Assembly: GCA_032718865.1 (NCBI GenBank)
Contig: JALUTQ010000004.1
Span: 806,001 to 870,000 of the forward strand
Source: Tilletia caries
Taxonomy: Eukaryota > Basidiomycota > Exobasidiomycetes > Tilletiales > Tilletiaceae
Direction: 5' to 3'
Length of the DNA: 64,000 nt
Made by a program: the position numbers and the translations under genes. The notes beneath the pieces are model-generated. The model was not told the origin of the DNA, searched no databases, and saw only the letters and a program-made list of their open reading frames with translations. Every line of letters begins with the position of its first letter. The stretch's first letter is position 1. This document shows positions 1-64,000 of the stretch, in pieces.

Positions 1-169
1 AGGAGTAGGTGGTAACGTCGTCCTAGAGCGGGTTCACACCGGGTGACTTGGGCAGCTTGACGGCGTCGTCGATGACCTTGTGGACGAAGGCAATGGACCT
101 GCCGCATCTCAAATGATGGCAGTGAGTCCGAGAAAGTCCCCGGCCACTGGAAAAACACGGGCGTTGGCG

Positions 170-1315
170 TCATCCTGCGGGGGACGACGCCAGTCGGCGG
201 TGATGCCGCCGCTGAGATTGTAGTTCGTCCGCTACGTCCTCTGCCTGTGGCCCTTCCCTGGTGGTGATGGTGGAGAATCGAGGGCCGAGCACGGTATCAG
301 AGTCATCGCTTCCAGTCGAAAAGATGCTCGTATTCTCAACCTCGCTGTCCCTCCGCTGCTTCAGAACATGAGCGCGTCGTCGACCTGAGTCTGAAAGGCC
401 GCCACCGCTGCTGGTGTTTGACGTCGCCGATCTTGTTTCGTCAAGTGCCTCCTGGAGAGCTGCCCGGAGCGAATGACGGGCGTGGTGCTCGTCGAGGGAG
501 GGCATTCTTTTCTGTGTCGCTGGTCTTCTGCCCTGCGTGTCAGCTTGTTCAGACGCCGCCGCCGCTTCGTCAAGATCAAGAGCACCGTCAGGAGACATGG
601 CCATGTCATCCGGTGGAAGCGGGGCGGACCCAGAGATGAGGACGGGCCAGATACCCGGAGAGACTTTGTGGAGGTAGATGGTGACCAGCCTTGCGCCGGC
701 GAGGGAAGACGCTGACAGTCCTGAGGAGGATACGGAGGCGGCTGAGGTGGAAGCTGGGGCTGAGGCTGTGGACGGGCTTGTGATGCGTGGAATGACGAGG
801 GAGCCGGATAATTGGGAGGAGGAGGAAGGCGGGCCACCACCGCTGCCACTGCCACTACCACTACCACTGCCACTCCCGCTGTGAGACCGAGCTTCTTGCT
901 GCGGACAGGGTGATGGAAGAGGGTCTGCATCATGAGGCAAGAGATCGTCATGCGCTCGCTCGGCCATAGGCGTCGGGTCTGCCGTGGTGGGGGCTGATGT
1001 GCCGAGGAGCGAGCTGCGGTGGGCGACCGAGGTGACCTGAGCTGCTGGACTCCCACGCGAGCTCATATGTCCAAGACTGAGAAAGCTGTCCTGGGAAAGT
1101 GAGAGATCCTGCTGAACTTCGCCTCCAGCTCCTCGAATGGATCGAGCGCGTCTGAGATCGCTGCTGATGCTTCTGGTGCTACTGGCCAAGGTGGTCTGGG
1201 CTTCTTCTCCTGCTCTGGGGTCCATCCCGAAGCTGGCATTTGCACTGGCGAGGCCGCTGAAGGAGGTTGTGCTTCCGGAGCGGGAGGCCAGACGGGATGT
1301 CGAAGTGGACGGCGG
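170..1315 (-). CDS. Ser/Gly-rich hypothetical protein, 3' part, unresolved gene model
   Basis: An open frame on the minus strand encodes a Ser-, Ala- and acid-rich polypeptide with a (Ser-Gly)n run near the middle and one conserved-looking hydrophobic patch, LVTIYLHKVSPGIWPVLISG, followed by a Glu/Asp/Ser-rich tail. I do not recognise the family. A convincing 3' splice site (pyrimidine-rich, ending CTCTAG at 1316-1318) sits just upstream, so this is probably an internal or last exon rather than a start at the Met at 1225. The same frame is also Ser-rich between 1319 and 1680 but is broken by TAG codons, so either an intron or decay lies there. An alternative 3' acceptor near 185 would replace the last residues with a different short tail. 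Low confidence in exact ends. Confidence 0.4.
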   Translation of the reverse strand, partial: PPSTSTSRLASRSGSTTSFSGLASANASFGMDPRAGEEAQTTLASSTRSISSDLRRARSIRGAGGEVQQDLSLSQDSFLSLGHMSSRGSPAAQVTSVAHRSSLLGTSAPTTADPTPMAERAHDDLLPHDADPLPSPCPQQEARSHSGSGSGSGSGSGSGGGPPSSSSQLSGSLVIPRITSPSTASAPASTSAASVSSSGLSASSLAGARLVTIYLHKVSPGIWPVLISGSAPLPPDDMAMSPDGALDLDEAAAASEQADTQGRRPATQKRMPSLDEHHARHSLRAALQEALDETRSATSNTSSGGGLSDSGRRRAHVLKQRRDSEVENTSIFSTGSDDSDTVLGPRFSTITTREGPQAEDVADELQSQRRHHRRLASSPAG

Positions 1316-1689
1316 CTAGAGGCGAGCGGGCAGAGAAGCGATGGAGGACGCCATAAGGCCGTCAGATTCGTGGCCCGCTTGGTCTGCCTTTCCACTGCTT
1401 GAAGCGGGTGGATTGCGGAAACCAGCATGTGCAGAAGAAGGCGAGGCTGATGATGATGGGACGACGAGGTGTGGGGAGATGGCGAGTCTGGATCGGATTG
1501 AGAAGCTGCGGGTGGCACTGGGGTCGAGGCGGGGCAGCAAGCGACGGGTCCGACGGGTTTGTTGCTATCCGTCTTCGGCTTGGGAGATGTAGCCGCTGCT
1601 GCTGGTGGCACTCCCTCCTGCGTCGCTCTCGGAACCAGAGTGGGAATCGGTTGCGGTGCGAACACCGTGACTTCCGGGAGTGCTGCCGC

Positions 1690-2105
1690 CGATGATGCTG
1701 TACGTAGACGAGGGCGGACCCTCCATCCGAGCTCGGCGACGATGTTTTCGTTGGAGAGGGGGGTCTGAACCGTGTGGTACCAGGCGTGGAAGCCGAGGTC
1801 GGCGCCGTATAGGAACTGTGCCTGCTTGATGGCGTCTGGGTTTGCGGGGAAGTTCCCGCCGATCAGGAAGATGGTGGCGGCGGTCTTCTGCTGGGCGAAG
1901 AAGTTGTACGGCGTCGGGGACGGTGGGTTTAGTCCGTCTTCGACGTTAATGCCCGAGTATTCGTCGGGAGCCTTGGGGATGTTGTTGGGCCCGCTACCCG
2001 CATCACTGGTTCTGCGTCCATGAGCATACGGACTGGATGTGGGTGTGGCCCAAGAATGGCCTGCAGCGACGCGAATGAGTCTACCATGATCCTCATGGAG
2101 CGTGA
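1690..2105 (-). pseudogene. Polysaccharide (chitin) deacetylase NodB-domain fragment
   Basis: The minus strand reads FFAQQKTAATIFLIGGNF, then FHAWYHT and LSNENIVAELGW. This is the order found in NodB-fold chitin deacetylases: the beta-strand ATFFLIG, the metal-binding H-x3-H, then the conserved (T/S)NE-x-I-x-AELG. The first metal/catalytic motif is altered (NVEDG where TFDDG is usual). Homology stops abruptly after AELGW, where the (R/P)PPYGD motif should follow; instead the frame runs into low-complexity Pro/Ala sequence. No signal peptide or complete catalytic domain can be assembled. The enzyme family removes N-acetyl groups from cell-wall chitin, but this copy looks truncated and inactive. 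Confidence 0.6.
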
Positions 2106-2792
2106 TCGATTGACGATCAGACTGGCTCCGGAGTCGGAAAGGCTGGTTGAGGTGTCGTGGCGTAGGTCTTCAGGGCAAACGATGACGAGGGGACGGTCAG
2201 CCTCTAACCTCTTTCATCTGAAGGGGGTACGAAGTCAAATTCACGTACCACATAGTTGAGGGGACGCTGCGTTCCGCGGAGTGGGTAATAGGTCCGCCGG
2301 AACGAGGATCATATGATGTTGCTATGCGTATGAGTGCCATGCGGTCGATGGCGATGCTGCAGAGGAATGAAGGTATCCCGTATCGGTGTCTCGGTGAGTA
2401 TGCGTAATGTGAGGACCAAGCTTCCCAGGCATCAGCAAAGCAACGCACCTGTTTCTGATCTGGGGGCTCTGAGTGTTGCGCATGTCGGATGAAAGGGTCA
2501 TGAATCATGCCTCGTCCAACGAGGACGTGACCGAAAGACTGTTGTCCTTGCAAGATGCGACGTGCCGTCGCGACCTCTGGCAGTCTGGCGCGTGAGCGCG
2601 TGAGCTGGGCAGGCCTGGTCAGTTGCTATGCAGCTGCCACGTCAAGGGTCCAGGCGGTCAGGTTCAGACGGAGCAGCAGTTAACCCACACGTGAGTGTAG
2701 TTGGGGTAGTTGGGGGGAAAACTCTAACTTATAGCCCTCTGTCCTTAATTCAATTAATCCTGTTCTAATGCCCTGCGGGCAATAAATGATGC
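2106..2792. other. Intergenic / probable 5' flank of the DIRS-like element
   Basis: No gene is supported here. A 118-codon open frame on the minus strand (2197-2553) has no recognisable motif and no matching splice context. The last 100 bases, with an AT-rich stretch before the gag ATG at 2793, may be the left terminal region of the retroelement. I could not find a clear matching terminal repeat at the right side. Confidence 0.4.
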
Positions 2793-4484
2793 ATGCCACA
2801 GGTGCCTCAGCCTTCAACAAGCAACCGGCCACAGCTTCGGTCTGCGATGTCCGGCCCCGCCCCGTCCGCGGTGGCGAAGTCTTCAACCGCCGGACCGATT
2901 CCGTCTTCAGGGGTCGATCATGACTCGGTGGTCGCCCGACAGCAAACCATCGCCAACATGCTTCAAGAGTCCGAGGAACCTCGTCCCGGACAGAGCAAGG
3001 CAAACTCCAAGGGCAAGGCTCGTCGAGTCTCTCCACGCCCGGAGCAACACCCATCGGCCTCAGCTCCCACAGAGCACCGACCGGTCACACCGCCGAGCGG
3101 CCTCCATCAAGCTCACATCGACTTGATTGGACACTTTGAGAAGCTCTCTCCTCGCTCGAAGGTTGAGTGGCTCATGCAGGGCGGTCCGGATGACAAGAAT
3201 GAGAGCAAGGAGAGCCCTCCAGCTCAAGCCGCCACTGCGGCTAATCCGTACCGACAACGTCGTTCCCAGGATCATTCCCCGTCGCGTCCTCAAGCCCGAG
3301 AGCTGCCGCCGGTCCTCAAGAGACCCTTCTACGTCTCCCCAGACGGTTTCCCTGTGGCCCACAAGAGGGCGAAGGTCGCGGACGACCCGCTGCCCGCTAG
3401 ATTCGAGCACCAACGCCAGCAACCCGCTGAGCAGAGTGGCCCACCGCAATCTGCGTGGGTAGACGACGATGACGACGAGTGGCTCGGCTCCAGTACCGTA
3501 CCCCACAACTCGGTCCTCAAGCGCCTGGCGAATGCCGAGCTGATCCCCCTCTGGCACTTTACGGAGGAGGGTATGCTCTCCGGTCATGCTCGCGGCATCA
3601 AGACCAAGGAGCTCCCGGAATCCCTCAGTGGGATGCTCGACTCGGTCGCCAAGTCCGCGGCGCTGCCGGAGCCAAAGCGTCAGGACGCTGACCTCTCGCT
3701 GCCGGAGATGTGGGCGGCTGCCAACAACATGCTCATGTACATGGCGATCATAGCCAATGATGCTGTCGACCCGGTCAAGACGAGCCTGCTTTACCAAGAA
3801 CGCGACGGTTGGAGGAAGGCATTCAACGAGATCTTCAACCACAACCTCGTGATGGAAGACCCGGTCAAGAACTGGCCGACGCTGGCCGAGTACGTCGACA
3901 ACATCAGGAAGACGATATATCTTCGACCTGTCGGCTCCCGGATCAAGCCCTTCGGTATCCGGGACAAGCTCTTCCGCCAGATCAGCGACACTGTCCAGAA
4001 GCGGACCGCCGCGGCGGAGCTCTCGGCCACCATTCAGTCGGCATCGGCAGCTGCTGTTGCCGCGGCCCAAGCGGCCATACACGCTCAGCTCGCCTCGTCT
4101 TCGTCAAAGCAGTCGTCCTCGGGAGCTGCGTCTGGCTCGGGTGGCGGTGGATCGTCGTCGAAGAAGTCGAAGCCCTTTCGATCCGACCCCTCGTCGCAGC
4201 CCGCGCGGAGGGGGGTCACTGGATGCATCATCTGCGGGGTTGTCGACGCGAACCACAAGTACAAGTCCTGTACTGGAGCTCCAAAAGGGCACGACGCCCA
4301 CGCCAAACGAGACAAGGACGGCAACATCGTCCGGCGCTCTGACGGTTCCACCATCTGCCACCAGTTCAACCTTACCGGCTGCAAGCAATCCAACTGCGGC
4401 AAGGGACGTCACGAGTGCAGTGTCTGCGGCGACACCGGGCACCAAGCCTCGGCTTGCTCCCGTCTCGAGCCCTCTCCGCAGTGA
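2793..4484 (+). CDS. Gag-like protein with C-terminal zinc knuckles (DIRS-like element)
   Basis: A 563-residue protein from an ATG at 2793. The N-terminal third is Pro/Ser-rich and basic, the middle is helical, and an Ala-rich then Ser/Gly-rich linker precedes the C-terminus. The C-terminus has three Cys/His clusters: C-x2-C-x6-H-x4-C, a CCCH-like cluster beginning CHQFNLTGC, and a classic zinc knuckle C-x2-C-x4-H-x4-C (CSVCGDTGHQASAC). Such knuckles bind element RNA in gag proteins. The stop at 4484 lies within about 60 bases of the Met codon that could begin pol in another frame, so pol is made either from its own start or by frameshift. The frame is intact. Confidence 0.75.
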   Translation: MPQVPQPSTSNRPQLRSAMSGPAPSAVAKSSTAGPIPSSGVDHDSVVARQQTIANMLQESEEPRPGQSKANSKGKARRVSPRPEQHPSASAPTEHRPVTPPSGLHQAHIDLIGHFEKLSPRSKVEWLMQGGPDDKNESKESPPAQAATAANPYRQRRSQDHSPSRPQARELPPVLKRPFYVSPDGFPVAHKRAKVADDPLPARFEHQRQQPAEQSGPPQSAWVDDDDDEWLGSSTVPHNSVLKRLANAELIPLWHFTEEGMLSGHARGIKTKELPESLSGMLDSVAKSAALPEPKRQDADLSLPEMWAAANNMLMYMAIIANDAVDPVKTSLLYQERDGWRKAFNEIFNHNLVMEDPVKNWPTLAEYVDNIRKTIYLRPVGSRIKPFGIRDKLFRQISDTVQKRTAAAELSATIQSASAAAVAAAQAAIHAQLASSSSKQSSSGAASGSGGGGSSSKKSKPFRSDPSSQPARRGVTGCIICGVVDANHKYKSCTGAPKGHDAHAKRDKDGNIVRRSDGSTICHQFNLTGCKQSNCGKGRHECSVCGDTGHQASACSRLEPSPQ

Positions 4485-6418
4485 GAGGTTCAAGGCGCTG
4501 CTCGAGAAACACAATCTGCTGTCGGCCTTCCTAGAGTTGATGGAAGGCCTGGAGAATGGGTTCAGCTTTGGGATTCCGCCAATTACGGTCACGAGAACGC
4601 CTCCGAACCACAAGTCAGCGACCTCGGACCTCAAGACTCTCAACTTGGCCATCGAGAAGGAAATCGGTCTGGGGCGAGCCTGTGGACCGTACAAGAGGGA
4701 GGAGGTCGAGGACCTCATCGGGCCTTTCCAGACATCACCGCTGGGATTGGTCCCGAAACCGAACGGCAAGTGGCGGATGGTGCAAGATTTCAGTTACCCA
4801 CGGAAGGGCGACTATCCGGCGATCAACAACTACATCGCGTCCGATGAGTTCGTTTGCGCCTGGCATGGCTACTGGAACTTTGTGGACCTGGTGAGTTTTC
4901 TTCTTTTCTTCCCCTGTCTCCGTTGTCGGTCTCGCTCGAGTCGACTTGGGTACGGTGGTTTTGTGTACCGATGGGTCACAGCTGGTGTGTCGATTGACCA
5001 CCATCCCTGGGCGCCGTTCGGCCTCAGAGGAGTGCGCGCATGTCGGTTGACTGCGCAGCGGGGCATGCCGGTCGGCTGCCCCGTCTTCTTCGTTTGGCGT
5101 TCGCCGACGGAGGGCCGTTGGGCCTTGGGGGGGGGTCTGGCGTTCGCCGACCCCGGTGACGGTACACGGTGCTGGTCCTCCCTTTCTCACACGTCGTTCG
5201 ACTGTGCTGACTTCTATTTCTCCTCGTCCACAGGCGCGCTTCATGCCGCCGGGCTCGCTGGCTGTGATGGCAGATGCGAGTGAGGCTTTCCGGGCTGTGG
5301 GGGCGGCCAAGGATCAGTGGCCGGGCCTTGTGATCCTGGCGCCCTCCGGCTGGTTCATTATCGACACGAGGCTCCCGTTCGGGTTGGCCTCGGCGACGGG
5401 GGTGTAGGGCTCGGTGGCTGATGCTACCCTTGTCATCATTCATGCACACTTCGACACAGAGGTTGGCCTACGGGCTGTGAAATGGGTGGATGACTTCGTC
5501 TTCATGAAGCCCCCGTTCTCTGATCTGCTGCTCGACGACGTGCTCGCGGTGACGGAGCCCCTGGGATTCCCGTGGCATCCGGAGAAGAGATCCGAGTTCG
5601 CCGACGAGGTCAGGTACCTCGGCTTCGAGTTCAACGTCCATACCTTCGTCGTCATGCTTCCGGAAGACAAGGCGGCGAAGTATCGGGAGCGAGTACTGCC
5701 CTTCACCAAGTCGGGCCACGTCCGCCTCAAGGACGTCGAGCGGGTCTTCGGGTGCCTCCAGCACATCATAATCATGGCCAGAGACCTGGGCCCTCACCTC
5801 GCCGACTTCGCAGAGTTCCTCGGCGTCTTCGACCGCGACGACCTGTTCCAGCACAGGTTCATCCCGGCGAGAGTCCAAGACGAGGCCAAGGTATGGCTGA
5901 AGGCCCTCGGCTCGCCCCTGCGCAGAAGCTTCGCTGCTCCGGGCCCGCCGTTCCCGCACGACATCTTCGTGGACGCCTCCACGGAGTGGGGCATCGGGAT
6001 TACAAGTGGTGATCGATGGGCCGCCTTCAAGTTCCGACCCGGTTGGCAACAGGAGTCTCGGCAGATCCTGTGGGCGGAGGCCGTCGCCCTCGAGTTCGGC
6101 TTTCTCGTCGCCATCGAGATGGGCGGGGCAGGCCATTCGATCCTAATCCACAGCGACAACCAGGGCGTGATTGGCGCTTTCCGGTTCGGTCGGTGTCGGG
6201 GTCGCCAGGCCAACACGGTCCTGAAACGGATCGTCAACCTCGAGCGCGCTCACAAGTTTGAGCTGCGCATCAAGTACGTTCCGACGGCCATCAACCCGGC
6301 CGACGGTCCTTCCCGGGGGGAGTTCCCTCCCGGACCTATGCTACCTACATTCAACATTCCAGCCCCCGTCCAACCGTTCCTCGATGACGTACGGGGGGCT
6401 CAACCAAGTGCTCAATGA
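4485..6418 (+). pseudogene. Reverse transcriptase-RNase H (DIRS-like pol) with intron and nonsense codon
   Basis: The frame carries the RT fingers and palm: SPLGLVPKPNGKWRMVQDFS, then MADASEAFRAV, LPFGLASATG, and the catalytic motif WVDDF (where YxDD is usual). It is followed by RNase H (DIFVDAS, WAEAVALEFG, IHSDNQGVIGA, NPADGPSRG). A GT-AG intron at 4891-5233 (343 bp; donor GTGAGT, acceptor CCACAG) lies between RT motifs; splicing joins VDL to ARFMPPGS in frame. A TAG at 5405-5407 interrupts the sequence right after LASATGV, with clear homology on both sides in the same frame, so it is a single nonsense change. The likely first Met is at 4540. Pol would copy the element RNA; this copy cannot make full-length enzyme. 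Confidence 0.75.
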
Positions 6419-8465
6419 GCACCGGGCGGTGGAGAAGAGGAGGAGGGCTTCGTCGTCGGTCGCGGGGGCGCCAATACCGACGAGGCCACCAGCTCCGACT
6501 CCTTTCTTTCCCCCAGCAATCCGTGGCGCCACCGACGAGCTCCCATCGCACGTAGCCATTTGCGAGGAGCGATTCATCACGGCGGCCAATCGGATCTTTC
6601 GGTGGGCCCCTTCGCCGGGCCCATCTTCTTCTCTCTCGACTTCTTCCGGTTTCAACTTCGACCCTTCTGGCCTCATGAGGGGCTCGGTCAATGAGGTCCT
6701 GGAGTTCTCCCTCGAGGAGTCCACTTGTGTCTCGTACAGCACCGGCATCCTCAAGTTTTGTTCCTTCTGCGACTCTGCCGGCATCCCAATCCAGGACCGG
6801 TGTCCACCGTCGAGTGGGCTTCTCCTCGCTTTCGTCTCTTCTTTCGTCGCCAAAATACGGGCCGACACGGCCAAGAAATACCTTGGGGCCGTGGCGACGT
6901 GGCATCGGCTATGGGGTTTCGACTGGGTCATCTTTCCACAGGTTACATACGCCCTTCGGGGGCTCAAACACTTTCAGCCTCCCGCCAACGACCTTCGGCC
7001 TCCGATCCTTGCCGTAAGGATGGGCGCGGAGGGCCCCGGAGTGCTCCGTACTCCGGGGCCCCTACTCCGGCTGATTTTGGGGTGCTTTTTCGTGCTCCGT
7101 ACTCCGCTCTTTTTAGGCAGTCGTCCCAACTCCACTCCGCGCTCCGCACAAAATCTTCCCATCACATTGCGCCAGCTCCGTACTCCGGCTAAAGTTAGTA
7201 AAATTTCAAAGTCCACTCCGTACTCCGGGGTGACGGAGCGCGACTACTCCCCCGAAACTCCGTACTCCGGGGAAAGTTCGCAGAGGTCCTACAAAACTTG
7301 AGAAATATGGACCCTTACATTGATTGCCGCTCTTTCATCCACGTCTTTGCTCGACAGAATTATCGTTGGCGGTCGTAGAGCTCAACAACACACAATATGA
7401 ACTCCAAATGAGAAATCCGAAAAAGAATTTTGCCAAATTTTTGAAAATCAGAGCAAAATATGTCCATTTCGGACTGAAATTTTCAAAATTGTGACCTGAT
7501 TTTGGAAAAAGGCAAGGCCCCGGAGTGCCCGGGAGTTTCGGGGAAACTCCGCACTCCGTCTGGCATCCGAGCTAGTCACTCCGTACTCCGGGGAAAAATC
7601 AGCTCCAGGCCTTGCCGTACTCCGTACTCCGGGGACATGACAGGCTTGCGCTCCGTACTCCTGCAGAATCCAATCAGCGGGAGTAAATCCTCGAAAATGC
7701 ACTCCGTACTCCGTACTCCCCCGGAGTGAGGCCCCGACTAGTCGGGGAACTCCGGGAAACCTACTCCGAGGCTTACTCCGCGCCCATCCTTACCTTGCCG
7801 CGCATCTGCATGCGGTCAAGGCACATCTCGATATCAACTCCGATCCTCTTCACGCTGCAGTCTGGGCGTGTTCCCTTTTCTCTTGGTGGGCGGTGTGTCG
7901 ACTCGGAGAGACGACGTCTCCTTCAACACCGGCCTTTACTCCTTCGCATAACGCAACGCGAGCCTCAATCCACGCGCATCGACAAGTCATCAACGACAAG
8001 GAGATCGTGCGGGTCGATCTTCCATGGACGAAGACGACCAAGGAGAAGGGTCAACAAAAGAACATCGTCAAGGTCGGTGGGGCACTCTGCCCCGTCGAAG
8101 CCTTCGATAACCATCTCCGGCTCTCTCCTGTTCCGGTCAACGAGCTCGCTACCACTGCCCTCTTTGCTTTTCGCTCATCATCAATGCCTGGTTCAACGCT
8201 CGTTCTTCCGCTTTCCAAAACCAAGTTCCTCGCCACTTTCAACGCTGCCCTCGTCCGGTCTGGCCAGGAGGCCTTCCAGGGACATTCTTTCCGCATCGGC
8301 GGCGCCACGATGTACTGGCACACGGGCACCGACATCAAGTCGATCAAGCTGATTGGCGGGTGGAAGGGGAACTCGGTCCTCAAATACCTTCGAGAATACG
8401 CGCGCGGTCTTCTTCCGGCGCACGAGCGCGCAGCGGCGGCCATTGCTGAGGCCGCCCCGTCGTGA
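6384..8465 (+). pseudogene. Tyrosine recombinase (DIRS-like YR) interrupted by a MITE
   Basis: A 431-residue recombinase is encoded in two pieces, 6384-7014 and 7801-8465, split by an inserted MITE. Removing the MITE and one target-site copy joins the frame exactly (RPPILA to AHLHAVKAHL). The N-terminal part has the helical core-binding domain (EESTCVSYSTGILKFCSFC). The C-terminal part has the catalytic set: Arg in CRLGETTS, H-x-x-R in HSFRIGGAT, the GGWKGNS turn, and the Tyr nucleophile in KYLREYAR. The enzyme would integrate circular element DNA. In the present state a transcript would read into MITE sequence and stop early. The ATG at 6384 overlaps the end of pol. Confidence 0.8.
7015..7792. 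mobile_element. hAT-like MITE, copy A (778 bp)
   Basis: Perfect 17-bp terminal inverted repeats (TAAGGATGGGCGCGGAG at the left, its complement at the right) are flanked by an identical 8-bp target duplication, CCTTGCCG, at 7007-7014 and 7793-7800. An 8-bp duplication is the hAT hallmark. The inside has no coding capacity and is crowded near both ends with the word CTCCG, mostly as CTCCGTACTCCGGGG-type repeats in both orientations. Subterminal repeats of this kind are where hAT transposases bind. It sits in the YR gene of the DIRS-like element. A related copy lies at 13513-14283. Confidence 0.9.
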
Positions 8466-8899
8466 TCTCGTCGTTCTCCTTTCTTTTCTTTCTCTGGTCT
8501 GCGTTTGCTTTCCTCCCCCTGGCATGTCGTTCGACTGCCCTAATGTCGAGATCGTTTGATACTCTCCCAATCACTCTTGCAATCGAGCTGAACTCACATG
8601 GCGGTCGCCTGTGATGTATCTGAAAGAGCTCTGGATATGCGTGATGTAGAAGAACCAATCCCTACGTGGGTAATGGTTTCGGCGGTGTTCCTTCAGAGTC
8701 CTTCCACCGGCGTCCCTCCTTTGTCGTGACTGACTTCGGGATTATGGGTTGGTGGGAAGGCTCTCTTTTGGGACAGACTTGCCAGACCTCAGGGTCTTAC
8801 ACATGCACGTGTATCTAGGGATACTCGTTACTTCTATGACCTCTAGTAAACAGCTTCACACGCAGGCAGACTCGCGGTAAGGTGTTTGATCAAACCTTG
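8466..8899. other. Non-coding right flank of the DIRS-like element
   Basis: No gene is supported. The stretch follows the YR stop and probably holds the element's 3' terminal region. A CCTACGTGGGTAATGG segment near 8663 faintly resembles, inverted, the GTTAACCCACACGTGA segment near 2680, but the match is too short to define termini. Confidence 0.4.
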
Positions 8900-8903
8900 T
8901 TGA

Positions 8904-9031
8904 TAACCAGGACAGGAGATGGCTGGTAGCAGGACAGGAGATGTCCGAGAGGTGGACAACAGGGAGCTGAGAGCGGGGCAGGTGGTGGTTCTTGTAACAA
9001 AAACCGCAAGGAAGAATTCAGTCAGATACCA
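8904..9031 (+). repeat. Left terminal inverted repeat of the KDZ element
   Basis: 128 bp, matching the reverse complement of 14630-14757 with only a few mismatches. Both arms include a tandem of two GGACAGGAGATG words and the segment GAGCTGAGAGCGGGGCAGGT. Confidence 0.9.
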
Positions 9032-9103
9032 CCTCATCAGAACCACCAGCAGGCATCCAGGCTCCCAGAATTGCCTATCCAACACACAGAAAGAGCCAGC
9101 GCC

Positions 9104-10574
9104 ATGTCTAGTGAGTAGCGCAGAGTAGAAAAGCATTGCGCGCGCTGTTCTAACCTCGATCTGCTGCTGTACAGAGCCAGGTCGTCGATGCGGTCGCGGC
9201 TGCTTCAATCAAGATGGATCGCGTCAACTGTTGCCCTGTGCGCACTATAAAGGAGCTCAAGCATCTCGGGGGAAAGGTGAGTACTGTGTAGCGCATTCAC
9301 ATACAATGATGCTGTCCTCGTTGATGACCTTCTTTCATTCCTCAGCGCCAATCCTTTCCTCAACGGCGAGCGAAGACCAGACTTTGTCTGACCCTGGCCC
9401 TGGCCCTGGCCCTGCCCCTGCATCTGTCCCTACGCCTACGCCTACGGGTTCAGCACCGGACACAGCAATTCCCGCGCCAGCTCGTGTCGACGTGCAGCAA
9501 GACGATGCCGCCGCCGGCAGGCTTCATGAATCAACGGTGCTTCTTGCCGCCATTTCGGCGGCTCTCATGTCCACTGGAGAGCTCGATGCAGCTTCAACCT
9601 CCCTTGCTGCTGCTGCGCACGTCCCACCTGTTCCTGCACCTGTCCCGGATACTGCTTCGCATGCTACAACTGGTCTCAGCACGCACACACCTGGGCTGCC
9701 GCGTTTCCTCGACTCGGTTATGTCCAGGCCTCAGCATGATCATGATGCCTCAGACCCACGGATCGTCACGCGTCGCAACAGCGAATCGGACTCAGGCTCA
9801 GAAGTGGAACGCAATGCTGATATTAGTGAGTATTTGTGAAAGAGAGCAGACGCTCAACTCGGGAAGGTGATAGTTAACCTATTTGTGTGTCTCTGCAGAT
9901 GACAATGATCTCAACAAGGATGCTGTCGACAAAGGCAAGAAGAGGCAACGCATGAATGTGAATCCTCGAGCCGAACCCACCCTCACGGAGAGCAAGCATC
10001 GCGAGATATGGCGTGAGTATAGAGTATCATCTGCAGACTGCGAGTGCTTGAGCAGCACTTTAAAAGTCCAAGTTTCTGGATGCTGATCTGCAAATTTCTT
10101 CTTCATGATTGAATGACAGTGAACCTGCCAAGTAGAGCAGGTCAGTTTTCGATTTGAGTCAATGTCAGCTGTCAGACAAGTATGAAAGCATGAGCAATTG
10201 ACAACCCTTCTTCATGCTTTCAAGTGTAGGGTGCCAAGCTCTCTGCCAGAACCGGACTCGCTGTCATCGTCGCATTTGGCCCTTTAGATGAGACTGCGAA
10301 GCGTGAAGCCCAAGATCATTTCTACACCAGTCCTAATCTCTGCGATGCCGCTCGACCGACATTGCGCAGCATGACGGAGAAAGCTGCGCAAGATTTCAAA
10401 ACGACAATGCACACGTATAGAGAGGCGGGACGAGCGGGCACGGCGAAGACCCTGGAAGCGAACAAAAAATTGATTGCGCAGAAGACAGCTCTTGCGGGAA
10501 AGAACAAAGAGCTCGAAGCACGAATTGTCGACCTCGAAAACCGTCTCGCCTCCAGCTCAGCCAACACCCTCTAG
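9104..10574 (+). CDS. Accessory protein of the KDZ element (Cys/His motif plus coiled coil)
   Basis: A spliced gene inside the KDZ transposon. The exons I can follow start with ATGTCTA (9104-9110), then from 9175, from about 9346, from about 9900 and from about 10230, each with GTGAG donors and pyrimidine-AG acceptors. The N-terminus reads MSKPGRRCGRGCFNQDGSRQ, followed by LLPCAHYKGAQ, a compact C-x3-C...C-x-H cluster that may bind zinc. The middle is Pro/Ala/Asp-rich with a (Gly-Pro)n run. The C-terminus, ending LENRLASSSANTL, is a short coiled coil. The splice near 10120-10230 does not keep a clean frame in any version I tried, so that junction may be decayed or misread. It is likely an element-encoded DNA-binding or regulatory partner; function unknown. 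Confidence 0.55.
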
Positions 10575-13500
10575 CCCATCCTCAATTTCTTCCGCCGATT
10601 CCAGACGCACAAGAACACCCTCACGAGCGCAACCGCGTGCTCCTGATTGCAGAACGAGACCGTCTTCTTGATCCGCGACAAGCCCGAGTTTCCGCACTCG
10701 GCCGCAGAAGAGTAGAGGTGCTGAAGCGCCGGATCGTTGCGCATGTATGTGGAGAGTCGGCTAGCTGCCGAGCAATCTGAATGTCCTTTCTCATGCATCT
10801 GATCCACCACAAAGAGCGTGTCCTTGAAAAAGCCTGCTTCTCTCCTAAGAGAGTACGGACCCAGCTGGCACGCAAAGTCGTATACGATCACAGAAGGGGG
10901 ACGCGGCCAGTATGAGAAGATAGCAGAGATGAGAGAACACGTCGTTCCTTCCCTCTGCGTGAGGAATGACATGGAATCCGACGCATATGCAATGCGTGCA
11001 CCACAAAGCCATGATTCCCCCAGCACGCTGGCGCTTGACGTACTCATCGTAGAACTTGCGACACTGGTGCCCTTTATCTGCTCCCTCCAGCCTCGCCTGC
11101 TTCTCACTATTCCTCATGTCCTGCCCCTCGTTCAGATGCGGATACGTAGGCCGTGTTCGACATTGACTCGCGCCGTACAGAGTGCCTGACTTGGTGTAGC
11201 TGATAGGAGGACTGGCTGAAGCGGATGAGGGAGGTGTTCGGGCATTGAGCAAGGTCATCTGATGATCGACCACTTGTGCTGTTGATGCCATCAGAGCTTG
11301 CAAGCTCGTTCGCATGCTCTTCTCTGCTGCGTTTAAGTCGTCGTGCGCAAGGCAGACGAACACGTTTCCCAGAAACGGACAATGGCGGGACAGGGTGGTT
11401 GACAGTCGCACGAGGAGTTCCTTGGGGGCTTCTTCGAGCTTGATGGTGCTGAGGTTCACGAGGATGGGGCAGCATAGAGGACGACAGAGCTGTAGAACAC
11501 CCTCATTGGCGGCAAACTGAGCGACCAGCTGCTGAAGCGCGCTCTTGAGGGAAGGACTGAGTGAACCGAGCGACGCAGCCAGGCAAACAGTTGCTGAAGC
11601 CGACCCACCCACAGACGCAGAATAGGAGCCATAGCCTTTGCATCATCTACAGCGATCTTGAGCTGCTGTAGCGGCTGAAGGCATTGATCCGGATCAGAAA
11701 CCAGGACCTCTGCTAGCTGCTTCAAAGCTGCTCGGGCAGCAGGGATGGGCAGAAAAGGAGTGATGGATCCGCTACGGACCGAGTCGTTGATGTCGGATCC
11801 TGTTGTAGTTGGGGGAGAGAGCTCGGCCAAGCGGAACGAAGCATTGTACGCGAGCACTACGCCATCTGCAATGACGATAGAAGGTGTGGGACCGCAAAGC
11901 TGGCAGGAAAAGTCGACGTCGAGTTGTTGTAGAGAGATGTACGCAAAGTACAACTTCACGAATGTCGAACGATGCAGGAACTTGAGTCTGGTACCAGGAG
12001 CGTGCTGTTCGTAGGCGTGCTGGATGGTGAGGCAAAAAGCTGTAAAAGGTGTAGGCGATGCGGAAAGCTGAGAGGTGTACGCATTGAAAACTTCATGCGC
12101 TACGACGATGGAGTTGTTCCAATTGAAAAGTCCGTACTCTGACAGGTCGGGACCGATGCTTCTTCGTTCTTGACGAGATCGGCAATCACACTCCTGGGTT
12201 TGGATGAGCCGTGATACCGGTCCATTGCTGTAATAGATAGTACAGTTCCGAAGGCGAACTGGTGCTGCAAGCTGCTCCGCTGACCGCAATCGCAGCGAGC
12301 ATGCGATCCAAATGGGAGTGTTGCTGGCAGTTGGGGACCTCCTGTGGCAGGGACACCGACAGATTCAAAGGGCAGGCGGACAAATGGAGGTGGTGGAATT
12401 GGGAGATGTGAGCAAGCTTGAACCTGACGATAAGCCGACTCCAGTGCGATCTCATCGTCATTGGCAACGGCTTCTTCAACTGTAGAACAACTTCAAATTA
12501 TTCAGCGCTGCTCAAGAGTTGTCATTTGTCAACCTGGATTTCAAAGAGCGGAGGCTCACCATCATCTTTATCATTTATATCTTCATGCCCTCCGGCATCG
12601 CCTGCACCATCTCCACCAGTATCACTCCAGACCTGATGCGCACGTTGACGATGAAGACATGCCTTGAAGCCTTGTCCTCCAGAAGAACAGTGCGATGCTG
12701 AGCATGTCCACAGCTGTGCGTCGCTCATCGAAACGATGCATCTCTTTCCATCCTGACTGCTCGTTGCGATCGTGCTTCTTGTTGAGAGAACAGAAAACCA
12801 GGCGCGTCGTCCACGTAAATGGGCCGCGATCTGAATGGCGATGGGATTGACTGAAAAAGAAACCAACTGCGATCAGTTCCGATTTATCTTTGCTTCTACG
12901 GTTTACTACACTCACTTTTTTGCGAGAGAACGATCTCTTTCTTGAATAGCAGGCAATGTTCGAGCAGCACACCTTTGTGTGGACAATGTACCCCGTTCCT
13001 TCCAGCTGGGCAATCGCAGGACGCGAGTTGTTCATCCGCTCCTGTCATATTCGTCCCTTCGTACAGAGTAACGTGGTAGAACTGGCCTTCCTAAAAAGAC
13101 AAGACGGTGAAGACATGAATTAAATGTCAGCAAGTATGAGACATGGCTGCGCATTTGCGCGAGAAAGGTAGCTCACCTGACAAATTCCATTGGCATTGCC
13201 TTCCAGAACCCAAGTGCGATGATCGATGCGAGCCACATATGCAGACTGCTGAGAGAACAGCATCTCTGCATAGACTTGAGCTTCGTTCAGGCCAGCCGTC
13301 CCGTCGCCCGTTTCCTCGCCACCAACGATGTCTTGATCCTGATTCTGATACGACCAATCATCCGAACCCCCAAAATCGAACGCAGAAAAGTCTTGGTATA
13401 TTGGCGCGGGATTAATGTCATCATTGAACGGACCAGAGCTTGATGATGGTAGAGGAGCTTGATGGGGGGCAGCGGAGCTTTCGCTGCGCGCAGAACGTTT

Positions 13501-14324
13501 GGATGTTGCCTGTAAGGAAGAGCACGGAGTGCCCCGGAATTTCCGCACTCCGGGGAGGACCTCCGCAGCAATTCCGGGGCCTCTCAGGGCATTCCGCATT
13601 CCGGTTAAATTACTCTTCTTTCGGGCGCAGAGCTCCGTATTCCGGGGAAAGATTCAAATTCGTACATCTGGAATTCCGGCTTCCGTCAAAATTTAGGCTT
13701 CGATCAATTTTCGATTCCGCATTCCGCAGCTCCCGGAATGCGGAATTTCGCCGGATTCCGGGACTCTCCTCCGCAGTCGCAAGATCATATGAAAACGAGT
13801 CGACCCCTTTCTAAATCGGCTTTGTACTCGTCCACAGTCTACATTGAAGCTCTGCATTGGCCATTTGATGCCTCACTCGCGTCAATTTGCTCCTCTTCAA
13901 GCCTCATGTGTCCTGTTGAGACCACAAGACTGGGTCTCCTCATATGTGAAACTCGCCGGAGAGTCTCATTGATAAATGAAACCCCGAATGAGACCCCACA
14001 TCACGTGACCCCCCGGAATCTCCCGGAATCCGGCGGAATTTCGGGAGAATGAGCTTGTCTGACCACAGATTCCGCATTCCGCAAGAAAAGTTACGGCCAA
14101 AGCAAGATCTATTCCGCATTCCGGCTGAGCGGTACCAGGAAATTCCGGCTTCCTGCTTAAAAGGACTAAACTGACAAAAATTGAAAATTAGCATTCCGGG
14201 TTCCGGGTACCGCCGGAACTCTGCCCGGAGTGCCCCGGAATTCCTGCAAACCCATTCCGGGGTCTACTCCGTGCTCTTCCTTAGTTGCCTGCCGTTTTCG
14301 CGGTCGCTTCGGGTTCGGAAGCAT
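10571..14324 (-). pseudogene. KDZ transposase, disrupted
   Basis: The protein starts MLPNPKRPRKRQATSKR, a basic nuclear-localisation-like stretch. A SWIM-like zinc motif, CDCPAGRNGVHCPHKGVLLEHC, is spread across an exon near 13000. Next come the Cys-rich region typical of fungal KDZ proteins and the transposase core: CVGFHVIPHAEGRNDVFS, VIVYDFACQLGPY, LFVVDQMHEKGHSDCS, SAAECGNSGLSRIKK. The family cuts and pastes DNA with an RNase H-like fold. Two things break it: the MITE at 13513-14283 inserted after codon 11, and a one-base frame change right after EGRNDVFS (near 10937). A second frame change around 11600 could be an intron or another lesion. Several GT-AG introns are clear elsewhere (donor at 13174, for example). 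Confidence 0.8.
13513..14283. mobile_element. hAT-like MITE, copy B (771 bp)
   Basis: Perfect 18-bp terminal inverted repeats (TAAGGAAGAGCACGGAGT) and an identical 8-bp target duplication GTTGCCTG at 13505-13512 and 14284-14291. The ends are clearly related to copy A (TAAGGA.G.GC.CGGAG). The inside is full of ATTCCG words, typically GCATTCCGCATTCCGG, in both orientations, where copy A has CTCCG words. There is no coding capacity. It lies within the first exon of the KDZ transposase. Confidence 0.9.
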
Positions 14325-14629
14325 GACGTCCTCTTCTGAAAACAAAGCAAAGGTAGTGGATGGAATCGGAAGAGGATCAAAGAGTTGAGAAGGAAGAGAG
14401 GACAGAGGTAGGGGATCAGCAGGGGAGGAAGATGAGTGGTAAAGCGGTAAACTTTCGCGCTGCTGAGTAGGGACAGGTAAGGTCGATGAAATGCGCTGCA
14501 GCTGAGCAATAGCTCTCTCCCGTCCGCGGCGCGCTGCCGTTTTTGATGGAAGTATGCATCTGAGAGAGAAGCGGAGGGTGTGAAGGGGATTGTGGAAGGA
14601 GATAAGTGGCGGTGATGTGGTAGGAATGA

Positions 14630-14757
14630 TGGTATCTGATTGAATTCTTCCTTGCGGTTTTTGTTACAAGAACCACCACCTGCCCCGCTCTCAGCTCTCT
14701 GCTGTCCACCTCTCGGACATCTCCTGTCCTTCTCACAGCCATCTCCTGTCCTGGTTA
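14630..14757 (-). repeat. Right terminal inverted repeat of the KDZ element
   Basis: Inverted partner of 8904-9031, 128 bp, ending TCCTGTCCTGGTTA. Mismatches are few and scattered, the main cluster being GGTAGC versus GTGAGA just inside the end. Confidence 0.9.
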
Positions 14758-14895
14758 TTGATAGTAATAATCTCGGCACCTTACCCCAGACTCAAGAGCA
14801 CGAACTGAATCTGGAAGTACTCACTCGTAGAATAATCTGAGGCTGGTATCGTCCGTCCACCTGATCGCTCGCCCACCCTCTCGCGCTCCAACACG

Positions 14896-15514
14896 ATGTC
14901 CGACATCCTCAAGCAACTCAAGATCAAGACCGGCGTCGTGAACCGGTGCGTGTTGTCCCCTCCGCCTGCATTCCAAGTGAGGCCAAAGCTGACCCTCTCT
15001 CGCCCATTTCCAGCCTGGTCAAGGAGGAAGTCTCCTACAAGAAGGAAGTCGAGCAGCAGGAGAAGCACATCCAGTCCCTCATCGACCAGGGACAGGACAA
15101 GTGGACAGTCAACAAACAGGTGCGTATGAAGAGCCCTCTGCACTTTGTATCCTCACTCTGAACCATGTTTCCTCGAATTCTGCAGAAAGAAGTCCTTCAG
15201 GAGAGCCGGGTCATGATCCCAGACACCCAACGAAGACTCCAGGCAGCCATCTCTGACCTTGACCTCCTGCTTGTGAGTGTCCCCTCAATGACGGGTCTGC
15301 TTCTCCGTCCCATTCTCTCCGTAACTAAATGATATGCGATTTCGCCACCCTTGCCCTCAAACCGTTCGTATCTCTGTCTCGTCGCTTGAAGGAGGACCTC
15401 GATGATTCCAATCGTGAAGCTCCCGAAGCTGTCGCCGCCCGGGAGGCTGTCCAGAAGGCCAACGAGGCTCAGGCGAAGTCACAGGCCGAAGCTCAGGCCG
15501 AAGCCCAAGCCTGA
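14896..15514 (+). CDS. RBL2: Tubulin-binding cofactor A (Rbl2/TBCA homologue)
   Basis: Four exons (14896-14945, 15014-15119, 15186-15272, 15392-15514) give 121 residues. The start MSDILKQLKIKTGVVNRLVK and the sequence KEVSYKKEVEQQEKHIQSLI followed by LQESRVMIPDTQRRLQAA match the three-helix bundle of tubulin cofactor A, which captures free beta-tubulin in the folding pathway. Length fits the family (about 105-120) except for a short C-terminal Ala/Gln/Glu repeat tail (AQAEAQAEAQA). All three introns have GTG donors; the last acceptor, CTTGAAG, is weak but keeps frame and homology. The gene begins only 140 bp from the KDZ right end, so its promoter region abuts the transposon. Confidence 0.88.
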
Positions 15515-15653
15515 ACGATTCCGCCCTCCCTCCCTCGCTCTTAGATACAAAGCTCAATGGACTGCATGCCACATCACTCTCAATCAGCAGACGAAGCAAT
15601 GTCAAAGAAAGATAGCAGGTAGTACTAAAAGGAGCCACAAGGCTGGCTGAAAT

Positions 15654-16078
15654 TCACCGTCTCACCCGCTTCGAAGAATCCATCTCGTACTCCTCGCGTG
15701 CTCCTCCCATCCCTTCACCCGCTCGCTTGACCCCATTGCCAGCTGAACCCGCAGACCATCGACCCGCGCCAGCCGCAGACGCAGGTGCGAACCCCCCACC
15801 TATCCCACCACCCATCCCTCCAGCTCCAGCTCCAGCCCCAGCCCCGACCCCCCCTCCAGCAACAGCGACACCCCTCACTTTCCCCACCCCAACACCAACG
15901 CCACTCACTCGCTCCGCCAAGCCGAGATTCTCGATCCCGCCCGATGATGGGCCCCCGACATCGGTAACGGAAGCGAAATGATTGGCCGCCGTCGTGTGGT
16001 TCGGCCGACGCGGCTGAAGTGGTCCACAGAGTGAATGCTTCCGTTTTTCGCCGCTCGCTTGGCCGTTCGTCGTACTGC

Positions 16079-16112
<34 letters not shown>

Positions 16113-18608
16113 TCCAGCAGAAACCGGACCTGCCGCCGACGAGAGTGACGTCGTCCCGCTCTAGAATAAATCAGGTGAGAGATTATGAGTAAGGATGCTA
16201 GGGAGAAAGGAGGCAAAAGGAACAGTATAAAACTCACCCGTAAGAGCTGAGCACTATTCGGCGTCAACCCGGTAAACCTGCCCACGCTCGGCCCACGAAC
16301 CGACCGATCCGCACCCCCACCTTCTCCCAACCCATCTTCCCCCGCCCCCATCGCTGCGCCATGATTCTTCTGCAACAACATCCGCTTCTTCCCACTACCA
16401 CCACCACCACCTTCCATTGACTGCTCTCCCTCCTCCTCCTCCCCATGATCATCGTCGTCAGGGAAGAACACCGCACTATCGTCCGGATACTTCGACTTCT
16501 GGACAAAACGCGGGCCGAAGGGCGTCGAATTCATCGGCGACGCACGTCCCGCGCCCGCCGACTCCGCTTTGGACACGCGTCCCAACTGCGGACCAAAGGT
16601 GGGTACCTCTATCCGGCCTGGAACTAGTGCAGATTTAGCAGGTGAGGTACCAGCAGCGCCGCCGACAGAGGAGGTATGCGCGGCGCTTTCCGTCGTCGTG
16701 TTGGCGCCGACCACGCCAGCATGCATCGACTTGGTCCGAGCTAACCGTTTCTGCGCTTCCATCCGCCGTTGCTCCGCCAGCCGCGCCTTATCCGCCGCAC
16801 TCATTGTCGCTGCTGCCGCTATGGCCGCCGCTGCCTCTGCTCCTGCTTGAGACGTTGACGTTGACGTCGCTTCTCGTACAGACGTCTGAGCAGAATGACT
16901 CTTGTCGGATGGCACGGACGCGTTTCCAGCCGGTACACTTGGACCTGCGGTCCGTGGCGCCAATACGGTGCTGTTCGCCGACACCGGACCTGGGCCCATC
17001 GTGCGGGACCGGACAAGGGCCGGGTTCGAAGCTGGCTTGGAAGGACTCGCAGTCTGTGCCTGATCTGACACAGCATTGGCTCTAGAAGTCGTGTTAGGAG
17101 CGACCGACCGAGGCGCGGGCGCAGTAGCTGTGCGGACGAGTGCTGGAGCGGGAGCGGGGATGGGAGGGGGTGGCATGGTAGTGGAACTAGATGCTGACGC
17201 CCCTGTCGTTGCTGGCTCTGCATGTTCTGAGGTCGTCGTCGGCGGTTTCTTGCCTGCTGCTGCTTGAGCGAATTCAGGCCGGCGATGCAAGGTCGAAGGG
17301 TCGAATTTCACCTGGTAATCAGAAGGGGCTTTTGTTCAGCATAGATGACGACGGGCGCCCCCGGGGATGCTTCAAGCTGGGAACGTACCGGTGGGAGGCT
17401 GACTTTGCTGACATCGCGTAGGAATTGCTTGTCATAGAGACAGTTGCTGCAAGAAAGGGGAAAAGTTTCAGCTTTCATCACCTCGGGGAATATGACTGAG
17501 CTTATGAAGAAGTCACACCCTAGTACTCTTCCAAATGTGCGCAAAGTTCGTTTGAGGGCGTCCGTGACAGCCTCCTTTTTGCTCTGTGAAGAGGTGGAAG
17601 GCACATCAGCATTAATGATTTATCGCGTCTAGAATGGGGCGGATGCTCACCTTCTCGAGGGCTGCTGCGCGCGACTTGCTGTTGTCCATGCTCCCATAAC
17701 CGACATCCTCGTGAAAGGTGCCATCGCGGAGAGTGACGCGTACAGTCACGCTCACTCCCACATTGACGCGTCCTGTCTCTGGATGTTCCTCCAGCTGAAA
17801 ACACAGAAACTCCGAAATCAGCTGCGCGCTTCGAAGATGACAGGGAGGAAGGGACTTACATAGTCGACATCGATATTTACGATACTTGATGACCACCCAT
17901 TGAAGCCAAAGACATCGTTGGCGAGGTCGATAGCTTTCCATCCTTCGATGTAAGACACTTTGGGACCTGCAATAGAACGGATGGTCAAGCGCGTCGGATC
18001 TCAGCCATGGGACGTGTAAATTGAGAACAAACTTCGAAAGACTCACCCCCGCTAGGGCCGGCGCGAGAGCTGACATACTCTGGCCCGAGACGCTGTTGCA
18101 ACCGAGCCTGGAGGGTGGCGACTCTGCGCGCAGTCTCCTCGGAGCCTGCATCCCATGGACCCGTGCCGGTTCCGACACCCATGAAGGAGCACTCGAGACC
18201 TGCTGAGTCTTCGAGCAGACGACGTTTCTGTGCCATTGTGGACGACTCTGCAAAGGCGGCTCGATGGTGAGCTGAGATGGTTGATGACGCGGGTTTGAAG
18301 TCTGGCGCGCCGGGAACCGCAGCAGCAGCCGCATTGGATGCGGATGCGGACGTGCTGGCTACCGGCCGGTCATGGCTCTCCAATGAATCGATGCCACCGG
18401 CCATGACGTGGAGCGTGAAGTGAGAGGGAGCTGGTAAGTCTCGCGTACGTGCGTGGGCGGGGATGACTGCCTGTGGGCCACCGCCAAAGGGACCGGGGTT
18501 ACGGGCGCCGAAGGGGTGAGGCGAGGGGCGCAGTCGGTTTGCGTTTTGGAGGTCGAGGCGGTGGTCGAAGTCGGCGAGAAGCAAGGCACCGAACTCGGCA
18601 GCTGCCAT
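15654..18608 (-). CDS. RAD52: RAD52 recombination mediator
   Basis: Seven exons (18608-18047, 17966-17860, 17794-17651, 17583-17519, 17446-17389, 17311-16238, 16160-15654) join in frame to 838 residues. The conserved Rad52 core lies at about residues 160-320: [77 protein letters not shown] and [19 protein letters not shown]. This domain forms the single-strand annealing ring. The rest is low complexity: a long Ser/Ala/Pro-rich region, an acidic patch and a (Gly-His)n run near the end. It is much longer than yeast Rad52 (about 470) because of these tails. The start at 18608 was chosen because the next upstream Met would translate the GACT repeat. Confidence 0.9.
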
Positions 18609-18625
18609 GCGAATGTCGCGCTCCC

Positions 18626-18655
18626 GACTGACTGACTGACTGACTGACTGACTGA
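18626..18655. repeat. (GACT)n microsatellite
   Basis: About 7.5 copies of GACT just upstream of the RAD52 start codon. It lies in the 5' leader or promoter of RAD52. Confidence 0.9.
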
Positions 18656-18881
18656 GTCGCGTGTGTATGTACGAGTATGCTGAGGCTGGCACTGGCAAGA
18701 TTCATTGACAGGGAACGCGTCGAGGTGTTGGTCTTGAGCGCGAGACACGGTGTTGCGAGATGCACGCGATCGTTACACGCGTGACGCGACGCGCTGTGAG
18801 GCAGTGTCACGTGCGGTTCCACAATGACGCCACTCTGTGTTCTCTGGACGCGGAGTGAAGCCGGCGGCATCTCCCCGGCGG

Positions 18882-18889
18882 TATATAAA
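18882..18889 (+). promoter_or_regulatory. TATA box upstream of MAM3
   Basis: TATATAAA in a GC-rich context about 200 bp upstream of the MAM3 ATG. A (CACT)n tract (about 18940-18966) lies between it and the gene and is probably in the 5' leader. RAD52 diverges on the other side, so 18609-19089 is a shared promoter region. Confidence 0.55.
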
Positions 18890-19089
18890 GAGACGAGACT
18901 GGATCGTGCGACCACCTCAGACTCCAACATCTCCCACTTCCACTCACTCACTCACTCACTCACTCTCTCCCCGCCATCGCCGCCATCGACCTCGACCTGC
19001 TCGACGTCGAGAACAGAACAGAACAGAACAGAACGCCCAGCATAAGCAAAGATCAGACCTCCAGCAGCAAAGTCTCAACCAGACCATCT

Positions 19090-22000
19090 ATGATCGAACC
19101 GCCTTTAATACGGAAATACGCGAATCAGAACAGCAGCACTCATGCTCGCCCCATAGGCAACCCGTCCTCGCTCCCGTCCTTCTGTCAAAAGGCCGCCGCA
19201 ACTCGAACTCGCACCCGTCGCTCGATCTCGCTCGCTGCCACGCTCTACGCGCTCGTCGGCATCTTCTGCATCTTCGCACTCGCTTCCTTCTCAGCCAACA
19301 ATGTCGCTCATGCTCGCGCCGTCCCAGCAGGAGCAGATTCCGCTCTTCACCTGCCCAGCATCGACCCCACCAATCTCGCCTCATTCGACTCATCTCGTAC
19401 GCACAGCACCGATGACAAGCTCCAGACGGTTCACGCCGATCCTCTTGCTCGGCGCGCATCGGATTCCTCCCTAACGGCCACTTCCCACGATGGGTTCTCG
19501 CCAATCTACCATTCACTCTCTCTCCGCGCCCAGCCCGAACCCGCCGGCGCAAACAATTGCTCATGCGATAAAGGAGAACATCTCCCCATATCCGAGAAGG
19601 TCGCCTTTGGAGTCCTCATGCCCATCCTTGTCCTCCTCTCCGGTCTCTTCGCCGGTCTCACCCTGGGTTACATGTCCCTCGACGAGACTCAGCTCCAGGT
19701 CCTCGCAGCTCAGGGAACTCCGCAGCAAAGGGCTGATGCGGCCAAGATCTCCACCGTCACCAAGGACAGGCATCTTCTGCTTACCACGCTCCTCATCGCA
19801 AACATGATTACAAACGAGGTAAGCATTCAGCATACATGCTCATACAATTCGCAGTTTGAGACCTGACATTCTTCTCCTCCCTCTCACAGACCCTCCCTGT
19901 CATCGCAGATCCACTCTTGGGCGGTGGTGTACAGGCCGTCATCGTCTCCACAGTCCTTGTCATCGTCTTTGCCGAGCTTATTCCCCAGTCCGTCTGCGCC
20001 CGGTATGGTCTCGTCATCGGTGCATACATGGTCTGGCCGACCCGAATCATCATCTTCTGCCTCTACCCCATCGCCTGGCCTGTCTCCCGGATCCTCCACT
20101 ACCTCTTGGGTGCACACTCCGGTATTGTCTACCGTCGAGCCGAGCTCAAAGAGTTGGTCACCATGCATGCGGCTGCATACGGTAAAGGTGGCGACCTCAA
20201 GGGCGACACGATCATGATTGTTGGAGGAGCCCTTGATTTGCAGGAGAAAGTTGTCAAGGACGCAATGACTCCCATCGACAAGGTCTTCATGCTGCCGTAC
20301 TCCGCAAAGCTGGACTACGCCACCTTGGAACGCGTCGTGCGCTCAGGTCACTCTCGCATCCCCATCTACCAAGAATATGATGTCCCCGTCGTTTCCCACT
20401 CAGGCACCGCAACACCGTCCAAGAAGCCCAGTCTGCTCACCACTTTCGCCCGTAAAGCCAGTATGGGCGCGACAAACTCACCTAAGCTCGGACCCACCGC
20501 CACCGATGATAAGAGCACGAACCCCGGCCCAGGAACAGAGTTCGTCAAGCGCAAGAAAATCCTCGGCTCTTTGCTCGTCAAGTCCTGTGTTCTCCTTGAC
20601 CCCGAAGACGCCACCCCGCTCTCGGAGATGGTCATCAACGCCATCCCAACTGTGCCCGGTGACGAACCCCTGCTGAACGTACTCAACGTCTTCCAGGAAG
20701 GTCGCTCGCACATGGCCATCGTCTCCTCCCGCTCCCGTCGTACGCTGGCCGACGGTGTGGCTGATGTGGGCAGCAAGTCGAACATGTTCAAGACGGCCCA
20801 GGGTGCGGCGTCTGGTTCTCGAATGGATGGACTGGGTGACATAGATGAGGAGAAGCAGCTTGAGGTTGTCAATTCTAAGGATGAAGGCACCACGGTCGCC
20901 AGCGAGGAGAAGTCTAAGGAGGCCCTTGAGTTTGAGGAGTCATTTGGTGGGCCTGATTCTCCCATTGGTATCATCACCCTCGAGGACGTCCTTGAGGAGC
21001 TGATCGGCGAAGAGAGTGAGTGTAGCTGAACGAAGAACCGACTCTTCACTTGCTTCCGCTCAGCATCATGCTTACTTCTATTATTTACTCTAACAGTTTG
21101 GGACGAATACGACGAGGTGAATGGTCGTCCCGCCGACTTTGCTCGCCTCAGTCCGCCTCCGAGCCCCGACTCCCGCGGACGCGACCCGGAGATGCACCTG
21201 GCCCTTCCCGACCCCCGCATGCACGAAAAGACGGACTTCCACAAGGACGGCGCAGCTGAAAAGGCGGTGACAGAAGTTCAGCCCACTGTCGTTCACAGCG
21301 AGCAGGCTCAACAGCAAGAGGCCGCTCTAAGCGCCCCCGGTGGGGGACCTGCCAAGACGGTCCTTCAGCGTCTCGGTTTGGCACGGGCGCGCTCTGTTCG
21401 TGAGGACACGAGCACGGAACGGTCGAGTAGTATCCCGTCTGTCGCTGCTGTGGACAGTTCCTCGCCGAACTTGGGCACGAAGGCGAGCCTTCCGGTGGGG
21501 AGTGTGCAGCATCCGCGGACGAAAGGCAGTGTCCCCGATACCGCCCCGTCTGCCACGACGAGCGCTGCGTCCGGTGCCCTTACCGGATTGGGCGTGACGA
21601 CGACGCACCCGTCCTCCGCCTCCGCGGCTAGCTCCACGGCCCCTTCTGCAGGTGGTGTTGGCAATAACAACATCAGCAGTGTCCGACCTGTTGTCGTTCG
21701 CTCGACGACCGCGTCGGGCCAGACGAGCACTGCGACGGCCTTGCTGCCTGAGACGCTGTTGAGGGGTCGTCGACCGGGAGCAGGCGCGAACGAGACGGAA
21801 CCGTTGCCTCCGGGCTCGATTGTCCACTTGGGTGGGGCCGGGCCGTTGTCCCCCGCGATTGGCGGTGGAGCAGCGGCGGCGGCGGCGGCGCTGGGTGCTC
21901 GGGCGCATCGGTTCAAGTCGACGCCTGTGCCGCGACCGGCGATGCGCGCTCGGAGCGTTGGGCCTGGTGGTCTCGGTGGTGCGTCGCCCTCTTCCGGAGG

Positions 22001-22211
22001 TGGAGGGGGAGGAGGGGAGGGCGGACTTGAGCAGTCGGTGTCATCGTTGAATGGCCCTGGGGAGCAGCAACAGCAGCAGGGTGCTCTCTTCATCGCATCC
22101 CCGGCGGCGATGGAGTTGGAGATGCCTCCTTTGGACGCGTCGATCGCTTCGCTTCCTAGCGGTGTCGGCAGCGGACGTTCGAACGCGGATGGCCAGACGA
22201 AGGATGAGTGA
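19090..22211 (+). CDS. MAM3: MAM3/CNNM-type protein (DUF21 plus CBS pair)
   Basis: Three exons (19090-19818, 19890-21015, 21097-22211) give 989 residues. After an N-terminal hydrophobic segment comes the DUF21 transmembrane domain (VAFGVLMPILVLLSGLFAGL, TLGYMSLDETQLQVL, ANMITNETLPVIADPL, VFAELIPQSVCARYGL). The cytosolic CBS pair follows (DAMTPIDKVFMLPYSAKLDY, SGHSRIPIYQE, GIITLEDVLEELIGEEIWDEYDEV). Yeast Mam3 sits in the vacuole membrane and affects metal homeostasis; CNNM relatives handle Mg2+. An inserted Ser/Lys-rich loop lies inside the CBS region, and the last 360 residues are a Ser/Pro/Gly-rich tail. The predicted intron 2 breaks the conserved GEE-IWDEYDE stretch, confirming the junction. 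Confidence 0.9.
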
Positions 22212-22652
22212 AAAGGCTCTCTCTTTTTCGTGCGTGGTTGTGCAACCTTTTGAAATATGGCGGTAGTGGACTTTCGTCCCCTGTGCGCCTCTACCTCGTC
22301 TCCTTTCCCAACTTTCCTTTTCCGATATCGATCAAGCACCACTCTGATAACATGCTGCTTCCCTCTCTCTTGAACCTCTAACTTCGCAAACGGATCGTAC
22401 CTTCCTCTTAATTCCACTCTTTTATTCCAGACCTTCCTGTCTTCTTTGGTGCTCTGATCGAACAGCGTCAAGCCTGGCCGTGAACTGAAGCAGGATCTCG
22501 ATTCTTGGCGACAGAAGCCCGCCCTACTATGATGAGAGAGCCTTAAGAACTGTCTCTACGGGATACAATATGCGATTCCAGCCCCCCGCTTACCCTAACA
22601 CCCCCCCTAACCCCCAGATTGAAGCAATTTGACCCCTCCCTCCCTCGCCCTA
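22212..22652. other. Convergent 3' region between MAM3 and SEY1
   Basis: No gene. It holds the two 3' UTRs. A C-rich stretch near 22580-22620 contains two CCCTAA words, which look like chance rather than an interstitial telomere. Confidence 0.6.
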
Positions 22653-25537
22653 TCAGTCAACCTTCTTGCTCGTGGTCGGCTGAAGCTCGATCTCCTCACC
22701 CACCGCCTCTGGCTGCGTACGCCTCGTCCTCACCGACGCCGACCCATCGCGCAGCACAGCAGGCTGCGGCAACGGCGCCGAAAAGTGCGTCCGCAGCTGA
22801 TCATCCGCCAGACGATGCACCTCCCTCCCCACCGCCTTACTCACGCTAACCAAAGGCCCGCCCAAGTTAAGCTTGTACACCACAAACGATCCCGCGCACG
22901 CCAGGAGGAGGAAGGTGAAGTACAGCGGGTTCCGGATCACCGCCATGAACTCGTTCCAGCCCAGGAGGACCATGACGCCGTACATCCAGAGCGGCACCTG
23001 CGCGATGCTCGACACGGTGCTCCGCTTCGCTTCGACGAAGTACGCATCGGCTTCCTTGCGGAATCGCGCGCCGACGTCTTCTTTGCGGGACTCGGTGAAG
23101 ACGATGAGCGAGGAGGGGAAGTCGAACTCTTCCTCCTCGCCGCGGTCGACCGCGGCTGCTGTGGCAGGGTCGTCTGAGGAAGAGGGCAGGGAGATCTCGT
23201 GCTCTGGGTTCGTTGGCGCGATCTTTGCGTAGATCGGGATGAGGGCGAGTGTCTGTGATGAAGCAGCCATTGAGCACTTTGCAGACCTCAATTTCCCAAA
23301 AGGGGACAAATAGCAGCCACGAAGACTCCAACAAAGGGGACTCACTTGATCCCTCGCTTTCCGGAACAGTCCATCAATATCATCATCAGGCTTCCACACG
23401 CGAGGTACACCCTCAGCATCGTACCGGAATCGATCCTCGAACACGCTGCGCAGCTTGGCCATCAAGGTCGCGTCCGCAGTTTGCTCGTCTATCTTGGCGC
23501 GCAGCGCGAGCCACGCCTTCCGTCGTAGTGAGCGAAGGGCGACGACGTTCTCCTGCTCGGTGCAGTTGAATGCTGCATCAGGTCCCGGGGGACAGGGAGA
23601 TCGTTGTGAGCATCAGTAACTTTCTCCTCCGCTGTTAGAACGCGTGCTCAACCAAGAAAAACTCACTCTTTGCTCGTCGTGAGTACGTCGCCTCCGCCTG
23701 CCCCAACGCGTCCGTAAACGTCTTAAGGACAGCATCCCACATCTCCGGCCTCGGCTTCGACAGCGCCAGCTCCGTAGGCTCCGCAATCGCCTTCTTGAAC
23801 GTCCGCTCGATCTGGGTGATCATCTTCTTCGTCTCCTCCGCCCGACACTGGTCCGCAATCTGGGAGATGTCGTCGAGCAGCTGGGCGTGCTCCTCCTCGA
23901 CAGACGTGCTCCAGTCGGTGTCGGTGAGGAGGATGGCGGCGCAGGCGGTGGCGAAGATCGTCTCGGCCCTCGCTCGCTCGGCACCGACGACCTCGGCGAA
24001 GTCGTTACCTTCGCCCCGCAGCTTGTCGGTCACATTACTCTTGAACTCGGCCAAGACGGTCTTGTGGAGATTCTTGAGCTGGCCGAGGAAGAAGGGCAGG
24101 AGGGTGCTGTTGAGCTTCTCGAGGAGGTCGATGCGTTTCTTCTTGTAGACTTCCTGGTGGTAGCGGGACGCGTCGCGGTCGAATTTGGCGAGGGCGGTGG
24201 ATCGGTGGGTGTGCATGTCGGGGCCGAGAGATTCGAGGACGGTGCCTGCCTCGATGGGACGACGGAATGCTTTGACGTCGGAGCCGAAGGAGGCAAAGGC
24301 AGCATTGGCGATTTCGTCACAACGGAACTGTGCGAGGAGTTCCTGCTGGGTGGGCAGGTCAAGGTCCTTGTTGCTCATGACTTGGTCCCAGATACTGTTC
24401 AGGTAGTGGGGAAGACCGTCGGCCGGAATTCGCTTGTGATACTCTGTTTTGAAGACGTAGTTGCTGTCCTGGGGGTCATTAAAGCGACTGCGTAATCGGA
24501 CGACTTGCTTTTCGAATTCATCTGGCATGAGGATCTTGTGTGGTAGAGTAGTGAAGTTAAAGTCAAAGAAGTCTGTAATCAACGACCCTTCCAGGCCGTC
24601 TGGCTGTGGAGTCATATAGTGATGTCTGTCAGTGCGTGTGAGAGTTAAGAGTTAAGAGGGTTTTGGGGAGGCTCACCTTGGAGAGACCGTCCCAGAGGCG
24701 GCCCAAGTCAGTCATGATGGTAGTCTGGAGGTTGGCGAGGGGAGTATGTCCGACGTGGTCACGAATAATGAAGAGGAGGAGAGTCTTATCCTTGGGGCCG
24801 ACCTGCTTGGCCTTGCTTGACTGGAACAAGCTGAGGTTGACCTCGAAGACGGTCTTAAGGAGGCCCATGTTTGCGCCTTGGTACAGGCCGACCTGGTGTT
24901 CCCACATGTTGACGATAAGAACTTCTGCACTGGACATGCTGAAGAGAGCGCTCTTGCGCTCGAAGTCCTGGTCTTCTCCGCGTTCTCTGCCGTCGGAACC
25001 CTCGACATCCATGACGAGGACCTTCATGTCCTTGCCCCGGCACATCCAAATACCTGTATACAAGCAAAGTGTGGATGAGTGAGGTCGATGTATGCGCTCG
25101 TATGTAGAGGAGCAGACACTCACCTTTTGTGGTCTGTTGACGCTTGGTCTCGTCCATGACTTGGAAGGAGGTGCCGAAGACCTTGTTGAGGAGAGTGGAC
25201 TTTCCGGTTGACTGCGAGCCTGGGGGTGGAGAGAGAACACAGACAGCGGGTCAGGTAGCAGTCGCGTACGAAGCGCGGAGATGACAGGAAGAGGCTCACC
25301 GATGACGGCGCAGAGGTTGTATCCGAAGCCAGCGTCGAGGAGTTCCCAGTGCTGGAGACTTCCGGTGAGGTCTGGGTAGAACTGCTTCTGCTCGTTGATG
25401 ACCTGTACGCGCTCGAGCTGGCTCTGGCTGCTTCCGGCCGGCCCGACGCCGGAGACGGCATTGGCAGCGGTTGAGGCGGCGCTGGTGAGCATGCTGGCCG
25501 TCGAAGCCGCCGCGTCTTGCACCAGTTGGCTTGCCAT
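22653..25537 (-). CDS. SEY1: SEY1, dynamin-like GTPase for ER fusion
   Basis: Six exons (25537-25300, 25219-25124, 25053-24677, 24603-23667, 23572-23346, 23252-22653) give 824 residues, the usual size for Sey1/RHD3 proteins (about 780-860). The G1 P-loop GSQSTGKST is at about residues 80-88 and spans the first junction. Next come the G3 region [20 protein letters not shown] and the G4-like [11 protein letters not shown]. The helical bundle contains [15 protein letters not shown]. Near the C-terminus two membrane segments form a hairpin ([16 protein letters not shown] and [19 protein letters not shown]), followed by a cytosolic tail. It drives homotypic fusion of ER tubules. It is divergently transcribed from the PARP-zinc-finger gene. 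Confidence 0.93.
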
Positions 25538-25816
25538 TCTGCTGTCTGAGTCACTCGCACACGCGGATCGTCGACGTGGTCAAGGCAGTGGCCGGTGGCC
25601 GAGTGAGTGAGTGAGTGAGTGGATTGCCACGTGACTTGCTGCAGCACGTGGCGTGGCAAGACGCGTCTCAAGTGAAACGCGCCTCGTGTCGCGTGTCTGG
25701 ATTCAATTCTGGCTGGACGCGTTCCTTGCTCTGCTTGTTGATGGTGACCACGACACCGACACCGACACCGACCATATCAAAGTACACAGCTCGCAGTTTG
25801 CACTTGTTCTTCTGCC
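25538..25816. promoter_or_regulatory. Shared 280-bp divergent promoter region
   Basis: This lies between SEY1 (minus) and the PARP-type zinc-finger gene (plus). It contains a (GAGT)n tract at about 25598-25620, two CACGTG words (25628 and about 25645) that are palindromic bHLH-type sites, and an imperfect CACCGACACCGACACCGAC repeat. Confidence 0.45.
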
Positions 25817-26829
25817 ATGGCTTACCGCGTTGGTGAGTTCGGCACGCGGCTCATGCGCTTCTGCTGCTGCTCTTGCCGCCAGGTGAACTGAGTACTGACC
25901 TCTCGCTCCTCCTTCTGGCTGGCTGGTTTGCGTGCAGAGTACGCTTCCACTGGGCGCGCAGGTACGTGCCCTCCTCCGCACCCACCCTTCCCAATATCCC
26001 ACCCGCTGACTCTTATTTCCCTCTACTATCTCGCTATACAGGCTGCAAGGGCCCCAAGGGCTGCAAGGACTCCGGCGAGGCCAACAAGATCCCCAAGGGT
26101 GCCCTCCGCTTCGGCACGGTCGTCGACATCAACGGCAACACCACCTTCATGTGGCGCCACTTTGGCTGCATCACCGACACCATCTGCGGACACCTCGCAG
26201 AAAAGGTGGGCGAGCCTGCCGACCTCGTGAGTATTCCACACACGACACGGATCACCCAGTCACCTCCCCGCATTCACTCACCTTTCTTCTTCCCTATCCA
26301 CTCCTTCCAGGACGGCTACGAGGACCTCACGGAGGAAGACCAGAAGCGCATTGACTACATCTTCGAGCATGGCGCCGTTCCCGAGGCCGAAGTCACTCCT
26401 GCCCTTCGCGAAGAAACCAAGCGCAAGGAGGCCGAAAAGGAACAAAAGGAAGCCGAGAAGCAGCGCGTGAAGGACGAGAAAGCTGCAGCCAAGCAGAAGG
26501 TTAAGGGCGACAAGGCAGCCGAGAAGCAGGCAAGCACGCCCAAGAAGCGCAAGAAGGCCGACGTCGAAGCTGATGAAGAGGTACAGCAGGAGGAGGAAAC
26601 CAAGGCCGACGACAAAGGGAAGGCCAAGAGTAAGGCTGCTGAACCGGAGGAAGAAGCACCACCCGCGAAGAAGCGCGGCCGCCCTGCAAAGGCAAAGCAG
26701 GAGCAGGACAAGGCCCCAGAAGCTTCTGCTTCCACCTCCACTCGGCCCACAAGAGCTCGCGCAGCCAAGGCCAAGCAGGCCAAGGCTGACGAGGACGATG
26801 GCGATGAAGAAGATGATCAATGTAAGTAG
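25817..26829 (+). CDS. PARP-type zinc-finger protein with Lys/Glu-rich tail
   Basis: Four exons (25817-25832, 25938-25961, 26042-26226, 26311-26829). The N-terminus forms a PARP-type zinc finger in its fungal variant: MAYRVEYASTGRAGCKGPKG, then CKDS, GALRFG and FMWRHFGC, giving C-x5-C...H-x2-C. Such fingers recognise DNA breaks and nicks. The following region (GYEDLTEEDQKRIDYIFEHG) is conserved in the family. The tail is a charged Lys/Ala/Glu coil with KKRGRPAKAK, an AT-hook-like motif. The stop TAG at 26827-26829 lies inside a perfect splice donor (GTAAGTAG). Splicing there would bypass the stop and join this gene to RTT109 in frame (see findings). Confidence 0.82.
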
Positions 26830-27072
26830 TCCTACGAAACAATTACCCCTCCCTTCCCCCGCTTCGGCCCCTTGGATCTTCCAATCACCGCCCCTCCTAT
26901 CGCTTCATATCTGAGAGTGCCATTCTCTGACCCTGGTACACAGTTGACCCCTCTTTTGCGTCTGATGTCTCGCTCCCCGCCTCCTCGCCCGCGCACACCC
27001 CTCAACCGACAGAAATTCAACAAGCTGAATTCCCACCTTCCTTCGTCGCCTCGTCAACCACGACGACAACAG

Positions 27073-27141
27073 CAACGACAGCAACAGCAACAACAACAAC
27101 AGCAACGACAGTAACAACAGCAACAACAGCAACAAGAGAAG
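27073..27141. repeat. (CAA/CAG)n repeat tract
   Basis: Degenerate AACAGC/AACAAC repeats just upstream of RTT109. In the frame that opens into RTT109 they would code for a Thr/Ala run; in another frame they code for a Gln run ended by TAA. Confidence 0.7.
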
Positions 27142-27221
27142 AAGAAGACGCCCCTCGTCATACCTCACGGCCACTTCTCTCCGACACATCCGAACACCTC
27201 TTGGCAGAAGTCTTCGATGCC

Positions 27222-30200
27222 ATGCCACCGCTGGGCCCACAATCCCCAGCCCCTTCATACAACGCTGCCTCCCTTCTCAGCTATCTCCGTGAATCTCTAG
27301 CCTCCTCACCCCTTGCTTCTGGCTATCGAGGCCTCAATGGCCAGCTCCGCATACATGCCCTCTTCAGCACTCCAAGACCAGCTCGTGATCTCTTTCCTCT
27401 TGCACATCTTGATCTCGCCTCTCCCGAATCCGCAGCTGGCCAACGTCAGCCCGTGGATGCCTTTCTCGAACACATCCTCGTCACCGTCAGTTTTGCACCC
27501 ACGAACCCATCCCAAAATCCCCTTTCTCAGCAGCAGCAGCAGCAGCAATCAAACAGCTCGACAAGCATGCATTCAAGCTCCGAAGCAGCAGCGCCTTCTT
27601 CGTCTCAATCCGAATCTCAATCTGCCCCTTCACACGGCCATCAAATGACCATCGCGCTCGAGTGCTTCCTCTACACGGTCCCTGCCCACCGCGCCGCCAT
27701 TCTGTACGTCTCCAAGCTCGACTCCACCGGGCTCGGACCATCCTGTCCGAAGAGCGGGCATGTACCATTCATGTCCGAAGAGGTCGAGATGGTCCTCGAA
27801 GGACAGGCGACCACAACGGAGGGCAACCCACATCCAAGCACCACTCTCACCCGCGCCGTCACGACAGCCTTCATCTCCTACTTTGCCTCCTTCCAACACT
27901 GGCTTCCCTTCTCGTCTCCAGCGACAGCTCCTGTCAATCAAGACCCGTTCCCATTCCCGCCCCGGCTCGAGAAGACGCTTGCTGCCCGTCGGGAGGCACT
28001 GGAGAAGTCCCCGGTCCGACATCTCTCGGTCCATGTGCTCGCTCGCGCCCAGCGGTGCTATCTTTTCCCAGACTCCAACCTCAATCCCTCCAAGCGGGTG
28101 CTCAGCGATGGCGGCTTGATCCGCTGGTGGCGCCGCACGCTCTCCGACGCCATCTTTGCCACCCGCTTCGAGCACACCCGCGCCGTACAAGAGAGCGGTG
28201 GTTCGGGCTCGGATCACAGCCCGCTCACTGTACTCCCGTTCTACCTGATCCCGGGATACTCCAAGTACGAGTCTCACCCTATCGTGCCGCTGCCGGCCAT
28301 ACCCAACTTCATAAATGACACCGTCGCTGCGCAGACGAGCGCGTCGAGCCCACGCAAGGCGGCGCGGAGGACCGACTTGCACCCTTCGTGGCCCATCCCA
28401 CCTCCTGGCTCCCACCCTGCTCCCTCACATGCACCCAATGCACCTGCTGCCATTGATGTGAATGACGAAGATGAGTTGATGTTTTGGGAAAGCCAGGCGA
28501 TGGCCTCGACCTCCTCGCCCACGCATGGACGCAGCATCTCGCCCCTGTGGGAGAAGCTCGGCAAGTTGGACGAGCGGGCCAGTCTGACAGACGCCCGATG
28601 GACCTACGGCCATCCGTATAGTCTCGAGGGCACGGGCGTGCACGATCCGACGACGCTCCCCGTCCTGCCGCTCTACCACCCCGTCGCGCGCTCGCGGACT
28701 CGGCACGAGGGGAAGAATGTGGCGAGTGCGTATGATAGCGCGGCGTCGACGCGCGGGTGGCGCAGTATTGCGACGCTGCTGCCGCACTTTGAGGACGATC
28801 CGAAAAGTCGCTTTGTTGATGAGATTGTTAGGGATGCGCATGAGCACGGTGGGCCGAGCTTGTTGCGTGCTACTGCAGCTGGTGCGGTGTCGGCATCGGC
28901 GTCGGCGGCGGCGTCATCGTCGATGATTTCGACAAAGTCGAAGTCGAGCACGGCGTTTGGGGAGTCTCAGGTTGTCAATGGGTCCGCGTCGCCTTTGCGA
29001 GGTCCGACCGTGTTGACGGGTACGGAGAAAGCGGCTGTCGACTCTCCCGAGGCTCAGGCTCCTGTGACGGCCTCGTCCCTCCGGAAGAGCGCAGCGCTGC
29101 GAAGTCAGATGGTGGAACGTGTCGCGTTGGACAACATCCCGCCCACCGAATTTTGGGAGCGCATGGGTTTCCGGCAGGAATGCTGCGCCGGCAACGCCGT
29201 CGGTGTCTTCGTTGTCCTCTTCACACTCGAAGAGCCCCTGTCCGCCGCGACGGGAGCCGATTCTACTGCGCCCAGACTGCTACCCGCGACGCCGCCGGCG
29301 CCCCAGCCGCTCTCGCTCCCGCACCCGTCCATCCCGGACATGGTGATGAAGAACATCATGCGGGATGCGTGTGATTGGAGTAATGGGCCCAGTGCGGAGA
29401 AGTTGACGCAGACGTGGGGAGAGGCGGTGCATAAGGCTGTGATGCGGAAGGGGAACGTTCGGCGGTACCTCGCCACCGGTCGGGGTGGGGGCGATACCTC
29501 GCCGGCCCCGGCCCCGGCAATGCAACAGCAAGGGGTTGGTAGCACGTCGGGAGGAGGCAACCATGTAGATGCGAGACCGACACATCCGAGTCCGCTGAAG
29601 CGGTTAGCCTCGGACCGCAGCAACTCGGCAGCGAGCGACCTCGACTCACCCGCTTCGCCCTCCAAGACGCCCGTCCAGATCACACGTTCGAGCGCGCGCA
29701 TAGCGATACGCGAGAGTCAGTCGCCCGGACCTGCCGGACCGTCTGCGGCTGCGGCTGCGAGCGGATCGGCTGGAACGCCAGGACTGCGGACGCGCTCGAT
29801 GAGCCGGACCATCTCGCTGCCTGATGTCTTCCTGGGCAGTATCGGCGGCCTGGAGGGCTCTCCTACCAAGTCGGACCGGACGGTGCGCAACAAGGCTTTC
29901 AACAGGGCCAGTCCGAGCCTTGGGGTTGGGGTTCGCAAAATGGTGGCGCTGCGCAGGAATGGAGATGGGCGCGGCACCACGCCGATGATGATGGCTGAAG
30001 ACGATGCTCCATCGACGCCAGGGACGACGAATGCTCAACGCGCCCCGGGCCCCGCCGTCAGGCTGCAGGACGCCCCCACCGACGAACCCGCGTGGATTGG
30101 GTACAACACCATATGGACGACAGTGGCGCTGCACGGCCCGCCCGCGCACGTCGTTTCCCGCGCTGAGGAGAAGCTGAAGGTGGCCCTTGCGGAGGCGGAG

Positions 30201-30386
30201 GCTAGGTCGAAGATGTCGGATCATCGTGTCGAGGATGTGCCGATGATGATGGTTGCCAACGAGGCTGGGACGACACAGGGCGCAGCTGTGGCAGCGGCGG
30301 CGTCGGCGGCGGTTGGTGGTCCTGGCAGGTCTGCACAACCGGTGACAATGCTGGCTGTCAAGAAGAAGAAGAAGCCGAACCCTTGA
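27222..30386 (+). CDS. RTT109: RTT109-type histone H3-K56 acetyltransferase (KAT11 domain)
   Basis: A single exon of 1054 residues from the Met at 27222. Conserved Rtt109 blocks occur in order: LRIHALFSTPRPARDLFPL, AILYVSKLDSTGLG, VHVLARAQRCYLFPDSNLNP, LIRWWRRTLS, FYLIPGYSKYESHPIV, then DDPKSRFVDEIV (matching the catalytic Asp-Asp segment of yeast Rtt109) and NIPPTEFWERMGFRQECCAG. It acetylates newly made H3 on Lys56 with a histone chaperone, for replication and repair. Yeast Rtt109 has 436 residues; this protein is over twice that because of Ser/Pro/Ala-rich insertions and a long C-terminal tail ending VKKKKKPNP. The frame stays open upstream to 26943, so translation could begin in, or be spliced from, the preceding gene. 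Confidence 0.88.
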   Translation: MPPLGPQSPAPSYNAASLLSYLRESLASSPLASGYRGLNGQLRIHALFSTPRPARDLFPLAHLDLASPESAAGQRQPVDAFLEHILVTVSFAPTNPSQNPLSQQQQQQQSNSSTSMHSSSEAAAPSSSQSESQSAPSHGHQMTIALECFLYTVPAHRAAILYVSKLDSTGLGPSCPKSGHVPFMSEEVEMVLEGQATTTEGNPHPSTTLTRAVTTAFISYFASFQHWLPFSSPATAPVNQDPFPFPPRLEKTLAARREALEKSPVRHLSVHVLARAQRCYLFPDSNLNPSKRVLSDGGLIRWWRRTLSDAIFATRFEHTRAVQESGGSGSDHSPLTVLPFYLIPGYSKYESHPIVPLPAIPNFINDTVAAQTSASSPRKAARRTDLHPSWPIPPPGSHPAPSHAPNAPAAIDVNDEDELMFWESQAMASTSSPTHGRSISPLWEKLGKLDERASLTDARWTYGHPYSLEGTGVHDPTTLPVLPLYHPVARSRTRHEGKNVASAYDSAASTRGWRSIATLLPHFEDDPKSRFVDEIVRDAHEHGGPSLLRATAAGAVSASASAAASSSMISTKSKSSTAFGESQVVNGSASPLRGPTVLTGTEKAAVDSPEAQAPVTASSLRKSAALRSQMVERVALDNIPPTEFWERMGFRQECCAGNAVGVFVVLFTLEEPLSAATGADSTAPRLLPATPPAPQPLSLPHPSIPDMVMKNIMRDACDWSNGPSAEKLTQTWGEAVHKAVMRKGNVRRYLATGRGGGDTSPAPAPAMQQQGVGSTSGGGNHVDARPTHPSPLKRLASDRSNSAASDLDSPASPSKTPVQITRSSARIAIRESQSPGPAGPSAAAAASGSAGTPGLRTRSMSRTISLPDVFLGSIGGLEGSPTKSDRTVRNKAFNRASPSLGVGVRKMVALRRNGDGRGTTPMMMAEDDAPSTPGTTNAQRAPGPAVRLQDAPTDEPAWIGYNTIWTTVALHGPPAHVVSRAEEKLKVALAEAEARSKMSDHRVEDVPMMMVANEAGTTQGAAVAAAASAAVGGPGRSAQPVTMLAVKKKKKPNP

Positions 30387-30657
30387 GCGCTGCAGCTACC
30401 TTTCCCCTTTCCTTTTCTGTGCAGATGGCCCCCATTCGAGACTACCTGCTCACTACGTTACTTTACCGCAAGGACTGTTCATCAATCGAAATCAATCAAG
30501 TTGTGCATCGACCATAATGGGGAATCTTGTGACATTTGCGTAGAGATATGTATTCATGAGACGCCATCATGCATCATGGACCAGATAAGCAAGTAAGGAA
30601 AGTAGCTTGTGTGTGAGAGAGAGCGGAAAAGGCGCTCGAGCAGCAGCTACATACAAG
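30387..30657. other. Convergent 3' region between RTT109 and SEC2
   Basis: 271 bp containing only 3' UTR-type sequence. No gene or obvious repeat. Confidence 0.6.
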
Positions 30658-33600
30658 CTACGAAGCAAACTCCCGTACGCCCACGCGCGCCTTCCACATG
30701 TCCTCCTTGAGCTTGACAATCTCCTGCCACGCCCGCTCCTCCCAGCCAAGCGTGAAGCCCGCTGCGGAGCCTCCTTGCCGCGAATTCAACACCAACCCAA
30801 CCCCGCCTACACCGCCGTCGGCCCCCGAGCCCGAACCCGCACTCGCGCTCGCAGCTGTCAAAGGGGGTGAACCAACCAGCATAGGGATCGCTGTCCGTGG
30901 CTGGACAGCTGGTGCGGGTGGGGCTCCCGCCGTCGTCGGCGCCGGTGAGTCCGACCGGGCGGGGACGGGGATCGCCGGTACGGCTCGTCGAGCGGTCGAT
31001 CGCGCGGGTAATGGTGGCGGGATCGGCCTGGGTGAGGCTGGCGTTGACGTAGTTGGAGTCAGGCCGGACGCTTGCTTGAGCTCGTCGACGGCTGCCGGGG
31101 TTGGGGCAGCAGCCGCTGAGTCGGCTTCGACGACGCCGTCTGCCTTGGTGGGCTCGTCGTCGTCGGCTTTTTCCTTGTCTTCCTCCGGAGCATCCTTCTC
31201 ATCTGCATCTTCGGACTTTTCCGTGCTGTCTGCGTCTTCCTTCACCTCCTCATCCTTTTTGTCGTCCTCTGCATTTGCGGTGACCGCCGTCTCATCAGCA
31301 GCGGCAGACTCGTCCACCTGGACTGCATCGCTTGCAGGCTCCGTGGCTTTGGGAACCGACGTGTCCTCTTCAGTCTTCGTTGCCTCTGATCCTTCGTCCA
31401 CTTCAGTCGATGAAGCTTCCACCTTGGACGGAACCTCTGGTGTCTGGCTTCTCAGCAACAAAGGAGGCGGTGGTGGTGCCCGTCCCGAGTGTGCGACTTC
31501 TTGCCAGGGCCGCTTGCCTTCCAACACAATGCTCCTCTCCAACGTCCGCACGTAGCCCCAGAAGGCGCACACCGCTCGGAGTCGTGCGAGACAGTGGTGC
31601 GGGCAGAGGAGATAGCGCTGGTTGGCGGTCTCGTTGATGCGGAAGATATGGGTAGGAACCGGTAAGTAGGAAAGCTGGACCGGAGTAACAGGTGCACTGC
31701 TAGTCGGAGTCTGTTAAGGGAGGGCGGTAGAACCGTCAGGTGTTCATTCCGGGACTGCCCCTGACACTAGGTAAGCAAGGCATGAAAAAAGACTCACCAT
31801 GATCTCCTCAACGTCTCCACCCTCAGTGATGGTGTTCGAGGATGCTGCTGCAGCCTTGTCCCTGTTTGAACTACCCAAGCGAAGGCTGCTGAATAAGCTC
31901 GGCAGACTACTCTTGGTCGTCAATGTACCCGAGCTACCAGAGCCAGAACCAGAGGAGGCATTCCCGCTACCGCTCTGACTCCCGTTGGCAGCCGCATTGT
32001 CCTTTCGACTGCCACCACCTGTGACTGCACTGATGCTGCTCGCCCATCCTGAGCGTTCACTTCCTCCACTACCGTTGCTGGTCCCATTCGCGTTGCTTCC
32101 GGTCGCGTTTGACGAACCATCGCCCGACGCAGGCAATGGCACATTAACCACGCTCGTCCCGCATAATGCGCACGCCGCTGGGGGGAGATTGGCATTTTGG
32201 ATGCGAATCGCTTGCTCGTCAATGTGTTGCGACCCAGGGAAGACGGGCTCGATCACGAGGGATCCGTCCAAGATGGAGCTCTGGACGCTTCTCCGCGAAA
32301 GCCAGCTGAGCGCGGGCGCAAGGTCGAGTCGCAAAGCTGGTTCGGAGTCTTCCTCCTGTGCGCGTTTCAAAAAGGCGATGTTCGAGATTTGGTTGGGGAC
32401 GGACACCATCGATTCGCAGTTGGACGGCAGCGAGGGGTAATCACGGTGACGCGACAGACCGGCTGCTGCGAAAGGCGAAGTAGGTTCCCTGCTGTAGCCG
32501 GCTGCGAGGTTTGCTGAGGAGCCGTGCGAGCCCAAAGCGCCTGCGAGGCCTGAAGACAGACCGAGACCACCTGACATCAAGGGATTGGGTGCCATGACTG
32601 CATTCGACGAAGAAGAAGAGTCTGCCGATGCATCGACACCCGCGCCCGACGTTCCCTTGGGGTAGAGTGGATAGTTATAAAACGGAGCGAGGGATTGGCG
32701 CTGCTTGCGCAAGAAGGTGACGAAGGCGAGGAACTCGTGGTAGGGCACCGTGTTGGTCAGAAGCAGTAATGTCGGGTAGGGTCCGAAGCTGCTGGAGTTA
32801 CCTCCGAACACATTGGCCGACGTGAGTGCTCTAGTGAGTGCGCGAGATGGTGCGAGTTCACGGAGGGTGGGAGATGGGCTTGCCGCTGCTGATGCCGACG
32901 CCGAGTTCTGTCCTCGGGCCGTGTCTGCATCCCCTGATCCATCCGCCGCACGGCGCTCGTCCGCCTGAGACTGTAGGCTGGAAAGAATCTTGCGCTGCTC
33001 GAGCATGAGCGCTTCGGTGTCCTTGAGACTGCGCTCCAGATGGTTGCTCTTCTCCTCAGCACGCGCGCGGGCCAGACGTTCGACTGCGACCATCTTGTTG
33101 GCCTCGTTGAAAAGACTGGCACTAAGCTCGTCGAGCTCGTGCTCGATCTTCTCCTTATCGCTCTCCGCTTTACCGCGCTGGGCGGTCTCCTCGATGACGC
33201 GCTCCATGAGTTTGCTCATCTCGCTGGTGACATGGGCTTTTTCGACCAGAAGACCGGTGTTGAGCGCGGCCAGATGCTCCTGTCGCTCCTTTTCGAGTCC
33301 GGCGACCTTGACCGAGTACGAGGAGACGCGAGCATGGGCGTCGGAAACGTCGTCTTCGAGATCGCTGATGCGCTCAAAGGACCGGACGAGCTTCTCGTTG
33401 AGACCAGTGACCTGAGCCGAGAGGTCTAAGATGTGTTCCTCGAGTTTAGCGATGGTATCCGCATGACTGGGGGGCTCTGGCGACGCTCGGGGCGAAATCT
33501 CGGTAGCGCGGTGGAATGGCGCTGTGGGTGTCGCTGGCGTGCCGAGGCCGGCATTCGCGGACGCGCTCAGCTTTGAAATGGCTGGGAGGTGTTTGCTTGC

Positions 33601-34023
33601 CTGCGGTGTTCCCGGTACCTCGCCTGCATTCAGTGCTGGACTGGGAGCAGCGCTGCTGCCCTTGCCGCTGCCGTCATCTTGCTGGTCCTTGACGGGGGTG
33701 ATAGGCCGTGAGCGGCTGTTGGTGTTGGTGGTAGAGAAGGCGGAGGCGACGCTGTTCCTGTTGCTGAAGTTGCCATCGGAGTCGGACTCGAGGCCGAGGA
33801 GGACGTCTGGGTCGGCCTCGTCTGCGAGGATCTCCTCGGGATCGATTCTGCCCAGGCTGCGCTCGATGTTGGCGTTCTCGAGCTCGTCGGACTCGGACTC
33901 GGGCTCTGCTGTTGCTGCTGCTGCTGCTGCTCCCTTCACCGCGTCGCTGGCCTTCATCGTGTGCTGCTCGTTCTTGCTCGTGCGCTGAATGCGGCGATGA
34001 CTGTCGAGCGCCTCGTGATCCAC
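30658..34023 (-). CDS. SEC2: SEC2-type Rab guanine-nucleotide exchange factor
   Basis: Two exons (34023-31798 and 31710-30658) give 1092 residues. The N-terminal third is Ser-rich and acidic. A long coiled coil follows (about residues 190-390) containing ELSASLFNEANKMVAVERLA, the Sec2/Rabin8 catalytic coil that opens the Rab Sec4/Rab8. The C-terminal half has conserved blocks EFLAFVTFLRKQRQSLAPFY, FLKRAQEEDSEPALRLDLAP, ACALCG and, after the intron, RYLLCPHHCLARLRAVCAFWGYVR. The end is an acidic, Pro-rich tail finishing WEERAWQEIVKLKEDMWKAR. It acts on secretory vesicles in exocytosis. A later Met at 33957 is an alternative start. Confidence 0.85.
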
Positions 34024-34365
34024 GCAGATCCAGGCATGGGGGGCCCTTGCATTCCAGCTGCAGCGTTCGTTTCGGTCACTGTGCTCGCCACGTGAGCTCC
34101 CCTGCGTTCGCCACGTGGTTCACACTGCACACAACTCTCCAAAATGAAAGATTAAAGATGCTGGGCATGGAAGTGCGAGGGTTGTCAAGTATGTAAATCA
34201 AACAGGTGCAGGTCAAGAGATCTAGATTCTAGAGAGGGAGATTGACTGGAAATGCCTCGCTGAGCGTGTGCCAGGCTTCTGGGTCAGGGACCGTCGCTTT
34301 GTATGTCGATTGTCGAAGCAGAGTGGTGTGTATGGAGATTGGAGAGGCGTTTCCGCCGTCGTTTG
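34024..34365. other. Intergenic region between PAL and SEC2
   Basis: 342 bp with the 3' end of PAL and the promoter of SEC2, both on minus. Contains two CACGTG words (about 34088 and 34111). No gene seen. Confidence 0.5.
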
Positions 34366-37300
34366 TTACCGGTCGGGATGCAAGACCTCGTGGATCCCTG
34401 ACAGCAACTTGCGCGGATCCCGGAGCGTCTCGTAAAGCAAACTCAGCTCCTCGCCCAGCGTGCGCCGCGGTCCTTCGAGCTCCTCTTCGTCGCTGTTGCA
34501 GCTCTCGTCGTCCCGGGCGTTTTCGGTGCCTTCATCAGCTTCGTCATCCTCCTGATCCTTAACCGACGCACGGCGGTCCGCACTGGCCCGGAGTGTTGCA
34601 TTTGACAGCACTTTGGCCCACTTCTCCAGCTTCGGCCCCGATTGAGGGCCATGCTCGTCCCCGAAGCCCTGCCCCTCGTTGCCCGGGCTCAGCGGCTCGT
34701 CATCAGAAGAGCCGAACCTGCGTCGAGCTTGAGACGCGCTCCGTGCCCGGGCGTTTTCGAATCCGGGCTGATCCATCGCCACGGTGCGGTGCATCTTCAG
34801 CCCAAACTGGAACCGGACCATCTTGTACAGCGCTGCCGCCCCTTTGCCCACGTATGGCAACGGACTGGTGGGGAGTGTGACCGAATCGCGGACAGGTACC
34901 GCCCATTGAGCCGCCCGCTTGCGCGCGCCGGCCTTGTGATCCCACTCCTGCAAATCCATCGCCTCACGACGGCTGGCGCGGAAGTACGCATCCCGACTGC
35001 GCTCGAATGTCGACTGAATCACATGCGCCAGAGCAGGTTCCAACACTTGGAAGTACAGTTTCGTACAATCCGACTTGGCCTCCGTCGTCTCCCCACTTCG
35101 CGAACGGAAGGACTCGCAAGAAGCAGTCGCGCTGGCGATAGCAAACGGGTTTGCGAACGAGAAAGTAGATTCGCTGTGCGGAGTATCGTCTGAAGTCGTC
35201 CGACGTCGTCCCCATATCTCCGTCATGAACGAGTCAGATGACGTCTTCTCGGCTCGTTGCTCACTGCCATCTTGGTATGGTACTCTGTTGCTCTGAAGGT
35301 ACAGCTGTGCTCCTGCCAACAAGGTGTCTCCAAATGACGGGCTCGGGTTCCGCTTCGTCTTGCTGCTGGTCTTCTCCTTGGCCGATGGCCGACTCGCCTC
35401 TCGCAGTTCCGTCTCGAGCATGGCAAGTGCGCCTTCCTTCGCAGCAATCGTGGCTCGTCGATCCGAATCCAAGGACGTATGGCGCATGAGCGCAAGTGTA
35501 ATGACAGCCATCAACTTATGCAAAGCTCGTTGCCGCAGCCGAATGTCCGTGTCGTTGTTGCGCTCGACACTTCCAGCACGCACCGATACCGAGCACAATG
35601 GCTTGATGCCGTCGCCAAGGCCGAGCCACTGCGAGATCTCGAACGCGAGAAGTTGTAGATGCGAGATAAAGCAGGTGCGAAGGTCCAAAGCCTGACATGC
35701 CATGATCATCGAGTTGCACAGCATCTGAAAAAGTACGTGCCACTTGACCGTCAGTCCTACCCATAGATGGTCGCCAGCAGATTCGGACGGAGCTCACCTT
35801 GGTCAGTGTCTCCACTGATGAGGCCGTGGACCGGGCGCTAATCACTGTGGAAGAATCGCGAGGAGAGGCATCATGTGAGTGAAAGCGAGTCACTAGATGG
35901 CAAAACGAAAAAGAACGCACACGCAAGAGAGTTGAGGCTCTGGTTGTGCATCTCTGCTGATTGCACGAAGTGACCAGCCCGACTGAAAGAAGTCAAGGAG
36001 AATAGATCAACTTCAGCATGATTTTTCGCTTCGCTAGTTCACATAATCTATGAAGCTTACCTGGCCAAGTACCCAAGCTCGGAGGTAAGGGCGGCACAGC
36101 CGATCGACACTCCTTTGAAGCCACCCTCCGTCGAAGGCTCGCCCAGAGTGAGATTAGAGGGCAAGCCGCAGGACAGAGCAGGGTTGATGAGCTCCTCTTG
36201 TTGAGCAAACAGAATCCTGCCAGAATTGTCGGGCAGAGAGTCAGCACAGCAGGTCCAATCCTGTCGAGAATCTTACAATGTAACAAGAGATTACTCACCT
36301 TCCCACATACGAAGCAACATCGCGAACCTTCTCCGTAGCATTCGTGACCGACAACGCCTGGAAGTTCCCTCCATGCAGGATCCTCGACTTGCTCGAAGAA
36401 CAGTCCACCAGCGGGTTATCCGAAGCAGAGTTCAGCTCGATCGACAGCGTCCTGTGGGCGTGCATCAGATCCTCAAGCGGCGGACCGAGCCATTGCGGCG
36501 CAGTTCGGAAGGGGTACCGGTCTTGCTGGAGGAAGAAGCCTTCGCCGATTTCGGCTAGCTGTTCTGCCTCTGCATCGGAGAGGTCGAGAGCGAGCTGAAG
36601 GCATCTCGCGAGAGGCGAGCTTGGCTGCTTTCCGGCGTGAGTAAAGCAGCTTCCGATCAAGAACGAGCGCAGATTGGCGGCGATCTGAGATGTATCAAAG
36701 AGAGTAAGAAAAGGTGGAGGTCCTGCACCTAATACCCTCGCAGAGGTTGAGCGAAGCAAGCTTTAGATAGCGCACTCACCTCAATCTGGCCAGGGTGTGG
36801 TCGACACTCATCCGAAAGAAACGCGTCGAAGGAGTCCCGGCACGCCATCATAGCTTCCGCATTAGCTGCTGAGACCAGCTGGGCGAGAATCATAAGGACG
36901 TGGGCGTCCGCCAGGGTATGGGCAGCAACGGAGCAGGCGACCGAGGTTCCGTTCGTAACGGCCAGCACTTCTTTGGGCGAGAACGTGAGAGGAGAAATGG
37001 AGGCTGACCGAAGGGCGATGGCGGATGGCATCAGCATCGAAGATGCGCTAGCGACCATAGTGTGGGAAGGTTCAGCATTCAGCTTTCAATCGAGACAATT
37101 TTTTTTCTCGCAATTGAGAAAACACGACTCTCACCCTCTTCCCTTGAGCACTTGCACGCCGGAATTTCCAGCCATGGCGAATGCGATGTACGCAAGCGGT
37201 GATAGGTCGCTTTACAACGAACAAAGAATTCAAAGATTAGCAAATCCGCGGGACTCGGGCTCGGCCATTTCTAGCAACTCACCCGCTGGCGCTGATGCTT

Positions 37301-38434
37301 CCCTGACTCGGAACCAAAGGTGTAATCTCCTCAGCGATCATCTTGGTGAGCGTGTCGACACATTCCCACCGAACCGCACTGCTGCCCCGCAAGAAGTTGT
37401 TCAGACGGAGAAGCATGGCACCTCGGACCCATGCTGTGGGAAGCGCGTGTGACTGTGCGACGGTGGAAGCGAATTGAGACAGAGCTGGGTTACCACCATC
37501 GCCGGTCCCGCCGGTACCTCCACTGGTGCTTCCGCCATCATAGAGGGACGGGCCGGTCGGAGGGGTGAAGGGCACAGTGACCGCCAGAGTGAGTTCGGCT
37601 GGCAGGATGCCGCATAGTAAGCCTGTCAGGGCGTGCTGCACCTTCAGCGGATCCGATCGCGAAGCGGCGTTCCCGCCGAACATGGTATTGGTCCCTGTGA
37701 ACAGCAAAAGAACGACGTCAGAAAGGAAGTAATCTGGTCGGTTTATGGTTAAGTCTTTGCAAATCTCTCTCACCGTAGACAACGTGACCAGCGTCAACGG
37801 TTGCTTGCAGAGCGTCGCGACTTCTGGCTAGCTCCGGCTTACGGCCTACATGTGGCTCGCATGCAGCGCCAAAGCGCGAGATGGCAACAAACTCGGCCAG
37901 GCGCAGTGTGGCTCCGTCGATCTGGACCCTATTGAAGCTGTGACTCGACCCAGCAATTACGCAAAGCAGATTCCGGACCATTTCTCGGTGTCCAAGACCG
38001 GAGTTGAAGGTAGGGGTCGGATAGGCCGGAACGGGTAGGGCAAGCAGTGAGGCTCGCCTGTTTCGATTGTCAGCCATGTTGGCGCGCTGCGTTGGTTCGC
38101 GCTCGAGGAGAGAGGTATGGGTATGGTCCGCAGAACGTGGCGGCAACGAGAGCTTGTAATCCGGATTGTTGGCCGATGTCGAAGGACGCTTTGGATACAA
38201 TTCGGACGGCGACGGCGACAGAGCTCCGGATTCGCGTCCTTGAGTTAAAGAGATGGAGCGACTGAGCCCACCACTGTTAGAGAGGTTCGATGAAGAGGTG
38301 TTGCTGTCGGATGCAAGGGATGCTTTGGACTTGCTCGCACTTCTATCACGACGGAAAGAGCTGACGATGGACCCCAGAATCCTCGATCGCGGCGTGGTCT
38401 CGTCCGACGTCTCAGTGGCCCTGCTGGAGCTCAT
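34366..38434 (-). CDS. PAL: Phenylalanine ammonia-lyase (aromatic amino-acid lyase), extended
   Basis: Nine exons (38434-37774, 37694-37283, 37209-37135, 37047-36780, 36684-36299, 36216-36061, 35982-35921, 35844-35798, 35724-34366) join in frame to 1141 residues. The catalytic Tyr is in HVVYGTNTMFGGN (about 220). The MIO prosthetic group would form from Ala-Ser-Gly at about 356-358 in SISASGDLSPLAYIA. Other hallmarks are VLAVTNGTSVA, CRPHPGQIE, QDRYPFRTAPQWLGPPLEDL, LHGGNFQALSV, LFAQQEELINPALSCGLPSN and SAEMHNQSLNSLALISAR. It deaminates Phe (or Tyr/His) to the trans-acrylate plus ammonia. Fungal PALs usually have about 700-740 residues; here a Ser-rich extension of about 145 residues precedes the core and a long charged tail follows it. 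Confidence 0.9.
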
Positions 38435-39364
38435 AACCTGTCGTTTCTAGTGCTCGTTCGAACCTTTGATGTTCGATCGCTGCGGAAGAGAAGAGGAGAA
38501 AGCAAAGAACCGTGAAGAAGCAACGAGGGATGAGGCCCTTTTGAGTCGCTCTGGGAAGTGGGACGAAGGCCAAATGAAGGGGGACGTAAGCTTGCTGTGA
38601 GTGAGCGTGAAGGATGAAAAGTGCTGGCTATCCGCGGGCTGGACCACCTCATTTGATCTTTGTCCTACATATCAGAGTCAGTTCAAGTTTGGACATCATT
38701 TTCGCCGTCGATGCGCGATGCGCTCGGCCCCCCGCTTCTCGAACTTTTGACCCCGGAGATGGACAAAAGCGAGGACCGAGGGAGGGAGGGAAGAAGAACC
38801 TGTCAGCTGAGAGCACAAGTGAAGCACTGAAGCAAGAAGACCGACCCCAATGAATGTTCCACGTTCCACCTTCGCAGCGCTCGGTTCTCCTGATTCAGAG
38901 ATGAGTGAGGAGAATATGAGACTAGCCAACTCGCTCACTCCCCAGTCCCCAGCTCCCACGTCCGCGGCGTTGATGCGTTGATGTCTGATGAGAAGTCGAA
39001 CTGTGAAGCTGGGTCAAAGCGCTCTGTTGGTTATCAGTTTAGGCGGAAGTCGTGGCCCGTGGGTGAGTGGGTCTCGGATGAAGCCGGAGAGCAGAGCCAT
39101 GCTCGACCCGATAGCTTCCGATGTCCTCCCTGGCCTTCGGGGTCTCTAAAATTTCCAAATTCCACAACATGACTCACCCATTCATCCTCCCCCCTTACCC
39201 TCCGTACCTCGTCTTCGGGGTCTACATATGCACTTGGTCAAATTCCAGCCCTTCTCTTCCCTTCTCTCTCTACAGTCTTTCTACGACGACCTTCACACAC
39301 AGTTCACCTGTTCTGACGGACGCTTCAAAAGACCTGGTTCTGAGAGTCTCGTTGGAGAATCAAG
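38435..39364. promoter_or_regulatory. Divergent promoter region between PAL and the permease
   Basis: 930 bp with no supported gene. Pyrimidine-rich leader sequence with CTCTCTACAGTC lies just before the permease ATG. I see no TATA box that I would call with confidence. Confidence 0.45.
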
Positions 39365-41147
39365 ATGGCGACGAACCACCATGACTTGGAAGGCGGGCCT
39401 AAGCTACCCTCCCATCCAATGGAAGCAGAGGCGGAGAAGGTCCAGACTCAGCCACCCATTCTCGGGTCTCGGGACTCCTCCCACTCGTTCAGCCGCAGCA
39501 AGGAGGACCCCATCGAAGCCGAAGGTGTGCTGGACGAACGCGTGCTCCAATCTCAGCCGACATGGTCCCGCCGTCTGCTCGGCTTCCTGGCCAGGTACAA
39601 GCTCGAGCTCCAAGGAATCGAGCCCGTCCCACTCGCGCTTCGGCAGGATACGAAATGGTTCAAAGTCGTGGGTCTCTGGTTCTCGGCCTCCTTCAACTTG
39701 CTCCTCCTCTCTACGGGCTCGATCGTCCCCTTCTATGCGATTTCCCACAAGGCCGCCTTAATCGCCATTCCACTCTGGGTCGCTCTTTTCTCGCTCATAC
39801 CCGCCTACATCTGCACCTTTGGACCCCTGACCGGCTTGCGAACTATGGTCTTTACTCGATACACCTTTGGAAAGTACGGTACGATTCTCATCTGTATCTT
39901 GAACGCCGCCACCGGCATCGGTTATTCCATCCTCAATGCGATCACAGGCGGACAGACGCTCTCCGCGGTCTCGCCCAACGGATCGTTGACTCCCACCGTC
40001 GGTATTGTCATCATCTGCCTTATCTCCCTCGCCATCAGTTTTATGGGCATCCGAATCCTCGCACCCGTCGAGATGTGGGTCTGGGTCCCCATCATGATTT
40101 GCTTCATCATCCTTACAGCCTTTTCAGGAACCGGACCCGACGGACTGCACCTCGTAGCTTCCGACCCGGCCAACCCGACCACAGCTCGAGGCGTACTAGG
40201 AATTGGCGCCTTGGTAGCAGGCCTCGTGGTCACCTACGCATCAATATCCATGGACTACAGTCTTGCTTTGAAGCCTGATCTGAATCGCACCCTCTTCGGC
40301 TGCCTCTGCTGGCTCAGCTTCCTCCTCAGCATCGCTATGCCGCTCATGCTAGGCGCGTCCATAACATACTGCGCGCAAGACATCCCCGCCTGGTCCGAAG
40401 CTCTCGAGACGAGCTTCGGCACGCTCGTCAACCTCATCTACTCCTCCCACGCCGGAAACTTTGGTCGATTCTTGACCTTCTTGCTCAGTTTGTCGGTCCT
40501 TTCCAACCTGACTCCGACCTTCTGTGAGTCCTATGGCATCCCATTTCCTTCTGAAAAACGAAACGTTTTGCTGACCCGACGTCCCGTTTCTCCATTTGGC
40601 AAGACTCTTTCGGTCTCACGCTGCAAACTGGCCTTCCCTTCCGGGGCATCTCAAACATTCCTCGCCCTGCCTGGCCCATCCTCGCATTCGCCCTCACTTT
40701 GCCACTCGCCATCGTCGGCGCCACCGCCTTCTCAGCCACCCTGACCAACTTCCTCGCCCTGATCGGGTACTGGGCCGCCTTCTACACAGGTGTCATCCTC
40801 TTCGATCACGTCCTCCTGCGCCGGCGGAACTATGCCAGCTATGACCCGGAGGCTTGGAACGATTGGGGAAGATTGCCGTGGGGTGCCGCGGCTGTTACTG
40901 CTTGCATCTGCAGCTTGGCCGTCATCATTCCCTCCGTGGACCAGGTACGTTTGCGCACTCTTCGCTACTGAGGCTCATATTCGGAGGCGGCTGACAAAAA
41001 CCCTCACTACATATCTCAACGCAGCTCTACTTTACGGGTCCGATTGCCCTCAAAGTTGGGGACCTCGGTTTCGAGCTTGGCTTCATCCTCACAGGTGTCG
41101 TGTACATTCCTCTGCGGCTACTCGAACGCCACGTTTCCGGCAGGTAG
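39365..41147 (+). CDS. Purine-cytosine permease (FCY2-like, NCS1 family)
   Basis: Three exons (39365-40523, 40604-40944, 41025-41147) give 540 residues, the usual FCY2 size. After a cytosolic N-terminus come the family signature RYKLELQGIEPVPLALRQDT and about 12 hydrophobic segments (WFSASFNLLLLSTGSIVPFY, GTILICILNAATGIGYSILN, IVIICLISLAISFMGIRIL, LGIGALVAGLVVTYASISMD and others). Intron 1 joins NLTPTF to YSFGLTLQ, a conserved stretch, which confirms the junction. The C-terminus has EHVLLRR-like FDHVLLRRRNYASYDPEAWND and ends VSGR. It would import cytosine and purines by proton symport at the plasma membrane. Substrate is inferred from family only. Confidence 0.9.
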
Positions 41148-41443
41148 ATTCAGTGCCGGCTCTCCCCTTCTGTACGGTCTCCTTTCCCGTAACAGCGACT
41201 CGCGAGATTTATCTCTTTCATCCGGGCTACACACAACACACATAGTCACATACGCATACTCATTCGTTCACTGTCACGCTAGATAGATCTCTTCACTTCA
41301 ATGTCATCGCGCTTCTTGGTCCTCTGCTTCCGTGCTCACACCTTTTCACTTCAGCGCAGAAGTAAAGATTCGATGAATGGTTGGTTTGCTATGCAATGCA
41401 ATGCGATCATAAAGTGAGCGTCTATATTTGTGTACATCTACAT

Positions 41444-43769
41444 CTACGCCATGGCCGCCGCCGCTGCCACCTTGGCATCCTTCTCCTCCCCGTCCTTCTC
41501 CTGCAGCCGTTGTGTCTCGTGCGCCTGCATCTCCTTCCGCATTTCTCGCTCGAAGGCGACAATCTCCTCGTGGTACGAGGACCGCTGTCGGATCTTGGGT
41601 CCGTACGAGTACAAAACGTACGGCACCAGCGCGAGCAAGGTAGCGAGCAAGGCCAGCAGGGTTGAGGCCCACTGGTAACCCAAGTGTTCGTACATCTGCG
41701 CCGAAAAGAGCGTAACACTGAGAAGAAGGCATGATGGATGTCAATTCTTGTTCCTCGATGCCGGAAGAAAGGAGGAGGAGCTTGACTCACCTTCCACTCA
41801 AGAATTCGCGCGCGAAACTCTGGCCACCCACCGCGCTCGCAGCGAACAGACTGTACGCCGCAATCGTGTAGTCCGACACAGCGATGAAGATCACATGGCT
41901 CGCCGCCCCGTACACCGCCGAAGCGATCATCGACGCGATCCACGGCGCATATTCCGGTTTGCACGTCCATGCGAAGATGAACAGGCTGACCGCGAAGAGC
42001 GGACTGGCGCCCAGACACCAGAGCAAGCGAGCTTCGGGCGGCATCTCGCCGTCGGGGCTTCGTCTCGCTGCGCGTCGCTCGAAGTAAATCTGGATGGGAT
42101 ACAGGAGATACGCGATGATGAAGCCAACTGCGAATGGGATGAAGGCGAAATTTTGAGGGCCCTATAATATTGACGAGTGAACGCTTTAGGTCAGCCAGCT
42201 CCTTGCCGCTTTCGATGCCATGATGCTTACCAGAGAAAATCCGAAGCCGCCGTAGATCAGAGGGAAACTCTCGAGTGCCAGATACAAAACGGCGTAGTTG
42301 ACGCCGTCGTAGGCGGCGAACATCCAGACGATGGGTTCGGTGAAGAGCATGAAGATCGGTCTGCAATGGCAAGGTAATGTGTTCACAGCGCCAGTCAGCG
42401 ATTTCGAACCGAATGCGACGGGAAGGAAGCCCCTTGGATTTGTCCAAAGACGTACCGAATGAGGACTTCGCGAAGGAGTCCCCGAATTGTCCGTTCCTTT
42501 CGCGCTCGCTCATGCATGGCGTAGAACCTGTCATCGCCAGTCTCTTTGCGCTTTCGGACAGCCTTGCGGGTCAGAAGCACATCTGCTCGCGTCTCGGGCA
42601 GGATCAGGAAGACGACGGCAATGCCACCCAGTACAATGCCGGATACCCCGAAGATCCAACGCCACCCGTGGTTTAGGTAGATGTAAGCTCCAGCAATCGG
42701 ACCGGCCACTGTATGTAACAAGGAGGGAAAGGAAAGAAATAAGTGTTCAGTCGACCTTCGCTTTGAGCCGACCCAGTGGATATAAACATACCAGCGCCAA
42801 GTTCCACAGTCAACGCAAAAGTGTTCACTGCCCAACCCTGTTCTTCCGGCGGCCACAAGTCAGCGATGACTCCGACCACGTTGAAGGCCGCCGCGGCCGC
42901 CGCTCCCGCAAGAAAGCGAAAGAAGATGAAGACGCCGAGGTTGGTTGTGAGTGCTGTTGGGATTTGGAAGATGCCGAGGAGGAGTACTGCGGCGATGAGG
43001 ACGGGTTTCCTGCCGAAGTCCTCGGAGAGAGGCGCCATGAGCTGTTGGAGAGGGGAAGACGTTAGCACGCTGTCGACCGCTCAGAATAACAGGAGCACTG
43101 GCAGAGCGAGTCACACGCACTATTGGGCCGACGGCCATACCATCTGAAAAGGGCATACACACAAAACCATTCAGACATTCAGAGATTCGACCTCAGATGG
43201 AAAACGATACCTGCACTCACATAAGAATATAGCTTGGCCGACCCGAGCGGCGACGACCCCGACCCCTAGATCGCGAGCCGTGGCCTCGGCGGCAGGGGCA
43301 TACATTGAAGAGACTGTGACAGACAGGGGGAGGAAAAAAGAGAGAGGGAGAGAGCGAAAAACAATCAGCGAGCGTGTCAGCAGGGAAGTTTCGGTGGTCG
43401 ACCGATCCCATCTGCTTACCCATTTGAGCCCATGTACTGAACGTCAAGGTGAGCAGAACGACTGCCCATTTTTTGGACGACTTCCACCTTCTGGGATCGG
43501 AGTCGCCATCCTCGTACTGCTCGGGGTAAGCAAGTCCAGCAAGTATGTATGCAATGTAAGTCAAGCGAAATGTGAGCAAAATAGTTTTTTTCTTTGAACG
43601 CAGAGGGAGGATCAACCACATTCTGACTGACCTCAAATTTGACCAGGAAGGGATCCTTCTGGAGTTTCTCGTTCGTGAGAGTAGGCGCGGCTGTGGTATT
43701 GCCATCTTGGGCCATGGTCGTGAGTTCTTCTCTATTGCCACCGTGAATATCTTGAGGAGTCGAAGACAT
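41444..43769 (-). CDS. Major facilitator superfamily transporter, DHA1-like
   Basis: Nine exons (43769-43632, 43516-43420, 43313-43221, 43143-43121, 43041-42792, 42708-42456, 42360-42231, 42161-41791, 41717-41444) give 542 residues with consistent phases. Exon 4 is only 23 nt. The layout is 12-TM. The motif-A region reads PIVLMAPLSEDFGRKPVLIA (Asp-x-x-Gly-Arg, spanning a junction). Further marks are FRFLAGAAAAAAFNVVG, GWRWIFGVSG, FLILPETRADVLLTRKAVR and FSLGPQNFAFIPFAVGF. WKSSKKWAVVLLTLTFSTW at the first TM is typical of the drug/polyamine:H+ antiporter branch. The likely role is export of small molecules at the plasma membrane; the substrate cannot be deduced. Confidence 0.87.
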
Positions 43770-46228
43770 GATGTGTACCCGGAGAACTCTTGCAAAATGT
43801 AGCAGGAGCAAGTGATGGAGGACGTCGAGAACGACCTTGCTGATCAGGGATCTATGAATAGGGGATGGAGGACGTAACGATCTTCTCGTTGGGACCTGAG
43901 ACAAGTTCTCTCCCCTCGGCAAAGGCTGGGAAACTAAAGTAATAGGGGGTTTCGTCAGTGCGGTGAGCATGCGTGCTCGAACATTCTGGCTCATTTCGCT
44001 GCTCGAAACTTTGATCGAACATCCGGCGTTTCGGTGATTCCTCAATGAGCGATGTGCCAGAATGTTCGTGAGCCAAAACGCGCTTCGAGGCCGCGTTTTT
44101 GGTCCATGTACATTCTGGCACACCTCATTTCAATTCATTCTCCTTCTTATTTTCTTGACACTCGGTGAAGGGTCGCGCACGGGGTCTTCATTTGGAGCGG
44201 TCAAAACTGCACATTTCAATGACCAAAATGAAGAACATGTATGAATGCACACCTCTGACGAAACCCCTTATTGATTTTTGCTGCATTTCAAGCCTGTACT
44301 GTATACAGACTAGTGCAATGGCCGAAGCCAAAGGGGTGCAGCTCCCAAACGCCGATCACGTGTGATCGGCGGCATTTTTCCGAAAAGAAAAGGCAAAAAG
44401 GGGGAAAGAAAGCGAAAAAAGAAAGAGAAAAGAAAATGTGGAGGAAAAGGAAATAAGGAAAAGGAAAAAGAAAAAGAGAATATGTAACCCATATTAGTGG
44501 AGGGTATGAGTGGGACGGACTACTGCACACACAGCTCTAATAAGACACAGCAAGTAGAATGGAAATAAAAACTACCGCGTGCGGAGCGCGCAACCTTTCA
44601 GCATCTGCCATCATGGAGCTCGTCCGACCTTACCAGAGCAGCTACTTGAGCAACAATTCCCTTTTATTCTTTGCTTCTATTCTTTGCTACGCGCAGGATC
44701 TTAGCAGCAGCTGGACAAGGCAATGACAAGCGCTTGGGTGCTGACGCTTCTGGTCTTCTGTTCCGAGCAGAAACAGCTGACCTTTTCCTCACTTCTTTTG
44801 CATCCCCCTCGCTGATGATCCCGGTCTACCCTGCTGCTTCCCCTTCCTCTTCTTTCTTCTGCCCTTTCTCCGCTATCCAGGACACCGATGCAGACCGCAA
44901 CATCAACCAGGCGGCTGCGCATCTGCTCTCTCTCCCCGGTCCCCACTCCCCGCACACCCGTCGACCGTCGTGACTCGTGCTTTGCTTCGCACCTCGCACC
45001 GAGTCTTGGCCAACCCTTCCTCCCTCGGCGATGCTGCTACGATCTGCGCGCTGCGCGCATCCTATCACGGCTCTGGATACCTTACGCTTCTGTGCTCTGT
45101 CGTTTCTTTTTCTCAATTACATTGTAATTTTTTGATTCTGAACTTCTGGACTTCCTTCTGGTCATTTTCTCTTCCTCTTCCTGCTTGCTTTCTCCTATTA
45201 CTCCACTCAGCGCCCAGCGGGTAATCGGTATCATTGAATCAGATCAATTGGTAATCAATTGATAGACATAATGTAGCCCGGTGGATGTATACAGAAGGAG
45301 AGGGAGCGGTGACGGTGAGAAATCCAAGAGTGTCGCCGACTCGGGGCCAAGCTGTGCAGCGCAGACGAGAGTCGAGGATTCGAGGTGAGGCGCGGCGGTG
45401 AGGCGCGGCCAAGCCGGAGGAACGCGACGGATGGTAGATATTTTTGACAGGGCAGCCGGCAGGCAGGCAAGGTCAAAGACCATATGGCGAGCCAGGGCGA
45501 GACGCGCAGGGAGGACGAACGGAAACACGAAAGCGGACGACGGACACCGAATACGGGACGAGAGCCAGAGCCGAGATCGCGAGGAGGGGAAACTGTTTAC
45601 TTCACAATAGAAAAAAGAGTCTGAAACGAAACGAAGGAAACGTCAGAGCTCAAAGCACAGTAGATGGAGACAGGATTGAGGTTGAGTGCTCACCATTTTA
45701 CAACAACAACAACAAGAACACCAATGGGAACCACAACGCAAGAACCACAACGAACGTCGAACGCGGAAACAACACCACAGCAACGGCAACAAGATGGCGG
45801 CCTCGGCAAGCAGCAGCAGCTCCGTGGCAACTAGCAGTTGACTGGCTGGGGCCTGAGGGGCTGGGGCGGACTCTTGAACCATGGTGTGGGTGTGATGAAA
45901 GCCTGAATCACAAAGGCAAAAACAACAGCGTCAGTAATGCACGAGCTGTGACAAGCACAGGAGAACAACTGAAGGGGAAGGGGACGAGACGTGCGTACGA
46001 GGGAGTGCTTGGGCATGAGAATAGCCAGAAGGAAGTCAACTGGCGTGCCGCAGAGAGACGAAATGGCGCCGACCTGTGGCGGCTGGCGCCGATCAGGTGT
46101 GAGGACTGTGGAGTGCCTGGGCCCTGAGGCGGAGAGGAAGAAAGAGAGAAAAGGATCAGACTGAAGCACGCACACGGGGACGGACGGACACTGTGTTGTA
46201 TGACTCACCAGACAAAGAGAAGATGTGC
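43770..46228. other. Gene-poor stretch, probably transposon flank
   Basis: No gene is supported. It contains the inverted repeat above, a purine-rich A/G tract near 44380-44480, pyrimidine-rich sequence at 44640-45200 and a CAA-rich patch near 45705. The half next to the Crypton recombinase (45.4-46.2 kb, minus strand) shows possible splice sites and small frames but nothing recognisable. It may be the 3' part of the Crypton element. Confidence 0.4.
43974..44072. repeat. Imperfect inverted repeat around CATTCTGG
   Basis: GTGCTCGAACATTCTGGCTCA at about 43974-43994 is mirrored by TGTGCCAGAATGTTCGTGAGC at about 44049-44070, and a third CATTCTGGCACA occurs near 44110. It could be a hairpin or a remnant of a small transposon. 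No target duplication was found. Confidence 0.5.
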
Positions 46229-48445
46229 TCATGAGCTGAGCTGCTTCCGGAACCAGTCCAGAGAATGAGCGCCCATCTTCCGCTGCAATGCTGCAATGCG
46301 CATCTCCACGGATTGTCCTTGAGTGTCCTGGATGGCTTTGACAATAACCATACGGCGCAAAAATGCTCTACGAGCAGCAGAAGCAGGACCACCACACCAC
46401 TTCGTCCCGTGCTCCTTCTCCAAGCCTTCCAAAGAGGGACCGCCGTTGAAACCAACCTTCCACTCCTCCCACACCTGAGCAACCGTGCGGACTGAAGGAG
46501 AAAGCCCGTAGGAAAGAGAGGGAGCTGCCTCCAGCGCCAAGGGGGGTGAGGACGACGTCGTGTGAGGGATTGACCGAGCTTCTGCGGGCGAGTTCAGCGC
46601 AGTTGCCGGCGTAAGGAACAAAGCACTCGTGCCGCTCGTGCCGCCCTCGGTGGTGGCAGATGAGGCACCAGCATTGTCTGCAGCTGCCGATGATGGTAGA
46701 GATGATAAATCGGCGAACTTGATGCGCATCACGGCAGCCGTGTGCCGCTGCAGCTCATGCATCAACACCTCATCTCGGCGTCGCTGAAGCTCCGTAGATA
46801 CCGCCGAGGCCCGCTGCATGTCCTGGACGTATTGCAGCGTAGACTTTTGCTGCTCCCCCAGCGCGACAAGCTGCTCGTGGATCTGCGGCATGACTTGCTT
46901 GAGGGCGAGCTCCATCGGATGATCAACTTGCTCGAGGTGGGACCTCTGCAGTACTGTCCATGCAGAAAACTGCTCGGACTTGAAGATGACATGTCGGAGC
47001 ACGGGATGAGCAGGCTGGATGTCTTGAAGAATGAAGATGTCTTGAAGCAGCACGCGACGGAGAAACCGCACAAGTTCCAGGAACTTGTCTGCACCGCCCG
47101 TGGCACTGATGGTGTCCTCATCAAGACTTGCTTGCCACACCTCTACTTGAGGAAAGATCATCTTGAGGAGGTCTTCCGAAGGATCCGGACCGTCTCGTCG
47201 TAGAAAGTAGGTTCCTCCGTCGGGAGAAAACCCTGCCAGTGCGCGCAGTGCCCGAACAGGCAGATGAGTCAAGTAGGATTGCTCCATTGCACCTTTCGAC
47301 TGTTTCCAGCCTCCAAGTCGTTCAATATCGCTTGAAGCAACGCCAGCTAGCTCGGCCTCGCGTGCTCCTGACCCGCGCGCTGCATGGGTGACCTTCTTGC
47401 ATCCGCGCAGTCCTAGATCGTGGAATGACTTGAGTATAGGGTTCCTGTGTGCATCGTAGGAAAGCACGGTCGTTGCATCGTCTTGGCCTCGAAGGAGACG
47501 GGTCTTGTACCAGGACTTGTTGTTCGTGAGGTCGGGAAACGGCTCGCCAATAATTTCCCAGCGCTGGAAGAGGTATAAGGCCAGCGCAAAGAGGGGATCA
47601 ACCACAGGATCCTTGTGTCGAAGGGCGCCTGAGTACTCGACGCGTCCGGTCCGATTCGTCTTGCTCTCATCGACCTTCACCACCAGGAATACGGCCGGAC
47701 TGAGGCCTTCTTGAAGCCGCCCGAGTTCTAGGTCTGACAGCGCCAATTTTCGCAGATTGATCCCGCGCATGAGAGTTTGATGTCCGAGTAGCTGAGCAAC
47801 CAGGGACCGAGTACTGACGAGGCTGCCATCCATGAGAAAGTGGCGGGCCATCTTGAGGTAGAACTCGTGGTTGTATCCATCGTCTGCAGTACCGCGTTTG
47901 TCTTTGAAGTTGGCAGCGTTTCGAGCGGCGGTCTCGAGTCTGAAATTGTTGAGCAAAGATTTGACTGCCAAAGTTCGTGGATGAGGATGCGCGTTGACCT
48001 TCTCGTCGTGCTGTTCTTGCCACAAATCGATGACCGCGCTCGCGTGAGAATCGACCAGACTGAATCCGACTACTTGTTGATCGGCGGGAACACCAGTTTT
48101 ACGAGGACGTTTGCTGATTCGGCCAACATGCCTCAACTGAAGATAGGCGTGGAGCTTGGTGCCTGTCACAGTTTCCGGCACTCGCTCCGTCGGATATCGC
48201 TCTTTGCAGAACTCCACGAACTCGCGCTTCTTGCTGCCCCATGTTTGCTTGGTGCTCTCCGCACGGTTGTCCCGGCCACGCTGACGAGTCGCTGCTTCCG
48301 CCTGCTCGTCTTCTTCTGTTACGGTGAGCTGTGAAGGAGGAAAAGTAACTGTACTCGCTGCAACAGCGCCGGAAGCCGCTGCCGCGCTCGAGGTAGCCAC
48401 GACAGTCGAAGCAACGCTTTTCGCCGCGCGTTTTCTCTGTGCCAT
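46229..48445 (-). CDS. Crypton-type tyrosine recombinase with GCR1_C-like C-terminus
   Basis: An intronless 738-residue frame from MAQRKRAAKSV. The catalytic residues of tyrosine recombinases are all visible: Arg227 in HQTLMRGINLRKL, His354 and Arg357 in THAARGSGAREAEL, Trp380 in ERLGGWKQSK, and the nucleophile Tyr391 in QSYLTHLP. The THAxRGSGARxAELAG...YLTxLP arrangement is the one seen in fungal Cryptons and in Ndc10. The C-terminus (VAQVWEEWKVGFNGGPSLEG and WCGGPASAARRAFLRR) matches the GCR1_C DNA-binding domain found at the end of fungal Crypton proteins. The frame is open upstream for 46 codons, but that part comes from the Harbinger terminus, so the Met at 48445 is preferred. It appears intact and would cut and paste a circular intermediate. 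Confidence 0.85.
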   Translation of the reverse strand: MAQRKRAAKSVASTVVATSSAAAASGAVAASTVTFPPSQLTVTEEDEQAEAATRQRGRDNRAESTKQTWGSKKREFVEFCKERYPTERVPETVTGTKLHAYLQLRHVGRISKRPRKTGVPADQQVVGFSLVDSHASAVIDLWQEQHDEKVNAHPHPRTLAVKSLLNNFRLETAARNAANFKDKRGTADDGYNHEFYLKMARHFLMDGSLVSTRSLVAQLLGHQTLMRGINLRKLALSDLELGRLQEGLSPAVFLVVKVDESKTNRTGRVEYSGALRHKDPVVDPLFALALYLFQRWEIIGEPFPDLTNNKSWYKTRLLRGQDDATTVLSYDAHRNPILKSFHDLGLRGCKKVTHAARGSGAREAELAGVASSDIERLGGWKQSKGAMEQSYLTHLPVRALRALAGFSPDGGTYFLRRDGPDPSEDLLKMIFPQVEVWQASLDEDTISATGGADKFLELVRFLRRVLLQDIFILQDIQPAHPVLRHVIFKSEQFSAWTVLQRSHLEQVDHPMELALKQVMPQIHEQLVALGEQQKSTLQYVQDMQRASAVSTELQRRRDEVLMHELQRHTAAVMRIKFADLSSLPSSAAADNAGASSATTEGGTSGTSALFLTPATALNSPAEARSIPHTTSSSPPLALEAAPSLSYGLSPSVRTVAQVWEEWKVGFNGGPSLEGLEKEHGTKWCGGPASAARRAFLRRMVIVKAIQDTQGQSVEMRIAALQRKMGAHSLDWFRKQLSS

Positions 48446-48863
48446 CGGATCGAAATGGGGCAAGATAGATGGATAGGAGATGGTCAGCGCTGAAGCACTG
48501 AGGCGGTGATCAGTTGCGAGCGCGCTCACCTTGAAAAATGAGCGCGCGCTCTGTTTTTTTTTTGGGCCGACATGAAAGCGCACGCATGTTCAGTTCCGCG
48601 TTTTCAGAGCCGGGGGCCCAAAAATTTCAGAGCGCTCTCACTCAGTTCTGAGCGCGGCGCTGGGCCGACCTATTTCGATCGGCCCACCTCGAGCGCGCTC
48701 TCCGCGCTCGCTCTTGCGTTACAAAGTCATTACAAATCACACTGTAACGAAAAAAAGTTTTTTCCCTCAGCCAGGCGTAATACCAGTGTCCTGACTCCTG
48801 CCCTGCATAGTGCATACTCCCTTCGTGCATCGCTCTCCTTCCGTCCTAGGCCAATAACGCAAG

Positions 48864-50466
48864 ATGTCTCCAATCTCGATTCCTTCAACTCCGGTTGCAG
48901 CCAGACCTGCAGCGGCTGTGGGCTCCTCTACTCCCGCTGCGACCCCTCCCACGCAAACCAATCCGGGTACTCCTGCTCCACAGCAGAAAGGCAAAAAGAA
49001 ACAGGACACCCTTCCAGATGATCCCGCGAAAGTCAAGAAGGAGCTCTGCGTTTGGAATGATAAGGATGACGAGTGTCTCTTGGCTATCCTAGAGGATGCA
49101 AAGGCTGCTAACGAGATGTCTGAGAACGGTTTTAAAGTGAGTAAAGTGAGCTGGCTAGTGTCTACTGCCTACCCCTTCTACGACTGGCGGCTATATATCA
49201 ATTCTGACACATCCTCCCTCCTTCCGCTGCATAACGACTTCGTATTGACTACAGGTGCAGACCTACAACAAAGCGGCTGCGTCACTAGAATTGATTAGGA
49301 TCACAGGTGCAATTAAAACATCTGCGCGCGTACAGGACCACTTTAAGAACGTGAGTTTTTGTCTCTATTCCCTTGTCAGGTGCCCGTTTGTCCATAAGAC
49401 GCACTACTATTGAGTCTGATCTTTGAGCTTTCCCTTTGTAGATGAAAGCCAACTGGAAGGAGGTCAAATTCCTTGCCAGCCAATCTGGCTTCGGGTGGGA
49501 CAATGACAGTAGCTTGGTCACGGCTCCCGCCGACGTGTGGGCTGCCCTAATCAAGGTGAGATACTGAAATCAAAGGAACATCTAGACTCTGAGTGTCAGA
49601 ACTGCGGCTGCAGGCTGTTTGGGAGACAGAGCGGGTGCAGTCGAGCAAACTTGTCTAACATCACTACTCTACGTTGAATTGCAGGCTAAACCCGCATACA
49701 AGAAATGGATGCGCACTTCGCTTTGGTATTACGACAGGATGGATGATCTCGTCGCGGAGTGCACCGCAACGGGCGACTACGTCTTCGATCCCACCGCCCC
49801 TCCGAAACCAGCAGCGTCTTCCACGTCGAAGGGAAATCCCATAACGATTGACGACGATAGCGACGGCGAGGAGGCTGCTGGGAGTGATGCTGGCACGCCT
49901 CTGGATGGAGAGTGGTCTGAATCTGAAACAGAGTCCGTGAGTAGTGAACGTACAATAAGAATCTGAGACACTTCGAACCCGAGCTCTATTGGGCTTAGGC
50001 GGACAGGCGGCAGTGCTTGTCACAGCTCAGGCTAGTGCAGCTTAGCGTTTCTGGGACCTGGTGCTAATTGAATGTTGTTTGTTGAATACAGAAGGAGAAG
50101 AAACGTGGCGCTGCTGGGGCTTCTCAGGGAAGCCGCAAGAAACAGAAGCCCTCGGCTTTGGCTGAAATCACCAGCATCGGCAAGTCCGTCGGTGCCTTGG
50201 TGAGGCTGGAGAAGTCTAGGATGGAGATGGACAAGCAGGAGATGGCCTCGGATCGAAGTGCTGCGGACGCTACGACTATTTCCCTGTCCGCTCTCATGCA
50301 GCGTGATAAGGACACTTTCTCAGGGTCAGAACTCGGTATCATCGCCTTCGAAGTCAGCAAGCTTCCGGCTCTGCTCGCCACCTGGGGGGCGCTTGCCAAC
50401 CTTGACGAAGCACGGGTTGCATTCCTGCGAGAGATCATTGGTAACGCAGCCTCTACATCTAAATAA
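48864..50466 (+). CDS. Harbinger Myb/SANT-like DNA-binding protein
   Basis: Five exons (48864-49136, 49255-49350, 49442-49555, 49685-49936, 50092-50466) give 369 residues. A Myb/SANT-like domain occupies about residues 65-175: KELCVWNDKDDECLLAILED, FKVQTYNKAAASLELIR, SARVQDHFKNMKANWKEVKF, FGWDNDSSLVTAPADVWAAL, KKWMRTSLWYYDRM. This is the standard layout of the Harbinger-associated protein (three helices with Trp residues, then the W-DVWxALI-x-W segment). It binds element ends and brings the transposase to the nucleus. The rest is an acidic Ser-rich linker and a helical C-terminus. No lesion is visible. Confidence 0.85.
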
Positions 50467-50637
50467 TTGTAGCCTCCCCCCCCCCTCTTTCCACCCCTCT
50501 CTCTTCCAAAAACAATCAATATGCACTCCCTTCTCTTTCTTGAACATACTACACACAATGTGCCAGACGTCAGACAGCAAGTCTGGGGAGAGGCAAGGGT
50601 AGTTGTGAGACATGTCAGATGGTCACTTCGATTGCAA

Positions 50638-52037
50638 TTAAGATCCATTGTAAGCGGTCCACATGAGATTCGCCCTCATTGTACGACCAGCCTCTGCCCC
50701 TTTGTCGTCCTTGAAGATGGGTGGTTTCTGAGTGCTCGGAGGACTGAGGCTTGCATGTCTCTCCAGCCAGATGTCGATCTCACGGTCGGACATGATGTCC
50801 TCAGGGTCCACAAGGCGGATGAAGTTGTGGACTACTGCCAGGGCCGGGAAGAGAGCAACCTGAACCCGCAGGGGGGGAAGTCTGACCCGAGGGCTAAGAC
50901 CTTGAACCGTTCCTTGATGACCCCAAAGATCCTCTCGATCACGCTGCGCAGACCCGCATGCCGCCTATTGTAAAGTTCCTGGGCAGTACGAGGTCTGAGG
51001 CAGATTGAGTCGTTGTCAGATCAAACACAAGGGAATAGAGCGTCCTGGAATTAAACTCCTCACCTGGCATTACCAGTCGCCCATTCTTTCAAGTGGTACC
51101 TAGTACCTCGGTAAGGCACCAGCACCGTCTTGCTTAGTCCGAACCCCGCGTCTCCCAGATACGTCCGACCCTGAGGCATCTTGACAGATGTTTCCATTGC
51201 CTTTTTCAGCACGTAGCCATCCCCGGCACTCCCCTCCCAGCCTGCAACCACAAACTGGAAAAGCAGGTCAAACGAGCAGCCAGCCATGACATTGAAAGAC
51301 AAGTTGCCTTTCCTGTCTCTGAAACGGGCTCGTTCGGAAGCGGGAGGACGAGCGGGAAGGTGCGTCCCGTCGAGGGCACCGACTACGTCCTTGAATGCAC
51401 TTTTGACTTTAGGATCGTTCCGAATACGTTCGGGCATGGGGGAATCCGCGAGCGGCATCTTCACGTACACGCTGTACATAGCCGGGTCCACGAGGCACTG
51501 GATTGTACGACGAATAGCCCTATAGTGCACGGTATTGGGTGAAGCAATTTTTGGGTCAAATAGAGTGTCCCTTAGTCACAATTTAAGTCTATAAGATACG
51601 CACAGTGACACAGTTGCCATCGCATGCCCAAAGGTATGGGACAGTAGCCGGCATGTTGCACCCGAGCGACAGGCGTACAGGAAAATAGCCAGGTGCTGAT
51701 GGGCTGACAACTTTCTCGTGTCTCCAAACCGAGTACGAGCGCGAAGTTCCTTAACAAGGGCGAGAAATGCCCCTCGATTGATGCCGAGAACGTCGCGACA
51801 GACTACTCCGTCCTTCAGAAGCCTGCGAACGAAGAGAATCCCTCTACTGCTCGAACTGCGCTTGCGCTTACAGTAGTATCGTCGCACGTAGAAAGAGAGT
51901 GCGCTTGTGGCGGCGGCGAGGACGATCAACAAGCGGCGGCGACGTGCTGCTGCTGTCTGCTGTCGGCGCGCCGGAGACGATGCACTGGAACCAGAAAAAA
52001 TCGCATTGAAGATTGAGTTAGCAATGCTGACGCGCAC
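50638..52037 (-). CDS. PIF/Harbinger DDE transposase, probable frameshift
   Basis: The N-terminal part (52037-51600) holds the helix-turn-helix region: CRDVLGINRGAFLALVKELR and SAHQHLAIFLYACRSGATCR. The core follows an intron near 51520-51590: DVVGALDGTHLPARPP (first Asp), VVAGWEGSAGDGYVL (second Asp), TYLGDAGFGLSKTVLVPYRG. After a second intron (about 50996-51065) come ELYNRRHAGLRSVIERIFGV, with the catalytic Glu, and KERFKVLALG. The frame then needs one extra base in a run of seven C (about 50871-50877) to continue into VQVALFPALAVVHNFIRL and the stop at 50638. That is either a real one-base deletion or a homopolymer sequencing error. Otherwise the gene looks fresh. It opens convergent to the Myb-like gene. 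Confidence 0.82.
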
Positions 52038-52456
52038 ACGCGCATAGGCACCCTATAGGCAGGGCCCTTGCTGGTAGCCGATAAGCCTGTTGTGTGTGTA
52101 GTATGTGCTTACCTGCTTGAGACCATGGCTTGCACACCGTATACATATGCATAGACTAGTGCTGAAACAAATGTAGCAAACAAAGAGCCAGGCAGGAACC
52201 GAGCGCAGAAGATGATCATTGAGAAATTGAAACGACCGTGATCAAAATTGAATGAAAGTGGAGCGTCGGAAAAAAAACATAGGCAAGACGCACTACCCAG
52301 CGCGAGTGTGTTCAGCTGTGGGCGCGCGCTCTGAGAAGCAGATTTTCAGAGCCGAGCGCGAGGGGCCTCGCGCTCTGTGTTTGAGCGCCCTTTTTGAGCG
52401 CGCGCCCGCAACTGATCACCGCCTGAAGGGCGACTACCACCAGCAGCCAGCAGTCG

Positions 52457-52495
52457 ATGATCATGCTCAGAGCGGCAGAGCCGCCTGATGATCAT
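52457..52495 (-). ncRNA. Stem-loop 3' of Fanzor; candidate part of its guide (omega) RNA
   Basis: A 39-nt hairpin: ATGATCA / TCAG / GCGGC on one arm pairs with GCCGC / CTGA / TGATCAT on the other, with a 3-nt loop (AGA), a 3-nt bulge and a 1-nt bulge. It lies about 190 bases past the Fanzor stop codon and 30 bases outside the Harbinger end. Fanzor and TnpB guide RNAs are made from the 3' end of the nuclease gene and its downstream flank, so the position fits. No direct evidence of transcription or of a guide junction. Confidence 0.4.
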
Positions 52496-52682
52496 TGGAT
52501 TTCTGTGGTAAAATGCGCTCTCATCTTGCCAGCACCCAGGATGTGTGTGTCGGATGAAAACTAAAATGCGATCCTTTCAAGGGCCATTTACCCATGGAAT
52601 GTTGGTGATTCTCCACATTTTATTTGAGTGTGTCGGTCAGACACAGCCAAAACATCAGACCCAAATCCTTGAGATGTCGCTG

Positions 52683-54107
52683 TCACTGGTTGAGAAAATC
52701 ATATTTCCAGTGGAGGAAAATGTTTTTCGCGCCATTGACGTCTCGATCCGAGACTGTGAGACATCCGGGGCAGCGGTGGATTTCGCTGCCTCCAAGTCTG
52801 TGATTGACCGTGCCGCACGTTGAGCAGACCTTGGATGTCCAGTCCTCCACCACCTCGACGACCTCCATAGCTTCATTTAATCGGCTTCTGAAGCGACCGT
52901 GCGCCCACGTCATCATGGCTCTGACTGTCTTTCGCCCGATCCGCCTTTGACCTCGCCGAGACATCTGGTGCGCGTTGAATGTTGGCAGCAGCACAGTGTC
53001 GAAATTTTGCTTGAGGTAGCCACGCAGCTTCCAATGGAGCTCGTCGACCAGATGCCGGATTCTTGCACGCAGTCGATTTGCGGCGCGGCGCATTCGGTAA
53101 CGCTTTTTTGCTGTAGCTTGGGTTGATCGCGAGATCAAATCATCCAAGTGCGTACCGAGGCGGAAAAGACGCTTGTGTTCTCCATCGCCACATTTTGCCG
53201 CCATTCCCCGCAAAGGGTCGTAAATCGTGGCAAATGTCCGAACGCCGGGGTCAATGGCGCACATTTCTGGGCCACGTGCTGCAGGAACCCGCATCTTCTC
53301 TTCCCCCATGTCCTTCTGCCAAAGCAGGAACCATGACCCGTTCTCCTGCTTGATGCATGCCCCATCATGCTCCAGCGATGGAACGTCGATCCCCGTCTGA
53401 ATCTTGGTCTGGCGCTGACCTGGACCCAGACCGAAATTTGGGATCTTGAGGCATCCTCCGTCCCAGTCACGTTTCCGAATTCGGAAGGAGGAGAAGAGCG
53501 CCCGCTTTTTCCGGAACTTCAGCTCGAAGTTCGGAATTTTGCCGTCCCGAACGTCCGCCAAGCCATTCCGAAGCGCTGTATGGGCCTCAAGGCACGCCTG
53601 CTCCCTGATGCTGTATGGCACCGGAGTCACCCATGACAGGTTCATGAGGGGAAGGCCATCCTCTGTAACCGAATGTTCGCGGACGTCCGTTAAAGAGGCG
53701 TTTGGGTGAGCCTTGAGGTACGCCACCGCCCGGTTGTACGTCCACCTGAATATTCCAGCCGTTTTTCGAAGTGCCTCCTTTTGCTGTGTATTCGGCCGAA
53801 GCCGGGTGCGATAAGTCTTCAATCGCGAATTGTCTGGGCGCTCTCCAGGCCTGGTCCTCCGAGACGGCGGTGGTGGAGGCACAGCGTCGAGGCGCTGCCG
53901 GAGTGTAGCGCTCAGCTGCGTGAGCATTCCGCCGATATCTTCATCCGGCACGACTGGATGCGGCAGGTGGGCGTATTTTGGTAGAAACCAAGTATCGATG
54001 GGCGCATTATGCCACTCCGCCGCCTGTTGTGTGCCTTCTACGCTAGGCCATAGCACCGATTCTGGTGCTACTGACCCAATCCAGGGCTCAGGCGGAGGGT
54101 CGGCCAT
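52683..54107 (-). CDS. Fanzor: eukaryotic TnpB-like RNA-guided endonuclease
   Basis: An intact, intronless 474-residue frame with a strong Kozak context (CACCATGG). The layout is TnpB-like: an N-terminal extension (1-95, Pro-rich), then the start of the TnpB fold, YRTRLRPNTQQKEALRKTAG and FRWTYNRAVAYL. RuvC-I lies at CAIDPGVRTFATI (Asp286). A helical segment precedes the RuvC-II strand FDTVLLPTFNAHQM. A C4 zinc ribbon (TSKVC428-STC431 ... C446-PGC449) and RuvC-III SDRDVNGAKNI (Asp456) follow. The order D-x(125-275)-[TS][TS]xx-C4-x-RD is the published Fanzor/TnpB signature; here 137 residues separate D286 from T424. The canonical RuvC-II Glu is absent (Pro375) and Glu421 (VVEDWTSK) is a candidate replacement. 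Such proteins cut DNA guided by an RNA from their own 3' end. Confidence 0.9.
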   Translation of the reverse strand: MADPPPEPWIGSVAPESVLWPSVEGTQQAAEWHNAPIDTWFLPKYAHLPHPVVPDEDIGGMLTQLSATLRQRLDAVPPPPPSRRTRPGERPDNSRLKTYRTRLRPNTQQKEALRKTAGIFRWTYNRAVAYLKAHPNASLTDVREHSVTEDGLPLMNLSWVTPVPYSIREQACLEAHTALRNGLADVRDGKIPNFELKFRKKRALFSSFRIRKRDWDGGCLKIPNFGLGPGQRQTKIQTGIDVPSLEHDGACIKQENGSWFLLWQKDMGEEKMRVPAARGPEMCAIDPGVRTFATIYDPLRGMAAKCGDGEHKRLFRLGTHLDDLISRSTQATAKKRYRMRRAANRLRARIRHLVDELHWKLRGYLKQNFDTVLLPTFNAHQMSRRGQRRIGRKTVRAMMTWAHGRFRSRLNEAMEVVEVVEDWTSKVCSTCGTVNHRLGGSEIHRCPGCLTVSDRDVNGAKNIFLHWKYDFLNQ

Positions 54108-54633
54108 GGTGATCTGTATATAATAGATAAGAGAAAAAACAGGAGCGGTGCTGGTCAGTCTCTTGATCTAACGATGATGACGCAAAAAAAAAAAGAAAGA
54201 AAATGAAAAGAAAAGAAAAGAATGAAAAAAGGAGCGGTGCTGGTCACGTGGTTGGACTCTGCTAGTCACGTGGTTGGTCTTTTAATCTAATAATGATAAG
54301 GAGAAAAGAAGAAAAAAAAAAGATAAAAGAAACGAAAAAAACGAAAAAGAAAGAATGGCGACGAACAAAAACTACAGAACGAAAAACGGCAGAAAACAAT
54401 ACACAAAAATCTAGAAAAACAAATGAAAAACGAAAAGCATGAAAAACACTCACCTTGAACTTTCAGCGAGGGACGGATGTTAACGCCGAAGAGTATGTTC
54501 GACAGACAGTCACGTGGCAAAAGCAAACTATGAGTCGACAAGAGGGCGAAGAGCCGAAGAGGGGGGGGGGGGAAAGAGAGTCGTTCCTGGGGGTGGGGGG
54601 GTGGCTTGTTATATAGCTTCGTGGCTGCGTGGG
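54108..54633. other. A-rich intergenic region upstream of Fanzor
   Basis: No gene. It contains two GGAGCGGTGCTGGTCA words (54144 and 54231), a repeated TCACGTGGTTGG (about 54245 and 54267), and long A/G tracts. It probably includes the Fanzor promoter and one border of its element, which I could not define. Confidence 0.5.
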
Positions 54634-55186
54634 GAGAAATTTCACAGGATGACCCCCATTTTTATCTAAGTTGACAGAATGACCCTCATGTACAGAATGA
54701 CCCCCCGATTGGAACCACCACTTTCGGATGTCCAGTAAAAGCTCCGCCACGGCGATCAGAGGCTCGAACACGTCGAAACTACCTATGGCAGCGCGGCTAC
54801 CCACGCTGAAGCTCCTCCCGCTTTTTATTGACAATTCGAGAGACGCACCGTCGAGCAATGGTCGCGCACAAAAGGGCAGAACGAAGCGAACAAAGAGCGC
54901 CTCTCGGCCGAGAGAATTTTGCCTTGGAATTGACCCTTCTCTCAGCATCTACTGCTCATCTTTGGATGATTCGATTTCAATACCTTCAACGTTGTTGGCT
55001 TTGTTGTAGGCGCGCAAAGCTTTGTGCCAAACGTCAGCTGTGTTCGCCTCGTTCTGTGGTCATGGTGTGGATCAGTAGAGAAAGGTTTTTCTCTGCTTTC
55101 TGGGAGGGGGTCATCCTGTGAAGAGATAAGGTGAGGGTCATTCTGTCAACTTAGATATAAATGGGGGTCATCCTGTGAAATTTCTC
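54634..55186. mobile_element. Mutator-like (MULE) MITE, 553 bp
   Basis: Long terminal inverted repeats of about 56 bp with one mismatch (starting GAGAAATTTCACAGGATGAC) are flanked by a perfect 9-bp target duplication CTGCGTGGG at 54625-54633 and 55187-55195. A 9-bp duplication with long repeats is the Mutator signature. Inside, AGAATGACCC and AGGATGACCC words recur. No transposase is encoded. Confidence 0.9.
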
Positions 55187-55493
55187 CTGCGTGGGAAGGG
55201 CAGCCATGACGTAATGCACACAGGTCACCAACGCACAGACATCGAATACCATGGAAGCCCGTGGAAGCGAGTTTCATCCCCCCCACGGCCCCTTTCCTCT
55301 CTCTGGTGATGGTGATCTCAGACGCTGGATGAGCTCAAGCCAGCTGAGGATCAGCTCGAGCGACCCGAAAGCCACGAGCCACTCACTCTCTCACTCACTC
55401 GCCCGCGCTCACCTCTTCTCCCGCCGCCCCAGTCCATCGCATTATTCATCCAATCACGCTCCCCATCACCTCGACACCCAGCACACACACAAC

Positions 55494-55952
55494 ATGACCG
55501 CCGACGCCGCCACCACCTCCACCTCGCCCGCCATGGCTGAGCAGCACCAGACACAAGCGCAGGACTCATCCTAGGTCGACCGCGCACGCAAGTACACCGC
55601 CCAGGCCGGTCTCGAGAACCAGGTCACCTGTCGGCCAGTTCGGCGCCGGCTGGTTCGATGCGGTGTATGCGATCGAGGCTACTTGCCATGCGCCTTCGTG
55701 GGAGGGCTGCTACGGTCAGATCAAGGAGGTCCTCAAGCCCGGCGGAGTCGTGAGTCTCTCTCTTCTGTGCACGCGCGCGATGCACTCCCAGTACTGATCA
55801 CTGCTCTGCTCCCTTTTCCACGCGCGCGCCAGTTCGGCCTGTATGATTGGTGTATGACGGACGAGTGGGACGCCTCCAACCCGGAACACAAGCGCATCGC
55901 GCACGGTATCGAGATCGGCGACGGCATCCCCGAGATGCGCCGATTCGAATAG
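55494..55952 (+). pseudogene. ERG6: ERG6 (sterol 24-C-methyltransferase) relic
   Basis: The start [20 protein letters not shown] runs into a TAG and, in the same frame, straight into [17 protein letters not shown]. The whole segment between (tetrahydrofolate-like N-terminus and the SAM-binding motif LDVGCGVGGP) is missing. After another break come [20 protein letters not shown] and LKPGGV, then a proper intron (about 55750-55831) and WCMTDEWDASNPEHKRIAHG and EIGDGIPEMRRFE, followed by TAG. These are highly conserved Erg6 blocks in the right order. The C-terminal half is absent or unrecognisable (a faint DPPAFPW near 56150). ERG6 makes ergosterol by methylating zymosterol; this copy cannot work, so a functional copy should exist elsewhere. 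Confidence 0.85.
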
Positions 55953-57025
55953 GAAGGGAGAGACCCGACAGGTGTGCCAGATTGGTTGGACGGACAATTG
56001 TGCCCCTTTCCTCCGCCCGACTCCTCGCGGCTGGGCGTGGATTTGCGCGCATGTATGCACAGAAAGGAGCTGACCATGTTTCTCGCTTGCCTCCCCAGTT
56101 GCTCGCAAACCTGCATATACGCATATCCCTTTGCATCTACAGACCCTCCGGCATTCCCCTGGTCCCACAAGGGCTGGTTCGAGACCTTCGATCACTCTTC
56201 CATCCGCCGCGGTTACCAAGGTGCGCACTTCCCAGCCTCACAGCATGCTCGGCTACATACCTGATTCTGACGGAAACAACACCAATCTCCCCTGGATCGG
56301 AATCGACATCGGAAACGTCCGCGGGCGAGCAAAGAGCGCGGAATGTCCTCCAACATGGCGTGGAGTGGATGAAGGACCCCATGCATTTCCTCTTCCTGAC
56401 TTTGGAAGCGGCCCTCGGTCCTGACACCCTTTCCTCACCTTCTTTAGTGTGGGAGAACCTGCTTCGTATGGAACGACAATGGGCGGGCAAGAATCTGGGA
56501 TTCAGTCTCGACAAGTAGGCAAATCTCCTTCATCCTTCTCCGAGTGCCCTCATTCCATTCCCTACCGGATCTAAGTATCTCTTTCTCCCCTTCACAAAGA
56601 AAACCACGGCCTAACCTTCCAATTGGAGCCTGCAGCCTGACGTGGACTTACTCCTGTATTTCTATCTTTTCTCTTGATCACACACAAAGAACCTCTTTCA
56701 CTGTCCCACTCGAATTCCTTGCTACAGTAGTAGATTTGGATGTGCTTCATCATCATCTTTTTGGGAGATTGTGGGCGAAAGGCTCAGCGCTGAGAAAGGA
56801 AAGCGGAAAGCCTGCCCGTACGTACGTCGACATCTCAAGGTGCATGCTCTGAGCTCTCCAAGCTCACAGGTTCAGTCTGCGAGTATCTCAAGTCCTCATC
56901 ATTCACCCTTCGAAGGACAGAGGTTGGGTCAGGATGGGGATATCCCTTCAGACACGGGACTTTGGACCTCGGGGGGTGACATAGTACATTCCCTTTTGTA
57001 CAATTGCGGCGCAGTCCTTTGGAAA
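55953..57025. other. Intergenic, with possible debris
   Basis: No gene is supported. An open frame near 56350-56517 ends LRMERQWAGKNLGFSLDK but has no recognisable domain; together with the DPPAFPW trace at about 56150 it may be more decayed coding sequence. Confidence 0.4.
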
Positions 57026-57854
57026 TCATCGTCGCCCTCGCTGTGCCTGTTGGTACCAAGGTGCCCTACTCGTGATGGACCGAAGCATGGCTGAGGCCCC
57101 ATGCAGTCGATATTCCTAAGCAGAGGGTTACACAATCGGCACAAAGTGTCAGCGTTCAATAACCACCCTGTCTGTCGCTCACGAGTGGGAATTGGGCATG
57201 GGGCTCACCTCGAACGCCTTGCCGAGAGGTTTCCGCAGCGCTGCTACTGCTAGCAGTCCCAGCACCGTCAGCACGTAGAGCGATACTATCGTCCGATCCT
57301 TGCCGCCGTCTCGTTCTGTTCGAAAAAATGAAGATCACATTCAAATCAGCCCGGCCCAGCGACCACGTCTCTCTCAAACGAGAGCGCGCGCGCGCGTGTA
57401 TGCGTATGTGTATGTCCCAAATCAGGGTACACTCACGGAAGCACTTCGCCCAAATGTCACCCTCCCACCCCGTCCCCGTATCCCCATCACTAGCCATAAT
57501 CTTGGCCCCCTTACAACCAGGCGTACTACCGAGGGTATCCAGACAGAACTGCTTCGTGCACGTCGCGCATGGCTTGGACGGTTCTGCGGGCGCAAAGAGG
57601 GGTACGAGGGTGGTGTTGGTGCCGAAGCAGGTGCATTTGCACAGGAAGGCAGAGTCGCGCTTTGTTAATGCTTGGAGAAGGTTGGGTTGGTGTGGGTCGG
57701 CATCGGAAGAGGCTGGTATGAGGGACGCGCTCTCTTGTGGTATTCTTTGCACGTTGGCTGCTGGGATCCCGGGCAGGATGAGCGCGAGCATGAGCAGGGC
57801 CAGGGCCAGTGCGTGGCCGATGGACGGGAGGTGGGAAGGTATTCTTGTGCGCAT
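57026..57854 (-). CDS. Small Cys-rich single-pass membrane protein
   Basis: Three exons (57854-57437, 57315-57209, 57115-57026) give 204 residues. A signal peptide (IGHALALALLMLALILPGIPAA) is followed by a luminal or extracellular Cys cluster: FLCKCTCFG, PCATCTKQFC, PGCKGAK, WAKCF. One membrane segment follows (TIVSLYVLTVLGLLAVAAL) and then a short basic tail. It is therefore a type I membrane protein with a disulphide-rich head; the family is not one I can name and function is unknown. The last exon is a choice: with intron 2 spliced the tail reads EYRLHGASAMLRSITSRAPW, and if intron 2 is retained the protein stops at 57179 after VSPMPNSHS. Intron 1 contains a (CG)n run. Confidence 0.65.
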
Positions 57855-58098
57855 CGTTGTTTCTGCGGATCCACACAGGAGCAGGGTCAGTCGTGCGCGC
57901 GCATGAGCTGGAGCGTACGCTGCGACCTCGCCGCTCACCTGCTATTTACTTATGTATCTCTCACTGACGTTTCACTTCTCGCCGACCTCGTTGCTCTCGA
58001 CCTCATCGTCGCTCATTCTGAAATTCCTCAGTCAAGTCAGTGGACATGGTTACGTAATCTCTCTCTGAGATCAAATGAAGTGCATTGACTGGAGACAG

Positions 58099-59466
58099 TT
58101 ACGTCGGTGCGCCCGCCGTGCTCTTGTTGGTCCGCCTCGCCAGCGCCCGCTCCCTCGCCTTCTGCCGTGCTTCCTCTCGCTCCGTCCGCTCCTGGTCGCC
58201 CGCCCCATCTTTGACACCCATCAGCTTGATCTTCGTCTTTTCTCGCTCCAGCTCGTCTTCCGCCTCGCGTTTCCGTTGGATCTCGACCAGCTGCGCCTCC
58301 AGGTGGAACGTTTGTCGGGCTCGAGAGGCTGCGGAGTTGAACGATTGTGCTGTCGAGAGATTTCGGGAGGTCGATGATGTTGAGGCTGATCCTCTGCCGG
58401 GTGGGAGAAGTCGGGATGAAGGACTGTTGGCGTCGAGCTTCTTTTTCTTGTTGATGTGGTTGAGACCTTTGGACAACAGAGATCGGTTGTCTACGAGCTG
58501 ATTGTCGTCGTTGATCTCGACAGCGAGACCAGAGGCTCGGGCAGCCTCAACCTTGCGAGCCAGAACAGCATTTTCACTCTCCTCTTGCACATCTGCAGCG
58601 GGCAGCGTTTCATCGACCTTTTTGCCTGTAACTGCCGCGTTGGCGGCCTGGACCGCTGCGTCGTGCGCTGCGCTCTGCTCGCTGAGCAAGTTGCTGTAGA
58701 ATGCTTGTACACCTTTGCTCTTCGTCTTGTCTTTCCGCTTCGCCTCCTCTTCTTCCTCCTTCTTGATCGCCTCCATCTGTTCCCGATACGCGTCTGTGAT
58801 AAAGGCCTCCTTGTCTGCGAACTCGTCGCCCTCCGCATCCCGCTCGCGCTGGATCTTCTTTGCCTCCGCTCGTTCGTGGTCGCGTTTCCGTTGGGCAGAA
58901 GCTTCGAGGAAAGCACCGATGTACTTGGGTGCCGGACGACCTGTCTCGTCCAACATACCTGCGGCCTGCTCTGCTTCTTTCTGCTTCTGCTTGGCGGAGG
59001 CCGCTGCGGTCTTCATGGCATCGTAGACGTTGTCGTACTCGAAGATGGAGGCATCATGGGCCAGCGCTTGATCGGCCGCAAGTCTTGACGCTCTTGAGAT
59101 TGGTCCAGGCGCCTTCTTTGCTGAGTCTGTTCGCGCCGTGCTGGACGATGCCGGCTTCGAAGACAGTACCGCCTTCTTGCCCGTGCCGTCCTCCTCATTG
59201 TCCTCTTCGTCGTCGTCGTCGCCGCCGAAGACAGAGAGAGGCTTCTCCTTTCCTTGACGCGAGCTGCCTGCAGCCGGAGGACGCGAGCCGCCTGTGGGCT
59301 TCTGCAGTTGTCCGAACGCGCCGCCTTGCTCATCTTCGTTGTCGTCGTCGCCGCCGAAGCTGCGGAGCGCGCTGCCCAGGGAACTTCCGCTCGCGCCCGC
59401 ACCAATTCCCGTGCCGCCGCCGCCAGGTTTACGATTGGGATTGAGAGCGAAGGAGAAGCCGGCCAT
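58099..59466 (-). CDS. Nuclear speckle splicing regulatory protein 1-like (DUF2040)
   Basis: An intronless 455-residue frame from MAGFSFALNPNRKPGGGG. The conserved NSRP1/CCDC55 block begins DQALAHDASIFEYDNVYDAM and continues KYIGAFLEASAQRKRDHERA, then KKIQRERDAEGDEFADKEAF and ITDAYREQMEAIKKEEEEEA, a strongly charged coiled coil. The C-terminus is Lys/Arg/Glu-rich and helical (RKREAEDELEREKTKIK). In animals NSRP1 sits in nuclear speckles and influences alternative splice-site choice. An in-frame upstream Met at 59661 would add 65 residues of poor composition that lie in the shared promoter with the M13 peptidase gene, so it was not chosen. Confidence 0.83.
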   Translation of the reverse strand: MAGFSFALNPNRKPGGGGTGIGAGASGSSLGSALRSFGGDDDNEDEQGGAFGQLQKPTGGSRPPAAGSSRQGKEKPLSVFGGDDDDEEDNEEDGTGKKAVLSSKPASSSTARTDSAKKAPGPISRASRLAADQALAHDASIFEYDNVYDAMKTAAASAKQKQKEAEQAAGMLDETGRPAPKYIGAFLEASAQRKRDHERAEAKKIQRERDAEGDEFADKEAFITDAYREQMEAIKKEEEEEAKRKDKTKSKGVQAFYSNLLSEQSAAHDAAVQAANAAVTGKKVDETLPAADVQEESENAVLARKVEAARASGLAVEINDDNQLVDNRSLLSKGLNHINKKKKLDANSPSSRLLPPGRGSASTSSTSRNLSTAQSFNSAASRARQTFHLEAQLVEIQRKREAEDELEREKTKIKLMGVKDGAGDQERTEREEARQKARERALARRTNKSTAGAPT

Positions 59467-59708
59467 CGTTAATCGTTCGGGAATAGGTTGTGGACGTTCG
59501 CACCGGTGACGACATGGTTCCCAGCATGGGGTCGAAGTCGAGGAGGAGGAGGAGGAAGATGCGGACGACGACCACCATCTCGACACCGAGATCTTCGCAG
59601 TTCCTCTCTTTCTCTCTCTCCCTGCGCCCGTCGCTGCACAGCTCACTCCACCCCTTCGCACCTCTCCGCCAGCAGAGTGCCGCGCCTGTCTCTTGCGCGT
59701 AGAACACG

Positions 59709-62700
59709 ATGGCGAACAACCAGGACCGGTCTGTGCGCATCGCCAACGAGGACGATGATGCCCACGAGCGCACTCCGCTCGTCGCAGGTGAGGGTGCCAG
59801 CGCGCCCCAGTCTCGCACCCGCCGCTTCAAGAACTCAATCAGCTCCGTCTTCGAGCCCCTCGCACACCCCAACGAGCTCCGTCCTCTCGAGAAGTTCCTT
59901 CTCATCCTCGCACTCCTTCTCCTCCTCCTCGCCGCCCTCTTCATCGGTCTCTTTGCAGGTGTGAAGAGCCGTCTCGATCACTCCATCCCGCCCGGTCGCG
60001 CTCCCGGCTCGCCTGCCCCTCCCAGCCATCCCGGAGAGGGAACGCCGTGGAAGACGACCTGCGACACCGAGACTTGCGTACTTGCGGCTGCCGAGATTCT
60101 CAAGGGAGTAGACACCTCCCTCGACCCTTGCGATGACTTCTACGAGTTCACCACCGCGGGCTGGCGGAAGAATCACCCCATTCCCTCTGACGCCGGTCTT
60201 TTCGGTATCGGCCAGTGGCTCACCAAGGAGAACACCAAGGTCATGGTCGGTCTCCTCGAAGGCAGCTCTTCCACAGCACAGAACAACAACACCATCGCTT
60301 TCGGAAGTGACTCAGACGACGAGAATGTCGACAAGGAGAACCTTGCCAAGCTTCGCGACTTCTACGACTCGTGCATGGACCAGGACGCCCAGGACAAGGC
60401 TGGCGACGAGCCCATTCTCAAGCTGGTCGACGAGTTCCGGAGCCGACTGACCGTGCGCGACCCTACTAAGAAGGACATCGTCTCCTCCGACGAAGATGAA
60501 GCTCCTACTCCGCTCTTTGTTGCTCAATCCCATGAGCCTGTCCACTTCAGTCCCGTGCCTCCCAACCATCCTCCGCCGAAGGCACCTCAAGGTCACCCGC
60601 CCAAGGAAGACCCTCGCCCTTACCCGCCTCAGGGCAAACGCCAACAGAAGCTTACCCAAGCCATTGTCTGGGCTCACTCTCGTGGCCTCGGCGTCTTCTT
60701 CGGAGCTCGCATCGATGGCGACATAGGCAAAGACCCCCAGCTCGCAACGCCCCTCATCGATCCTGGCGGAATTGGCTTCCCCGACAAGGTATACTACGAA
60801 GACAAGGACGAGATCGAGTTCTACAGCTCTGTCATTGATCAGGCCTTTGTCAGTCTCGCCAAGGCACTCCATGCCCGCGAGACTGCCAAGAAGAAGCAAG
60901 GCAGCTCGGACAAGAAGCTCGAGGAGGCGATCAAGCTTGCCCGTCAGCTTGCCAAGGAAGTCATCAAGTTCGAGACTGAGCTGGCCGAAGCTCAGCCGGA
61001 TGGGATCGAGCTCTCCGACCCGATGGGAACCTACAACCCTGCCTCCCTCGCTGAATTCTCATACATGCTCACTTCCATTGACGTGCCGCTCTACTTCACC
61101 GGCCTCAGCGTCCGTCAGCCTGACCGCATCATCGTCGCCAACACCAAGTATGTCCGCCGCGTGGACTCTCTCTTGAGCCGAACCCGCGACGAGGTCCTCG
61201 AGGCGTACATCGTCTGGACCCTTTTGCGCACCTACGGCCGCGGTCTTGGTCCCAAGGCGTCCCTTCGCCAGCCGTTCAACCGCCTCGACAAGCGCGCCAA
61301 GGGCATCGAGGACGATGCGAAGGAGAACCGCGTCGGTTTCTGCCTGGACGAGATCAACCAGGCTCTCGGATACTCCGCCGGTCGATACTTCGTTCAGGAG
61401 ACGTTCTCTGCCCGTGCCAAGGCGCGTGCGGAGGAGATCATCGAGGCTCTCCGGGCCTCCTTCCTCGAGCGTCTTCCCGAGCTCTCCTGGCTCGACCCTA
61501 AGACTCGCCGTCGTGCCGAGGTCAAGGCCCGCGCTGTGAAGGTCAAGGTCGGCTACCCTGAATACCCTAACACGACGGACCCGAACAACATCCGGGCGTT
61601 CTACGCTGACTTGAAGGTGCAGGGTAAAGGACACTTCTTTGAGAATTTGGTGGCGAGCTCAATCCGGTTGACTCAACGTCCTTGGAGGAGGCTCGGCCTC
61701 CAGATGGACCCGCGACGCTGGGATATGTTCCCCTCCGAGGTCAATGCTGTGAGTTTGTCCCTTTTCTTGAGCCTTGTGCATGCAGGCGAGCTTTTCGCTG
61801 ATTGAAGCTCTCTCCTATTTCCCAGTACTACTCGCCACCTGAAAACGAGAGTGAGTTCTGGCTCTGAAGATATAAGGGAACGACCTGAATGCTGACACTT
61901 ATGTGCTGTTGAACGGTGGCGCAGTTGTCTTCCCTGCTGGCATATTGCAGCCTTTGTACTTCCACGTCGACTGGCCGGGCTACCTTCAGTTCGGTGAGCT
62001 GGGCTCGCGCTATTTCCGGGTATCTGAATGTCATGGGCTCACACTGTGATCCATTTTCTTCACAGGTGCCTTCGGAACCACCGCTGGACACGAGCTTTCG
62101 CACGCCTTTGACCCTGCCGGCCGCGAATACGACGAGAACGGCTACCTGCGCGACTGGTGGACGAACGACACCGCCGTCGAGTTCAACCGTCGGCGCGATT
62201 GTATCATTGCGCAGTACGGCAACTACTCGATGCCGCTCGAGAACGGCAAGACGCTCCCGCTGAACCCGGGTCTGACGATAGGCGAGGATGTCGCCGACGG
62301 CGGTGGACTGAGTCAGAGCTACTATGCGTGGAAGAGCACGCTGAAGGACTCGAGTGGGATTGGTCTGATGAAGTTGCCCGGGCTTGAGTACACTCCGGAG
62401 CAGCTGTTCTACATTGTGAGTTTACCCCCCTCTCCCTTAGGTGCTGTTGGCATGGTCAGGTCATGAATGACTCAAAAATGCGCTCTTCCGTTCTTCAAGG
62501 CATACGGGCTTGCTTGGGCTCGTAACATCCGACCGCAAGAGATGATCCGTCGGATCCGAACCGACCCTCACTCTCCGACCAAGTGGCGGGTGAACGGTGC
62601 GCTGCAGAATTCCCCCGGTGAGTTCACTCACAAAACATCCCCAAAAATGTTGGTAATGACATTGCTGACCTCTATGGGAACTTGTCGCACATGCGTTCTT

Positions 62701-62796
62701 GGGGGCACCCGTTCAGAGTTCGCTGCCGCCTTCAATTGCAAGATTGGCAAGGACCGGATGACGCGCACGAAGGAGGAGAGGTGTGAGATCTGGTGA
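59709..62796 (+). CDS. M13-family zinc metallopeptidase (neprilysin/ECE-like)
   Basis: Six exons (59709-61748, 61826-61850, 61925-61993, 62066-62415, 62500-62617, 62717-62796) give 893 residues as a type II membrane protein. Its features are a cytosolic N-terminus with RTPLV, a membrane anchor at about 63-84 (LLILALLLLLLAALFIGLFA), then the peptidase M13 N-domain (LDPCDDFYEFTTAGWRKNHP). The zinc site is GHELSHAFD (His720, Glu721, His724), the third ligand Glu785 in GEDVADGGG with Asp789, and the family C-terminal Cys-x-x-Trp (CEIW). The 25-nt exon 2 carries the conserved YYSPPENE. It would cleave peptides outside the cell or in the secretory lumen. An acidic/Pro insert (about 255-305) is unusual. 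It diverges from the NSRP1-like gene across 242 bp. Confidence 0.92.
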
Positions 62797-62963
62797 AGAT
62801 ATTCCGCTCCCTCTCCCTCTACACGTAGGGAAGCGGTCCTCCACGCTTCTCACGCTTCACACCCCTTTACTCTAAAACGACAACGCCCGCTGGCATCCTC
62901 TCCTTCACTTGTACCCTGTCTTTCGTTGTTTGCTCCTTGCTGCGACTTGCGAGCCTCTTGCAA

Positions 62964-63408
62964 GGCGGTGATCAGTTGCGAGCGCGCTCACCTTGAAAAA
63001 TGAGCGCGCGCTCTGTTTTTTTTTTGGGCCGACATGAAAGCGCACGCATGTTCAGTTCCGCGTTTTCAGAGCCGGGGGCCCAAAAATTTCAGAGCGCCCT
63101 CACTCAGTTCTGAGCGCGGCGCTGGGCCGACCTATTTCGATCGGCCCACCTCTTCGAGCGCGCGCTCTGGCTCCCGCTCGATTACAGAAGCATCACGTGA
63201 CGTTTGTATTGATCACAAAATCAATACAAACCACAAAATGAGAAAGCAGAGGCCGAGCCGGAGAAAGCAGAGCGCACTTTCCGGCGCAAGCGTTGTTCAG
63301 TTGTGGGCGCGCGCTCTGAGAAGCAGATTTTCAGAGCGCGGCGCGAGGGGCCTCGCGCTCTGTGTTTGAGCGCCCTTTTTGAGCGCGCGCCCGCAACTGA
63401 TCACCGCC
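62964..63408. mobile_element. Harbinger-derived MITE (445 bp)
   Basis: The left about 190 bp are nearly identical to 48502-48690 and the right about 113 bp to 52311-52423, so this is an internal-deletion derivative of the Harbinger element, with a different 145-bp middle. The ends are GGCGGTGATCAGTTGCG and its complement. The bases outside are CAA (left) and TTG (right), which extend the inverted repeat but do not give the expected 3-bp direct duplication. Confidence 0.88.
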
Positions 63409-63603
63409 TTGGAGACGAAATCAAATGGAAACGTGAGAAAAAATAAACCAAGTAAAATCCATTCGGAGGACTTCCATCTCTTCCTCTTCGTCGAGGCAAG
63501 GCCGGAGCAAGGAGCCCATATAGCCAAGTCAAGTCAAGTCGTGCTGGGACAAGGCAGGTTCTCCGAGGCTGGAAGTTAGGAGAGAAAAGGGCGAAAAGGA
63601 ATC

Positions 63604-64000
63604 ATGTCGAACACTGACGAGTTCATTCTCAGCGTCGCCAGCTTGACCTCCTCGAGTTCGGCCGGTCGATCGCGCATTCTCGTCAATGCCGAGACGCTCA
63701 GGAATCGGAAGATCTGGGCGGGTCAGGCTATCGTACTCCATCCTGTGGGTCAGGGCGAGGGGAAGGTGAGTGTATGGTTCCGCCTTTGGGTTGTGGGATA
63801 TGTACAAAAGGAACGTCTGAACCTTTCTGATATTCTCTCTCCTCCCGAAGCCTGCCTTGGCGGGGATCGCATGGCCGTCGTTCACGCTCAACTCGAACTG
63901 TACGTATTCCCCACCTTTGACAGATGTGAAAGCAAAAAGCATCATTCCGTGTTGAAAGATTCCTTCTGTGTCTTTGTACCTCAGCTGTTCAAATCGTCCA
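63604..64000 (+). CDS. AFG2/CDC48-like AAA-ATPase, 5' end only
   Basis: Partial gene cut by the window edge. Exon 1 (63604-63765) starts MSNTDEFILSVASLTSSSSA and continues to RILVNAETLRNRKIWAGQAI. Exon 2 (63851-63899) gives PALAGIAWPSFTLNSN, and a donor follows at 63900. The LxxLKIxxG-like pattern and G(I/V)AWPS are found in the N-terminal double-psi barrel of Afg2/Drg1 and related AAA proteins, which strip shuttling factors from pre-60S ribosomes. The ATPase modules are outside the window, so the assignment rests on about 70 residues and is tentative. Confidence 0.5.
   Translation, partial: MSNTDEFILSVASLTSSSSAGRSRILVNAETLRNRKIWAGQAIVLHPVGQGEGKVSVWFRLWVVGYVQKERLNLSDILSPPEACLGGDRMAVVHAQLELYVFPTFDRCESKKHHSVLKDSFCVFVPQLFKSS

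What the first reader, a model, noticed from the sequence alone, without database searches (positions are those of the whole stretch)
52683..54107. Intact Fanzor (eukaryotic RNA-guided nuclease) in a basidiomycete
Seen: a single uninterrupted 474-codon frame with RuvC-I Asp286, a TSxx-C4 zinc ribbon (428/431/446/449) and RuvC-III RDVNGAKN (Asp456), in the exact order of the Fanzor/TnpB signature, with a good Kozak start. Known: Fanzors are eukaryotic relatives of TnpB, and several are proven RNA-guided DNA endonucleases. Inference: this copy is recent and may be active, because no stop, frameshift or intron decay is visible over 1.4 kb in a region where almost every neighbour transposon gene is broken.
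Basis: partly seen in the sequence, partly recalled or inferred. Interest (0 to 1): 0.9.

Follow-up and report, generated by a model that had tools for sequence, protein, structure and literature searches.

The report
Fanzor transposon that hoards host genes
The reading frame is a genuine Fanzor, a fungal relative of CRISPR nucleases, and it sits in a damaged copy of a multi-copy mobile element that ends in an almost unchanging structured segment, likely a guide RNA, and has picked up pieces of the fungus's own genes, which gives a rare look at how such a nuclease travels.

Summary
Window 52683-54107(-) is an intact 474-codon Fanzor frame with the published fingerprint (DPG, relocated Glu421, C4 zinc finger, Asp456); its predicted fold is closest to mimivirus Fanzor2. 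The genome, very likely Tilletia caries TC1_MSG, holds about 20 copies (5 uninterrupted), dN/dS 0.19-0.59. The frame is one gene of a larger element. The right end is fixed and lies in a 102-nt terminal segment that varies 8-fold less than fourfold sites and resembles a guide-RNA scaffold. The left end is identical in the four loci read intact. It carries an SPT5-like gene: 6 of 7 SPT5 loci lie within 10 kb upstream of a Fanzor copy, divergently. Between SPT5 and Fanzor sit stitched fragments of host housekeeping genes. The window copy is not pristine: an 8.2-kb insertion separates the nuclease from its tail, a 0.57-kb insertion sits in the leader, and left end and SPT5 are missing. Best mechanism: a Helitron-like (rolling-circle), non-autonomous, gene-capturing element carrying a Fanzor2-type nuclease. 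The Helitron assignment is unproven.

The parts
52683..54107 (-). Fanzor (Fanzor2-type) ORF, 474 aa; D286, Ealt E421, C4 zinc finger 428/431/446/449, D456
44280..44385 (-). 106-nt structured 3' terminal segment (predicted guide-RNA scaffold), ending at the element's right end ...TGCAGC
   Evidence: tail matched at 20 places (two rows one locus); pairwise difference 0.0064 over its last 102 nt vs 0.053 at fourfold sites, 0/5000 resamples; fold z -2.41, 5 of 200 shuffles fold as well
44386..44485 (-). pyrimidine-rich linker that directly follows the ORF in most sister copies
44260..44279 (-). host flank right of the right end: where a guide would start in a Fanzor/TnpB RNA
   Evidence: position from the right end; guide role inferred from PMC10432273 (passages) and PMC10711439 (Results parts 1-2)
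44486..52673 (.). 8.19-kb nested insertion between ORF and tail, 4-nt ACAT on both sides
46229..48583 (-). 784-aa ORF with NDC10_II and GCR1_C domains (Crypton-type recombinase by resemblance, recalled), inside the nested insertion
51060..52037 (-). broken DDE_Tnp_4 (Harbinger-type, name recalled) transposase; Pfam hit in the 51060-51530 piece only
54108..54628 (-). 5' leader region shared with sister copies
54629..55199 (.). 0.57-kb inverted-repeat (MITE-like) insertion, shared with L012, absent from most other copies read
55380..55572 (+). captured QCR6-like (UCR_hinge) 5' region and first-exon fragment, 99% to C22:536180-536368
55573..55940 (+). captured ERG6-like methyltransferase internal fragment, probable intron kept, 91% to two C19 loci (ERG6 name recalled; Pfam gives methyltransferase)
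55941..56272 (+). captured fragment of the cytochrome c1 locus (mostly between exons), 95% to C19:587976
56271..56822 (+). fragment shared with a degenerate mosaic at C40:1875233, 84%; last piece before sequence without further matches, i.e. the present left edge of the window copy

Best explanation
A Fanzor2-type RNA-guided nuclease encoded in a non-autonomous, Helitron-like element of Tilletia caries. Full anatomy, in Fanzor sense: left end GCATCGTGCAATG...; an SPT5-like gene in divergent orientation; a zone of stitched host-gene fragments next to a QCR6-derived stretch; the Fanzor gene; a 102-nt terminal segment; right end ...GCAGC followed by G or A. SHOWN: the fingerprint, copy number, purifying selection, the two ends, absence of a target-site duplication in the copies tested, SPT5 linkage, the fragment mosaic, and extreme conservation of the terminal segment. 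INFERRED: the transcript of the terminal segment plus flanking host sequence is the guide RNA; the nuclease cuts the matching unoccupied site (allele or sister chromatid), so that repair copies the element in or keeps it; movement itself is done in trans by RepHel proteins of the genome's Helitrons, whose replication picks up host fragments. The window copy is a left-truncated, twice-interrupted member: its protein may work, but only with guide RNA made by other copies.
For: Fingerprint and fold. About 20 loci at >=82% identity, 5 uninterrupted over >=472 residues. dN/dS 0.19-0.59 in 28 of 28 pairs. Terminal segment p=0.0064 vs fourfold 0.053, linker 0.114, leader 0.081; 0/5000 resamples. 18 intact right ends read: GCAGC then G in 15, A in 3; two of them (L024, L028) are one inverted duplicate, and L022 was left out because its end is deleted. 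Left end the same in 4 loci. 6 of 7 SPT5 loci 2.4-9.8 kb upstream of a Fanzor copy, all divergent. All 7 of 7 copies whose left side I searched carry segments matching other loci. Helitron side: no abutting duplication above 3 nt at 4 of 4 copies with both edges read, two of them left-truncated; hairpin just before the 3' end; 8-nt asymmetric inverted repeat GTGCAATG, 5 nt from the left end and 34 nt from the right end; 60 Helitron_like_N matches in the genome. PMC3627910 (passages) reports Fanzor1 in Helitron2 elements with intact 3' ends, 5' truncation, internal deletions and captured sequence.
Against: None of the 60 Helitron_like_N matches lies in the window or, by coordinates, between the ends of the six SPT5-bearing copies, so the element has no RepHel of its own. 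The 8-nt inverted repeat is reached by 72 of 5000 shuffles. Left flanks end in GAT, GAA, GAA, GAG, not the T-rich target of the published Helitron2 cases. The tail search returned only copies of this element (C5:897797 has no frame beside it but the shared leader lies 9 kb away), so no autonomous Helitron with the same end is shown. IS607 elements also lack TIRs and TSDs (PMC3627910 section 13). SPT5 dN/dS between two close copies is 0.58, not strong. Foldseek TM-scores are low (0.39 to 9b0l, rmsd 14.2). No expression, RNA or cleavage data.
Confidence: 0.6

Rival explanations
1. The element is a decayed IS607-type (or other site-specific recombinase) Fanzor2 element moved by a serine recombinase in trans; the captured fragments are unrelated repair filler.
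For: Published Fanzor2 elements are IS607-type without TIRs or TSDs (PMC3627910 section 13); here no TSD above 3 nt in 4 of 4 copies and the protein is Fanzor2-type. The base after GCAGC is G or A in 18 of 18 right ends.
Against: No serine recombinase among the few ORFs scanned; I did not search the genome for one. Systematic gene capture is not a described IS607 trait (recalled). A terminal hairpin and asymmetric repeat fit Helitron2 better.
Confidence: 0.17
2. The mosaics are made by the nuclease: Fanzor breaks are repaired by copying or joining pieces of highly transcribed genes (template switching), and the element needs no Helitron.
For: Joins show 0-3 shared bases by eye; pieces of one gene keep their order with skipped parts; sources are housekeeping genes; some pieces are 99-100% identical to another locus.
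Against: Captures sit in the middle of the element, not at a predicted guide target; skipped parts may be later deletions; Helitrons capture genes without Fanzor (PMC2575219, start of abstract seen in the listing).
Confidence: 0.13
3. Dead repeat: the frame is an open relic without function and the terminal conservation reflects recent spread or gene conversion.
For: 15 of about 20 copies are interrupted or partial; the window copy is split from its tail.
Against: The tail is far more conserved than the frame and leader of the same copies, and dN/dS is below 1 in every pair.
Confidence: 0.1

Closest known systems
Acanthamoeba polyphaga mimivirus Fanzor2 (PDB 9b0l, TnpB-like protein L79)
   Different: About 18% identity; host element not compared here (PMC3627910 section 13 lists mimivirus elements among IS607-type Fanzor2 elements)
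CRe-1/2/3 Fanzor1 elements of Chlamydomonas (non-autonomous Helitron2; PMC3627910, passages read)
   Same: Fanzor in a small family with an intact 3' end, 5' truncations, internal deletions, captured sequence, asymmetric repeat and 3' hairpin
   Different: Those are Fanzor1, multi-exon, inserted after T tracts, often with 7-19 bp TSDs; here Fanzor2-type, single exon, no such TSD, SPT5-like cargo, long mosaics of host genes
Fanzor2* in cut-and-paste transposons of algae and molluscs (PMC10711439, Results parts 1-2 of 3 read)
   Same: Fanzor2-type nuclease outside IS607, DPG + Ealt fingerprint, RNA scaffold reaching the element end
   Different: Those have TIRs and TSDs; here neither was found
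Pleurotus Helitrons with captured genes (PMC4289320, passages read)
   Same: Fungal rolling-circle elements with extra genes
   [quoted passage not shown] 0 mentions of Fanzor

Membership tests
Fanzor | DPG motif in RuvC-I (PMC10711439) | tested here: met
   D286-P287-G288; 8 of 8 copies
Fanzor | Relocated RuvC-II Glu (Ealt) a few residues before the zinc finger, canonical Glu absent | tested here: met
   E421 before C428; P375 at the canonical place
Fanzor | C4 zinc finger and RuvC-III RD | tested here: met
   C428/431/446/449, R455-D456
Fanzor | TnpB/Fanzor fold | tested here: met
   model pLDDT 84.2, pTM 0.75; top hits 9b0l, 8h1j by E-value and Z, though TM-scores are 0.34-0.42
Fanzor | RNA-guided DNA cleavage | not testable with these tools
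   no biochemistry
Fanzor | Guide RNA from the element's 3' end | tested here: inconclusive
   hyperconserved folding 3' segment; no RNA data; no Rfam match in window 43000-57500
Fanzor2 | Closer to Fanzor2/TnpB than to Fanzor1 | tested here: met
   Fanzor2 9b0l first, Fanzor1 SpuFz at rank 38; no tree with Fanzor1 was built
IS607 | Serine recombinase (TnpA) | tested here: inconclusive
   none in the few ORFs scanned; genome not searched for it
Helitron2 | RepHel protein in the element (autonomous members) | tested here: not met
   60 Helitron_like_N matches, none in the window or between the ends of the six SPT5-bearing copies; the nearest to a Fanzor copy that I noticed is C23:1179301-1179838, about 9.5 kb upstream of C23:1189347. 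Only a non-autonomous reading is open
Helitron2 | Asymmetric terminal inverted repeat | tested here: inconclusive
   GTGCAATG 8 nt; 72 of 5000 shuffles
Helitron2 | Hairpin upstream of the 3' end | tested here: met
Helitron2 | No TSD for full-length copies | tested here: met
   C7 0 nt, C40 at most 1 nt by eye; left-truncated C23b 3 nt and C32 0 nt
Helitron2 | Insertion in T-rich target (e.g. TTTT) | tested here: not met
   left flanks end GAT, GAA, GAA, GAG; FoHeli targets differ too (PMC5148889 passages)

The most novel reading that the evidence does not exclude
An RNA-guided nuclease travels in a gene-capturing rolling-circle element together with its own transcription-elongation factor: the SPT5-like protein would keep the element and its non-coding guide RNA transcribed, while Fanzor breaks both spread the element to unoccupied sites and feed the capture of pieces of highly expressed host genes. 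Fanzor would then be a driver of exon shuffling in a eukaryote.
Probability: 0.15. Interest if true: 0.88.

Novelty: new variant of a known kind. Interest (0 to 1): 0.62.

Why it matters
Fanzor biology has few natural settings where nuclease, guide RNA, element ends and insertion history can all be read. Here about 20 copies in one assembly give both ends, an independent conservation test for the guide-RNA segment, and captures of host genes of graded age. If the Helitron link holds, a Fanzor2-type nuclease has joined a rolling-circle element, a combination I did not meet in the parts read of PMC3627910 and PMC10711439, and the open question of what Fanzor does for its transposon becomes testable by comparing occupied and empty sites among bunt isolates.

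Tried and rejected
Rejected: (1) left end at the variable 55.4-55.6 kb edge: the variation is captured genes; the true left end lies beyond SPT5. (2) Element inserting upstream of proteasome genes: the proteasome pieces have second copies elsewhere. (3) Capture of spliced mRNA: of three skipped stretches inside single genes, those in NDUFS1 and the Band_7 gene lie in open coding frame; the one in the proteasome beta6-like gene falls inside a probable intron without matching its borders; the ERG6-like piece keeps a probable intron. (4) My first label RPE for the main L023 piece was wrong; that piece is a Band_7 gene, RPE is a neighbouring piece. (5) First dN/dS run had three copies on the wrong strand and was discarded (corrected in 77). 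(6) Rfam: no match in 43000-57500. (7) Pseudoknot between loop GCTGCA and terminal TGCAGC: the complementarity is there, but 61 of 2000 shuffles reach it; in the second Fanzor family (C34) 247 of 2000 do, and part of the segment overlaps its stem, so only suggestive. (8) Covariation was not counted: the terminal segment is almost invariant.

Names: QCR6, ERG6, PSMB6, PSMB7 and PHB2 are recalled names for Pfam hits UCR_hinge, methyltransferase, Proteasome (two) and Band_7; the Band_7 hit is below its cut-off (21.3 vs 23.6 bits), DNA_ligase_A_M in the C35 copy is at its cut-off, and the leftmost L012 piece has no Pfam hit.

Dropped rows: L022 (right end deleted) and L015 (tail interrupted) were left out of the tail alignment and conservation test; L016, L019 and L026 gave no tail in the held stretch. 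BLAST tables were printed only above 60-150 nt.

Full report

Copies. The window lies in a 38.1-Mb genome in which the protein has 53 matches. About 20 loci belong to this family at >=82% identity; 5 of them are uninterrupted over at least 472 residues. Contig C7 is exactly as long as the largest contig of T. caries TC1_MSG (2,689,501 bp; and PMC10684912 passages); the paper gives 38.18 Mb and 46 contigs, here 38.10 Mb and 40, so the organism is very likely but not certainly that strain. Among 8 near-full-length copies, dN/dS is 0.19-0.59 in all 28 pairs. The window copy is 0.047-0.088 in dS from the other 7, so it is not a very recent insertion.

Right end and RNA segment. In most sister copies the frame is followed by about 218 bp that stop sharply at ...GCAGC, then G (15) or A (3) in 18 right ends read, then unrelated flanks. 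The tail is matched at 20 places (two rows are one locus in C33, and C5:897797 has no frame next to it). Its last 102 nt differ by only 0.64% between pairs of 15 copies, against 5.3% at fourfold-degenerate sites of the same copies, 11.4% in the linker and 8.1% in the leader; 0 of 5000 resamples of fourfold sites are as conserved. It folds better than shuffles (z -2.41; 5 of 200 fold as well). The loop GCTGCA can pair with the terminal TGCAGC, where PMC10711439 describes a pseudoknot, but this is reached by 61 of 2000 shuffles. In the window this segment is intact but lies at 44280-44385, because 8.19 kb are inserted between frame and tail, with ACAT on both sides. That insert holds an open NDC10_II gene (784 aa) and a split DDE_Tnp_4 transposase.

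Mosaic. Upstream of the shared leader the copies differ. A genome search with the window's left side shows consecutive, nearly base-to-base pieces of other loci: a QCR6-like first-exon region 99%, an ERG6-like gene 91%, the cytochrome c1 locus 95%, and a piece shared with a degenerate mosaic on C40 at 84% (domains). By eye the joins share 0-3 bases. All 7 of 7 copies whose left side I searched show such pieces: a proteasome beta7-like gene, NDUFS1 plus other loci, a Band_7 (PHB2-like) gene and RPE, a proteasome beta6-like gene and others, three pieces from C23:1107-1111 kb at 99-100%, malate synthase and an OTU gene at 99%. I read the other locus itself for QCR6, ERG6, CYT1, PSMB7, PSMB6, NDUFS1 and PHB2; for the rest, which copy is the source is not proven. 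The pieces are DNA-level: the ERG6-like piece keeps a probable intron, and the stretches skipped inside NDUFS1 and the Band_7 gene are coding.

Left end and SPT5. Following the left sides further led to SPT5-like genes. The genome has 7 such loci; 6 lie 2.4-9.8 kb upstream of a Fanzor copy, always divergent; the seventh (C30) is probably the host gene (domains). A search with the stretch beyond one of them gave a common edge, which reads GCATCGTGCAATGTATAGGAACGAG in four loci (C7, C40, C3, C35) and is truncated in C23b and C32. The C7 copy runs from 1597370 to about 1585590, 11.8 kb, with both ends. No target-site duplication above 3 nt is seen at C7, C23b, C32 or C40. SPT5 dN/dS is 0.58 between close copies and 0.23-0.24 between subfamilies. 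No SPT5 match and no left end were found in the window copy.

What moves it. Absence of TSDs, a hairpin before the 3' end, an 8-nt asymmetric inverted repeat (72 of 5000 shuffles), fixed 3' ends with left truncations and gene capture resemble the Helitron2 elements with Fanzor1 described in PMC3627910 (passages), and the genome holds 60 Helitron_like_N matches; Helitron ORFs were already reported in bunt genomes (PMC9172201 passages). Against this: no RepHel match in the window or between the ends of the six SPT5-bearing copies, no T-rich target, no non-Fanzor element with the same right-end tail. IS607 remains possible and was not searched for in the genome. I therefore say that it behaves like a non-autonomous Helitron2 and leave membership open.

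Literature. Searches of the held library for Fanzor with Tilletia and with 'gene capture' found nothing; Fanzor with Helitron gave 4 papers, of which I opened three in part; TnpB, Fanzor and Spt5 together gave one review on another subject (listing); Helitron, SPT5 and fungal gave two plant papers (listing); a mixed search on Fanzor and captured genes listed 10 of 22, of which only PMC3627910 holds Fanzor. The library holds open-licence papers only.

Noticed in passing
G000 C34:1247553-1249075, 1264432-1265956, 1270672-1272194 (L061-L063): A second, divergent Fanzor family (37-51% identity) in three copies with its own fixed right end 97 nt past the stop (...AATGTAGCC then G).
   Followed up: partly
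G000 C28:824366-825705 and 839672-840586; C4:2391126; C4:2338536; C7:1235588: Further decayed Fanzor relatives, so several families have lived in this genome.
   Followed up: no
G000, 60 matches, e.g. C5:2136047, C13:510224: Helitron RepHel N-domains are abundant, more than a dozen of them complete and without stops; the TC1_MSG genome paper's main text has no mention of Helitron.
   Followed up: no
L025:106-724 and more than 20 other places: A 620-bp high-copy repeat, up to 99% identical: a recent MITE-like burst.
   Followed up: no
G000 C19:374940 and C19:403675: Two ERG6-like copies on C19 in opposite orientation, both 91% to the captured fragment.
   Followed up: no
window 56829-56840 (+) and 52667-52678 (-): The 12-mer GACATCTCAAGG occurs on opposite strands at the present left edge of the window copy and at the nested-insertion junction; it may mark an inversion or rearrangement.
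   Followed up: no
window 57156-61805: Apparent host genes beyond the element: NSRP1_N protein 58099-59661(-) and M13 peptidase 59709-61805(+).
   Followed up: partly
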